From assembly GCA_008330645.1 (NCBI GenBank), contig VLTN01000044.1, positions 186,001 through 250,000 of the forward strand: DNA of 64,000 nucleotides, read 5' to 3'. This stretch comes from Cafeteria roenbergensis (lineage: Eukaryota; Sar; Bigyra; Bicosoecida; Cafeteriaceae). The notes under the pieces are model-generated. The model ran no database searches. It had not been told where the DNA came from and saw only the letters and a program-made list of their open reading frames with translations. The position numbers and the translations under genes are program-made. Of the stretch, positions 1 to 64,000 are shown in pieces; position 1 is the stretch's first letter, and each line of letters opens with the position of its first letter.

Positions 1-3000
1 GGCGGCGACGTTGATGCTGGCGGCAGCGGGGGCGCGGCCACCTCGGGCGGTGAAACCGCAGCGCGTGCCGGCCGGCTAGGACTGGCGGTGGCGCCGACAG
101 CTGCGGACGATGTCCTGGAACTTCCCCGCTGACTGGAGCCGCGGCTGCTGGGGCGGCTGCTGGGGCGGCTGCTGGGGCCGCGACTGCTGGGGCGGCTGCT
201 TGGCAGCGCGTTGCTCGAGAACACTTCCCCAAGGAGCGACTCGCTGGTCCTGCCCCTGGCGGCGGCGCGCTGCTGCAGCCGCTCAAGCAGGGACGACGGA
301 CGGGCGGATGCGCCTCCGAGAGCGACGTGCACAACAGGTGTCTCTTTGCCTTGAGCTGCAGTTGCAGTTGCAGTTGTAGTTGCAGTTGCAGTGATTGGGG
401 TAACACGCGATGTCCGTTGCACGAAACCGCCGAGCTGTCCTTCATGGCTGGCATGGGACGCCACCGAGGATGGTGGTCCTCGGCGGGGGTCGCCACCCAG
501 AGCCGCGCCACTCCCGCCAGCAGCACCAGCACCAGCACCAGCAGCACTGTGGCCCGCCGGCCGGCTAATAGCTGAGCTGCCCGACGTCGTGACGTCATCC
601 GGCTCTACCGGCCCAACGCTCTCGTCATCCATGGGCGGAGACGGTGCCGGATCAATGCGGGTGTCCGCCGCATCGCCGGTGAGAGCCGTTGCTGCCCCGG
701 GGGCATTGACACGGTGTGCGGATCCGGCTGGGTCGGCTGCTGCTGCTGCTGCTGCTGCGGCGGAGGCGGCGGAGGCGGCTGTGGTGGCGGCAGAGTTTCT
801 CGCTGTCGGGGTTGCCGCTCCAGACGACGCGGCCGACGAGGACGCCGCCAGCGCAGCCAGCGATCCGAAGCGGGTCAGCGCCCCATCAACAGGCGGTCTC
901 CCGCTCCGGCGAGACTCCCGAACGGCAGAGCCTGCCCGCACACCACGACGCACCGTGCCCGACGACACCCCGCCACCGCCACCGCCACCGCCACCGCCTC
1001 CGCCACCGCCACCGCCACCGCCTCCGCCACCGCCGGCCCGCCCTCTGCCCGCACGAAGGGACGCCCGCACCCTCGCGGCAATGGCCGCCTCTGCAGCCGC
1101 CTCGGCCTCCGGCGACCGCTCTCGAGGCGACGCCTCTGGCCGCCCGGGCGGCGGCCCCAGACCGTACGGATCGTGGCTCTGCCCGGCAGGGATCCAGTCC
1201 CACGCCCCCGCCACGCCCCCAGCGCCCGCTGCCGTGGTCGACCGCTTCCCCCTCCCTGCCGCCCCTCCCGCCGAGGGCTTGCCCCGCCCAGGCTCCAGCC
1301 CGAGCGACGCACGGACGCCCCTCTCATTGGCTCTGCCGGACGAGCGGCCTCTGCCATCCCTCCCGACAGCTCTGCCGGCAGAGCGACTTCGTCTGGGTGC
1401 TGGCGCGCCCGACGGGGTCTGTGGGACTCTGCCACGGCGAGCGGAAGGGTCTGCGTCGCTCACCCTGGGGCGCGCTGCAGAGCCGGCAGCGGGCCCGACG
1501 GCGTCGCGGCGGCCCACGTGTGATGGCTGGTGTGGGGCCTCCGCTGGCGCCCCGGCTCTGCGCGGGGCGGCGCCCGACGAGGGCGCTGCTCTAGGTGTGG
1601 GGTCGCTGCTGCGGTTTCGTCGAGGCGGCGAGTATCGCCGGGCCTGCGCGAAGGGTGACTGCTGCGAGCGCTGCTGTTGCGGGCGCTGCCGCTGCGGGCG
1701 CTGCTGCTGCGGGCGCTGCCGCTGCGGGCGCTGCTGCTGCTGGCGCTGCTGCTGCGAGCGCTGGCCGGACGAGGGTGTTGCGCCTCTGGCTCTACCGCCT
1801 CGAGCCGTCACGAAGGCGGGATTCTGCTCAAGAGAGAGCCATGCTGACGACGGGGGCGGCCTGGCGGGCCGGCGGCGGTGAGATGCGCTTCCCGCTCCCC
1901 GCGGGGCCGGGCTCGGAGCCGCGGCTGCAACTGCAGCTGCAGCTGCAGTCGGCCCGGGGGCAGCTGCAGTTTCCCCATGCGACGTGGTCCTTTGGCGGGT
2001 GGCTGCAGTTGCAGTTGCAGTTGCAGTTGTAGTTGCAGTCCGACGAGGGGCCGCGGAAGGTGAGGCGGAGACGTGTCTGCGCCTGCTGCTGCCGGACCGG
2101 CTCCTGTGGCTCTGCCGAGAGGACGGGCCCCGTGGCTCTGCCCGGTCCGAGGCCAATAGGTGGTGCTGGTGCTGGTGCTGGTGCTGGCGCGCATCGCTCC
2201 GGCGCCCGCCGGCGTCCGGGGCTGCATCTGCCTCGTCTGGCTGCGCGGGCGAAGACTCAGCCCCCGGCGACGCGGCCCCGAGACTGGCGGCGCGGCCACG
2301 TTGCGAGGTCGGCTGCGCTCCCGTCTGGGTGTGGCTTGCGCCCGGGCCAGCGGTCGGACCCGCATCACTGGGAGCGCCAGCCGCTGCCGTAGCGTCTGGA
2401 GTCGTTGCACCGCCCGGTGCACCAGCGTCTGCTGCTGCAGCGGCTGATGGGGCTGGGGCCAAAGCTTGGCCGGCATGGTTAGGTTCGCGCCCGCTGTCGC
2501 CACGCTGTTGCGCCCGCTGTCGCCCCGGCTGCTCCTCGCTTGGCACGTAGGGGTTGCCCTGCGCCTGCCGTGCGGCAGCGCGGGGCGCGCCCGCTGCGGC
2601 CGCGGTGGTCCGCGGGGAGTGGGCGGCTGCGCCGTCCTGGTCGCGACGAGACGGGTGCTGCGCCGCAGAGGGCTGATCCCCCGGTGCGGCCGATGGGCTG
2701 GGCACGCCGCTGGGTGCCGCTTCGTCGGCGCGAGGGCGAAGCGGGGTGGCGTCGCGAACGGGCACGAAAATGGCGCGGCCGGGGCGCGACACGAAATAGG
2801 TGGTGTTGCCGACCGTCCCGTCACTGCGGGCCAGAGGCATAGGCAGCGCCATGGATGGCGGGGAAATGGTGCAAAGGGCGACTGCGCGCTCACTGCGAGA
2901 GGTGCCCCAAACCACCGGGAGCCGCAGCCGGCCGCAGTGCAGCTGGCATGGCAACTCGCTGGCAACCCAGCTGTCGCAGGTCCTCACCACACGCCTTGGC

Positions 3001-3470
3001 CGGCCCCCACCTGAACGCCGACCCACTCGCCCTCTGCAAACGCTACGGGGCCCAAGTACCGAACAGTCTGCGGCGGAAACGGGCGGCAGGAAGGGGCAGC
3101 GGGGCGGGCGAGCGCTGGCCAAGCCTGGGCCAAACGCGCGCGTCTGCGACGGCCGCCGAAACGTGCACCCAAAGAAGCGCCCATGGGGCCACGCGCGCGC
3201 ATGCCATGGCCACCACAGCCCGGGTGTCCTGCCCATGCCGGCTCCGGGGGCGGGTATTGCCCGCCGGCCGGACAGGCGAGGCGGGGATTGCGTGCCCGGC
3301 TGGCTTTGGCTCACGCCGACGAGGCTGCGTTCCCGGAAGAGGGCCGTCACAGCGTCCCCGACCTCCAGCGTCGAGAGCTCCCCGCGGAGAATTCTGGAAA
3401 TCTCCTCCGAGGCTGACGGGGAGGCACGCATCAGCGAGGCGCTCCCAGCAAGCCGGCGGCCTGAGGCCAT
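1..3470 (-). CDS. CAP-Gly domain protein with giant low-complexity tail (partial, runs off left edge)
   Basis: Proposed exons are 3470-3315, 3067-2988 and 2823-1; the frame stays open for about 940 codons to the window edge. Both donors are GTGAG-type. The first 104 residues form a CAP-Gly domain, a module that binds microtubule-plus-end partners and tubulin tails: LEVGDAVTALF (35-45), TVRYLGPVAF (53-62), EGEWVGVQ (64-71), then DGTVGNTTYF (80-89) and a closing Phe-Val strand. The usual GKNDG ligand loop reads GVCDG, with the Cys codon split by intron 2. The tail is disordered: His-Gln repeats, Thr-Ala runs, Arg-Pro-Gln repeats, about 20 glycines at 960-1030 and Pro-Ser-Ser-Arg repeats near 120-200. 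The start is the first in-frame Met before the domain. The plus-strand open frames here are shadows. Assignment of the CAP-Gly domain is fairly sure; the role of the tail is unknown. Confidence 0.8.
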   Translation of the reverse strand, partial: MASGRRLAGSASLMRASPSASEEISRILRGELSTLEVGDAVTALFRERSLVGVSQSQPGTQSPPRLSGRRAIPAPGAGMGRTPGLWWPWHARAWPHGRFFGCTFRRPSQTRAFGPGLASARPPRCPFLPPVSAADCSVLGPRSVCRGRVGRRSGGGRPRRVVRTCDSWVASELPCQLHCGRLRLPVVWGTSRSERAVALCTISPPSMALPMPLARSDGTVGNTTYFVSRPGRAIFVPVRDATPLRPRADEAAPSGVPSPSAAPGDQPSAAQHPSRRDQDGAAAHSPRTTAAAAGAPRAAARQAQGNPYVPSEEQPGRQRAQQRGDSGREPNHAGQALAPAPSAAAAADAGAPGGATTPDATAAAGAPSDAGPTAGPGASHTQTGAQPTSQRGRAASLGAASPGAESSPAQPDEADAAPDAGGRRSDARQHQHQHQHHLLASDRAEPRGPSSRQSHRSRSGSSRRRHVSASPSAAPRRTATTTATATATAATRQRTTSHGETAAAPGPTAAAAAVAAAAPSPAPRGAGSASHRRRPARPPPSSAWLSLEQNPAFVTARGGRARGATPSSGQRSQQQRQQQQRPQRQRPQQQRPQRQRPQQQRSQQSPFAQARRYSPPRRNRSSDPTPRAAPSSGAAPRRAGAPAEAPHQPSHVGRRDAVGPAAGSAARPRVSDADPSARRGRVPQTPSGAPAPRRSRSAGRAVGRDGRGRSSGRANERGVRASLGLEPGRGKPSAGGAAGRGKRSTTAAGAGGVAGAWDWIPAGQSHDPYGLGPPPGRPEASPRERSPEAEAAAEAAIAARVRASLRAGRGRAGGGGGGGGGGGGGGGGGGGGGGVSSGTVRRGVRAGSAVRESRRSGRPPVDGALTRFGSLAALAASSSAASSGAATPTARNSAATTAASAASAAAAAAAAADPAGSAHRVNAPGAATALTGDAADTRIDPAPSPPMDDESVGPVEPDDVTTSGSSAISRPAGHSAAGAGAGAAGGSGAALGGDPRRGPPSSVASHASHEGQLGGFVQRTSRVTPITATATTTATATAAQGKETPVVHVALGGASARPSSLLERLQQRAAARGRTSESLLGEVFSSNALPSSRPSSRGPSSRPSSRPSSRGSSQRGSSRTSSAAVGATASPSRPARAAVSPPEVAAPPLPPASTSP

Positions 3471-4532
3471 TGCTGTGGCGGCTCGCTGGCCCGGGGCTGC
3501 AAGCCGGCAAGAGCGGTGCGCCGGAACTGCGCTCAGAGGAAGCGCTCGAGACGAAGCCGCGAGACCACTGGCCGGCTTGCGGGGCTGGCTTGCGCAGCCG
3601 CGGTGCGCCTGTGGCCGCCGTTGCCCGGGCGTGGTGCACTCTCTTGCCAACGGCCAGAGGAGGGCCGCGCGGCTCGCGGTGCCGCGCCGCCACACCACGC
3701 GCTGGGGCCCCGAGGCAAACGACGCTCGGCCGTCAGCACTGCCCAATGCGCGCTCACGTTGGTTGCCCGAGGCCCGAGAGATGAGGCGGGCAGAGTGCGC
3801 CCAGATTGCACAGAGCAGCTTTTCGCAGGATTGGCCCAAGTCATGCCCAACTTAGGCAGAGTCAGCTGCTGGTCTGCGAGCCGTTTACGGCTGCACTTGC
3901 CCAGGGTCGCGGGGCCACTGCCCTGTGCGCGCAGGCCGCCCTTCCCAGGGGAGGCCCTTGGTGAGCCACCTGCTGCGCTGCAGTCCATCCCGAACGGGAG
4001 CGAGGCGCCTGCCTTGGAGCTGGCGCAAGCGTGAAACCTGGCTGGGGCAAGTGGGTGTGACACGCGCCCACTGGCCGCCTTCTCATGCGCAAGTGCCGCC
4101 CTCCCGTCAGAGCCGGCCCCCGCGCGCCTGAGGGCTGCGAGCATGGCCGCCCTCAAGCTCAGTGCTTGGTCGCCCCGCGGCCTCGGCACGACAGAGGCGA
4201 CAAACTTTGTCCGCTGCCAAGCGGCTGGCGTGCGCGCCAGGTCTTCAATCGACGACTGTGTGCAGCAGTCACCACGGCCTGCCTCGCAGTCCCCCCCGAG
4301 TCGACACACCCAGCCGGCTTTCGTCGCCCTGCACACGTGCCTCTGCAGTCACTGGCAACTGCTCCCTCCCAGGCACGCCTGCTAGCAGACTGCCGCCCTT
4401 CCCGGCTGTGCTTGCGGCACTGCGGGGCAGCCACCTTCGCGGCAGGTGCCGGGCTCGTCGTCGTTGGGGAACTGCTCGTCGCGGTGAAACAAGGAGCCCC
4501 GACTTGTCTGCGACGAGGTTGCTTCGCTCGGC
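3471..4532. other. Intergenic, shared upstream region of two divergent genes
   Basis: It lies between the starts of the CAP-Gly gene (minus) and the six-helix membrane gene (plus). Open frames of up to about 270 codons exist on the minus strand, but they are Arg/Pro/Cys-rich, show no domain and no fitting splice signals, and look like chance frames in GC-rich DNA. No recognisable promoter element was seen. A short 5' exon of either neighbour cannot be excluded. Confidence 0.4.
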
Positions 4533-6272
4533 ATGGGCGCCCGCGAGGTCGCCAGCAACCGAAGCGTGAGCGAGAGCAGGCACATGGCAGTATCGCACGC
4601 CTCGGGGCGAGCTAGCCCGGAGGAATGCTGCCTCTGCGGCTCCTGCTTGGTTTGGGTCGGGCTGCTCTTCGGCATGGCAGCTGGACTCGGTGGGGTCGCA
4701 GCTGCGCTGCTCGTTGGCCACTCCGGCCCGGAATCCCCCCTTTGCAGCAACGGGCTGAGCTGGCTGGCGGCAGCTGCTGGGTTCATGGCCGCAGCCTCGG
4801 TGGCAGTGGCCAGCGCGCCGCAAATGGCGGCGCCGCGCGATGCGATGCCGAGCTGCGCGTATCGGCGCCAGCTCCATGTCGCTGCTTCTCACCTGTCGGG
4901 CGCGTCTGGCGCCCCCAAAGCAACACGGCGCTCTCTGGTTTCCAAAGAAGGCGCCGCGACACACCGAGCAACCGACGCCACTGGCCTGCAACGGACGCCC
5001 CGGTCTCCAGCCGCAGCTGACCCTCGGGCTTTCAGTGGAACCGCAAACGCTCAGGAGTTGCGCTTTTCGAGGGAATCGGACGTGCTGAGCGTCAGCAGCT
5101 GCGACAGCACCGGAAAGCAGCGGCCCGACGCGGAGGACCCACCGGGCGGCACGCCGCGCCAGTTGCCGAGCAGCCGCGACGGCTCAGGTGACCGGGACGC
5201 GTGCCGAAGCCTTGCGAGCCTCTGCATCACTGTTTCGTCCGTCGTCGTCATTTGCCTGGCCATGCTGATGGGCATGCTTGGACTCAGCACCGCGCTCTCC
5301 AAGTGCGACAGCGTCGTGGTGCTTCTGCTGCGTGGGACTCTCATCGGGGGCGTCCTGACACTCACAGCGGCGGCATTTTTTGCCGCCAGCACGCTTCGCG
5401 GAGCAATCCGCGTGCTTGAAGCACGCCGCAGCCGGGCTGCCAACGCTGTCGCTGCCATGGCTGCCCGCGTGAAGAAGCTCCGTGCTGCCGCACACGAGGC
5501 AGCCATGGACGTGGATGCGGCCGCGAGCCTGCCGGGCAAGACCGGCAGCAGGTCTGCTCGCTTGCGCCAAGTCAGAAGCTTCACGTCCAACGCCTCTGCC
5601 CGAGACCTCGCGCGGGAGTCTTCTGCCGTCAGCAAGCGACGCTCCCTCAGCATCACCAAGGTCCCCGAGCATGAGGTGGAGGCGACCTCCCCAAGCCTGC
5701 TTCACAATGCATCGAGCCTGGCCGAGATAGACGCGTTTAAGGCCGTGAAGGCCGTGAGACAGCAGCCGTGGCCAACCACGAAACACGACGTCCCGCCCTT
5801 GGAATGCGCCGGCCCCGGAAGAGCACCGTCAACCGCACGAGGGGCGGCGTCGCGGAGGTCGTCGGCAAGGCTGAGCGAAGGAGGCTCGTTCGTGAACTTT
5901 ATCAAGACGACGATGACCGCTCAGTCAAAAGTGATGAAGGTCCAGGAAGCGCTCCAGAGGGCGACCGGGCGCCTGGACGTTGCCACTGGCTGGCGGTGGC
6001 GGCTGGACGCGTCTCTGAATGGACTCGGGAGGCTGAGCATGGCCTGGGTTGCCACGTTCCTCGCCGTCGCCGTTGGAACCGGAATCGTGACCGCCCTGAC
6101 TGCCTTGGCCCCTCCGTACCAGCCCGAGTGCGTTGCCTACTTCGTGGCCCTTGCGTCCGGAGTCCAAGCGTGCTTCGCCTTCTGCATCGCGGCCTTGAAG
6201 CGCCACTCCGCCGTTGTCAGGCAGCAGACGCCCTTGCGCTCGACTTGGATCGTGCCCCTCGCGGGATCGTGA
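4533..6272 (+). CDS. Predicted six-transmembrane protein, unknown family
   Basis: Single-exon gene of 579 residues. Hydrophobic segments lie at about 39-62, 75-95, 231-255, 260-285, 500-525 and 532-555, giving three helical hairpins. A Cys cluster (EECCLCGSC) sits just before the first helix. The two long loops (about 96-230 and 286-499) are Ser/Arg/Ala-rich; the second begins with an amphipathic basic helix (AARVKKLRAAAHEAA). I do not recognise the family, and no transporter or kinase motif is visible. The first Met of the frame is used as start, but the Met at residue 19 is an alternative. The gene ends tail to tail with the tetraspan array. Codon use (GC-rich third positions) and the spaced hydrophobic segments support real coding. 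Confidence 0.75.
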   Translation: MGAREVASNRSVSESRHMAVSHASGRASPEECCLCGSCLVWVGLLFGMAAGLGGVAAALLVGHSGPESPLCSNGLSWLAAAAGFMAAASVAVASAPQMAAPRDAMPSCAYRRQLHVAASHLSGASGAPKATRRSLVSKEGAATHRATDATGLQRTPRSPAAADPRAFSGTANAQELRFSRESDVLSVSSCDSTGKQRPDAEDPPGGTPRQLPSSRDGSGDRDACRSLASLCITVSSVVVICLAMLMGMLGLSTALSKCDSVVVLLLRGTLIGGVLTLTAAAFFAASTLRGAIRVLEARRSRAANAVAAMAARVKKLRAAAHEAAMDVDAAASLPGKTGSRSARLRQVRSFTSNASARDLARESSAVSKRRSLSITKVPEHEVEATSPSLLHNASSLAEIDAFKAVKAVRQQPWPTTKHDVPPLECAGPGRAPSTARGAASRRSSARLSEGGSFVNFIKTTMTAQSKVMKVQEALQRATGRLDVATGWRWRLDASLNGLGRLSMAWVATFLAVAVGTGIVTALTALAPPYQPECVAYFVALASGVQACFAFCIAALKRHSAVVRQQTPLRSTWIVPLAGS

Positions 6273-6721
6273 ATCCGGTTTCACCACTACTTGGGTCTCT
6301 TCCTTCTCCAGTGGAATTCCGCGCTCCGCCAGTGCTGGAACAAGCAACTCGTGCTGCAGACCAGCGCCCACTGAATGTATTCGTCGTGCATTTTTTCATC
6401 AATCGGCACGCGTGCTAGCCCCGCTGGACGCAAGTGGATAGTGCCAGACAACCCGGTTCGACCGGCCTCAAGCTCCAACTCCTTGGAATCAGCTGGGCAG
6501 CGCGGAAGCTTGAGGCAGCAGTTGTCCTTGTGAGGGTGGCCTGCCACGCCCCCGGAATCGGCAGCGAGATGTTCGTGGACTTGGCACGCTTGTGTGCTTC
6601 GAGATTTGAAAACAAAAATGGGCAGTTGCGTCGCTGGCTCAGCAGTTGCTGGTCTGGATCAATCGGATGAAGTCAAATATCTCGCACACTTGTCGAGCAA
6701 CTCATCGCTGCACTTGCCGCC
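6273..6721. other. Intergenic between convergent 3' ends
   Basis: Lower in GC than its surroundings, with small A-rich runs near 6608, as expected where two 3' untranslated regions meet. No gene or clear polyadenylation signal was identified. Confidence 0.5.
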
Positions 6722-7693
6722 TTAGCGAGCCTTCGTAGCAGAGCCGCCGCAGCATGTCGTGCAGAAGAGGATGGTCAGGGCACCCACGAGGGCGAACGCG
6801 GCGCCGCCCAGAGCGGCGTTCATTGCGTCACTGTCGCCGGCCTTGAGAGACACGGAGCGGCCATTGGCGTCGAATGAGCCATTGTCCCACCGCTGCACAA
6901 AACCGTCGCGGAGCTCGCTGGTCCGTACGATGCCGTACGAGGCGCCGTTGAGGCCAGCGGCAGCCAGGCCCAGGAAGGCGGCGAGAATGGAGCTCACGCG
7001 CACGCCAGTGGGAAGTCCGGAGAGACCACCGCAGAGTTGCTGGACCACAATCGGGATGGAAAGGATGCAAGCAGCGCCACCAGCGACGACCTGCGCGGTG
7101 TGTGGAGGGTCGCACGTCGTGGGGAGGAATCATGGCCATGGCGGGGGCTTGGTCGGTCGGCGGGCAGGGAAGCAGCGCGAGACCCACTGGTGTGGTTTGC
7201 AACCCCTCCCGCGCCAGATGCACTCACAGCGCTGATCATCATCTTGAATGTGTTGGTGAGGAGCTCCTCGGTGGACTTGCCTGTGACCGACTCGCGGTTG
7301 TCCGGGTTGAGGAACGGCCTCAAGATCGGCCAGCGCTCTTCGATCTCAGTGACCTCGTAGTGGGTGTTGCTGGTGGAGTCTGGGGTCTTCACGAAGGCAC
7401 CCGCACCAAGCGGGCCGCAGCCGAAGTTCACAGTGGTCTGCTGGTCGCCGTTCTGGCTGGAGAACACGGCGACAACCCACTGGCCGTCTCCGAGACTGGC
7501 AACGGCCAGGAAAGTTGCCACACCAAGGATGAGGAAGCCTGTTCACGGGGAAGGAAAGTGGCGGGGGCACAGCGGGAACCAGTGGTCAGTGCGGTGCTCA
7601 GCAGCTGGTCCGCAGAACACTCGATTCGTGCTCGGCGCGGGCAACGCCTCCGCGGTGCTCACCGAGGGCCGAGAAGATACCGGCGCAGCGCAT
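6722..7693 (-). CDS. Four-transmembrane protein, tandem array member 1
   Basis: Proposed exons are 7693-7663, 7538-7228 and 7090-6722, giving 236 residues. Intron 1 (124 nt) is phase 1 and intron 2 (137 nt) is phase 0; both donors are GTGAG. The first helix is assembled across intron 1 (residues about 5-27). A luminal or extracellular loop of about 85 residues follows with the family marks CGPLGA, EERWP, a Leu-Asn-Pro and GKSTEELL. Helices 2 and 3 flank QQLCGGLSGLPTGVRVS; a second loop has a WDN and AGDSDAMNAA, and helix 4 ends in a CCGG tail. It is most like array member 3. The four-helix topology and large first loop recall claudin/PMP22-like proteins, but the claudin W-GLW-C-C signature is absent, so the family is left open. 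Confidence 0.8.
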
Positions 7694-8619
7694 GGTTCGC
7701 AAGCTGCAGCGTCCGTGCAAGTGCGGTTTGTCGTTGCGCGCGGGGAGGGGGGAGGGGTGCGGCGTACGGGGGGCCGGGGGCAGTGGAAAGCCGACGGCGC
7801 GCAGCGAGCGGAACTGACACAGCGGCTCTAATTCAGGCGGCGCCGAGGCTGCCGGCGCTGCGGCGCTGCACACGCGCAGCCTCAGCGCCCCGTGCCAAGC
7901 CCCAGCGCCCGCTGCGTCCTTGGCCTGCTTGACCCCGGTACCCGTGGCCGGGGCTCCTCACATTCGCTTGTCAGAGAGCTTGTGGAGTGCGCTCCCCGGG
8001 CCTCACGGACCTTCAAGCCAGCGCGCCTGCGCAGAGCTTGGACGGCGCTGCCGGGCATGGCCGATTCCTGGCCGGCGCGCAGGCCGCGTGGCGCGCGCGG
8101 GAAGGCTGCTGCGCCACGGCGATGTTCGCCGCGCGCACAGCTGGACGGCATCGGTCCGGCCGTCGCCTGGTCCCCCCCCCTCGCCCCGGCTTTGGAGAGT
8201 CGCTTCGGTTGCAGCTTGTGCGGCGGAAGGACCGCACGAGCCCGCGCGCCATTGCGAGCCCGGCCCAGCCATCGCGCCCTCTCGCTGAGACGGAGCACGT
8301 TGGCGTGCTCCGAGCTGCCCCGGCGGGAGGGGGCGCCGTGGCGGGACCCGCGCCCGGCGGGGCCGGCGCGTGCACAAGCGACCGCCGAACAAAGCCAGCG
8401 ACTCCGCTCGTGGCATGGGCGGCCCGCGCCACCGGGCACGGCCCGATCGCCCCCACCAAACCACCACCTGTCAGAAGAGTGGGTGCGTATTGCTCTGTGC
8501 GTCAGTGGTGCCGGCGCGCGTCGTTATCGCGCAGCCTCGGCGCGGGAATCACGCAGCCATTGTCACACGGGTGGCTGTACTTCGCCGCCCTGCATTGCTC
8601 GTCGTCGCGCCCGGGATGT
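7694..8619. other. Intergenic within the tetraspan array
   Basis: Upstream region of array member 1 and downstream region of member 2. Overlapping open frames occur on both strands, but none resembles the array genes or has a fitting splice pattern. It includes a C-run near 8168. No gene is supported. Confidence 0.45.
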
Positions 8620-9833
8620 TCAGTGACCGGCTGGGCCCTTCACGAGGCTGTCGCCCTCGGCCTCTTCGTAGTCCTCGTCGTTGACTCCCGTGCACAGGGT
8701 GCCGCGCAGCACGATCATCAGCGCTCCAAGCAAAGCCATCACAGCCGCCGCAAGCGAGAGGTCCATCACTGCCGTGTCACCCGCCCACGCGTACGCGACG
8801 CCGCCGTTGTCCATCTCCACCTCCAGGCCGTTCCACCCGTCAACGAATTCGGAGCGGAACTGGCTGGCCCTGGTAAGCCCGAACCCGGCGATGAGGAGAA
8901 CGCTGGCTCCCAGACCGGCGACGCCTGCAGCCACGGCCTCGAGCTTGCCACAGCACTTGACCACCTTGAGGCGGCCGCACGCCTCGCGGACGACAAAGGG
9001 AGAGAACACCCCGATCGCGGCCACGCAGCCCACCACCTGCGGAGCGTTGCGCGAACGGGCCACCACAGACGAATACAAAAAAAGCGGCGGAGGCGGCGCC
9101 TGTGAGCAGTCGAAGCAGGAACTAGTGGGGAGCACCCCGCCGCGGCCCCGCCCCGCTGCAAGCCCGCGCGCGGCAGCAGGGGCGCTGTGCCTCGGGGCCG
9201 ATCGCGCGCCCGCGCCGCCCACCACGCGCCCTGCGCCACGCCCCGAGTCAACTCGCCGTGAAGGCATCATCGCACGCACGCGCGCGCGCGCGCTGGGCTC
9301 ACCCCTGCGGCCACCAGGTTGTACGTGTTGCTGAGCAGCGCGGCGGTGGACTTGCCATCCACGCCCTTGGAGGGCTGCGGGCTGAAGATCAGCTGGTGCT
9401 GCGCCCAGTTGGCCTCGATCTCCGACACCGGAGTGAGAGTGGACGGCTCGTCGTTGCCTGGGTCAAAGTACAGGCCGCTTGGGCCAAAGCCGAAGAAGCT
9501 GGTGAAATTGTCGCCTTTCTCGTTCACGTTTGGGAACGACGCCTCAACCCAGGGCCCGGCAAACAGCGACGCGACGCCGAGCGTCGCGGCAAGGAGGACG
9601 AGCGACATCGCTGCGGGCGAGGGCGGGCGGCAAGGCTCGAGGGCGCGCCTGGTATCCTATGGCTGGGTCGTTGCACTTGCGCAGCGCCGAGGGAACCGGC
9701 CCTCCACGCATCGTCTGCGAGTGCCCTCCCCTTCCCGTCCTCCACGGGCCCGTTTGGTCCCCCTCCCCGCTGCCCGACTGGACGGCTCACAAATAACGGA
9801 CACGGCCAGGCGGCCGCAATCCGGGCTGGCCAT
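8620..9833 (-). CDS. Four-transmembrane protein, tandem array member 2
   Basis: Proposed exons are 9833-9791, 9610-9303 and 9036-8620 (255 residues); introns are 180 and 266 nt with phases 1 and 0, as in the other members. The short first exon gives MASPDCGRLAVSVI, joined to a strong helix (about 15-33). The first loop holds FGFGPSGLYFDPG, an Ala-Asn-Trp and GKSTAALL. Helix 2 is followed by REACGRLKVVKCCGKLE, then helix 3, a second loop with EFVDGWN and AGDTAVMD, helix 4, and an acidic tail (NDEDYEEAEGD). The loop and the CG..KVVKC segment group it with member 5. The exon-1 start is inferred from the shared gene plan; the Met at 9608 in exon 2 is an alternative start, but would cut the first helix. 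Confidence 0.78.
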
Positions 9834-10148
9834 GCTGCCTGCGCGGGGAAAGGAGGGCGGGGCGGGAGGAGCAGCACCGCCAAGTTGCAGCCGACGGGCG
9901 CCCGCCACCTTAGCCACGGGCGGCGCCTCTGCCCGACGCCTCGGCGTGACTCCAACGACAAGCCCTTGGCATCCTCACACGCAGCTGTTGTTCTGGCCTC
10001 GGGTGGCGTCTGGCGGGGAGGTGATGCTGTTGCTTGCAGCGCGTTGCGATGGCTCTGCTTGCTCGTGGAGGCGAGTCGCCGGGCTCGTTCCGGCGCAGGT
10101 TCACGGGCACGCAAGCACAAGGGGAGAAAGAAGACGAAAAAAAAGGTC
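9834..10148. other. Intergenic between array members 2 and 3
   Basis: A short spacer with an A-run at about 10137-10145. No gene or clear element was seen. Confidence 0.45.
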
Positions 10149-11156
10149 TCAGGACTTCAGCAGGGCGCTCTTGACGCTGTCCTCGCTCTTGCTAGAGCCG
10201 CAGCAGCAGCTGGTGATGACAATCACAATTGCGGCGAGCAGCGCAAAGCCCGCCGCTCCCGCCGCGGCGTTCATGGCATCCGTGTTGCCGGCCACAAGGG
10301 ACACTGTTTCGTCGCCAATTTTCGTGGATCCGTGGTTCCACCCGGAGATGAAGCTGTCGCGAAGGCTGCTCTCGTAGATGAGCCCGAACGAGGCGGCATT
10401 GAGCGCGGCGCAGGCTGTCGCCAAGAGCGCGGCAAGGACCGCGCTGACGCGCACTCCCGTGGGGAGGCCTGACAGGCCGCCGCACAGCTGCTGAATCACG
10501 AGCGGGATGGCCAGGATTGCGCCCGCCCCTCCTGCCACGACCTGCGAGGGCCGCAATTGGACAGACCAGCGGCGAGGCTCGGCAAGGCAGCAGGCGACCG
10601 CGGTGCGCCGGACCGAGGCGGCGCCCCGGCGCGCAGCACGCAAGGCTCGGCGCCGAATCACGCGTGACTCACTCCTGCGATCATCATGTTCATAACGTCG
10701 CTCAGGAGGCGCTCGGTCGACTGGCCAGTCACGTCGGAATGCCCGCTGGGGTTGAGGGGTACAGCAACTTCAAGCCACTTGTCTTCGATGTCGGCAGTGG
10801 CCACGTGTCCCCCTTCGCTCTTGCCGTTGACCGTGGCCTCTGACCACGCCCCAAGTGGCCCGAAGCCGTAGTTAATGCTGACGGAATGGTCGTCACCGCT
10901 CGCCGCCAGGCTTGCGCGAACCCACATGCCAACCGCGAGGCTAGCGACGGACAGGAACGTAGCGCCACCAAGCAGCAGGATGCCTGCGAGGGGCAGCGGG
11001 CGCGGGCACGCGGCACTGGTTTGACAACAGCCCAGTGCTCGTTCTGGCACGCAGGGCCCGTGCCGGAACAATCGCCAGCAACGCTCGAAAATGCACGCGC
11101 CATCGCGGCGCGGCCTCACCAACACCGGAGCCAACGCCCGCGCAACGAGTGCACAT
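10149..11156 (-). CDS. Four-transmembrane protein, tandem array member 3
   Basis: Proposed exons are 11156-11120, 10983-10673 and 10541-10149 (246 residues); introns are 136 and 131 nt, phases 1 and 0. Helices lie at about 10-33, 114-133, 141-165 and 208-232. Loop 1 carries YGFGPLGAWSE, EDKWLE, a Leu-Asn-Pro and GQSTERLL. QQLCGGLSGLPTGVRVS lies between helices 2 and 3. Loop 2 carries DSFISGWN and VAGNTDAMNAAAG. The C terminus is CCCG followed by a short Ser/Lys tail. Exon 2 has exactly the same length (311 nt) as in member 1, its closest relative. All members lie on the minus strand, which points to tandem duplication. Confidence 0.8.
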
Positions 11157-12081
11157 ATCTGCGGGGAACCGAAATCGCACCACGAGCGGGGTGAGGGACG
11201 CTGAGCGCCGCAGAGAGCGCGAGCGGGGACGCCGCCTCAACTTGCAGCTGCCGAGGAATGGCAACTGGTCGCGTGCTTCGCTTGCCGCTGCCTGGCACCA
11301 TGCAGGGCGCTCAGCCAGCGGCCCGCCAGCCAAGCCAGAGTTCATGCGACGCGCTCCTCGACCCACGGCGCGCACGCGCCCAAAGGGGGTTTCCTCACCT
11401 GCTCGTCCGGGTCGCCTCGGGAGTGCGGGGAGAGTGGGCGTGGCCGCCACGTTGGCAGAGCCTGGTGCTTCCGCTCGGCCGAGACGCGCCCTGCCGCCCC
11501 GATTTGACGGCCGCGCGCGCGCCGGGTGCTGCCCGCCCCCCCCCTGACCCCCGGATTCCCCCTTGCCCCCTGCTCCCAGCGCAGGGCGCGTGGGCTCTGC
11601 AGAAGGGAGCCAGTGGCGGGCCAATACGCCTCCCCTGGTGGATTGCCATGTCTCCCGGCGGTAGGTCGCGACAGGCACGGCTGTGAATTCGCGTGCGTGC
11701 TTGCTTGCCGGGGATCGCGCGCACCGCCCCTGCGCCAGCGCGAGAGCCCGTTCCTTTGCTATCGCCGCACGTCACTCCTGCTGGGTCCTGGGGGCTCGAT
11801 GGGCGTCCGCCAGGCAGGCGGGCGCGCGGTCATTGGCGCGTCGCTCGGCCTGGGTTCAGGTGCGGGCGCGTGCCTCTGCGAGAGCGTGTTTGGGGCCGCT
11901 GCGCCTTGGCTGCGCGGGACAACGCACGGCCCAAGCTCGACGATGCACGGGTGTGGCGATGCACGTTGGTTGGACAGCGCCCCTCCGCTCGTCGACTGCA
12001 GCTTCCAGCGCCCCCAGCAACGTGGCACGACGAGCGCCGCGCTCGGGAGCGCAAGGGCACACCCACACGTTGCGCCCGGAA
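11157..12081. other. Intergenic between array members 3 and 4
   Basis: GC-rich with overlapping open frames on both strands but no recognisable domain. I looked for a decayed sixth tetraspan copy, searching for the GFGP, GKST and WN marks, and did not find one. Confidence 0.4.
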
Positions 12082-13098
12082 TCACGCGGGCATGAGGTGT
12101 CCGGATTCCGTCGACTTGGCCTCGCCCCGGCTGGCGTAGGCGAGATAGCCAAGCGCTGCCGCGGCGAAGGCAGCAAACACCGCACCTGCCGCTGCCGCGT
12201 CCATGGCGCTGGCGTTTCCCGACGAGAGAACGAGCGTTTCAAAGTCAATGTGCTCGGGCACTTTGTTCCACTCCTCGATGAAGCTGCTGCGAACCTCGCT
12301 GGCGTTGACGGCGCCAAAGGAAGCGAACCCGAGAATGCTGGCGAGAGCGAGCAGGCCGATGGCCGACAGGTTGAGCATGAAAACCACACGATCCGACACG
12401 TTGACGAACTTGCCGAGCTGGGTAGAGGCGCACGCAACCACGACGAAAAGGGCGACGGCTGCAGCGAGGTCCTGCGGACGAGGGCGGCAGGACACCCCTC
12501 AAGCAGCGCGCAGCCGCGGAGACCGGTCTCGAGCGCGGGTGAAACGCGGGCAGGGCGCGCTGGCGGCGCTGCAGCGTTTGGCCACTGGCGTGACTCGCTG
12601 GCCACGGCAATGGCGCGAGGGAGCGGCAGTCTCACGCCGGCGATCATGGTGTTGCGGGAGTCGAAGAGCAGGGATTGGAGGGCAACTCCGGTGAGGTGAG
12701 GGGCCCCCTTGGGGTTGAACACGCCCTCCACATCGGTCCAGGTGTGGTTGATGTGCTCGATGGGAATGAGAATCACAGTTGAGCGGAACCCGACCTGGAG
12801 CCGGTAGTGCAGCCCTTGGGGACCAAAGCCGAAATCGATCACGAGGGTGGTGGCGTCCTCGCCCTTGCCCTCGGTGGCCTCGCGGTGCGCGTTCACCCAT
12901 TCCCCGCTGTTAAGACTGGCGCCGAGCAGCGCGGTCGCGATCAGAGCCGAAATGGAAGCTGCGGGCGGCACAGGCAAGCGAGTCGGCGCGTGGCTACACC
13001 TGCGGAAAGCAGCGGAAGCGCGCGGAACAGCCGACCCGAGGCGGAAGAGAGCCCCGACCTCGCTCACCGACGCCCCAAAGGAGAGGAACCGTGCGCAT
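12082..13098 (-). CDS. Four-transmembrane protein, tandem array member 4 (most divergent)
   Basis: Proposed exons are 13098-13068, 12958-12636 and 12471-12082 (247 residues); introns are 109 and 164 nt, again phases 1 and 0. Family marks kept: GEWVNA after helix 1, DFGFGPQGLHY in loop 1, HTWTD, a Phe-Asn-Pro, a hydrophobic stretch ending MIAG at the second junction, FIEEWNK and SSGNASAMDAA in loop 2. It has lost the CGG segment between helices 2 and 3, and the GKST box reads TGVALQSLL. It ends in a short polar tail. The shared exon plan is the main evidence for common descent. Function unknown. Confidence 0.76.
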
Positions 13099-13714
13099 GG
13101 CGTCTCCTGCGGGGCGGGGCGGGGAGAGCATGCACAGCACGGCAAGCAGGGGGCAGAGGTCGCGAGGGCTGAAGCTGGCCGCGTTCCGGAACGCATGTCG
13201 CGACGCTTCTCCGACGCGGCCCCAGTGACGCCCGGCGCAACTCGCGGCCGCAAGGTGTATGGCTTCGACCCAGCAAGCCTTCTGCCTCACCCTGCCGGCC
13301 TTCTGGGAAGCAGCAGTGCCGAATTCGCAGCTGTTTCCGGCCGTGACAGGCGGCAGAGGCCTGCGGCCGGGATCGCGTCTGCGGCACTCTCCCACAGCTG
13401 GGCTCGTCTGACCCCGCCGCAGCGGCCGGTGCGCCTTCGTGCAGCACGCACCATGCAGTGTTTGCGCGGAACAAGCCGCTGGCCGCTTTCGCGAGCTGCT
13501 GCCTGTCAAGCGCGTCAGGCGGCGGCGCAGGTTGGCCAAAGGGCACGCTTTTTGTGTGTGTGAACTCGCGGCGGCCGATCCGCACAGCACGCCGCTGCGG
13601 GGAAGGGCGCGCGCTTGCGGCAACCCTACGCTCCCAACGCAGCCCGGGCTCTGTCCCACGCACTTGAGCGCGGGGCGCTTGCTCGGCGCAGGGCGCATCG
13701 CGCAGCAGCGCCGC
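13099..13714. other. Intergenic between array members 4 and 5
   Basis: A spacer with a short T/GT run near 13549-13560. The open frames here have no domain similarity. No regulatory site can be named. Confidence 0.4.
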
Positions 13715-14878
13715 TCAGCCAGCCTTGAACGGGTTGTCCTTGGCCGCGAGGACCGGCTCCCCGACTTCGTCGTCGGAGCGACTGGCGCCGCGGCCTGCGC
13801 ACACCGTGCCGCGCAAGAGCACAAGAAGGGCGCCGAGCAGCGCACAGGTCGTGGCAGCTGCCGCGCAGTCCATCACGGGCGTGTTCCCAGCAAGCATTGA
13901 CACTGTGGCGTCTTTAGTCTTATAGGTCCCCTTGTTCCAGAACCCGACGAATCCCTCGCGAAGGGGTCCCGCTCCCACCGCCCCGAACGCAGCCCCGATG
14001 AGAACGGCGGCCACGACCGCGACCACGCCGGCAGCGATGGAGGTCCAGCGGCCGAAGCACTTCACCACGGCCACGCCGCCGCACACGTCCCGGGTCAGGA
14101 AGGGCAAGAAGATGATCGCAGCCGCAGCGCATCCCACGGCCTGCGGGGTGGGGTTGGCGGTCAGCGAGCGGGGCGGCGGCAGGCGTGGGCGGCAGTGGGC
14201 TGCAAGCCGAGGTGTGCCAGCGCGCGCAATTCGACGGCGGGGGCGGCGGCTTGGCCTTGGGCCGTCCAAATCACAATGCGCGAGGCGACGTCGACTGAAA
14301 GGTACCCCGGCGCCTGGCGTGCACGAGCTTGTCTCACCCCTGCGGCCACCAGGTTGTACGAGTTGCCCAGCAGCGCGGCGGTCGACTTGCCGTCCACGCC
14401 CTCCTTGTCCTCGGGGTTGAACACCGACTTTTGACTCTCCCACGTCGCCTCAATGAGCGAAACAGGAATTTGGGCAGCCTGGCTGCTTTGGTCAAGCTTG
14501 TAAAACAGGCCAGAGGGGCCAAAGCCGACTGCGACGTCGCTGTTCGTTTTGCTTTCCGAATCAACCTTTTCGCGCGCCTCGACCCATTCTCCCGCAAGCA
14601 GCGCAATGACGGCCAGCCCTCCACCGAGAACCACAAGGGAGAACGCTGCGGAGGGGCTCGGGGGAGGAGGAGTGAGCGGGGCCTCTGAGCGCAAGCTCGA
14701 CAGCAGGCCGGCTCGAATGCGCGCCCAGGGCAACCGCGATGAGCTGGCGACTCCCCTCCCCCTGTCGAGGCTCCCGGCCGGCGCCACTTGCTGCGCAGCG
14801 GCTACGCGGAAACGCCTGCCTCGTTGTGCAGCAGCGCATCGGCTCACCGGCGATGCTCAGAACGCAAGTGCGCCGCAT
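13715..14878 (-). CDS. Four-transmembrane protein, tandem array member 5
   Basis: Proposed exons are 14878-14848, 14645-14338 and 14140-13715 (254 residues); introns are 202 and 197 nt, phases 1 and 0. Exon 2 is 308 nt, identical in length to member 2. The first exon encodes MRRTCVLSIA, joined to a helix ending GEWVEAREK. Loop 1 has VGFGPSGLFYKL, EATWES, a Phe-Asn-Pro and GKSTAALLGNSYNLVAAG. DVCGGVAVVKCFG lies between helices 2 and 3. Loop 2 has GFVGFWNKG and LAGNTPVMD. The tail is polar and acidic. Its first exon lies 426 bp from the divergently transcribed mitochondrial carrier. Membership of the array is secure; biochemical role unknown. Confidence 0.8.
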
Positions 14879-15304
14879 GATCCTGCGACAAGGTCGGGAG
14901 CCAAAGTGGCGGGAGCCGAACGCGTGGCCGGCAGCGCGGCTTGGCTCCGCGCGCCGCCACACAGGCAGCACCAGCAGACCCGTACGCGATGCGCTCGTCC
15001 CCTTGGCTTACCTGCCGCTCCTGTGGCACTGAGCGCGAGTGCGCGGAGTGTTCCCTGCTGCTGCAACAAACTGCCAAGGGCCGTGGCTCTGCAGTGGAAC
15101 TCGCGCGGACTTGGCCCCATCGCAAGCCGCGTTGCGCGGGAGCACAGGGCGTGCTGGCGTGCTGGCAGGCAGTTGCGGTCCCGCGAGGTTGCCCGGGCTC
15201 CTTCCAGCAGGCGCTGGCGTCTCCCGCGAAGCGTCAGTGCGGGCCGCACCCTGCGCTCGCTGCCAGCCGCCCCGACACGCCCGCCGCCACTTCGCCGGGC
15301 GGCC
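14879..15304. promoter_or_regulatory. Divergent intergenic region, putative bidirectional promoter
   Basis: Separates the start of tetraspan member 5 (minus) from the carrier (plus). No TATA-like or initiator motif stands out in this GC-rich DNA, so the promoter role is inferred only from gene orientation. Confidence 0.3.
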
Positions 15305-16222
15305 ATGGGGCTGGAGACTGCAGCGTGGTGGCACCTGTTTGTTTTCTCCGGCGTGGGTGCGTGTGTGGCCGAGGTGTGCACGATGCCGCTCGACGTCACA
15401 AAGACGCGGTTGCAGCTTTCCCGCACGTCGCAAGGCACCCGCGCTCCGGGCCTGGCCAGGTCCTTGCTCCAGGTGGCTTCCGAGCGCGGGCCCGCCGGCC
15501 TCTGGAGCGGGCTGTCCCCCGCGCTGCTGCGGCAGGCAACGTACGGAAGCGCCCGCATCGGCCTGTACGAGCCGGCCAAGCGCGCGCTCGCCTCGGCGCG
15601 AGGCCGCGCGCTCGGCGCCCCCCGCCGTCAGCCAGCAGCGCCCTCGCGCCCAGAGCCGTCGCCTCTCGTCGACAAGCTGCTGGCCGGCACCATGAGCGGC
15701 GCGCTCGCCTCTGCAGCGTTCAACCCCACCGACAGGGTCAAGGTGCTGCTGCAGGCGCCTGTGCAGCCGAGCGCAGGGCGCCCCAGCGGCCGGCGCGGGG
15801 CCGTTGCGGTCGCCCGTGAGGTGGTGCGCTCGGAGGGGTTCGCAGGGCTCTACCGCGGGTGGGGCCCGACTGCGACCCGAGCGGCGCTGGTCGCGGCAGC
15901 CGAGCTTGCCACATACGACGAGTTCAAGGCCCGCCTGCTGGACTGGGGGCTGGAGGGGGGGGCGTCGACGACGCACCTGGCCGCCTCCGGCCTCGCAGGG
16001 CTGGTTGCTGCGGCGGTTTCGTCGCCGGCTGACGTTGTCAAGTCCAGAGTGATGGCGGACCCTGCCCGATACCCGGGGTTCGCGTCGGCACTGACCACCA
16101 CTCTCCGCGAGGAGGGGCCCTCGGCGCTCTACCGCGGTTTCGTGCCAAACGCAGTCCGCATCGTGCCTCACGTGTGCATCGGCTTCGTGGTTCTCGAGCG
16201 ACTGCGAGCGTGGGCCAGCTGA
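15305..16222 (+). CDS. Mitochondrial carrier family protein, UCP/dicarboxylate-type
   Basis: Intronless, 305 residues, the usual length for the SLC25 family of inner-membrane solute exchangers. Three repeats are visible, each with the carrier signature: MPLDVTKTRLQL (P28), NPTDRVKVLLQ (P141) and SPADVVKSRVM (P241), followed by GLWSGL, GLYRGWGPTATRAALV and ALYRGFVPNAVRIVP. The stretch AALVAAAELATYDEFK (about 194-209) is typical of the uncoupling-protein/dicarboxylate/oxoglutarate branch. The substrate cannot be fixed from sequence; organic-anion exchange or proton leak are the family options. A Pro/Ser/Arg-rich insert (about 100-118) lengthens the loop before repeat 2. The start is the Met just before the first helix; the longer upstream frame lacks carrier features. 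Confidence 0.93.
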   Translation: MGLETAAWWHLFVFSGVGACVAEVCTMPLDVTKTRLQLSRTSQGTRAPGLARSLLQVASERGPAGLWSGLSPALLRQATYGSARIGLYEPAKRALASARGRALGAPRRQPAAPSRPEPSPLVDKLLAGTMSGALASAAFNPTDRVKVLLQAPVQPSAGRPSGRRGAVAVAREVVRSEGFAGLYRGWGPTATRAALVAAAELATYDEFKARLLDWGLEGGASTTHLAASGLAGLVAAAVSSPADVVKSRVMADPARYPGFASALTTTLREEGPSALYRGFVPNAVRIVPHVCIGFVVLERLRAWAS

Positions 16223-16560
16223 GCCAGGCGCGCGCGCCGACGCTGGGTGGCTGGGTGGCTGGGCTGCGGCTGCGGCTGCGGAATCGGCGGCGTGTGTGGT
16301 TGCTTGGTGTGGCTTTGTCGGCCGTCGCCATTGGCGCTGTTCCGCGAGACGGCGGAGCGACGGGCTGTTGATTGCCGGCGGGCAGCGTCGCTTCGCGGGG
16401 ACTACGAGGAGAAGCGCCGTGATCGAGTCACTCATCAATCACACACTTGTCACCAGAGAGTCGCAGCGCATGGCAGCCGAGTGTCTGGCCGAACCGCGGG
16501 CGCCTGCGGCAGGGGCGTCGCTCACGCGGGGGGGGGGGGCGCCTGCGGCAGGGGCGTTGT
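16223..16560. other. Intergenic between convergent genes, with imperfect tandem repeats
   Basis: Holds the 3' flanks of the carrier (plus) and the Alba-PB1 gene (minus). From about 16497 onward, across the Alba-PB1 stop codon to about 16580, a unit built on GCGCCTGCGGCAGGGGCG plus a CTCACGC-G-run block is repeated about two and a half times. No RNA gene was seen. Confidence 0.5.
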
Positions 16561-17162
16561 TCACGCGGGGGGAGCGCCTGCGGCGGGAGGGGCCGCTGGG
16601 CGGGCGGTGGACTGCACCGCCACGCGGAGGACGGTGCCCGCCTCCGCGGGGGGGCCCGTCGCCCATGCGGCCTCGAGGGCCTTGTCGGAGTCGATGGGGA
16701 AGAGACGGGGCCCCTCGGCGATGCCGAAGAGAGCGACGCTGCCAACGGGCACGTTGAACGCCTGGCAGACGGCGGCGGAGAGATCCGCTGCGGAGATGCG
16801 GCGGGGAAGCGGGAAGTCCCTGAGGTTGGCGCTGTTGGCCGCGTCCACGGCGCGGCAGAAGAACGCGGCCGGGGGGGGCGCCTGCTGCCTGTAGTGAGGG
16901 TGCGCGGCGCCGTACTGGGGCGCGGCGCCGGGGTGGGGGTGGTATCCAGCCGGGGCCATCCCGAAGGCAGCAGCCTGTGCTGGGTAGTGGTGCCCGGGGT
17001 GGGCCGCGTAGCCGTACCCTGGCGCAGCGTAGTGCGGAGCGCCGTAGGCGGGGTGGGAGGGCCCCCCGCGGGGCCTCCCGCCGTAGCCGGCGCCCCCGCC
17101 CCCGGCACCTCCAGGACCGCGGGAGCGACCCCCCGAAGGGTGGCCGGCACCCCCGCGCGCCC

Positions 17163-17194
<32 letters not shown>

Positions 17195-18415
17195 CGCGAC
17201 GACCCCGATCCGCGACCACGGCCGGTGCGGCCGCGCGGCGCCTCCGTCCAGGATCCCGCCATCACCACCGGGACAGCCGCCATGGAGGCGGAAGCCTCCA
17301 CGTGGGAATCGGGCAGAGGCGTGGAGTATCCCGGGTGGGCCTTGTCCGCATCGGTGACGTCACTCGCCGTCACCATGACCACGCGCACCGCGGGCACCGG
17401 GGCGCTGGCGTCGATCTCCTTCAGGCCGGCCTCAGTGGGGGCGAAGGTCAGCTTGCGGAACGCGGTGCCGAACTGCGGGTGACGGGCGGGTGATGGGCGG
17501 GCGACAGACAGTGGTGTGGTTGAGCACGGCCGGCAGCGCGGAATTGGCATCGCGGGGAGGCAGGGCCCCCGGAAGCCCCCCCCTCCTGTCTGGAACGGGC
17601 CCCTGGAGCGGGCGCCGCGGCTATGGTCTCGACGCGGGGGCGAACAGCCCGCCAGCGGGCAGGCTGCCGGCCAGAGAGGGGGGGGGGCTTCCGGTGGAGG
17701 GAGGAGGAGCAGGGGGGGGGGGGGGGAGGGGAGCGACACTGGCATGGATCTCACGTCGATGACGCCGTGGATGCCGGGGATGAGGCGGCGGGCCACCTCC
17801 AGGGCGGTGATGGCGGTGGCGGCTGCCTCCCCGGTTGCGAAGAGAGTGGCGCGACCAGCGCGGGGCGCCTTGGCAGCCTCCGCCTCCGCCTCCGCATCGG
17901 CGGGGTCGGCGAGCGACTCCTCCAGGAGGGACCCGGTGATGCGGGCGAACACCATGCCGACGGCGAGCCTGCGGGCGCGAGCAAGCTCGATCGCGATCGG
18001 GACGTCAGGCAGAGGGCGCGACGGTCGTGGACACGGGCAGGGCAAGCCGGCCAGGAGCCAGCCGCCACCAAAGCGCCGCCCGTTGAAAGCACCGCGGCAG
18101 TGCGGGAGCCAGCGCGCAGAGAGCTGGGGAAGCGCGGAAGAGGCAAGGACAGCGAGATCGTGCAGGCAATTCGCCTCACCGCAAGGCGTCGTCACCGCTG
18201 GTCACGACAATCTCGCCATCCTTGGCCACCATCCCCTTGGTGGCATCCAGCTCGTCGGCCACACGCCGGAACTTGCGCCGAGGAAAGTGGGGCGCGCTCC
18301 GAGCGGCGGGAGCCTGGCGGGCGGGACGAGCCGCGGCTGCGGCGGCCGGCGGGCCGGCAGCGATGACCACCGACGCGCCCTCGGGCTTAGCCGTTGCAGT
18401 TGCGGCAGCGCTCAT
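16561..18415 (-). CDS. Alba-domain nucleic-acid-binding protein with RGG linker and C-terminal PB1-like domain
   Basis: Proposed exons are 18415-18180, 17968-17755 and 17472-16561 (453 residues); introns are 211 and 282 nt. Residues about 60-185 match the Alba fold: DGEIVVTSGDDALR, then GMVFARITGSLLEES, ATLFATGEAAATAITALEVA, the LIPGIHGVID segment (equivalent to the conserved IPGLHQ region) and a final strand VRVVMVTA. Alba proteins bind RNA or DNA and occur in RNase P/MRP and in translational control. A Gly/Arg-rich stretch with RGG-like repeats follows, then a Tyr/His/Pro/Gly-rich stretch typical of condensate-forming linkers. The last about 88 residues resemble a PB1 domain: RRISAADLSAAVCQAFNV, PIDSDKALEAAW and LRVAVQ, with the acidic DSDKALE turn of the OPCA motif. 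The Alba call is strong, the PB1 call moderate. Confidence 0.83.
17698..17735. repeat. Long G-run inside an intron
   Basis: On the plus strand a G homopolymer of about 14, flanked by GAGG clusters, lies inside intron 2 of the Alba-PB1 gene. On the transcript strand it is a C-run and fits the pyrimidine-rich part of an intron; the plus strand could form a G-quadruplex. Confidence 0.6.
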
Positions 18416-18629
18416 GCAAGCGTTCCGACCCGGTCGAGGGCCGAGAGAGTGTCCGCGCCGGCACGGGGGCAAGCTGCAAGCGCCGCGACGAGGCGCAAAG
18501 AGCGGGCTCCCCATGTTTGGTTATCCGGTCAATATTTGGCGATGCAGAGGCAACGGCAAACTCGAACGGACGTCTGGCAATCCAACCACTCAGGGCCAGA
18601 GCAGCCTTGCGCAGCGGCTGGCGAGCGCC

Positions 18630-19753
18630 ATGCGTGAGTCGGTCCCCGGACTGCGCACGCCCCGTCACGTCGATGGGACTTGAGCCTGCAGGTCGAAGGG
18701 AACTGCCTCCGCCAGCTCAGACAGTTGCTCGGCGAGCCTGAGGCCGCTTCACATGCTCCGCGCCTGACTCCTCAGCGCGACGGCGCGCGAGAGCACGCGC
18801 GGGCGCTGCGCCCGCGACGCGAGCCCAAGCGCTGCGTGGCGCAGACCCAGCGCGCTTCCCGGGTCGGGGGACTGCGTGGGGTGGCGAAGGAGCTGGCAGC
18901 GAGTGTCAGCGCTCGCGAGCGATTTTGCCGGCCACGCTGCCGGTCGCTCGGCTTCCATGGCTGGCCTGTCGCTTCCAAGGCCGCTCAGAGCGGGGTGCTC
19001 CCGCGCGAGCCGGCAGCCTGCGAGCCGCGGGGTGTGGCACCTCGCCGCTTGCGTGCTTTGCGTTGCCCAAGTCCACAGCGCGTGCGCTGCGTGGATCAAT
19101 GGATCGCAGGTGCACCGGAGAGCTCGCGACCACCAAGCGTCGCCAAGTCCGTCAGCTTTTGGGACTCGGACACAGCATCGCCGCGGGGAACCACGCCACG
19201 GAAGTCGAGCCCCCTTGCGCGGGGCGCGACTCGCAGTCTGCGCGGCGAGCGGCGCCCGGCGCGATCTCCGCCGGCGGAGGTGCCGATTGCCGCGAAAGAG
19301 TCAGCCGTCGTCTTGAGCCCGCCGGTGGCGTCCGCCTCGGGCGAGGCGCTCGCCCGGCTTGCGGAGTATGCAAGGGGCATCGGCGCCACGCACCAGCTCG
19401 CGCTCCAGGCGCCCGCGCTGGTCCACAGCGTGCGGACTGCAAGCGAAGGGCCGGCCTCCCAGGCAGCAAGGGCCGCGCTGGTGGCGCACGCGTCCCGCTT
19501 CGTTCACTTTGGCGATGCCGTGGACGCCAGGGCCCTCGAGCAGGCGGTGCGGCTCTGTGACGCAATGGAGGGACAGGGCAGCCTGCAGGCAGCTCTTGCG
19601 ACCTCCACGGCGGCCAGGGTCGAGGAGCGGGTTGCACTCGAGGTGCAGCGCAAAGCGGCCGTGACACTCCGACACCTTTCGCACGCGGAGCTTGACGGCA
19701 CGGGGGCAGCCAGCGCTCGGGCCAGGGCGAGCTGCTGCGGCATCTATGTCTGA
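18630..19753 (+). CDS. Hypothetical helical protein ending CCGIYV
   Basis: The supported part is 19110-19753, an open frame of 214 codons read from a CAG acceptor. An N-terminal Ser/Pro/Arg-rich region is followed by Ala-rich helices (ARLAEYARGIGATHQLAL, AARAALVAHASRFVHFG, DARALEQAVRLCDAM and ARVEERVALEVQRKAAVTL) and the terminus CCGIYV. The best 5' solution I can find is a tiny coding exon at 18630-18633 (Met codon plus one base, then GTGAGT), giving 215 residues with phase 1; this is weak. Otherwise the frame can be extended upstream to a Met at 18680, but that part looks non-coding. The paired cysteines near the end could be lipid-modified. I do not recognise the family. Confidence 0.45.
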
Positions 19754-20674
19754 GGGCCGCTGCACGCCCCAGGACGGCTTGCCAGCCACCCTGAGGTCCA
19801 GGGCACGCCGTCGCTGCACTTCGAAGTCGAGACTCGTCTCGACCGCCATGGCGCAGAGCGCCCCCGTGGCCACGGCCTCGCCCCTGAGCCCCGCGCCGCC
19901 TCCGTCCATCTGTTTTGAGATAAAGTTGTTTGCATGGCGTTTTGAGAGAGCTTCGTTGGGGTTGGCGACGCAGCCTGAATCAGAGCGCCGGATTTGGCTT
20001 GAGAGCCGCCCCAGTTGAACGCACGCTGGCAGAGTCAGACGAGCTCCCGGACCGCAGCAGTCACTCGCCCCCAGGCCGAGGCTCTCGGGCCCCACCGCGG
20101 CCCGCCACAACCTGCATCGAGACCCCTGGCCTCGCCCACTCGCTGCATCAAGTCCCTAGCCGCTCTCGGCTGCAGGAACGGGACCCAAGCATCGTTGCGC
20201 CAGGCGGTCGAGCAAGTGAGCTTCATTTCCCTCTGAGGCGCCGTGCCGCCGGAGCGCGTTCCCCCAGCGCTTTCACGGAGCCGGGCGAGGGCGGGCAGAT
20301 GCCCCCCCGGCTCGGTGGTGCAAGAGAGGGCGCTGGGACCCCGGGCTGGCGGGATTCGACTGCAGCCCCGGCAGTCGCAGCCCGACCACGCTGCCCACAT
20401 TTGGCCGCCAACTGGGAGCTGGCAGCCGGTGCCGTCAGGCCGGCCGCCCAGGCGCCGGCCGGCATGCCCCACAGTTTGCCGGCCAAATTTGGCCTGAGCA
20501 GTCGCTGCTGCCGCGGTGGTCGGCCCGCCACGGGCTGCGGGGGCCGAGGAATCGCGGCGCCCCGAGGTTTGCCTCGCTTCGATGTCGCGGTGACTCAACC
20601 TTTGCCGGGTGCGCGCTCATAGCCCTCAACCGACCCCGAGCGCGCCCCGCTGGCGCAACCCATCGCGTCCTTCC
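19754..20674. other. Intergenic
   Basis: Contains a short low-GC patch near 19910-19945, unusual for this window and possibly part of a 3' untranslated region. The open frames on both strands lack recognisable features. Confidence 0.4.
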
Positions 20675-21247
20675 ATGTCCGGTGCCGCAGTGGCCTCGTC
20701 AACGGACAGCTCCTCGTCCCTACCCGCGAGCGCAGCGCCGCCGAAGGAGGGCGCAATTGCCCGCCTGGCCAGGAAGGCCACCGAGCGCCGTCAGGCTCGC
20801 ATCATCGCCCGCCTCGCCAAGGCGTCGGTTCGGGCCCGCACGGCTGTCTCTTGCCTGTGCGGCAAAGGGGACGACATCCCCGACGCGGCCGTCAACCTGG
20901 TTGCCGAGCTCGTGGTGTTTGCCGGAGCGGCCGAGGAGGACAGAGCGGCGTCGGCAGTGATTGTCTTGGCCGCAGTCGAGGCAGCATTCGGCCTGGAGCT
21001 GCCCATTGATGCCGCCTGCCTGGGGGCCGTTGACAGCCTCGGCAACGCCAAGGCGGGGCCCAGCTTTGCGTACTCGCAGCTTGAGGCGGTGCTGGCCGCG
21101 TTGCCGTCATGGGGTCGCGATTCGGACGCCGCAGCGCAGGCCGGCAGAGTGCAGGCCCAGCTGCGGCAGCTGCACTCGCGGTGCGGCTTTGGACCCGGAG
21201 TTGACGAGGTATGGGGAGTGCGGTTGTGCGGGGGGTTGTTTGGCTAG
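20675..21247 (+). CDS. Hypothetical protein, 190 residues
   Basis: Start chosen at the Met of MSGAAVASSTDSSSS, because the 22 residues upstream in frame are Pro/Arg-rich and look untranslated. A Ser-rich N terminus is followed by a basic helix (ARLARKATERRQARIIARLA, about residues 30-49) and Ala/Leu-rich helices with conserved-looking acidic turns (GKGDDIPDAAVNLVAELV and LGLELPIDAACLGAVDSL-like stretches). No known domain was recognised. The gene ends at a TAG; the last codons carry a GTATGG that could be a non-standard donor, so a longer spliced form is possible. The 5' end of the dehydrogenase gene follows 321 bp downstream on the same strand. Confidence 0.5.
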   Translation: MSGAAVASSTDSSSSLPASAAPPKEGAIARLARKATERRQARIIARLAKASVRARTAVSCLCGKGDDIPDAAVNLVAELVVFAGAAEEDRAASAVIVLAAVEAAFGLELPIDAACLGAVDSLGNAKAGPSFAYSQLEAVLAALPSWGRDSDAAAQAGRVQAQLRQLHSRCGFGPGVDEVWGVRLCGGLFG

Positions 21248-21568
21248 GCGGGGCCGCCAGCGCCAGGGCGCTGCCCTGGGTTGCGCGCCAGCTTGCGAGC
21301 GCAGCGCTTGCGGGCGTGGCAGCGCGACCCTTGAATGCGTGCGAGTGAGTGTGTGTGTGGGGGCGTGCCTGCGCGCCTTGATAGAGCCCCGCGTTTGCGA
21401 GGTCGAGCCGGGCGAGCCTCACGCATGGCAAGGCGGGCGAATTGGTGCTCACACACCACGGGCGTTGTGATCGCGCTGCAGAGCCGCTGCCGCGGCTTCA
21501 ACAGGGAGCTTGGTCCGCCCCTGCCGCCGGCGGCCACGCCCCGCTCGAGCTCGCGAAGCGAAGCAGTC
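21248..21568. other. Intergenic with a short GT-rich run
   Basis: Upstream region of the dehydrogenase gene; a GTGAGTGTGTG-type run lies near 21343-21360. No promoter motif was identified. Confidence 0.4.
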
Positions 21569-23144
21569 ATGATGGCCCGCGCGATGACCTCTCGGCTGGT
21601 TTCCGCCGGCACCGCTCGCGGCATGGCCACTGGCGCTGCCGCCAAGGTCCTGCCCGAGGTCCCTAAGGTGAGCGGCGAAAGCGGGCGCCCGAGGCGCGGA
21701 GGCGCCGCGCCCAGAGCGTAGAACGCGCGGCACTGCCCCGGCTCTTTGTCGCAGAGGATGCCTAGTCGCGCGCTGCCATCCGGGCATGCGGCGCGCTTGC
21801 CGAGAGGGGCGGCTGCGGTACGGCGGGCAGGAGCGCTCGCGTGGCTGGACTTAGCTCGAAGCCGCGTTCGCGCAGCGCTGCCGAGGAGGGCGGGTGCGCG
21901 CCCTCTCCACCCGGTGGCACGTTTTTTTCGTCGCGGGGTGGTCGCGCGCGTTCCGCAGGTGGGAGTGATCGGCATGGGGCTGATGGGCCACGGCATCATC
22001 CAGGTGGCGGCGCAGGCTGGCTTCGACGTGGTCGGCTACGACGCCTTCCCGGGCGCCGCCGACAAGGCCATGGAGCGCATCAACGGCAGCCTTGCCAAGC
22101 AGACGGGCCGCGCAGTGCAGAAGGGGTCCATGTCCGAGGCTGAGGCCGCCGCGTCGGTGGAGTCCACCGTGGCGCGCATCTCGCACTCGGGCGACATGGA
22201 CGCGCTCAAGGGCTGCAGCCTCGTGATCGAGGCCATGCCCGAGGACATCGCGCTCAAGCGCAAGGTGTGGACCGACCTCCAGGCCGCCACGGCGGGCACG
22301 GACCCCATCCTGGCCACCAACACGTCGAGCCTGCAGCTGGCCGACATGGCCGACTCCACCGGCTGTCCGGACCGCTTCGTCGGCCTCCACTTCTTCAACC
22401 CGGTGCAGCTCATGCGCCTCGTGGAGGTGGTGCGCACCGACGACACGAGCGAGGCCGCCGTGGACGTGGCCTGCCGCTTCGTGGAGGCCATCGGGAAGAC
22501 CCCCGTGATGTGCAAGGACACCCCGGGCTTCGTCGTGAACAGGCTCCTCGTGCCCTACATGGCCCAGGTGAGGTTGCGCGCGCGCGATTCCCCCCGCGTG
22601 ATTGGTCGAAAAAACCGCTGCCCCTTTCTCTGTTTCGCCGCCTCGCCAAGCCAGGGCGCCCACCCGGCGAGGCGGGTTCCGTCTGCGTGCGTGGCACCCT
22701 CGCGCGCCGCCGGAACCCATAAGGGTTGTTTGGGCCTGCCTCTCGTGGTCTGGTGCTCCCCGCGAGCGGCCAGCAGCGACTGCGAATCCGCTTTGGGCTC
22801 GTGTCAGCGTCGCTTTTGAGCCGCACGCCCATGCTGTTGTTCGCTTCCCGCAGGCGATGGCAATGCTTGACCGCGGGGAGGCGGACGTTGCCGGCATCGA
22901 CGCTGCCATGCGCCTGGGCGCTGGCTACCCGATGGGCCCGTTCACGCTCGCCGACTACGTCGGGCTGGACACATGCCTGAGCATCCTGCGCGGATGGACC
23001 GAAAAGTACCCCGGAGAGCCGGCCTTCATCGTCCCCGACGTGCTGGTGCGCATGGTCGAGGCCGGGCACTACGGCCGCAAGTCTGGCCGCGGGTTCTACA
23101 CCTGGGACGGGGACAAGCCGACGGGCGTGGCGTCGAGCGCGTGA
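21569..23144 (+). CDS. HADH: 3-hydroxyacyl-CoA dehydrogenase, mitochondrial
   Basis: Proposed exons are 21569-21667, 21959-22567 and 22854-23144 (332 residues), all introns phase 0. It oxidises (S)-3-hydroxyacyl-CoA to 3-ketoacyl-CoA with NAD in fatty-acid beta-oxidation. Exon 1 supplies a basic, Ala/Ser/Arg-rich presequence without acidic residues until its end, typical of mitochondrial import. The Rossmann fold begins VGVIGMGLMGHGI (34-46) with GMGLMG. ATNTSSL lies in the NAD site. The catalytic pair is His177 in GLHFFNP and Glu189 in LVEVV, spaced 12 apart as in the animal enzyme. TPGFVVNRLL and the C-terminal domain (GAGYPMGPFTLADYVGLD and GRKSGRGFYTW) complete the protein. Length is normal for the short-chain enzyme; a bacterial-type 3-hydroxybutyryl-CoA dehydrogenase function would also fit the fold. 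Confidence 0.95.
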
Positions 23145-23484
23145 TTGGCAGGCGACGCGCTGCCAGAGCCAAAACCGAACCATGCCAAAAACGGCCGCTC
23201 GCTCGGTTGAGAGGCAAGCCAGCACTCGGCGCCAACAGCACGCTGCGCCGGGCACGGCCACGCGCTGGCGCCGGAAGCCAGGTAATCCCCGCGAACGACA
23301 CGCGCCGGCAGGCCCGGCGCAGCTAGGCAGCTCCGGGCTGAGCGCGACAAGCGGTGTGGCCTGAGCGACGCGGTCCACAAGCGATCGAAACGCTGCCGCA
23401 GGCAAGTTGCAGCACTCTCGCGCCCCGCCTCCCCGCGTAGCCAGTCGCCTTCGGGACGCAGCGCCGGGCGCCCCCGCGCGTTCG
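23145..23484. other. Intergenic between dehydrogenase and first hybrid kinase
   Basis: A 340-bp stretch with no coding signal and no recognisable element; presumably the 3' flank of one gene and the promoter of the next. Confidence 0.45.
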
Positions 23485-26400
23485 ATGCCAGACGCCCCGT
23501 CCTTGGTGGTGGCCTCGTGGCCCGTGGTGCGCCACTGGCCCTCGGAGTTCAAGGAAGAAGTGCCCGCCGATCGGCGGGTGGGCTGGCCAACGAAAGCCCT
23601 CGCCGCTTCGCTCGTGCTCATGGCTGTGGCCTCCAACCTGGCTGCGATGGTGAAGGGCCGCCAGGGGGCATACGATGCCGTGCCAGAGGGCTTGGCGACG
23701 GCAGCGCACGCCTGGCTTGCCAGCGGGCGCAACGCGTCGCACCCCGAGCAAACGGTGGGCTTGGAGGCTGCCTGGGCGCACATCAACCGGAGGGAGTCCT
23801 GGTACTACGCAGGCATCGGCATTGCCGCCCCCGGGGTGGCGATGGTTCTCGTGAACTCGGGGATGTTTTGGACGTCCCTGGACCTCCAAGTGCGAGTGCG
23901 GTGAGTTTGAAAGCCAGCTTGTCGAGCCCCGACAGACCGGCAAAAAGGGCAGCAAACCCACCCCGCTCCCCGCATGCCTTCTGTCCCGTGCCCTCTCGTG
24001 TCGCTCCCGCAGCACCGTTGTTCTGGTCGCTGCATACGCGGCCTCACTGCTTTGTTCGCACGTCATTGGCTCGTGGGGCCTCGTGGCAAAGCGGCCGGTC
24101 GCCGACGGCAGTTGCGACGACTCGGCCGTAGACTTGCACGCGCTCGTCCTGGTGTACTGCGCCCTGGCGTCGTTTGCCACATCGCTCTGGGCTTGGTCGG
24201 GCAAGTTTCTTGCCATCCCCGAGGCTTCAGCCGACTCATCCGAAAGCGATGACGGCAGCTCGGCCGCTGACGCGGAGGAGCGACGCGTCAGGTTCGTTGC
24301 GTTCGCCCGCCTCGTCGAGCGGCTTTCGTGGCCCATGGGGTGCCTGGTGGTCGCTGGCGCATGGGTTCTGTTCCTATCGGCGCTTCGCCTGGAGTTGTTC
24401 AACACCGAAATGATGCTCCGGGTGGGCGATGGCCTGCTTGCATTGGGATGCGCTGCCTTGGTTCTGGCGCGCCTGGTTGTGATTTGCCTTGCCAGCTTCC
24501 GCTTCCGCTCCAGGCTCCGCCGGGCTCTGACCACCTGCTGCTCGTACAAGTCGGGGCCAACAGGCGGCGACTTCACCGTTGGACTGGTGCTTTTTGCAGC
24601 AATCATTATCATGGTGATTCTGCCGAGCGGCGGTGGCCTTCCCGCTTCGCCCAACGGAGATTGCATGCCTTGGGAGCTGAGCGGTGCGCAAGAGCCACCG
24701 ACGAGCCTGCTGGCACCGGAGGGGTCCAGCTGGCCGTTTGGACTTGACCCACTGCTGCCCACGCACCGGGCACGCGCTGCTCGGCTCTTCGACCGCTCCA
24801 CCTGGTTTGCCATGCTTGCCGGCGTGACAATGACCCTGACGGCCATTGCGCTGCTGTTGGACTCCCAGAACCAGATGGCCCGGCTGCGTCAACTTGCGAG
24901 CGAGGCAGCCGGGGCCAAACTGCGCCGCGCTCTCCTGTACATCGGCCACCAGGCGCGCGGTCCACTCAACTCGGCTTCTCTATCCCTGGACGCACTGGCC
25001 CGCTGCGCCGCGCAAGCTGCCGACGGTTCAGACGCGGAGCAGCTACTGGACTCGGCACCGGCCACCGAGCGCGGGTCGGACACCGTGCAAGGCCGCTTCT
25101 CTGACTCTGGCTCAGGTTTCGCCCACGCACCTCTCGGGACTGAACCAGCAGGGGGTGCTCCCCAACCAGGGCAGGATACTGCCCAGACCTTGTCGCCAGT
25201 CCTCGCGGAAGCCTTTGGGGCAACCAGCGCCGCAAGCCGACCGACCGAGATGCCCGAGAGCCCGGCGAGCGGTGCCGTGATCGCCGAAGCGGCAGCCCGA
25301 ACGGAAAGGACCGAGCCAGCATCGGGGAGCTACCTCGACGCGACCTCTGCGCGCAGCGCACCGCGCTCGGACCAAGCTGGCGTCGGCCCAAGCGCAAAGG
25401 CTCGGGCCGCAGGCCGACACGCTTGCCAGCCGTCTGATCGACTGAGCGAGATGGCGACGGGCGCGCGCGGGACGGGAGGTGAGCTCGCGTTGCCAGCGGG
25501 GGGCGCGGGCTCAAGCGCGCAGCAGGGCGAGTGCCCGCTGCTTGGCCTCCGACAGAGCATCGCGCAGGCCGTTCACCACCTCGACGACCTGCTGCTCTGG
25601 GAAGAGCTGTCGGCCGAAGCGGAGGCGCTTCGGCTTGGCGAGGCGGCCACCGAGGAGGACAGCGACTGCGAGACACAAGAAGGCGACAGCGGAGGCGACG
25701 GGCGCTTGGGAGACTCAAGCAATCGGAGCGACGGGCATGGAGATGGCAAGGCCGGCAACGCGGTCGACAACCGCAGCAGCCCTCGGCTCCAGCACGGCCA
25801 GCATGGCCCAGGCCACCATGAGCGGCGCTCCCGCCGGTCCCGCCTAGCAAGGGCTGCTGACTTTGCCAGCCAGAGCGGCGGCAACACTGGAAGGAGCGGC
25901 GGATCGACTCGCTCGGCCAGCGCGAGCCAGCGAGCCACAAGCCGTGCCAGGTGGGGGCCTCCAGATGCGGCACTCCTTGCGCCGCTGGCAGAGCGATTCA
26001 GCACTGCTTGCGAGCAGGAGGGCGTGGGCCTGGTGCTTGGCTGGGAGGAGGCGTACCAGCTCGGCACGTTGCCCTCTGACGTGCTTGCGAAGGGCGGGTG
26101 GACCTCCACCACGGCCGACGGCGCCCCCAGCGCGAGCGGCACTTCAGGCCCAGAGGCCGGGCTTGTCACAGTTGGCGTGGTCACGCGGGCCGGCGCAGCG
26201 CCCAGCCCTTCTCCCGCTGCTGGCGTGGAGGTGATGGCCACGCTCCCGTCTCTGCCGCTGCGAGAGCACGGAAGCGACGTCACGTCGGGGGGGGGAGGTT
26301 GCCCGCAGGCTGGGCAAGCCACGGCGCAGGGGGCACGGGCGGCGCTGGAGCACGGCTCAAGCCGGCTCTCGTCGCAGCTGCAGGGAACGATCACGTCCCC

Positions 26401-29400
26401 TGTCGCCACCACGGCCGCGTCATCAGCGGGCCGGTCGCCGGATGCTCACGGCCAGCTTTCGGCCCCATTGCAGCCGCGCTCCCTGGCCTTGCCGGACGGA
26501 CACATCTCGGCTGAGCCGCGCGCAGGGGTGGCGGCTGGCGCTCCGCCGCAGGTTCCGCAGGGAATGCTCGTCAAGTCTCGTTCCGTGTCGAGGGACAAGC
26601 CGAGCACAGCCTTGGGGTTTGAGGCACACGGGGGGTGGTCGTCGGCAGGCGCTTTGCATGCAGGGTCAAGTTCGCTCACCCGGAGCCCAGACGGCGTGCT
26701 GGTGACTGAGCCAGCGGATGGCGTGGGGCAATGTAGCCCGGGCGCACTCTCGGGGGGTGCTGTCGTGGACTTGGGTGGGGCATTGGCTTGCGACTTGGCT
26801 CGCTTGAGCGTCGGGCCGGCGAGTCGGACGCAACTTCAGGAAGGCAGGCGCGGCACTGTGGGCGCTCGCAGGAGCTTCGGCAACGTTGCCAGGGGGCGGT
26901 CCGGCGCCCGCCGAAGAGTGGCTCCAGACGATCATTCGCGGGCTGGCGCGTCCCAGCCCCGGTTCGAGGCGCAGACTCGAGGGCTGCCCACCAACCCGAT
27001 GGCTTTGAGCCGGGACTTGAGCGAGCAGTCGAGCGACGAGGCGGACTTGACCGGCGACGTCGCGGTTCAGTCCAGGCTTGAACATCACAACCTCTCGACG
27101 GCAAAGGTCGTGTCCGGGAACAGTGCCGGCCTGGCAGGGTCGAGGCGGTTGCAGTCGGTGCAAGTCCCACGAAGCCCCGGTTTCGCGAGGCTGCATCATT
27201 CTGCGCTGGCGTCCGACGACTCCGCATCGAGCACTAGCAACCGCAGCCCACTTGGGCGGTCTCCAGACTCGTCATCACGACACCCGACGCTCGGCCCCGT
27301 CGCAAGGGTTGGCAGTGTGGGAGGCAAACCTGGACAGCGGCCTGGCCCGATGGTTCAAACGAGCGGGTTGCTCTCGGCGCTTCCGTCGGATCCAACGGAC
27401 ACCATTCACGGCGTGTCTGACGTGGAGGGGGCGACGTCTGTGTCGCTCACCCAACAGTCGCCCTGCAACGCAGTCAAACGTGCCGAATCAGGCTGCGAGG
27501 AGACTGGGACGGCCCGGTCGGCTGACACGTCGCCGGCACGCGATGGCTGGTTCGCGCGGCGGGGTTCAGAAGTCCAGGGCACGGGCCAGTCACCGCATGA
27601 AAGCTCTGTAACGGGGGGTGCAGGGAAGCGACGATGGACGACAGAGCTTCCAGGGGCTGCTGACGATCTTTTTGCGGAGCAGCTTCAAGCAAGCCCTGCG
27701 CCCCAGAAGGATCCGTCAAACGCGCCTTCCATCGCCGGGACGGAAGGCATAGCGGTGGTGAGCGACCCGCACAGCGGTGCAGTGCCGTCTTTCGTGAGCG
27801 AGGAGCACGCATTTGAGGTGTTTGCGGACCACGAGCGCCTCCTGGGCGTGCTGGTCAGCGCGGTTTCCAATGCGCTGACCCACTCTCATAAGGACGGGAC
27901 CATCATCGTGCTGCAGTCGGTTCTCACGTCGCGCAAGGCCGTGGCGTCGCTGCCGCGCCCCCAACACGATCCGCCCGAGATCCAGCGGTTGGTCGGTGAG
28001 ACGAAACTGGACAGCGGCAGCTCATCTGGACTTTTTGGCGATGGAAGCTGCGGCGCAATGTGCAAGACCAACGTCTGCGGTGGACACGAGGTTCCGATGC
28101 GCGGTGGGGCTGCCACCGGCCGCTGCAGGGGCTGCCGGGCCCGATCCGCGCGCTGCCGCCCCAAGGCAAACCGGCACGTGGCTGCGTCGCCAGCCGGGCT
28201 GCGGTCAGGCGCGCTACGAACGAGGCAGAGCGGAACCGCCGCACCCTCGGCTTTGCGGGGACGCGGCAGCGGCCCAAGCATGTCCCAGAGCAGCTTGGGA
28301 ACGTCGCGGCGGGGGTCTGCCAAGGCCGACGGTTCCTGGGCCACGGGACGTGCGCTGCCGGCTCAATCCCGGCCGGATAGCCTTCTCAAGCAAGCGGGCC
28401 GCGCGGCGGCAGCGAGCCGGCTTGAGTCCCTGACGGCAGCCGGCGCTGCGGTGTCCGATTCAGCAGGAGCTCTTGGCAGCGCGTCCTCCGCCCCGAATGC
28501 GTCTGCAGCGCCGTCGCACGAGGAGAGCGAGCACGCGCCGTCGCTGGGCGCCCGGGCAGAGAGCGAGCCACGAGGCGCCAAGCCACGGCCCGTGCCCCGA
28601 CTGCTCTCGGGGTGGCAGCGGTCGCGACCAGGAACGAAGGCCCCTCGCCTGTCCAGGCTTGGCCGCTCTGTCGGCGCCCCCTCGTCCGCGCTGGCAGGGC
28701 TGATCAGCCGCGGTCTCCCCAGCGCGAGGGAGGTCGGCCTGGAGCGCGCGGTGTTGGTCCTCGAGGTGAGGGACTTCGGCTCCGGCGTTTCCGCCGACGA
28801 GATGCGGCGCGGCGCGCTGTTCCAGCCCTTCGTTCACCTGCGGCAGGGCGGAAGCACGGCTGCCAAGGCAAGCGCGAGCGGGCTCAGCCTGGCCATTGCT
28901 CGGGTGGTCGTAGTCGAGGGAATGGGCGGGGAGGTCGGCCTGTGCAGCAAGGAGGGCGCGGGCACCGTGCTGTTCGCCCGGATCCCCGTGTGGGCTCGGC
29001 GTGCCCGCAGCATCAAGGCTTCAACCAGCGCCGAAATGGCTCGCATGCTAGCCGACGCGGGTACCGTGAGAGGAGTGAGCGCGTGCGGCGACGCCCCCGA
29101 CGGCTTGGAGAGCGTTGGCGCGACCAGCTCTGCCAGCGGTGCGGCTGGGCTGGCCCAGCTTGCGTCCCGCAGTGCTTCAGTGGCAACGGCCCAGCAAGAG
29201 AGCAGCGAGGGCGCGTGGGGCATCGCAGACGGAGCCCCCCACGGCCAGGCGGCCGCAGCGGCGGCTCGCCGGGCCCATCTTCCCGGCAGAGCAAGCAGCG
29301 AAAGCCGGCAGGACAGTCCCACCGTGCACCCGCTCGCGTCGCGGAGCCGGGCCGCGCACGGGCGCAGCGCTGGTGACGTCACCACCGGCCTGCGTGAAGA

Positions 29401-31135
29401 GCCTGGCGGCGGCAGGACGGCGGCCAGCGGAAGCGCCCAACGAGCGCGCGCTTGCTCCTGCGATCCTACCTCGGCTGGCTGGCAGGGCCGGGGCGGCAGA
29501 GCCGTGTCGGTGCCCCTCGCAACGCCAGTCAGCCCGACCGCCAAGTCCACCGTCGAGCTCAGCGACTTTACCGCAAGACGCACGGCGGCCGTGGGCGAGC
29601 TGGGAGGTCATGCAGCAGCGGCTGGTTTGGAGGGGATTCAGGCGGAGTCCGTGGCATCCGCGGCCACAGGCTCCACGCGCGATGGTGCCACAGAGGCAAC
29701 GCCAGCCGGAGGGGTGTCCCGGCCTGTCGTTGGGGCCCAGCTGAAACGGCGCCGGCAGCTGACCCGACAGCACCAGCTGCACAGCGGGGGCAGCAGACTG
29801 GGCGTGGCGGCGTCCGCTGGCACATCGCGAGGCTTGAGTGACCGGTCGCTATCGGGTCACCACTGGGGCCCCGTGAGCGACTGGCGGAGCGAGAGTAAGC
29901 CGCAATCGTCCACAGTCGGTTCGGCCGGTTCCGGCTCTCTCGCGAAGCGCAGGAGTGACTGCGCGAGGGGCGTTTCATCGGTTGTGGGGCCGAAAAGCTG
30001 CGTGTCGGGGTCGCCTGCCCTGCGCCCGAGGGTGCCGCTGAAGCTGGCTGGAGCGGCTGCGACAACCAGCATCCCTCCCGGTGGCGAGGTCTCCCCAAAC
30101 GCTGCTAGCGACGACCGCCTAGAAGTCCAAACAGGCTCCTCGTCGTGCGTGCGCGCACCCGGACGTGGCCGCTGGCAGACGACGCGGCAACACGGGTCTC
30201 AGCAAGTGGACGTGACGCAATCGGCAGGCCCGCTGCCAGCGAGGTCGTTGCGAATCAACCGCTCGGAAGGCGAACGGCCTCCCAGGCCAGCAAGACCCGA
30301 AGCCGATCGGAAGGCGCCCGAGCCGCCCGCAGGCAAGTCCTCGCGGCACAGCACGGACGAGCCGAGCCTCCCCGCCAGCAGCGGGGCTGGGGCAGGCGAC
30401 ACCAAGCCCCGCCGAAGCGCGTGGCCGGCGCGCGCGGTGCCATCACACGACGATGCCGAGGAAGGCGGAGGAGAGCACCAGGGCCCAGTATCGCCGGGCG
30501 CAGGCGAACCGTCCGCTGAGCCACAGACATCAGGGGACAGCACGGTCGACTTGAACCCGAGACGCGACTCGCGAGCTGCGCCCCGGAGGAAGGGACGGGC
30601 CGACAGGCAGGCACGCCGGGAGGCGAGGGAGCTCGCACGGCGCAAGCCGAGGGCAGGCTCGCAGCGCGCGGTGCCGTCCAGCAGGCCCAGCGCGTTGCCG
30701 CTTCGGTCGCGTGGCCGGCATGTGTTCGTCGTGGACGACGAGAACTCCTCCCGCACCATGACGGCCGCGCTGCTCCGACGAAACGGTCTGGTTGCGCTGA
30801 TGTTCGAGAACGGGTTGGAGCTTGTGACGGCACTTCGAGCGCTTGTGGCGGGAGAGAGCGCGGGCGAATGGCCCGCATTCGTGACGCTGGACGTCGAGAT
30901 GCCTGTAATGGACGGCCGCGAGGCGCTCAGGACGATTCGCGCAGACGCCGAACAGCTGGCCCAGAGGGGCCTGCGGCAAGAGGCCGACCGCCTGCTCGCG
31001 CTGCCCATCATCGTCGTCAGCGGCAACGCGCGCTTGCGAGACCGGCAGCAGGTGCTGCAGCTCGGCGCCCGCACGGTCGTGAACAAGCCCGTGGAGGCCG
31101 ACTCGCTTCTCCGAACGCTGCGGGAGTTCCTCTAG
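23485..31135 (+). CDS. Giant membrane hybrid histidine kinase (HK1)
   Basis: Proposed exons are 23485-23900 and 24013-31135 (phase 2 intron of 112 nt), giving about 2512 residues. Eight predicted membrane helices occupy the first 430 residues. DHp helix 1 follows with YIGHQARGPLN (His451, putative phospho-acceptor). After about 190 low-complexity residues comes DHp helix 2 (DDLLLWEEL, about 665). The ATPase parts are scattered: N-box FADHERLLGVL then SNALTHSH (Asn1425), G1 box VRDFGSGV (Asp1726), F-box LFQPFV and G2 ASGLSLAIA (about 1762). A C-terminal receiver (about 2375-2512) has VVDDEN, phospho-acceptor Asp2432 in LDVEMP, VVSGN and Lys2497 in NKP. Key catalytic residues are present, so it is probably an active sensor passing phosphate from His to its own receiver. 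Spacer composition is Ser/Ala/Gly/Arg-rich. Signal and output are unknown. Confidence 0.88.
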
Positions 31136-31823
31136 GCTCGGCTGCTCCTTGCTGTGCACTCGCTGTGGCTGCGAGCTGCGGCCCCCAGCCCCGCTCCCGT
31201 TTCCGCGCCTCGGCGCGCCACTCCTATTGCCGCGGCTGCGCGGAGCGTGCTTTGATGAGTGTGTTCGGTTCGGCCCTGCTGCGTGCGCGGGGTGCCGGCG
31301 CAGTCCTCGCTGTTGGGAGGAGTGGCGATAAAAGCCGCAAAAAAAACGCAGCCTCCAACCGGCTCTCGGTGGCTATAGCACAGCGCGCCGTCACGCAATG
31401 CCGCTGCCTGCAGGCCGTCCCACGCGCGGCCCCTGCCTCGGCAGCTTGAGCTCTCAGAGCGCCCCAAGCCCTGGCGAGGCCTGGCCCGGCCGGGCAGTTT
31501 CCAGCAGGCGGGTGGAGCTGCAGCCCCCTCGGGCGTTTCTCGCGCTGCTCGCCTTGCGCAGACTTGAAGGGATCGCCCAGGCATGTGGATGGAGCCGGCC
31601 GCCGGGCTGCCGCCACAGGGCGCGCCCGCACGCCCACCGAGGGACGCTGCCCGGGCCGTCCTCCCGAGCGGACTGCCGGCTAGCCGCCAAACTGCGGCGC
31701 GGCTGTCGGAGCAGCGCAGCAGAGCCCGGCGGCGACGGGTCGTTCGGCTCCTGCAAAGACAGGGCGGGAGGGCCTGGCGCCCGTGCGGCCACTCGGCCGG
31801 GGGCAAGCGACGCCCCAGGCGCC
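31136..31823. other. Intergenic between the two hybrid kinases
   Basis: Contains a low-GC patch with GATAAAAG and a run of eight A near 31326-31350, the only TATA-like sequence noticed in front of a gene here; it lies about 480 bp before the proposed start of the second kinase. No gene was seen. Confidence 0.4.
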
Positions 31824-34800
31824 ATGCAGGCGCCCAAGGGCCTCCAGCTTGCCCGGCCAGACTGGCCGCACAACGTGGTGCGGCGGCCGGCCGCAGCGGG
31901 CCAGAAGCGCCAGGCCCCGGCGCCCTCGTCTGTTCGCGTGGGCGCGAGCGACTTGGTGCTGCTTGCGCTGGCGGTGGCCTGGTCTGGGCTCAACGTGGCG
32001 TGGCCGCACCTGGCCGGCGAGCCCTACTTTGCGGTCGAGGGCAGCATGTCCTTCGAGGTCATCCTGTGGCTGCAGCGCGGGGCGCGGTGGTCCGGCAGCA
32101 CTGGAGCAGACGAGCAAATCGCTTCGGCCATCGGCGCCACCAGCGTGCTCTGGGGCGCCGCCGCGGTGTGCATCTTCGCCATGGTCTCGGCCTCCTTCTA
32201 CCTGGCCACCAGCTGGGCCAGCCTCCCGGTGTGGCTGCGGACCAAGTGAGACTTGCCGGTTCGCCCGGCAGCACGTTCCGCTCGCGGAAGTTGCACTGTT
32301 GCTCGGAAGCGTGCAAGTGGCAGCTGGCTCGTGCTCGGCCCCAGCGCACGATCGCCCCGCCCAGCCCGCCCCCCAGGGTGGCCGAGAGTGCCGCGCAGCG
32401 AGGCTCGACGAGGGGCGCCCGCGCCCAGCCAGCCTGGAACCCGGTCCAGCGCCGCCTCTTGATGGCTGGCTGGCTGCCTTCTTGACACGCAAACGTAGCG
32501 CTGCGCGTCCAATCGCCTCGCTCGCCATGCGCATCGGCCCGCCACGACTTTGGGCTTCGCGCGCGCCGCAACTGCCCGGGTGTCATGCTTGCCGAGGCGT
32601 GCCGCTCTCCGGGGCGGCTGGCAAGATCCGCCGCGGGACCTTCCACGCCGTGCAGCCGGCGCCGATGTTGTTGCGGCACTTGCAACGGCGCCTGCCATCT
32701 TGCCGAGCCCCTCCTCCTCCGCCGATCCCGCATGCGCCGGGCCAGCCGCTGAGCAGTGTGCCACCCCCTGGCAGTCGGCATGCAGTCCCGTTGCGCCGCC
32801 TGCTCCGGTCGGCTGCCGGAACAGACAGACTCGACCTTCACTTCCGCTCGATTGCCGCCTTGTGTGCCTCGCAGATCGGCCGTCTTCGTCGCGGCGCTGT
32901 TCGTGGCGCTAGTCCAGTTCACAATCAAGACTCACGAGTACGTGGCGCCCCTGCCGCTGGGGGAGGACTCCTGTTTCTTTCTGGGCCACTCTGCCGCGTC
33001 GTTTTACGGCATGATGACCGCTGCTGCGCTGATGGTGTCGCAAGTCTACCCGGCGTCCCAGACCGCTGTGGAATCCGAGGTCGAAGACCTGCAGCGATGC
33101 GGCAACTGCCGTTGCTGCAGGCCGAGCAGCGTGCGCGGCCCGCGCTGGCTGAGGCAGTGCACCGGCACTGAGGCGCTGGGCGTCGCGATCGGCCTCTTCA
33201 CCAGCGTGGCATGCGCTTACTGCTTCACGGCAGGCCCCGTAATGTTCGCCTCAACAAGCACAACTCAAGCCAGCCGTGTCACAGGCGGAATATCAGCGCT
33301 CCTCGGCCTGGTGCTGATCTCGAGCGGCTACTTTCGCGGCCGCAGGCTTTGGTCCGAGGCGCGGGCGGCCGGCAAGCGCCATCCGTCCGTCAGGGTCGTC
33401 ATCGCCTGGGCCCTGCAGGACCTTGTCGTGCCGCTTGCAATCTGCGGCGCCACTGTCGCAATTTGGAGCCTCGCCTCCCCAGAAGGCTGCCCGGCCTTTA
33501 CGCGCACCGGCGAGGGCCTCACCTTTGCGCAGGCGGGCGGACCGCCTTCCCCGGCGACCTTCCCTCACGGAATCGGCATGTCAGCCCCGCAGGCCGTCGA
33601 GCGGGTCATTGACAGCATCCGGGGCGCGGCGAGCTTCTGGGTTTGCGGAGCAGTCATCGTCGTCGCCATCTGCGCGACGCTCCTCCTGCAAGCCCAGGAG
33701 GCCACTGCGCAAAGGCTTGCCCGCGACGCCATCGAGGCGAGCGCCACGCTGCGCAGAACAATTGCGGCGGTTTCGCACGCATCCAGGGGCCCGCTCAACG
33801 TGGCCGCGCTGAGCCTCGCACTCCTCCGGCGCAAGGCGAGGCATTCAACCGACGATCATTTGCCAGTCACCAAGCCATCATCGCACCGTGACGTGGCGAA
33901 GGGCGGCCCCAGCTCCTCCGGCGGCCGTCGTCTTGCCGCTGCGGGAACCGTTGTACCTGCCCCTCTGGAAGCCGGCGGCAGGTTGGCGGCGGGGGCGAGG
34001 CAAGGCCGCACGCAGCCTGAGCCGCTGGCGCCGGAGCCGCTGGCACCGGAGCCGCGGGCGCACGCGCGTCCCCGCCCGGCCGGGCCAGTGCCCCAGGCGC
34101 CTGCGCGCGCCGGAACCGGCGGCACTGCGGGCGGCGGCAGGCGGGCGGCCAACGGCGGTGCGGCACCCTCTGCGTTGGAGGCGAGCGGCTCGAGTCGCAG
34201 CCGCAGCGCGAGTGGGTCCTTCGGTGGACCCCACGGCGGCCGGGCCTGGAGAGCCGGCTCCGCAACCCGCGCAGTCGCTGCAGGCACCGGCAGAAAGATT
34301 CGCCGGGCGGACGAAGCGCACTCCTGCGCGGAGGTGAGGGGCCTCTCGCTGGCGACACAGGCAGCGCCCGAAACCGGCAAGCCCGCAGAGACGGCAACTC
34401 CGCCGCCGCAGCCGGTGGCCCGTCGGCGGAACTTTTTGCCGCTCGAGGCGGACTCCTCCACATCACGCAACACAGATGCATTTGCAGGACGAGGGGCCTC
34501 ACTTCGAAGTGGGCATGCTGGGGGGCTTGGCTCTGCCGGGAGGGACTCAGCCACGGCAGACAACGACGCCGCGGACACTGGCGACGTGAGCGTGATGGCC
34601 TCCGTGTCGGCCGTGGCCTCAGCTGAGACCTCTGCGCGTGGCGACAGCGGCGGCGGCAGCCGCAGCGGCAGCCACCATGGCGGCGGCGCGTCTGACGATG
34701 CGTTTGGAGGTGGCGCCCTGTCCGGGCTGGGGGCCGAGGCGGCGGGAGCTGGGGCAGACAGACGGGCGACCGACGGACGACCAGCCAGTGATGGACTGTT

Positions 34801-35888
34801 GACTGGGCTGGGATGGCCGAGCTCTGACGACAATGATCGCGACGTGACTCAGGCGCGAATGGGTCCTGATGGGCAAGCTCAAGTGCTCAGCGGAATGCCG
34901 AGTTCCGATGTGCACGGAGTGACGCGCGCTGGCGGCAGGATGGCTGCGTCGGTTGTCGTCAGCAGCAGCGTTGCGAGTGACAGAGGCAGCAGTTTCCGCG
35001 GTGACTCCTCCGTGACAGGTCCCCGAAGGCCCACTCCCCCCACAGGTGACACGGTTGACGGCGCAGCCGCGACCGCCGGCGCGGCCACTGAGGCCGAAAC
35101 CGTGGCTGCGTCGGCGTCCTCATCGCCTGCGTCTTCACCGACGGGCGGAGCGGCGGCAGCGGCAACGCCGATGCCAGCAGCGGCTCCGGTTCCTGCGGAC
35201 TCAGCCTTGGCTCGGCTGAGAGATGCCGCCCAGCCGACGTCCAAGTCGTCAGCTGACTGGCACGGCTTCGAGGACGTCACCAGCGTGGGAGGCTCTGCCG
35301 CAGAGCCGCAAACATCGGGTCACCGCTCAGTCAGGGGCCAGTCACCCCCTCTCAACACCGCAGACCCGCGATCGTCCATCAGCACGATGGCAGGGCCCTC
35401 AGCGGTTTCAGCCGAGGCGAGCGTCGCTCCGCACTCTGCAGTGGTGAGCAGCAACACACGCAGCCCCGTCACCGGGGTGAGAGACGCTGGCGCAGCCAGG
35501 ACGTCGCCGGTGGCTGGCTACCGCTCTGACAGAGCCGAGGGCACGGCAGCCGCCTCACACTTTCTTGTCCATCAGCGGCAAGTCGATGGCCAGTCACTTC
35601 CCAGTCAAGGCGTCGAACTACGGCTCGTGCACGCGGGGACGACGTCCCTTGGACCTGACGGCGACGTGTCGTCACTCTCTCCGGAAGAGCCAGGCGAAAC
35701 CGCCTGGTCGCCATCCACGTCGTCGCTTGATCGTTCCAGCCGCGAGGATGCAGCAAGAGCGGCCCCCGCCAGGCAGGGTGCGTGGCAGTGCGGCGGCGAA
35801 ACCGCGAAGCGTGCCGCGGCCGCCGCAGGCAGAGCAGGTCAGCTGAGCATCAGCCCAGCGGTCAGCGGGACGAGCAGCGGCCAGGGCA

Positions 35889-35932
<44 letters not shown>

Positions 35933-38900
35933 TGGACATTGCACATCCCTCCGGCGGGGGCGTGGCAGTGCCACCAGCGAGTGTCGTCAGCCCGCTCTGG
36001 CGCGGTGGATCTCACCGCAGGCCCCGACCGCGGCTCCAAGCGGGCGCTTGCCTGGGAGGCGGCTGACGGCAGCCAAAGTATCGACGGACTTTTCCCGCCA
36101 TCGGGGTCGCCCATCGTCGACACCCAGCGGACGGACTCCCAGTCGATCGACCAAGCACGCGCGCGCACTGAGAGCGGCGCCGGCGACGGCGACGGCCGCG
36201 GCGCTGCAGGCGCCTTTGAACCGGCAGTTTCTGGCAGAGCCAATACCGGCAGAGCTCTATATGGCAGAGCCGCAGCGGATGGGGCTGCCTTGGCGCCAGC
36301 CGCTCAGGTGCCGCCCACGGGCCACGTGGCGTCGTCCACTTCGGCGCCGAGGCACGGCCGCCAGAGCTCTGCCGACAGCGCTGCTCACCGCACCGGGGAG
36401 TCCGAGCCGTCATCTCGCCGTGGCCGATCTGCTAAGGTTTCACCGTTGCACGATCAGGCGCTTTGCGGCGACGTTGCGGGCGTTGCCGCCGGTGGTAGAG
36501 CCTGGGCCGGTGGCGTCTCTCAGGGATCGCCCACGGCTTCCAACGGCGCAGGCGGGCTGCTTGCAGATGCGGAGTTGGACAGACCAACACTCCTGAGGGA
36601 ACTCCGCGCCGCGATCCAGGACTCGAAGCGTCAGCTGGACAGTCTCCTGCTCTGGGAGAAGGCGTCAGGCAACTTCAAGGCGGACAGCGTGCCGTGGGCC
36701 TGGGCCCGGCTCGACACCCAGTGGCGGCGGCGCGTTGCGACGGCTTTTCGTTCTTCAGTTGAGGCCGCCGGGGCGAAACTCCGCATCGAGACGGCGGCCT
36801 GCAACAGCGTTGGCTCCACGCTGCTGCCAGCGACCACCCTTGCCAAAGCCGCAGCTGCAATGGGCCGTGAGTGGCAGCCGCAGCTTTGGCTGCCGCTGCC
36901 ATCGCAACCGTTGACGCGGCCAGGCAGCTGCCTCCCAGCGGCCCCGCACCCCTCTGAGGGCGTCGTGACGCGCCTTCGAAGCGGCCGAAGTGGGATGGGC
37001 AGAGCTGGACGTCCCACTTCGGCCTTGGCAGAGCCGGAGGAGCGAGGAACTCTCCTGGAAGCGCCCATTCCCGCGTCGCTCCACTCGGCTCTGCCGGTTG
37101 CAGTAGCTGTCTCGCCAGCGCATCGCCTGGAGTCCGGCTCTGCCGGAGGAAGTTTCAGTTTCCCGCTCAGTGACCGGCAGAGCCCGACGTCGGCCGACAT
37201 TCCAAGGTCGTCGACTCACATTGACTTGGCAGGCAGCCCAACGTCACATCTGGCCGCAGTCATGACACCATCGAGGAGTGGTCGCGGAGGCATCACCAAC
37301 CCATCGTCTTCGTCGCAGCCGCGCAATCCAGTCCATGGCGTGACGGGGTCGGCGGGATTGGAGGGATTGGCGGGATTGGAAGGATTGGCGGTGGCCCCAC
37401 AGGCTTTGCTCGACGACAGTGTCGCCAACACTGACATCGCTGAGAGCGGCATGGTCGCCTCTGCAACGGGCAGGACGGCAGGACTGGCTGCAGAGCTGCT
37501 TTCGGAAGGATCGGGCACTGAGGACGCCACTGCAGCCCCGTCAGGAGGCCGTGGTCGCTCGATGCTCGCCTCCGTGTTTGGCGAAACCGCTGCGGTTTCG
37601 CGTCGAAGCGGGAGGCACGCCAGCGCATCGAAGCCGTCGTCCGTCTACACGCCGACAGCAGGTGGCCGAGGACGCAGCTCCGGCACCAGCGCCGACGTCC
37701 CGCAACCAGCCGCGCCCCGGGCTGACGTCGCTGCGTCTCGCTCTCGTCATCCACGGAAAACCACAACTGCAACTGCAACTGTATCTGCAACCCGAACGAT
37801 CGATGATGCTGCTGCCACGCTGGTCGAGCACGACCGGCTGGTGATGGCGACCGTACCGGTCCACTGGTGTCGCGTCTTCGCTGACCACGACCGGCTCTCC
37901 GCAGTCTGCACCACTGCGGTCGGTTTCGCGCTCTCCAGGAGCTCTGCAGAGCACAGCTCTACCAGGATCCTACTTCGTACAACGGTCATCCTTGACGAGG
38001 CCGCTTGCCTGGATCTGGGGGGCCCAGTGCAGGACCCCCCGGTTCCAACGGACACGCGCGCAACCGTTGACACAGTGTCTGTCGCAGCGTCGGTTGCTGG
38101 GCTAGGGCTCAGCCGCGACGGCTGGCAGGGTTCTGTTCCTGCCGACGAGTCACTCGGCGCAACGATTCGCCGGCCCGAGAGCGTGGCAAGCTCCGGAGCG
38201 CACGGGGCCGGCAGCTCGAGGGTCAGCGGCTCGCATGCAGGCACGCGCGACTCGCGCGTCAGACAGGGGTCCGGTCTCGGGCCCATCACAGGCGCATCAC
38301 CCGGAAGCTCCAGCCACTCCCGCCAGCTGGCTGCAGACGCCCCCCACAGGGCAGGCGCCGGCGCCGGCGCCGGCGCCGGCAGCAGCGGCGCCGCCACCGC
38401 GTTCGGCGAATCCCCCGCCGGCAGCATCGGCGGCCGCAGCACCTACCGCGTGCCGAGCTCTGCCGCCATCACAGTGCACACTGGAAGCGGCTCTGCCCTG
38501 AGCCGCGGCGGCCCGTTTGCCAGCCTCGCTCGATCAGGCTCTGCCGGGGCTCTGGGCCCCGACGTCGTGTCCGTTGGATCCCACAGGTCCCCCACTCACG
38601 AGACGTCCGTTTCCGCCGGAGCGCCGCTTGGGGCGGGGTCCCCGCATCGCCCCTCCGGGCAGGCGCCCACAGCCGGCTGGAGGGGCGGCGGCAGCCACCT
38701 CGCTGTTGGCACCGCCGCTCGACGCGGGGACGGCTCGGAGGCCGCTGTCGTGCCGCGAGCCAGACACGCAGCCACGACGGCCGCCGTTGTGACTCCAGCT
38801 ACAGCAACTTCTGTTGCTGTTGCTACAAATGTAGCTGCAAATGCAAATGCAACTGTAACTGCAACTGCAGCTCATGCAACGGGTAAAAAGGCTGGTGCAA

Positions 38901-39601
38901 CAGTGTCAGCTGTGGTAGGACAAGGCCGTTCACAGCCAGGGCGGTTGCAGTTGCACCTGGGTCACTCGCAATCTGGAGAAACGGCTGGGTCTGACCCGAC
39001 GGCTCCGGTGGTGGCTATGCATCGCTACAAGTCCAGTGACTCCAAGAGCGCAGGCCAGAGCGACCCTGGGCACCGTCACGACGGATCATCGTCATCAGCA
39101 GGCTTGGGCAGGCATGAAACGGCCAATCACGACCCGGTCGAGCGACCTCAAAGATCGGATGGGCCGGGCAGCGGCGTTGCTGCGGCCGCTTTGGCCGCCC
39201 ACAGCGGCAGGGTTGCAGCGTCCGGCGAACCCCAGAGAGCCAGTCACGTGGAGTCGGACGCCGCTGCGACGGAGGAGCTAGGTGCAATCGTTCCCGGTGC
39301 GGAGTTTCACCAAAGTGCGGAGATTCCCGTCTGCGAGACGGCGTCGAGGGACCTGGGTCACTCGCCAACGCACCGCCTCGGCGCAGCTCAGACCGCGTTG
39401 CGCCCTGCGCCTGCAGAGCCGCAAGCCGCCCCAGCCGCACCGGCGGACGCACCCACGGACCCGGCGGCGCCGATTGTCTCGCAGCCGGGGCTCGCCAGCC
39501 CGGCCGAGCTAGGCTGCGCGGTGGTGGCACCCGTCAGCTCAGCGTCAGCCAGACGTCGCCAGCGGGCCCACTCCAACCTGACACGTCGCTCGCAGCAGCA
39601 G

Positions 39602-39640
<39 letters not shown>

Positions 39641-40242
39641 CCCAGCCCGCTGGAGGCCCCTCGCTCCCCCCAACCACCCGACGGGCAACCCCAGCTGCAA
39701 CAGCACCTGAAACCGCAGCCGGGACAGGTTGATTCCGCGGCCCTTCTGGCAATGGGGAGCCCTCCCAGGCAGCCGCCCCGGACAGCGGCCTCCGCCGGCC
39801 ACGCGGCGCCCAGCGCCTCGCTCCGGGTGGATCCTTCCGGATCGAGCGGTTTCGCGGGCGTCAGCTTGGACCACGGAGCCGGCGGCGGTGCAGGGTCGCG
39901 CATCGTCAGCCCGGCCGCGGCAGCGGTCCTGGCGACGTCGGCAGCAGGGCTCTCCGTTCCATCGCTCACTTCGCACGCCGGCAGAGCCGGAATGCGGCCG
40001 GAGGCTGTGTCTCCTGTTCCCGGTAGAGCCGGTGCGGCGGCACACTCGCGGTCCCAGTCCGCAATGCGACCCGCTCCGATGCAGCGGGGGGCGCGCGAAA
40101 CCAGCGCTCCGGCGGCGGTGATGACGTCATCCGATGCGACGTCGGGCAGAGCCTATGGCAGGGGGCATCCGTTGACGCAGCCGCGGCAGGCAGAGGCGTG
40201 GGCGGCTGGGGCCGGCGCTGTCAGCATATCCGGCGGCGGCGA

Positions 40243-40287
<45 letters not shown>

Positions 40288-43200
40288 GGGCCCTGTCGGC
40301 GGAGCTGGCCCTGCTGGTGGTGCCGAAGATACAGGAAGGCCGGTTGCGGTGACACGCGCTGCCGGTTCCAAAGGGGTCGCTTGGGACGGTGATGGCGAGG
40401 TGATGGATGCCACATCTCCGGGGCGGGACGAGGGTCTTTCAATCCCAGGGGTGACGGCTCGAGGCAATCAACGACGGGTCACGACCCAATCATCAAGCGG
40501 TGCCTCGGGCTGCGAAACCGCCGCCCGCCTTGGTGAGGGAACTTCTCCACCGCCAAGGGCTGTCCGTTCAGTTTCTCACTTCACTTCACCGACCACTCAT
40601 GCTCGCGGTTTCGCCGCGGGCAAGGCGGCCTCGGGACACGGTGCCCGCACGTCGGCAGCCCGCGCCGCAGGCAGCACTGGCGTTGAATCCGGTGGTGCAG
40701 GCAGCGGCAGCGGCAGCGGCAGCGGCAGCGGCGGAGGTGGCCGTGGCGCTTCTTGTGGTGGCGGCAGTGGCGGCGGGGGCGGCGGTGGCGGCAGTGGCGG
40801 TGGTGTTGCTTCTCGCTGGCACAGCACCGGCACAACACGTGCAAGGTCGGCCCACAGCGTCGACCGCAACAAAGTTCCGCCGAGTGACCCCCACAACATG
40901 TCGCGCCTTCTACTCCGCATCGCCGGGTTGCCTGACTCGCGGTCACTGGCTGCTGCCGCCGCATCCGGAGCCAGATCAAGGTCCGGAACTACAACTGCAA
41001 CTGCAACTCGAACTGCAACTGCAACTATCACCGCACGGTCGACTGTCCGCGCAGGCAGCGGGGCGACCACAGACCCGAGGGGGTCACTGACTGGTGCCCG
41101 CGGCGGCGGCGGCGGAGGAGCATCGCTCCGCCGCCGCCGCCGCGGCGAGGGTGGCGGTGTCATCCCTCCCAAGGGGCTAACAGGCCCGGGCGGCCAGGGT
41201 GAGGGACGCTCGCCCCAGCGGGAGGGGCGGAGTCTTGCCCCTCACGCGACGCGAGCGAGGGAGTTTCGCAAGCGCAGGAGCGCGGGATATCGATTGGCCG
41301 TGCTTCAAGTTGAAGTTGCAGACAACCTCCCGGCTCTACCAGCCGATGTTCTCACTTCCGACCACCTTTGGGAGCCGTACGCCCGGCTGGGGCGCTCGGG
41401 CAGCGCGGTTTCGCAATCAGCCGGCCTCTCGCTGGCCATTGTGAGGGCAGTCGTCACTGAGCACATGGGCGGGGAGGTTGGCCTGTGTAGCAAGGAGGGC
41501 GCGGGCACCGTGCTGTTCGCCCGGATCCCCGTGTGGGTGGAGGTCCTGGGGGAGGAGGCTGCGGCGGCGGCTGCTGCTGCTGCGGCGGCGGCGGCGGCCT
41601 CTGCTGCCGCAAGTGCTGCCTCTGCGGGGGCGGGTAGAGCGATTCGGGCGACTCGAGCACATGGGCGTGAAATTGCAACTGCAACTGCAACTGCAACCAC
41701 AGTCACGACTGCATCTGAGGCCGAGACCGACACGGACACTTCGGCAAGGATCGCCACGGCGCTGGAAACGGCTGCAGGGGCAGCGGCAGCGGCTGTCGCG
41801 GCGGGGTCTGGATCGGCGTGTAGTTCCGCCGACGCTAGCGGCCGCGGCGGCCTGGGCGCCGCACGGAGCGCCAGCGCCGGGTGGCAGCGCGAGGCGCTGC
41901 ACGGACTCGGCCGCGGCGGCCCAGCCAGCGATGCTGCTGCTGCTGCTGCGTTTAGGACGCCACCGGCTGATTGGCGTGTGATGTCGACGCGATGGGGTCT
42001 CGAGGACGAGCTGGTCACAGAGGTGGGGTCGGAAAATTCGAGCGTAATCGGCGCCAGCGTGAGGGGCCCCAACTATGCCGGACGGCCGGGGGCCCTCTCG
42101 GGGGGCCCTGGCGGGGGCCATGTTGGATCGGCGCACGTGCCGGCGCCGTTGGGAAGAGGCAGGCCCGCACAGCGCTGGCAAGGCCCCACCGAGGGGCCGG
42201 GTGTACACGGACCAGGCGCTGATTCGGCAGTGACCACCATCAGGACGGGAACTGGCTCTCACGGTGTCAGACCCGCACTCAAGCAAGCACATCGGTACGA
42301 TTCGGTTCACTTCAGCGCCGGTAGCTCTGCCGACGAGACCCCAGACGTGTCTCCACGCGAGTCGCCCGAGGGGTCACTGCTCGAGTCGCCCGAGGGGTCG
42401 CCAGCCAGCCACGCCTCACGGGCCGCAGGGCAGCCGTATCCACGCGATTCGCCCGTGCTGGCCGCCGCCGGCGGCAGGCTGGGCTCAGGGGCAACCCCCG
42501 GCGGCAGCCACGGCGCCGGCGGCAGGCACGCGGTTGGGCGTGGGGAGGTTGTGGGCAGGGCCGCTGGGGCTGATCTGGAGGGGGTCACCACGCAGGCATC
42601 TGCTGATGCGGTGGTGACTGGCTCTGCCGCGGGAGTGTCGCTCCTTGGGTCGTCGGCAGGCAGTGGCGATGCGGCTCACCTGAGCCGCGCAGGGGTTGCC
42701 ACATCGCCGGCCGGCACGGGCAGTCCCGCTGCCGTGGCGTCGCTCCCGTCGCCGTCCGACGCAGGAAAGTTCCGGGATTGGTCCGCTGGAAGCGCCGTGA
42801 CCGGGTCGAGGCTCGGTTTTGATGGGTCAGTGACTCCAGTTCCGAGCGCAGCTGCGTCGCTGGGGAGCAGCTCCGCATCAAAGGTCACTGACGCGTCTCG
42901 TCGATCGTCGATTCCGGCAGAGCTCGCCCCGCAGGCAGCAATGGCGGTGGCGCGTGAGGCCGGGCTGCTGGGGTCGCGCGCACCGGGCGCGGGCGACGGT
43001 GAAACAGCCGGCAGCCGGTTGGGCGAGGCTACCAGCGGCGGCGGCGGCGGCGGGCACGCCGCCTCCGCATCAGGACGGTTCGCGCCTGGGCACTTCACTT
43101 CCGCGTCACCGGGGGACGTCGCCGCCGTGGGCCACGCCGCGGCAGGCGGTCAGCAAGGCATGGGTGGTCACTTGCGAGTCACGTTTGCGTCATCTGGGCA

Positions 43201-43354
43201 TCAGAGCAACGCGGAGTCCGGACCGTGGGGTCAGGCCCTGCTGCATGGACGCGGCCAGCCACCGCCCCGGAGCCGCGACCGAGCGCCCAGCAGCGACCGC
43301 GCGGACGCCGCTGACGGCTCCGGTGCCGACGGCACTTGGGGCGATGGCACTGGG

Positions 43355-43405
<51 letters not shown>

Positions 43406-45112
43406 CGCGACGATCCCGCGGTTGAGGGGTGGAGTGAGGCCGCGGCCACCGAGTCCGCGTGCAGCAGCGGTTTCGCCGGCCAGGACATGCGTGGCAGTGC
43501 CGGGCGCGGTCGGGGGCTGGTGCTGGGGCGCGGAGTCTTCGGCGACGGGTCCGTGCGTCAAGTCGGCGGCGGGGGCGCCGCTGACCGGAGCCGGAGCCGG
43601 AGTCCAAGCCGGGGGGCGGCGTCGTCAGCCGGATCGGTGACCGCTAGGGGACACGCTGGTGATGGTGGTGTGATGATGGCGGACATGACGAACGGCACTG
43701 AGGGAGGGCACCTTGGTGTACCGGCTCTGCACGGTCCGGCTCTGCACGGTCCGGCTCTGCACGCGAGGGCGGCATCCAGCCCCTCCGCCGGCAGCAACCT
43801 GGCAGCCGGCGCTGGGGGCTCGCCGCTGCGCGTCGATACCAGCGAACCGCCGAGCCATGCCTCTGCCGGTGGGTGGCTGGGGGCTGGGTTCAGCCACGGA
43901 TCAGCAGGGGTGGTCCAGCCTGACGGCGCGGCCAGCGACTATGGGGACCTTAGTGGGGATCGTGACTCGTCAGTGACCAGTGCCCCGGCGGATCATTGCT
44001 CCGGATGGCACCTGCATCAGGATGCAGGCCGCGAAACCGGCGGAGCTGCTCATGGCCCCCTTCCATACGGAGGGACTGTCAGTCGTGGGTCAAGCACCGG
44101 TCACCAGTCAATCGCCACGGGCCGACGCGTCCACTCGCGCGTGGGGCTTGGCTCCCGGGACGCACCCACGCCAGCGGAGGCCGCCCTGAGCGGCGCTGCC
44201 GAGTTCGCGCTGGGCCTGCCGCCGGCAAGCCCCTCGGCCAAGTCAAGAGGCTACTCGGCGATGGCAGGATCGATGGCAGGATCGATGGCAGGATTGCCTG
44301 GCGCAGCCCTCGCCCAGGGATCAAGCAGCAGCTCTGCCCTGCTGGTGAGCGACTCCCCCCAGGCGACGTCTCACCGATCGCATCGGTCCAAGGCAGAGCG
44401 CTCTGCGAGGCGCGCCGCCCGGCGAAACCGCGGAGGGGAAGCAAGTCCGTCCAACGCCTCCACCCACTCAGCCGTGTCCCGGTCCACCGCGGGCGCCGCA
44501 TCCGCGGCTGCGGCCGCAGGGCGCGACGCGAAACCGCTCCTGGGCAGCGTGGTGTATGTCTGCGACGACGACGCCTCCACGCGGTCTCTGATGGGGAGGC
44601 TGGTGCGGAGGCGGCTGGGGGCATCGGTCGAACTTTTCGCCGACGGGCGCGATCTCATGCAGCGGTTGGTGAGCGACGGTCTGCGGGCGCAATCGGCGGT
44701 GGCAGGGTCAGAAGTTGCTCTGCCGGCTCTGCTGATGGTCGACAACCGCATGCCCCGGCTGGGGGCAGCTGGTGTGCTGAAGGAAGTGTGGTCGCTCATT
44801 CGGCAGGATTCGTGGTCGGCAGAGCTGGCCAGGTGTGTCTCAAGCGAGCAGGGCCGGATCCAAGCAGCAGGTGCCGTCGATAGCGGGGGTGTTCCTGGTG
44901 GAGGCAGTGGCGGCAGCGAGCTGCCGCTTGCGGGGGCGTGGTCGTGGCTTGAGGCGGTGCCTGTGGTGGTGGTGACGGGAGACGTGGACTCGGCAACCCG
45001 GCACGCAATGCTCGCGCTGGGAGCCGCTGACCTGATGGGCAAGCCGGTGCAAACGGACGAGCTGATGTCTGTCGTGCTGGGGGCGCTCGGGGCGAGGCGC
45101 GGATTGAGATGA
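31824..45112 (+). CDS. Giant membrane hybrid histidine kinase-like protein, probable pseudokinase with intact receiver (HK2)
   Basis: Proposed exons are 31824-32245 and 32875-45112 (phase 2 intron of 629 nt), about 4219 residues; exon 2 is 12.2 kb without a stop. It is a tandem paralogue of HK1: eight predicted helices, intron at the same place and phase, DHp helix 1 with SHASRGPLN (His442), helix 2 with DSLLLWEK (about 1397), then FADHDRLSAVCTTAV. The N-box Asn is replaced (GFALSRSS, about 1815) and the G1 box has lost its glycines (VADNLPALP), so ATP binding is doubtful. The G2 end (SAGLSLAIVRAVV, about 2990) is well kept. The receiver (about 4033-4219) keeps VCDDDAS, Asp4097 in MVDNRMP, VVTGD and Lys4197 in GKP. 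Spacers carry Gly, Gln, Ala, Thr-Ala and Ser-rich repeats. It may regulate or receive phosphate from HK1. Confidence 0.85.
35884..35925 (+). repeat. Glycine-coding GGC run in HK2
   Basis: A (GGC)n run encoding about 12 glycines and ending in an Asp-Asp-Asp-Trp turn. Similar longer runs lie at 40226-40291 and 43355-43404 in the same exon. Confidence 0.85.
39592..39641 (+). repeat. Glutamine-coding CAG run in HK2
   Basis: A near-pure (CAG)n run with one CGC interruption, encoding about 15 glutamines. Likely length-variable between alleles. Confidence 0.85.
40987..41029 (+). repeat. (ACTGCA)n hexamer run coding Thr-Ala in HK2
   Basis: Repeated ACT-GCA codons. Further copies in the same exon lie at about 37761-37790, 38831-38880 and 41672-41700. 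The low-GC codon pair contrasts with the GC-rich codons around it. Confidence 0.8.
43724..43766 (+). repeat. Three tandem 15-bp units in HK2
   Basis: Three direct copies of a 15-bp unit containing GGCTCTGCACGGTCC, encoding repeated Pro-Ala-Leu-His-Gly. Other in-frame minisatellites in this exon lie at 37351-37398 (Gly-Leu-Glu/Ala) and 44261-44298 (Met-Ala-Gly-Ser). Confidence 0.8.
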
Positions 45113-45719
45113 GCTCGTGACTGGCGCCCGGTGGTTTGGTATGGCTTGGGGTGTTTTGGATGGTCACGCATCCGCTGTGACATGACTGATTGCTCTTACA
45201 TAGGCATTGTATGAAGACTGGAACTTGTGCCGCCCCCGCCGGTCAGGCAGCGGCCCGGGGCAGGGTTTGCAATTGCGCGTGATGCAGAGACGAGTGGTTG
45301 CGGCCGGCGGTGCGCAACAAAACCGGCATGGATTCCCAGGCAAAAGCGCTTCTAAGGTGTGTGTGTGTGTGCTCTCGAGCGCAAGCGATGACAAACGCGC
45401 GCCCACAGACCGGACTCAGCTCAGTGAAATCCGGCGCGGTTTTCGCGATCCTCACAGCCCTGCTCAGCCTGCCGACTGGCGCCTTGCATCACACGCGTTG
45501 CAATGCAGTCTGATTACCGCGAACCAGAAACACCCCTTCCCCCTCAGCACTTGTTCCGGATTCGGTTGCTCCGGTACACAACACGAGAGCCACACTGCGA
45601 CAGAGCGTGCCCGGCGGTGCAAAGCCGTGCGGCGTTCGCAAAACCGCGATGAAGCCACTGTCAGCGCAAACGTCAGTTGAATGGACATATGACGCTTGTT
45701 GGAAAGGCGGGCCGGGGCG
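45113..45719. other. Intergenic between convergent 3' ends of HK2 and the channel gene
   Basis: Lower GC than the flanking exons; a (GT)n run lies at about 45357-45371. Open frames here are short and Cys/His-rich. No gene is supported. Confidence 0.5.
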
Positions 45720-48700
45720 TCACACATCGCGCTCGTCGAACGGCCGCACCATCGTCGCCGCGCTGCCTCCCAGGCCGCCCAGCGCGCCAACGCCCTCTTC
45801 CCTGCCTCCGCTGGGGCTGCCACCAGCTCTGCTGGCAGAGCCCTCTTGCTCATCAGCGTCCGACTCCGATTGCACAGGGCTGCGTTGGTCTTGGCGCCGC
45901 CGGCCAGCTCTGCCGCCAGGTTCAACCGCGGTGAGAATCCGCCCAAGCATAGACTCAAGCGACCTGAGCCGCTTGTCTTGCCGCTGCAGCCGCTGCTCGA
46001 CGCCGTCGAGCCGAGACACCACCTCTGCCTGCACCCACCCCACCAGCGACCGCAGCATGTCCGCCGCTGCGTCGCCTGACGCGTTGCTCGACCCGGGCCC
46101 ACCGGCACAGTCGCTGCCCCGGCCCTGCCCATCGTCCCGCAGCTCTGCCCGCCCCGAACGGTTCGACAGTCCGGACGGAGACAACCGTCCCGATGGCGAA
46201 ACCGCAGCGGGCGCAGAGCTCCCGTCCGCATCGCCCCTGGAGCCCGCCACGCCCCCGCCCCCGCCCCCGCCCACGGAGTCGGAGCCCGGCCCGCTGTCGG
46301 CCCCAGCAGCCCCTGTGAGCAGAGCTGCGGCCGACGCCCCTCCTCCACCGGCAGAGCCGACGGGATGCGTGGTTCCCAGCGGGTGGGCAGCGTGGCTGGC
46401 AACCGCAGCTCGGGAGGCTTGCAGCTCTGCCCGGATGGCGCGCTGGCGCGCGAAGGAATCCTTCCACTGGAGGCGCTTCGAGGCAGAGCCACCGTCTCCG
46501 GGCCCGCCCTGCGCCTCTGGGCTCTGCCACCGCCGCGAAGCGGCCAGCGCGGCCTCACGCCACGCGGCGCTCTGGGGGCCAGCTGACGCCGCACGCCGGC
46601 TGAGAGACGACGGAGAGCCGGTGGCGGTTTCGCCGGACCTCCCGCTCGCCAGCAGCTGGGCCCTGCTCCTGTGCGAGCGGAGTTTCACGTCCCGCGCCAC
46701 CGCTCTGCCGGTTGCGACTGACGTCATCGAGGGGTTCGTGGGAGCACGAAGTGGCTCTGCCTGCCGGTGAGGCTGCTTCCCGGAGCCGTCCGCGCCGTCC
46801 ACGGGCCCGACGGTGTGGGGCGATCCCCGGTGATGGAGCCGTGACTTGGCGTTGACGGGGCCAGTTGGCGCTTCTGAGCGAGCCCCCGGACTGGGCTGCG
46901 AAACCGCCCGCCTGGCTGGCGCTGCATCAGCTGTCGCCTGTGTCACAGCTGCATCGTCGGTAGACTGCTGACCCGCGTGCGATGCAGTCGAGACCTGCCC
47001 GTGATGCCGGCCACCCGTCGCAGCCGATCCAGTCTCCGCCCTGGTGCGTCCGTCAGCGGCAACGCCAATGGGCACGAAACCGCTGTAGTCGTGACGGTGG
47101 TGACGTTTGTCATGGTGGTGGCGGTGGCGGGAGCGGGAGCGGGAGCGGCCCTGCCCGATGGAGCCGTTGCCAGAGACAGCGGCCGGGGCGTCGTCGCCCT
47201 CCGGCGAGCCGGGAAGCGTCAGCTGACCATCGGCCCCGGCCGGTGCCTGCCCGCGGTGACCGCTGCGCCGCCCCCCCCCCTCTGGGCGGAGAACACCATC
47301 ACCAGGACTCCCCACGCTACCGGCGGAACCACCGCCCGCCCCGTTGGAGCCATCCGGCGCCAGACCGGGGGCGCCGCCCGCGGGCATGGCAGCGGCGCCG
47401 CGCGGTCGGCTCCACGACCTGCCCGCCTCCGTACCGGCTCTCTCACCGGCTCTCTCACCGGCTCTCTCGCGCATGGCCTGGTGCTCGCGTTGAACAGCGC
47501 CGTTCAGGAAGCGGGTTAGGGTAGCGCTGCTGAGGGTCTGGGCCGGCAGAGCTGCGTATGCGTTGGATCCAGCAGAGGCGGCCTCACCAGCTCGCCGAGA
47601 CTCCGAGCCGCCCGCGCCGAAACCGCCGAACGACACTCCACTTGACACGAGGACGCCACTTCTGTTCGAGAACGAAGTTGACGTGCCCGTGATGCCGCGG
47701 TGATGCTTGTCCATCACGACCATGCCACTGGCTTGCACGGCCCCATCTGACGGTCCAGTGACGCCACCGCCAGAGCGAGAACCAGTCCCGTCCGTCGCAG
47801 CAGTTGCAGTTGCTGATCTACCGCCCACAAAACTCCGCACCCCTCCGCGTGCCTTCGCCACCACATCAGCACCCGCGCCAACGCCGGGCCCCCCGCCGGG
47901 CCCCCCGCCGGGCCCCTCCCGCGGGACTGCGGCAACCTCCGCACCGCCCCTCGTCGCCGCAGCCTTGGCCGCCCGAGCCGCGTCCAGCACCGTTTTGGCA
48001 AAGGAACTGTGCGCGCCAACCGTGACTGCGCGCCGCTGACGCGGGGACGTCGTCGCCGTGGCGGGCGGGTTGGCTAGCGGTCGCGGCGCAGCCGTCGTGG
48101 CCGCGAGGTGGCTTGCCGCGTGTGAGCGACTCTGGCCCAGCAGAGCACTGCCCCTTGGCCCATCAGCCGCATGTCCCGGCCCAGTCACGGCTGTATCACC
48201 TCCCAGGGCTTGGCCGTCGTGCCCGCGACGGCCTCCGCCTCCCACTTCGCCGCCTCCGGCCGGCTCTGCCAGATCGGCCTGGTTCCAACTCGCAGCCGCC
48301 GCCAGCGGCATCACTCGCCGGCTTGCCAGGCGCCGCGGCAGACGAAGGCCTGCCGAAACCGCGGCCGGGCCCGCCGTCCCGCCGCCCCTCACCCGGGAGC
48401 GAGGCCGCTGGAAGGATCGAGACGTCAGCAGCCCGTCCCCAGGGCCCCGCGAAGACACGTCAGAGTTTGTGTCGGCAGAGCCGGCAGAGCCGGCAGAGCC
48501 AACGCTCTTGGAGCGCCGGGACCGAAGCGGCCCGCCGAGCGCGGGCTGAGCAGCGCTCAACTTCTGATCGGCCGAATGGGGGCTTCCCCCGGACGAAGAG
48601 GACGACTTGGCTCTGCCCCGGCCCGCCGTGGCGGCTCTACCGGCTCTACCGGCCTTCGGGTGCAAGGCAAGACTGACTCCGCCTGTGAAACGCCCTTGCG

Positions 48701-51700
48701 CGAGCGTTGGCTGTGGCGCGGTCGCTCGTTCGGTCACGTCTGGCTCGCCGCTGGTGGCCGCGCGATGCCGCAGCGACCGCTCTATGACCCGGTCTTGACG
48801 TCCACCTGACGTCGCGTCTCCGTGCCCCGCTTTCGCTGCTGCACGGGTCGTCCCTGCCGCCGCGTCGCCCACGCCAGCCGAGGACGAGGAATCGGAAGAA
48901 CTATCCTCCGAGCCGCCTGACACGAGCGTGGAGAGCTTGCCTCCGACTCGAGTGTGGCCTGGCCGCGAAACCGGCGCTCCGGTCAGCGACTGCGCCTTCG
49001 CCATCACCTCGGCATCACACGCCGCTTCGAACGCGGCTCTGCTCGCCGAGAGGCGGCGCAGCAGGGCTGCGTCGTCGTAGAAGGCCCTCCTTCTAGCTGC
49101 CTCCAGCCGCTGGCGCGCGACCAGCTGCAGCGTGAGGTTCTCAGCCAGAAACAGGTCCAGCAGCAGCGCCATCTGGTCGCTTGAGAGCCGGTACAGCTCG
49201 CAGAACGACACAGCCATGGCTGACACCGCGTGCGTCGCCGCCGCCCGCACGGGGGGCCGGTCAGGGACCTCCAGCTCTGCCGGCCACGGCAGCTGCTCTG
49301 CACTGGAAGGATCCTCGTGGCCGTGACCGGCGGTTTCACGACCGCCGTCGCGCTGCCTGGTCCTCATCGCGCTGACGTCGGCGGCGGGCGCGGTGCCGGC
49401 CACAGCAGCGCGAAGGTTTGCGTAGGCCGTCCGCGGGCCACAGGCCAGGCAGGCCTCGTCGCCGAAGTAGTTGTTGGCCGATCGCCAGGAGAGCACGACG
49501 GCGTCCGCGCCCAGCGGGGCGGTGCTGGCAGTCGACATCCGCCGTGGCTGGTACTGCTGCTGGTACTCCTCCGCCGCCCAGGCCGCCTCTGGCGACGGCG
49601 ACGCATGATGCTGGGGTGATGGGCGGGTGATATGCTCGTGATGGGGGACGTCGGCGGACTGCACCGACGACGTGGCCTCACTTGGGCCGCCACGATACTG
49701 CCTGCCAACGGACGTTCCTGAAGCTCTGCCGAGCCCAGTCACCCCAGCATCATGCAAGGCCGCAGCGACGGCTGCTTCGGCAGCAGCCTGCGATGGGCCG
49801 TCGTCGCCCTGGCGTCGCCGGTCGCTGACCGCCTTGGAGTCTCTCACCGCGGACGCGGGGCGAGAGTCACTTCCCTTCTCGTCCGGCGTCAGCGACGGAG
49901 CCGTCCCAAACTCCGCACCACCGGGACCTGTACCACTCTTGCCCTGCGACTCGCCGGCCAGGTCAGCGCCCGACCCCACGCCGGGCATTGGTCGATCGTC
50001 AGACGGCAGAGCCGCCGCGCGATAGGGTGGGCAGTCCGTCCCGCCAATGGCCTCCGGAGCGCTCGAACGGGGCTTGCGGGACTGATTTGCGCGTGACTGG
50101 CTGCTGATGGACGAGTGACCGGTAGGCGTCCCGTCGTGGCCGGGCCGCTCCGCCAGAGCAGGGCCCCCACCGAGGGCCCCCGACGGGGTCCCCGGTGATG
50201 TCCCCGGGCTGTCCTGGCCGGCAGGCAGCGAGCGTCGCTGAACCCTGGTCATCAGGACGGCAGCCTTGAACAGGGAGCGGTTTCGCCGGCGCCGAGCAGC
50301 AGCGGCGGCGGCTGCATCGCCAGCAGCACTGCCTCCACCGGCATCCGTCCCGCGGTGCACAGAGACGCCGCCAGACGCCCCACCAGCGGTTGCGGTTGCA
50401 GTTGGATCTGGTGTCGCCCCCGTGGGCGTTCCACCATCCGCGGCGAAACCGCCCCCGCTGAGCCCGTCGCTGCTGTTGGTCTGGGGCATCGCGTGCCGTT
50501 GCGATGGTGCAACGGACATCGTGCCTGCCTCTCTGGCAAGTGCTGCCAGTCTTGACCCGGCGGTGATCGACTGACGACGGCCTGATCGGTGAATGCCTCC
50601 TGATGGGTCAGACGCTCCTCCCAGGTCAGTCATTGCGGCTGCGAGCGACGTCCGACGTCGCCGCGCGAGAGCGGCGGCGATTCTATTCGCCGTGATGGAG
50701 CGAGGCTTATCGCTACGCAAGCCGCCGCCGCCTCCGGTGACCGCCCCCGGCACCACGCTGGAGGAGGCCGCCTCGCCGGAGCCACTGTGGCCAGATGCAT
50801 TCGCCGCGTGGTGCTGACCCGATTTCGACAGGTCCCTGGGGACAAGGGGCGAGGCGGGGCCTCGGCGGAAGTCGGAGGGCTCCAGTGACGCCGACCCTGC
50901 CTGCCACTGAGCGGGGCCTCTGCCGGGTAAGGCCTCTCCCGGACGTGACGGCTGGGCAGGCGACCCCGCCGCCGAGGCCGCCGCCGCCGCCGTGCCCTCC
51001 CGCCGCGAAGCCGGCGCAACAGACCCGGATCGTCGAGACCCCGCGAAACCGCTGGAAACGACGTCAACGGCAGAACCGCCGACACCAGAAGCGATTCTGC
51101 CATGACCGGCGGGTGATTGCATTCCGACGCGGGCGCTGCGGCTCGACCCTCCACCGCGCAGCGACGAAGCCGCAGCAACACCGCCGCCGCCACCACCGCC
51201 GCCACCGCCACCGCCGCCACCGCCGCCACCGCCACCACCGCCGGTATTGGCTCCAGATCCCGCCCCCGCACCGCCATGGGCCCCACCGACCACAACCGTG
51301 GAGGTGGTGTCGCGGAGTCCAATCACGCTCAGAGCCAGGGCGCGAAACCGCCCCATAGTGTCAGTTGGATCGTCACCGTGGGCGGTATTCGAGGTGCGAC
51401 GCCGAAGCAGCGACGGCCCAGACGAAACCGCTGGCGCGGCAGAGCCGGTGTGGCCTGAGTGCCCCGCCGTGCCCCCCCCCGCAGCGCCGCGAGCAGACGC
51501 CGCGGGGGGCATCGGCGCCGTTCCTGGCCACAGCCCCGGGGACCCGACGGAGACGGGGGCGGCAGCGCCGGGGTGATCGTCCCTGGAACCACGGTCGCTG
51601 TCGGCGGCCGGCCTGAGAGCACTGCCTGCCGTGGCTTGCGGCGGGTGGGTCTGGCCGCCGGACTCGTGGCTGTGGGCTGCCGGCCCTACGTCGGTCGCGC

Positions 51701-54631
51701 CGTGCTCTGATGCGTTTCCGAAGCGTGCACGCGGCGATGCGGAGTCCGGGTCCGCGTGGGCAACGCCCCAGTCCTCAAGCAGAGGCTGCGTGCCTGTGGG
51801 TGGCACCGCGTGGTTCCGGGACGCGGCGTAGACTGCCTTGACGTTTCGACGAAGCCTCCTCCGGTGCGCCGCCTGACTCGCCATCTGGCCGCCGTCACGA
51901 CCAAGTCGGGGCCCGCCGACAGGTCCCCCCTCCCACCCAGCCTGCCAGCCGTCCGTCGGCTCCTGGAAGCCGAAACCGGCGCCGGCCCGGCTGCCCCCGA
52001 CGCCAACGCCGACCCCGCCCCCCCCTGCGCCGCCGACGTTGTCGATGTCGACGTCCTCCTCCTCCTCCTCCTCCTCCTCCGGCAGCCAGGATACCATCGC
52101 CCCCTCCTCCACCCCGCCGTTGAGGATGACCACCTCCCCCTCCTTGACCCAGAAGAGCTCCGTGGCAGCGTCGCCCGCGCTGAAGATGAACTCGTCCGGC
52201 AGCGCGATCACCTGCTCAAGCTTGAGCGACAGCAGCTGAATGAACTGGGGCTCTGCCGAGCTGGTTGCCGGGCACTGCAGCAGCATCTGCCTGTGCGCCC
52301 AGTCGAGGATCTCGCCCTGCAGCGTGACGGGCAGCTCCTCGAGCACGGCCCGGCCCTCGATCTGGCGGCTGAAGTTGAAATCGAAGTACGACCGCACTGC
52401 GGAGCAACCGGGACGAGGGGGGGGGGGGGCTGCTGGGGGGGGGGCGCGGAGTGAGAGTTGGGCGGGAGGGGGGCACCCGTGGGGGGGGGGGGGGCGGCAA
52501 CCAGGCGGCCGGGGGCGGGAAAGGGGCACTGCGACCGCGCCCGGGTCGTTCCCCCTCGAAACAAGCCGCAGAGCGTGTTGGCGGGAGTGTCGACCCGCCT
52601 GCCGGGCCGACCGCGGCCAACCGCTTCCCGGTAGCCTGGCCCGGACAGCGCAAGGCTCTACCCGCGCGCGCAGGCGCTGCAGCGTCAAACAGCGGCAGAC
52701 CAGGAGCGCTCACCTCTCTGCTGCAGCCGCTTCGGCAGCCGCAGCTCCCGCATGAACGCGTCCACGGCGTCGATTTTCTGGCGAAACTTGGCCTCGTGGG
52801 CGTTGAGCGACGCGAGCAACGTGGCGACGGATCCAAAAAGCACCGAGTACGTGATCGCGCCTGCGGTCATGACCACAACGCTGAAGGCCTGCTCGCCGAC
52901 GGACACGGCGTGCACGTCACCGTAGCCGACCGAGACGAGCGTGGCCACGGTCCAGTATATGGAAAACGTGTACTGCGTGCGAGCGGCGACGGACTCGTCC
53001 ATGAGACCGTTCATCTCGGCCCAGGATTGCGGCCCTGCCTGCAGCAGGGGCGGCAGGCTCGCGTACTGTCCCGAGTACCGTTCTAAGTACGGGAGCGACC
53101 AGAAGAGGCATGCTATGATGTGGGCGCCCAGCACGAAGCTGAAGAGCAGGCGGGCAAGGCGAACGAACGCCGTGACCTTGAGACGGCGCGCAATGACCCA
53201 CAGCCGGCCCACGCGGAGCAGGCGCAGCACGCGCAGGACCGCCAGCGCCCGCAACACGTTGCTGGTGTTCACGGAGCCGATGGAGCTGTGGGCAACGGCC
53301 TCGAGGATGACGAGGAGGATTTCAAACGGAAACGACGCAACCGCGTCAGGCAAAAACCAGCCCCGGCAGTATCTGCGGGCGATTCGGGGCAGAGACGAGA
53401 TGAGCTCGCCAGGCTTGTGCGGGTCTTCGAAAGCGGTGCGGAACTCCGTCCAGATGTGCAGTACGAAGAGCGCCTCTGTGAGCGCCTCTACCGCCTGCAG
53501 CTCATGTACGTTGCCGAACGCGGCCTGGAAGGGCGCCATGAAGGCAGTGTAAATCGTCGCCAGCGCCACGATGACGTCGAAGCGGACCTTGCCGGCGCCG
53601 TCGGGGTCGATCGGCGCGGCGCAGCAGCGGTAGCACAAGCTGGGGGGCGGGGTGCCGTCGATGTCGCAAGCCAGCGGGCACCGGATGCGGCGCTGCCGGC
53701 CGCAGCACTGCCGCGCAGGGCACCGACCAGCCGGGCAGCAAACGTCTGCCCCAGGCAGGCAGAAGCAGCAGCCGCAGTCGCTGCTGACCTCCTTGCTGTC
53801 CGTGCCCGACACGGACTCGTCGTCCTCCTCCTCATCGTCGTCGTCGTTGTCGTCCCCATCGCCTTGCTGGCTCGCGCCGCCGATTGCGCTGTCGAGCGCG
53901 CGAGCGCCGCTGCCTGGCTCCGGCGCCACGGCCGTTCCGCCCCCCTTGCCGGACGGCCATGAGACCGGCCTGCCCCCCGCGCCCCCCCTGGACTGTGACT
54001 TGCTGCCAGTCTGCTGCAGCGTGCGGCAGCAGGGCTCCCAGCAGTCGCCCCCGCCTGACAGGACCCAGCAGCAGCAGCACGGCGACGCCGTTGCCGGGAT
54101 GGGCCCGCCCTCGCGCATGCTCGCCACGCGCCGAAGCGAAAGCCCCTGCTGCCCCACCACCACCGCCGATGGCGTGACCATGCCCGGGGTGGGCATGCTG
54201 ATCGCCGCGCGCTCGATTTGGCCCGATGGTGCCGCCTCTCCCGCACCTTGCGCCGAACGGACACGCAAAACCCCGCGAGGCGTGGGCGGGATTGCCATCG
54301 CCCCGCCCTTGCCGCCACCGCCACCGCTGACACTGCCTCCGCGGGCAGCGGAGCCCGCCGCCGCGTCAGAGAGCGCTGGGGAAGGTGCCTGTCTGTCGCT
54401 CGCGGCGCGATGGAAGCCCTCCGACGTGGTCGGCCGCTCTTCGGACTGGGAGTCTGGCCACACGCGCCGCGCAGGGCCCGTGGCTTTGGCCGACGATACC
54501 GCCAAAGCTGCGCGCGCAGTGGCGCCGAAGAGGAAGTGTTTGCCGTTGTCGGAGGTGGTCGATTGCAGGTCCGTATTGGCCGTGGAGCTTCCCGGGGCGC
54601 TCACGCGAGGCTGCCGAACTGCCGCAGTCAT
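45720..54631 (-). CDS. Voltage-gated-type cation channel with split cyclic-nucleotide-binding domain, giant C terminus
   Basis: Proposed exons are 54631-52714 and 52396-45720 (phase 1 intron of 317 nt), about 2864 residues. A Ser/Pro-rich N terminus holds two Cys-rich stretches (about 180-200 and 282-338). The channel core has S1 at about 347-369, an Arg-rich S4 (RALAVLRVLRLLRVGR, about 458-473), S5, a pore helix and the potassium-type filter SVGYGD (GYG 569-571), and S6 to about 608. The C-linker SYFDFNFSRQIEG bridges the intron, as in CNG/HCN/EAG channels. The cyclic-nucleotide-binding domain starts normally (DEFIFSAGDAATELFWVKEG) but breaks off at about residue 742 after MVSWLP and a Glu run; its second half, FGDEACLACGPRTAYANLRA with the binding-site Arg, resumes at about 1617. 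The rest is low complexity ending near an amphipathic C-terminal helix. Start chosen where coding composition begins. Confidence 0.88.
47437..47474 (-). repeat. Tandem 12-bp unit in the channel tail
   Basis: Three to four copies of a 12-bp unit encoding Glu-Arg-Ala-Gly on the coding strand. Confidence 0.8.
51168..51245 (-). repeat. Glycine-coding run in the channel's inserted segment
   Basis: A nearly pure GGT/GGC run encoding about 25 glycines, located inside the low-complexity block that interrupts the nucleotide-binding domain. Confidence 0.85.
52038..52084 (-). repeat. Glutamate-coding GAG run at the break in the nucleotide-binding domain
   Basis: An uninterrupted GAG run encoding about eight glutamates, then Asp-Val-Asp-Ile-Asp. 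It lies right after the last recognisable strand of the first half of the domain. Confidence 0.8.
52415..52500. repeat. G-run-rich intron segment
   Basis: Several plus-strand G-runs of 10 to 14 bases lie in the single intron of the channel gene; on the transcript they are C-runs. Strong quadruplex potential on the plus strand. Confidence 0.65.
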
Positions 54632-55530
54632 GCGGATGCGCCGTGCGATCGCGGCATCTGCGAGGACACGGACCCCCGGGCAGTCGCGGGGAGCGGGGAG
54701 CGCGTGTGGGAGGCAGCGAGCCCAGGCTCGAGCGACGGCCGTCGCGGCAGTCAGCAAGCGACCGAACGCCCCCGCGATGGCCGCCCAACGGAGCGCCGCA
54801 CGCAAGGGCGAGCCGTGGCAACGAGGCAGCCCGATGATCAGACGCGCAGCAGGATGGGGCGGGCACGAGACGCGCACGGACGTGGCACCGCGAGCGCGGC
54901 ACCGCCAAAAACCGCCTGGACGCAAACAAGAAGCAACAAAAGGCGACTGACTCCGGGCGGGCGGCGCGCTCGCCGCCCGCCCCAGCCCGACCCCGCCTGC
55001 CTCGCAGGCACACGTTGCAGTGCCGCCACGGAGGCGCGGCGCGGCGCGGAGGCCGCTGCTGGGGCCGCTCCCCCGTGCTGCCACTGCTTGGCGCATGTCA
55101 GCGGCCAGTTGCCCGCCGCTGGTCCCTCCAGGGAGCGCTGCGAGGCGAGTCGTGGGCACTCACCGTCCTCGGACACTTGGATGCCGCTCGACCGTGGCGT
55201 TGACGCCGGGCGCGGCATGGCCAGCCGGCGCCCCCGCCGCTTGCGGCGCGCTCAGCGGCCGCCCGCCTCCGGCTTGTGTGCAACGCGACGTCACTCGGGC
55301 GCTGCAGTTGCGCGAATATGAAGCGAGAATCTCCCAATTCGCCGGCCGAGTGCAGACAGATTCACGAGGGCCGCAACTCAAACTCGAGCCGCGCCGAGGC
55401 TGCCGCAGCGCGTGCCCATGGTGCTGTTGCGACGCCTGCGGAGACCCCTGTTGCGTGGCAGCTGCGAGCCTGATTCCACCGCGCCTTTGCGCAAGGCCCC
55501 AGGCGGCACGCAAAACCACCTGCATCGCAT
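54632..55530. other. Intergenic upstream of the channel gene
   Basis: The minus frame of the channel gene stays open far into this region, but composition becomes Arg/Pro/Cys-rich with no domain, so it is treated as upstream sequence rather than coding. No element was identified. Confidence 0.45.
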
Positions 55531-58500
55531 TCACACTGTTTCGAACCGCACAACCATGCGCAGCGAGGGCCCCAGCGCAATGGCAACCTCTCCGGACGGC
55601 TCGCCGCCCCTGTCTGCCTCCTGGTAGTGCGACTGCCTTACAGGCACGGGCAAGAGCGTCGCGGAGGAGCGCGTGGCGCCGTCCGCCGGACCGTCTTCAA
55701 GGAAATCGCCTGCGCCAGACGAGCGCACAGTCGAAGAACGGTCCGCGCCCCCCGCTCCCCCGCCGCCCCCAACAGCGGACCCGAGCGCGCCCGTTGCGCC
55801 AGGCGGAACCGCCGCCCCAGCGCCAAGCGCGGCCACAAGCGACCTGCTCAGCACGGACGGCGGCACGCTCCCGCCCAGCCGCCAGGCCGACGCCGACGGG
55901 GGAGGGTACGCCGCAGCGGGGGGCGGCGGCAGAGCCACAGCCCCGCCCCCGGCCAGCAGCGAGGCAAGCGACGCAGAAGACGCCATCAGCGCCGCACGAC
56001 CCGAGGCTTCGTGGAGCGGCGCCTGGGGGCCCGACCCGCCGCCGCCGCCGCCGCCAACAAACGCGCCCACCCCGCCGCGCTCAAGGGGCCGCACCGCAGC
56101 GCTGTGCAGCGCCCGCTTGATGGCCCCGCCCATGCCCCTCGGCCGCGTCCCCGCCTGCTCCTCCGCCGCCTCAAGCAGCAGCAGCGAGCGCGCAGCGTTC
56201 ACGCGCTCCAGCCTCGACGCGTGGTGCTTCAGCCACCCTCCCACGGTGGTTTCCGGCCACCTAGAAAATCCTTCCGCGCCACCCTCAGATCCTTCCGCCT
56301 CCGGCGACGTCGCTCCTGCCGCCGCGAGCGTCGCTCCGTCGGCGCCCTCTTCCAGCCAAGCGTCCAGCAGTGCCTCCGCCTGGGCAGGCGTGAGCGACGC
56401 GGAGTGACCGCCCGTCGCCGCTGCGCCGGCCGCCGCAGCCAGCGCAAGAGCCGGTGTGGTTTCGGCAGCGACCCCCGAGGCGTTTCCGTCGGCGGCAGCC
56501 CCGGGCCCGTGCGTGTCGCGTTTGAGCGACTCCGCCTCCGTCTCCACCCGCTCAAGCTCCCCGGCCGCGGCATCAATCGTTCCCACCATCCACGTGGCAA
56601 GCCGCCCCCAGTCCACCAGACGGTGCGCGGACATGGTCATCGACGCGCGAAGTGACCCCGTGCCTGCAGCTCCCGCCCGCCCCGCTGCCGCACGCGATCC
56701 GCTCACAGCAAAGCTCCTGCAGATGAGAGACGCGTCGGAGTCGCTCAGTTTCCTGCCCGACAGGTCGATCAGCTCTGCCCGGGCGACGTCCGCAGGGAGC
56801 GTGCCTGCCCCGGCCAGGTCACGGCCCGCCAAGCGACTCCGCACGAACGCCTCCAACGCCTCCGCGTCCAGCTCGCTGACCAAGACTCTGCCTTGACCAC
56901 CGCGTGACCGGTGGAAGACCTCCGAAACCGCCGGCAGCACCTCCAGCCGCAGGGCGGCAAGCGACCTCGTGATGGGTGCGTACCGAGACGGCGGCTTTCG
57001 GGCCAACAATCCGCCGAAAGACCGCACCACCGCCTCCGATGTGACAGCAGCAACGGACGATGACGTGCTCAGCTTCACTCCCGAGCGGCCCCCGGCAGGC
57101 GACTGGGCCCCGCTCGCGGGCCCGGGTCCGGCCCCGGCGAAACCGCTGCCCCTGTCCCATGTGCCGGATCCACGTCGCGTCACGGAGTCAGAACGAGACC
57201 TGCGATCGGCGTGAGACGGCGAAACCGCCCGGTAGGCCGACGGTCCGTCTCGCGACGGCGATGCGGTGTCGCCATCGCCGCCGCCGTTGCCGCCATCGGC
57301 TGTGGCTGCGTTGGCGCCCGCCCTGCCGTGCCGGCCCGTCTCAACCTCGACCGCTAGCCCGCGCCTAGGGGGCCGTGAGCGAGGTGTACGCTCGCCCCAG
57401 CCACCGCCACCTCCACCGCCGCTGCCACTGCCACTGCCACTGCCACTGCCACTGCCACTGCCACTGCCACTGCCACTGCCACTGCCCGTGCCCGTGTTGG
57501 CTGCAGCGCTCTCTGATGAAGGCTTCGGCTCCGTGCCTGACCCTGCCTGCGGGGTCACTGACGTGGTTGGGTCTGATTCCGACTTGGCAGATGCCTCGGG
57601 GTCGACAGACACAGTTGCAGTTGCAGCAGATGCGGGTTGCGCTTCGCCCGACTTGGCAGCTGCTGGCACAGCCGACCACTCTCGCCGGCAGAGCATTGCA
57701 TCGATGACGTCATCCACCGACACGGTTGCGTTGGAGTTTTTACGAAGGCACTCCCACGCGTCGGCGGAACTATCATCCGTCAGCAGGCCGGGGCCAGCGA
57801 GAAGTGCGACAGCGACGTCGGCAACCTGGTCGGGAGGCGCGGCACTCCAGAGGCCCCGCCGAAACAGACCGCAAAGGCCCGCGAAACCGCAGCGGGGAGA
57901 GCGACGCCGAGTCGATGACGAGCGACTCTCAGAGGGGTCGGAGTCAGACACCGGCAGCGACGCCGTTGCGATGGACCGCCACCAAGCGACTCTGATCAGC
58001 GACTCCACCATGGCTGCCTCGAGCTCGCCGTCGTTTCGGTCCCTTGTTCGGCCGAACGACGACCTGCTTGGGGTCACTGTGGCAGAGCCGCATGCAGCCT
58101 TGAGGGCAGATCCAAACGCAAGAAGGACAGACGCAAAATAGAGCCGTTGAGACTTGGCATCGCTCGACAATGCAGGCAGAGCCGCAGCCGCTGACTGGGA
58201 GGCTGCCGACGCCGACCGCCGAGGCGTTGCCGCCCCACCCTTGGGCTCTGCCGCCTGCCTGGGAGGCACTGGGGAGAGGCCGCTGCCTTGCGCCCAGCGC
58301 CAGAACGACCACCACTCTGCGCGCGCCCCGGCGAGCCCGGCAGAGAAGGCTGTTGATGCAGCGGTGATGGCGTCTGTCAGGGCCCTGTCAAGCGACCCTG
58401 CCCTTGACTGGGCGTCCCTGGCGGTGTCACTCAAAGCGTCGCTCAGGATACGGCGCGACACGACTGGCCCAAACGCCGCCACGGAGACGGGGTCCGACCC

Positions 58501-61500
58501 CGACGACGACCCGCGGCGTGCCCTGGCGCTGCTGCCGCCTCCAGTTGCATTGGCATTTGCAGCTGCTTGCAGGGCCGGGATCATTCGCCGGAATGCAAGA
58601 GTGGTGGACCAGGATGCGGAGGCGGAGATGATGCCTGCAGCGGCGATCTTGCGACGAGGTCCGGCGAAACCGTCGCGCATAAACTCGGCCGTGGCTGACG
58701 ACGTTGTGGAAGCAGCGTCCTTGGCCCCACCAGCAGCAGCAGCACCAGCAGAGCCGCCTCCGCCCCCGCTGCCGCCGCTGCCACCGCTGCCTCGACCAGA
58801 GCCGGACGGCGTAGGGGGCACATCGGCAGGCGCCTGTGGCAGGCCACAGAGGCACGCGGCCGCCTCCGCGGCACGACAGCGGGTGCCCCCAGCGGCCCCC
58901 GGCCCGCTGGCCAGCAGGGGCCACACCGTATCGGCCAGGCTGTCAGCTGACGCCTCCCACGCGGCCAGCGGAGGGACGACTGAGATCGAAGTGGCAGAGC
59001 CACTCCTCGATCCAGAGGATGACGGTCCATCTTCGACGGGCAGCTCAGGCATGAACGACAGAGCCATTGCGGCAGAGCCACTTCGCGACAAGGACGAGCC
59101 CTTCAGAGCCATCAGGCGCGCATCAACCGCCCAGGCACGCGCAGCCAGCCGGAGGCCACCTCGACTCAACCACGTTCCGCCGGGGGCGAGCCGGTCAGTT
59201 CGCACCAGAATCAGCAGCGGAGTCCACCCCGCCGACCCCACCGGCGCGGCAGAGCTTTCGTCCGCGGCAGAGCCCGGTGCAGCTCTGCCCGTTGTTCTCC
59301 CTGGTCGCGACCCGCCGCGCCAGCCGCTGGAGGGCCCCCCGCGATACGCCAGCGACTCCTTCATTGCTGCATCAGCAGCCAGTCTTGCTGCGGTCACGAG
59401 GGCATCGTCCGCCGCGGCGCCCGCACCCGACCCGCCGGAAGCGCCCCGTGGTGTCGAGCTTGGGCCACTGCTGACACGCTTGCGATGGCTAGACGATGCC
59501 GATTTGATTGCATCGGCCGTTGCGTCGACGTCCCCTGATCCGGCGTCTGACCCCGACAAGTCGTCCCAAATGCCGGCTCTCGGGGGTTTGCGCGCAGGAC
59601 CATCATTCAGCGATGCCGCCGACCTCCGCACGAGAGACGCCGCGTCGCTCAGCACCTCGTCCGACGCCTCCTCAACGCTGATGCCCTCCCGCCGCGCCCA
59701 AGCCAGACACGCCCACGCGCCGAGAGTGTAGCTAGCCCACTGCGCGCGCTCCAGAGCGAGAGACGCCGCGTCGCTCTCTGCGGAGCCGGCAGCGCCAGCA
59801 GCGCCAGCAGCGCCGGCAGCGCCAGCAGCGCCAGCAGCTGCTGCATAGCGAGTGATGTGGGGCAAGCCGTCCGATCGCCGGCCAGGCACCAACCAGGCCG
59901 GATCCACGGCTGATGGCGCGCTGATGGATCCGCCGACGTCGGCCTCAGGATCCGTTGCACCGCCAGCGGTGCCTGCAGCTGAGCTGTGGTACCACCGCAC
60001 CGGCGACCGGAACGGGCTGCTGGCTCCACCGGTCGCCGCGGCATCACCCGCTGCTTGCTGCAGCGCCGTCTTGATGGATCTGGACACATCTGAGTCGCTC
60101 TCCGCCGACGAGCCCGCAGACGCCTCCCCCCCGCTGGGTCCGTCGGCTCTAGCACTTCGATCTCCGAGACGTCGACCAAAGGCAGAGCCCGCCCTTGGCG
60201 TGGTTCGTCGATCGCCAGCCTTGGGCGATGGCGACGCGCCACCTGCCGTCGCGATGCGACGCGACACCACGCTCACGGAGGAACGAAGTGCCGATAGAGG
60301 AAGGACCCCGTCAGCTGACTGATCAGCTGATGCGACGGCAGCTGCTGCAAGCAGCATCAGGGCCCAGCCAGGGCCAGCGACCATGAGCGACTCTGACCCA
60401 ACATCGCGCCCGCTGTTGCTGGCAGAGCCATCTTCCCACTTCGCGCATCGAAGAAACGTGGCAACAGCATCGCTGGCCTCGACGGGATCGATCTTTCGGG
60501 CGGCTGAAAGTTTCGCCGACGCCTCCTCGAACCACTTCCAGCCGCCACCGCCGGCGCCGCTGGCCGAGCCGCTACCAGCAGTCGTGCCCGCAGCCGCAGC
60601 CGCAGCCGGCGCCGCAGCCGGCCCCGGCGCCTGCACGGGGCCCGGCGCCACTGGCAGGGCTGCGGCGCCCGCCACGGCCGCTGCTTCCGATGTGACGTCG
60701 TCAGCGTCTCGCCGCGCATCCGAGCCGCCGGCACCGGGCGCGTCCGCGGAGCCACTTCCCGTGCGGGAGTCGCTCGATGTTGCGCCAGTTGCAGTTGCAG
60801 TTGCAGCTGCGGCCCGCACTCGACGGCAGGCTGCCAGCGCGCCTGGCAGCGCAACGAGCGACACGCTCCGACCCCGAAGCAGCGCAGTCACTGCCGAATC
60901 ACCCGCAGTCAGCAGTCCATCACCGGATGACTTCTTGGCCCTCCCGCGAGCTGCCCGCCCGGAAACTGCAGAATCATCGTCGAGCTCTGCCTGCGGTTTC
61001 ACGTCGTGTCTTCCTGCCGCCATCGCGACGGCGGCCCACCGCGCCATGAGGCAGGCGACTCCCCCAACGCTCACAGCGGACCCGAGCAAGCCGCTGCCCG
61101 CTGCGTCCAGCGCGGCAGGGAGCGACACTGAGCGACGCCATGAAGACGGCTCTGCCGAAGACGTTGCCCGCGTTGCCCCTGATGCTGCAGCAGCTGACGC
61201 TGCGCCAGCGTCCGCTGCCCCGGGGGATGACGGGGCCCCGATGACGATGCCTGCCTCTCTGGGGGCCCTCCACGCTGGCAAGGCGGATCTGCTCGCCGTC
61301 CCGTCACGATCGCCAGAGGTTGCAGTTGAAGTTGCAGTTGAAGTTGCTTCGGCGAGGGCCCTGACCAGGGACCGCAGGGCCCTCCTGCCAATGGACCCGC
61401 CCCACGACGCCGCTCCCTCCGTCTTGGCAGAGCCCCCGGTAGAACCGGCCTCGAGAGACGCCTTGATGTCAGCGTCGAGCTCTGCCGACCGGACCCACTT

Positions 61501-63632
61501 CATCAATCGCACGACGTCAACGCCGTCACGGCCGGACGACGACGACGCGTCGCCGCTTCCGCTCCGACGCGAAGTGTCCTGCAGAGCCGGCAGAGCACAC
61601 GCGAGCTTCGCTGCGATCCCCGCCGTCGCCTTGGGCGGAACCCGGCCGGCGCTGGCCCGGGCAGTGACTCTCCGCCACGCGGCCGGAGTCACTCCTGCGG
61701 ATGTTCCGGGGGATAGTTTCGCCGCCCAAGCCCGGAGGGCGGGTGTGCCTCCCAGCTCCATCTCCGCGCGCCGCAGGCACGACTCAAGGGTGGCAGGAAG
61801 AGCCGTTGCGGGGAGGCAGAGCCAGCCCTCCCCGTCCTCGCGTCGCTCCCACCCGCGGCGCAGCCGCGAGTCGGAAACCGCCATCTCGCCAGGTCGGGAT
61901 GCCATCAGCAGTCCATCAATGACGGCATCGCGCGCCTGTCGGCTGGCTGCCGCTGCAGCCCGTCTGGGTGCCGAGGACGACGTCCCCGACGACGTCGACC
62001 CAGATGTCGGTCCAGCCGACGGTTTCAGCGCCCGTACGAGCCTCATGCGGAGCAAAAGCTCCGCAGCGCCTGCCTCCGCGTCGCTCCAGGAGTCGCTCCA
62101 CCCGCCCCCCTCCTGCTCCTCCTCCGTGGAGCCCGCCGCCGCCCCAGCCGCCGGATCCTCATCGGCCGCGGCAGCAGCGGCAGAGCGACGCTTCGCGGCC
62201 GACGTCGGCCGTGACGGCCGCCACGGGGCCGGACGTGAAGAAGCGTCGCTCTCGCCAGCAGGCCGCGCCGACGCCCCGCCAGCGCCAGCACCAGCACCAG
62301 CACCAGCGCCAGCGCCAGCCTTTGGGGATGTTCCGGCCCGCTTGTCGGCGTTAAGATCCGCCGATTCCGGGGCCGCCTTGTAGCCCGGGCGGGGAGGATG
62401 GGGCTTGCCCGCGGCGACCCGACCCTTGACTCCCAGGTCGTATCCGTATCTCGCGGCGTCGGCCACGGAGTGCGGTTTCGTCTGGTCGTCTGACCGGGGC
62501 TTGATGGCCTGCTCGGGGACGTCCTGATTGGTGTCGCCGTCGGTGAAGAGAATGTCGTATACCCAGGGGCCCTGCCAGGGGCCCCCCGGAAACCGGTCCG
62601 GAAACTGCGTTGCCTTGGGGCCCGCCGTCCTGTTGATGGTCCTCGACCGGATGTCCCTCTCCGCAGCCTCGTTGATCGATTGCCGCTTCTCCGCAGACAC
62701 TCGCGAAACCGCCGTGATGTTTCCAGGAAAGAACTTTTTGTACATGGACCCCTTCCAGTGGGCGAAGACGGCATCGCCCACCTTGTAAGCCGACGTCTCG
62801 GCAGAGTCGTCTGCGGGGGGCTTTGCGTCAGCGGCGGCGTTGGCGCTGTCCCCGGCAGCGGCTGTGGAGGACTTGGCCCCGGCCGCCTCCGCCTCCGCCT
62901 CCGCCTGCCGCTGCCGCGCCCCCAGCCGTCGATTTCGACGCTGACGCCGAATCAGACTGCTGCTCCGACCGGGCCGCAGTCCGAGCGGACTTCCAGTCGT
63001 CGCTGACGATGGACTTGTCGCCGACCCGGCGCAGGCATGATTTGAGGGCGCTGATGGCGGCGAGGCCGGGGTCGGGGCCGGGAAAGGCCTTTGCAAGCGT
63101 GTCAGCGGCGCGGGCGCGGCTGCCGAACAGCGCGCCGCACTCCTCGAGGGCACCAATGACGCGCGTTGCAGCGCGGTGCCTGTCTTCTGCGTGGGGCGGG
63201 GCGGCGGCGGGTGCGAGCGAGGCCGCGGGCGGGCGGGAGCCGTGGGGAGGGTGAGCGTGGCCGGTCGGCCGGGGAGCCACGGCGGGGGCGCGTGGCTGGA
63301 CAAGGATGGATGCGGATGCGATCGAGCGAGGCTGAGCGAGCAGGGCGTGAGGGGTGGGGTCGTCCGGGGGCATCGCGCGGGGTCCGTGCCCGCAGCACGC
63401 TGCGTCAGCAACCCGCCGCCGGGACGGGTGCCACGCCCAGGCCCGCGCGCCCGGCTCCCGCCCTATCGCACCGCCCGCGCTGGATGCCTCGGCACCCGGG
63501 CTCACCGGCGGGGATGACCATCTCAAGGGCGTCTGCGATTTCGGCTGCCGCCGTGTGCGTGAGTCCGCCCTCCACGCCGTCCGAGAGCATTTTCAGGAAG
63601 GCCAGCGCCTCGGCGCTCGGAGCAGCCGACAT
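55531..63632 (-). CDS. Giant Tudor-like domain protein, otherwise unknown
   Basis: Exon 1 is 63632-63506 and exon 2 starts at 63186 after a 319-nt phase 1 intron. The reading frame must shift before about 62845, from which it runs open to the stop at 55531; total about 2550 residues. The N terminus is helical (AEALAFLKMLSDGVEGG, AATRVIGALEECGALFG and AISALKSCLRRVGDKS). At about residues 130-225 lies a Tudor/agenet-like barrel: YKVGDAVFAHWKG, YPG-like FFPGNITAVS, and VYDILFTDGDTNQDVP, a module that often reads methylated histones or Arg. The remaining 2300 residues alternate Ala-rich helices with Ser/Gly spacers; pieces such as SSGDGLLTAGDSAV, QSADGVLPLSALR and GGQGRVLVSELDAEAL look like decayed EF-hand loops. 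A Gly-Ser repeat lies at 57412-57488. No catalytic motif was seen. Confidence 0.72.
57412..57490 (-). repeat. (CCACTG)n microsatellite coding Gly-Ser
   Basis: A pure hexamer run of about 12 units, read as Ser-Gly repeats by the Tudor-like gene. Confidence 0.9.
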
Positions 63633-64000
63633 GGCCGACACGGTGCGCAAGCTCGCGCGCCAGGCCGGCTGGGAAGCTGTGTGCGCGCCGCGGGGGGGCA
63701 GCGACTGCCCGGCGCCGTTGGCGACTGCCAGCCGTTTGCCTGGCGGCAACTCTGCCCAGTTGAACACAACTGATCGACTCGTCCTCGGCGTACTCCCGCC
63801 GGGCAGCCTCCAACTACGCTGCTCAACTATGGCTCTGCAGGCCGCCCGGCGTGCTTCCCAGCCGGGCATGCGCGTGCGGCACAGCCGCGCCTCGCGAGCG
63901 CCAGCGCGCTCCGACCGGCAGCGAGGCTCCCTGAGCAGGCCGAGCCGCCCGGACCACGCGCGTGAGTGCCTCGTCCCGCCCCCCTGCGGGAACCGCTGCC
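63633..64000. other. Right edge, upstream of the Tudor-like gene
   Basis: The frame of exon 1 is open further upstream to a Met at 63869, but the added residues are Arg/Trp/Pro-rich and look untranslated. Nothing else is recognisable before the window ends. Confidence 0.4.

Follow-up and report, generated by a model that had tools for sequence, protein, structure and literature searches.

Claudins and related proteins are most familiar from animals, in which TARPs and GSG1L use the fold beside channels and claudins use it between cells. Claudins proper build paracellular strands, and TARP/CACNG proteins attach to a glutamate receptor or calcium channel and modulate it. Amastins of kinetoplastids are protist tetraspans in tandem arrays; they are considered claudin-related, and their signature is a cysteine-bearing loop 1. 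In fungi, the Sur7/PalI proteins span the plasma membrane with four helices and have a loop like that of claudins. DUOXA spans its membrane with five helices, and tetraspanins are marked by a CCG motif and by disulfides within their large second loop.

The claudin fold is described as a four-helix bundle, with cytosolic termini and a single cytosolic loop, plus a five-strand sheet, to which extracellular loop 1 (ECL1) contributes four strands and ECL2 one strand flanking strand 1; the same account gives an ECL1 disulfide as common to all claudin and TARP structures (PMC13307082, section 8). W-GLW-C-C is reported as the claudin family motif, together with a PDZ-binding C terminus (PMC11275452). 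In a reported claudin-1 chimera, replacement of the two signature cysteines by Ala caused a ~100-fold loss of affinity (PMC8124314), indicating that the disulfide matters in claudins. What is new in the array described here is a predicted claudin-fold family that does not have the claudin signature.

Gene plan and kinship of the five members

The window (the whole stretch of DNA analysed) comprises 64,000 nt of Cafeteria roenbergensis contig VLTN01000044.1 and has ~70% G+C. Five predicted genes form a tandem array on its minus strand at 6722..14878. Their location, and the originally predicted product lengths of 236 to 255 residues, were confirmed: M1 (7693-6722, 236 aa), M2 (9833-8620, 255 aa), M3 (11156-10149, 246 aa), M4 (13098-12082, 247 aa), and M5 (14878-13715, 254 aa). 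In M1, exon 1 (7663..7693, 31 nt) is followed by exon 2 (7228..7538, 311 nt), which encodes TM1 and ECL1, and exon 3 (6722..7090, 369 nt with stop), which encodes TM2-TM4, loop 2, and the tail. The corresponding exons 1, 2, and 3 (the last with stop) are 9791..9833 (43 nt), 9303..9610 (308 nt), and 8620..9036 (417 nt) in M2; 11120..11156 (37 nt), 10673..10983 (311 nt), and 10149..10541 (393 nt) in M3; 13068..13098 (31 nt), 12636..12958 (323 nt), and 12082..12471 (390 nt) in M4; and 14848..14878 (31 nt), 14338..14645 (308 nt), and 13715..14140 (426 nt) in M5. The minute first exons and near-constant exon 2 lengths of the original prediction were thus reproduced. Splice sites were chosen by eye following the gene plan of that prediction. 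All five spliced models have open frames, and each of the ten introns begins with GTGAG and ends with CAG. The two shared intron positions also held: in every gene, intron 1 (phase 1) falls on alignment column 17, and intron 2 (phase 0) follows column 124.

The likeness among the five proteins is beyond chance. All 20 directed BLASTP comparisons within the array gave at least 47.8 bits; the best score of a block-shuffled control was 37.7 bits among 1000 comparisons (200 per member). Identity between pairs ranged from 25 to 49%. The proposed pairs M1/M3 and M2/M5 both had the top identities (0.49 and 0.44, respectively), but the tree gave M2+M5 alone, with support of 94/96, slightly below the firm-support mark of the tool. 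The placement of M1 and M3 was not settled, and M4 lay on a long branch that drew a warning from the tool. In the alignments, the common marks were looser than had been claimed. The GFGP box occurs in four of the five members (GCGP in M1), as does Trp-Asn in loop 2 (WD in M1). GKST is found in M1, M2, and M5, with GQST in M3; the 'AGN--AM' mark is exact in M3 alone and varied in the other four. The four-helix family with a single gene plan is nevertheless real. M4 (12082-13098, minus strand), the most divergent of the five, is the odd member: its cytosolic segments are Cys-free, it lacks the GKST box, and of its five N-glycosylation-type triplets, three lie in loops.

Database searches and predicted structure

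Pfam returned no family for any of the five members at E≤10, a threshold to be read with the HMMER filters in mind, which remove most matches above ~0.1. The sole NCBIfam match, PA2779_fam (E 0.24, one of five members), was taken as chance. No claudin was matched at E≤10 when PDB sequences were searched with profiles; the sole match in each search, a prenyltransferase (E 0.52 and 2.1), was likewise set aside as chance. The whole window gave no Rfam match at gathering scores. No title on a claudin-like family in stramenopiles was among those listed in searches of the open-access literature, which does not imply that such a family is unpublished. A Walker-type nucleotide-binding role for GKST was rejected under the P-loop rule, since the remainder of the P-loop is missing and M4 has no box. 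In the models described below, the equivalent residues (GQST 99-102 in M3; 101-104 in M4) lie where the TM2 helix begins on the extracellular side.

Viral origin was also rejected. A search of viral contigs with one pattern matched 61 stretches, none of which was confirmed as a relative, and the M3 model had 478 matches in a viral structure library at E≤10 and none at E≤0.001. The third-ranked of these, a Pithovirus LCPAC001 transmembrane protein (BFVD A0A481Z1S8), showed weak likeness to the M3 model (E 0.12, probability 0.98, target TM-score 0.49).

Two structure models were built, one led by M3 and one by M4; they share the same four sequences and are not independent. The weakest of the five models per run had pLDDT 74.9 (M3) and 65.9 (M4). 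Both models contain four helices, and four hydrophobic regions are present in all five members. From charges and cysteines, we infer that both ends are cytosolic. The predicted ECL1 strands are 34-41, 46-54, 57-64, and 67-74 in M3, and 32-40, 47-56, 59-66, and 69-75 in M4. Predicted ECL2 strands are 187-191 and 194-202 in M3 and 199-204 in M4; superposition of the whole chain is compatible with their joining the sheet.

Both models superposed on the claudin fold across almost the entire chain. For claudin-15, 176 of 181 residues superposed at 2.8 Å; identity to claudins in the superpositions was 8-15%, and Foldseek E-values for M3 were modest. TARPs and GSG1L were among the best superpositions. 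By Foldseek E-value, the DUOX maturation factor DUOXA1 was the top match for M4 and the second for M3, but its target TM-scores (0.39-0.53) were lower than those of most claudins (~0.55-0.73 for non-fusion chains), and the models and hydropathy give four helices where DUOXA has five. No connexin, tetraspanin, or MAL family was among the structural matches listed. The predicted proteins resemble claudins (claudin-15, PDB 4p79; claudin-3, -4, -9, and -19) in the four helices, the four ECL1 strands, the ECL2 strand(s), the helix before TM2, and the Trp that opens strand 1. The inability of the original prediction to assign a family stands by sequence and is partly overtaken by predicted structure, since both models fit the claudin fold. 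The outcome it had named as contrary to its proposal, membership in a well-known family, was accordingly absent by sequence and present in part by structure.

The resemblance does not extend to the claudin signature, in agreement with the original description of a claudin-like topology lacking it. The first Trp of W-GLW-C-C is present in all five members, GFGP or GCGP replaces GLW, and C-C is absent. The ten extracellular loops together contain one cysteine, in M1. ECL1 has none in the other four members, so that no member has the cysteine pair of the ECL1 disulfide, and ECL2 has none in any member. Nineteen cysteines lie in the fifteen cytosolic segments, with no contribution from M4, and eight more lie within helices; judging by position, the membrane-adjacent cytosolic cysteines of four members are probable palmitoylation sites. 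A class I PDZ motif has Ser or Thr third from the C terminus. None of the five members has either residue at this position, hence none ends in a class I PDZ-type motif, and the host, unlike that of claudins, is single-celled. The family also differs from the AMPA-receptor auxiliary subunits TARPs/CACNG and GSG1L, having neither the disulfide nor a sequence link. It is like the amastins in being a tandem set of protist tetraspans; however, because ECL1 has no cysteine pair, the amastin cysteine signature cannot be present, and no Pfam match points to amastins. The absence of a Pfam match at E≤10 also separates the family from Sur7/PalI, with which remote kinship would be compatible. The Cys-free ECL2 of all five members departs from the tetraspanin pattern.

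Two explanations would undercut the reading of M1-M5 as a family related to claudins. The exon models could be wrong, or the genes could be pseudogenes: the models are DNA-based with splice sites picked by eye, an in-frame ATG near the start of exon 2 offers M2 an alternative start and makes its exon 1 the least certain of the first exons, and dN approaches dS in some pairs (0.82 vs. 0.86 for M3/M5), though silent sites are saturated. Identical intron columns and phases, open frames, canonical splice sites in all ten introns, and confident M3 and M4 models make this highly improbable. Convergence, by which an unrelated tetraspan family came to be claudin-like in shape alone, would account for the lack of a sequence link in Pfam and PDB profiles, the missing disulfide and GLW motif, and the low identity. 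It is less easily reconciled with the near-complete superposition on claudin-15, or with the conservation in all five members of a Trp that opens strand 1 and is followed 19-23 residues downstream by a Gly of the GFGP/GCGP box, close to the W30-G49 spacing of claudins; we regard convergence as unlikely. On the strength of the models, M1-M5 very probably have the claudin fold, and the fuller reading, that they form a single old family of membrane proteins with this fold, is probable. Common descent with claudins is favoured, with less assurance.

Age of the array and neighbouring genes

In all ten pairs, dN (0.50-0.99) was lower than dS (0.86-1.70). The ratio of the two ranged from about one third (M1/M3) to almost equal values (M3/M5), and is rough because silent sites are close to saturation; for the same reason, the duplications of the array look old. 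The genome (36,303,456 bases in 167 contigs) was searched with the M3, M4, and M5 proteins and with one M1 exon as DNA; the search was made exon by exon, and the best candidates alone were scored. At E≤10, M3, M4, and M5 had ten matches each, all inside the array. The suggested lineage-specific expansion is thus weakened: in this one genome M3, M4, and M5 have no copy outside the array, and the duplications appear to be old. A block duplication of genes would be consistent with the order 1-2-3-4-5, given the pairs 1/3 and 2/5.

M2 and M5 share a tract of 86 bases with 88% identity (9282..9367 in M2 and 14317..14402 in M5, both on the minus strand), which straddles the exon 2/intron 2 junction and exceeds the likeness of the rest of both genes. 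In 20-codon windows, the tract reached 92% DNA identity vs. 38-73% elsewhere. The same codon was used at 15 of 18 positions, which is not unique (0/7 to 4/5 in other windows), and most of the likeness within the intron comes from the splice-site start. The tract may reflect gene conversion or local constraint.

Next to the array, on the opposite strand, lies a 594-codon open frame (stop to stop; 4488-6272, plus strand) in which hydrophobic stretches in three pairs were noted by eye. It matched nothing in Pfam at E≤0.01, and its product is perhaps a membrane protein. Also beside the array and on that strand, at 15302-16222, is a gene for a mitochondrial carrier, with three stretches matched (E 8.6e-65). 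Open frames of 2426 and 4119 codons (stop to stop) at 23855-31132 and 32753-45109 (plus strand) have histidine-kinase-type ATPase and receiver domains towards the C-terminal end, the receiver match in the second falling below its cut-off; they are probable neighbouring hybrid histidine kinases. An Ion_trans cation channel (E 1.1e-21) is encoded at 52688-55159 (minus strand). Frames of 2329 and 2643 codons (stop to stop) at 45723-52709 and 55534-63462 (both minus strand) gave no Pfam match at E≤0.001. The nearness of the Ion_trans and histidine kinase genes to the array is not evidence of partnership.

Proposed role and significance

We tentatively propose that M1-M5 act on lateral partners. 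Each protein would cross the membrane as four helices, have cytosolic N and C termini, and expose an extracellular sheet of four loop 1 strands plus the loop 2 strand(s), with a short helix before TM2. This sheet would be held without the ECL1 disulfide known in claudins and TARPs. At the surface, the proteins may bind sideways, either among themselves or to different membrane proteins, and such binding would determine how a channel, a transporter, or a membrane patch behaves or where it is placed. Lipid-modified ends would belong to this role at the plasma membrane, and the five diverged copies may serve different partners or life stages. TARPs, GSG1L, and Sur7-type proteins offer parallels. 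A lateral role is favoured over junction sealing because the host is single-celled and has no tissue junctions.

The alternatives differ in what the proteins would bind. They could be TARP-like auxiliary subunits of one cation channel, such as the Ion_trans type encoded at 52688-55159. TARPs and GSG1L are indeed among the best superpositions and that gene lies 38 kb away, but a common fold does not prove function and genomic distance is a poor guide, and we consider such a role rather unlikely. The main functional rival is surface recognition or trans adhesion of the amastin type, in which the loops would bind cells, prey bacteria, or surfaces. A tandem array of diverged members would suit this role, as would the N-glycosylation-type triplets that M1, M2, and M4 carry in their loops; M3 and M5, however, have no such triplet, and five copies at one locus do not indicate recent expansion. 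Hypervariable loops were rejected, mean identity being 32% in loops vs. 37% in helices. Because this difference is slight, our estimate for surface recognition was lowered, and we now hold it to be decidedly unlikely.

M1-M5 may represent a disulfide-free branch of the claudin superfamily in a free-living stramenopile, although we put this forward with some reserve. The fold would then be older than the stramenopile/opisthokont split, or have been carried across it, and would have served first as a lateral partner or organiser and later in junctions and synapses. C. roenbergensis is reported to be cultured, with four strains sequenced (PMC6972860). If our reading is true, the array is a natural example of the claudin fold without its disulfide, and a family in a bacterivorous flagellate would provide an entry to the use of the fold before tissues. 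The predicted structures hint that the claudin fold reaches past animal cell junctions.
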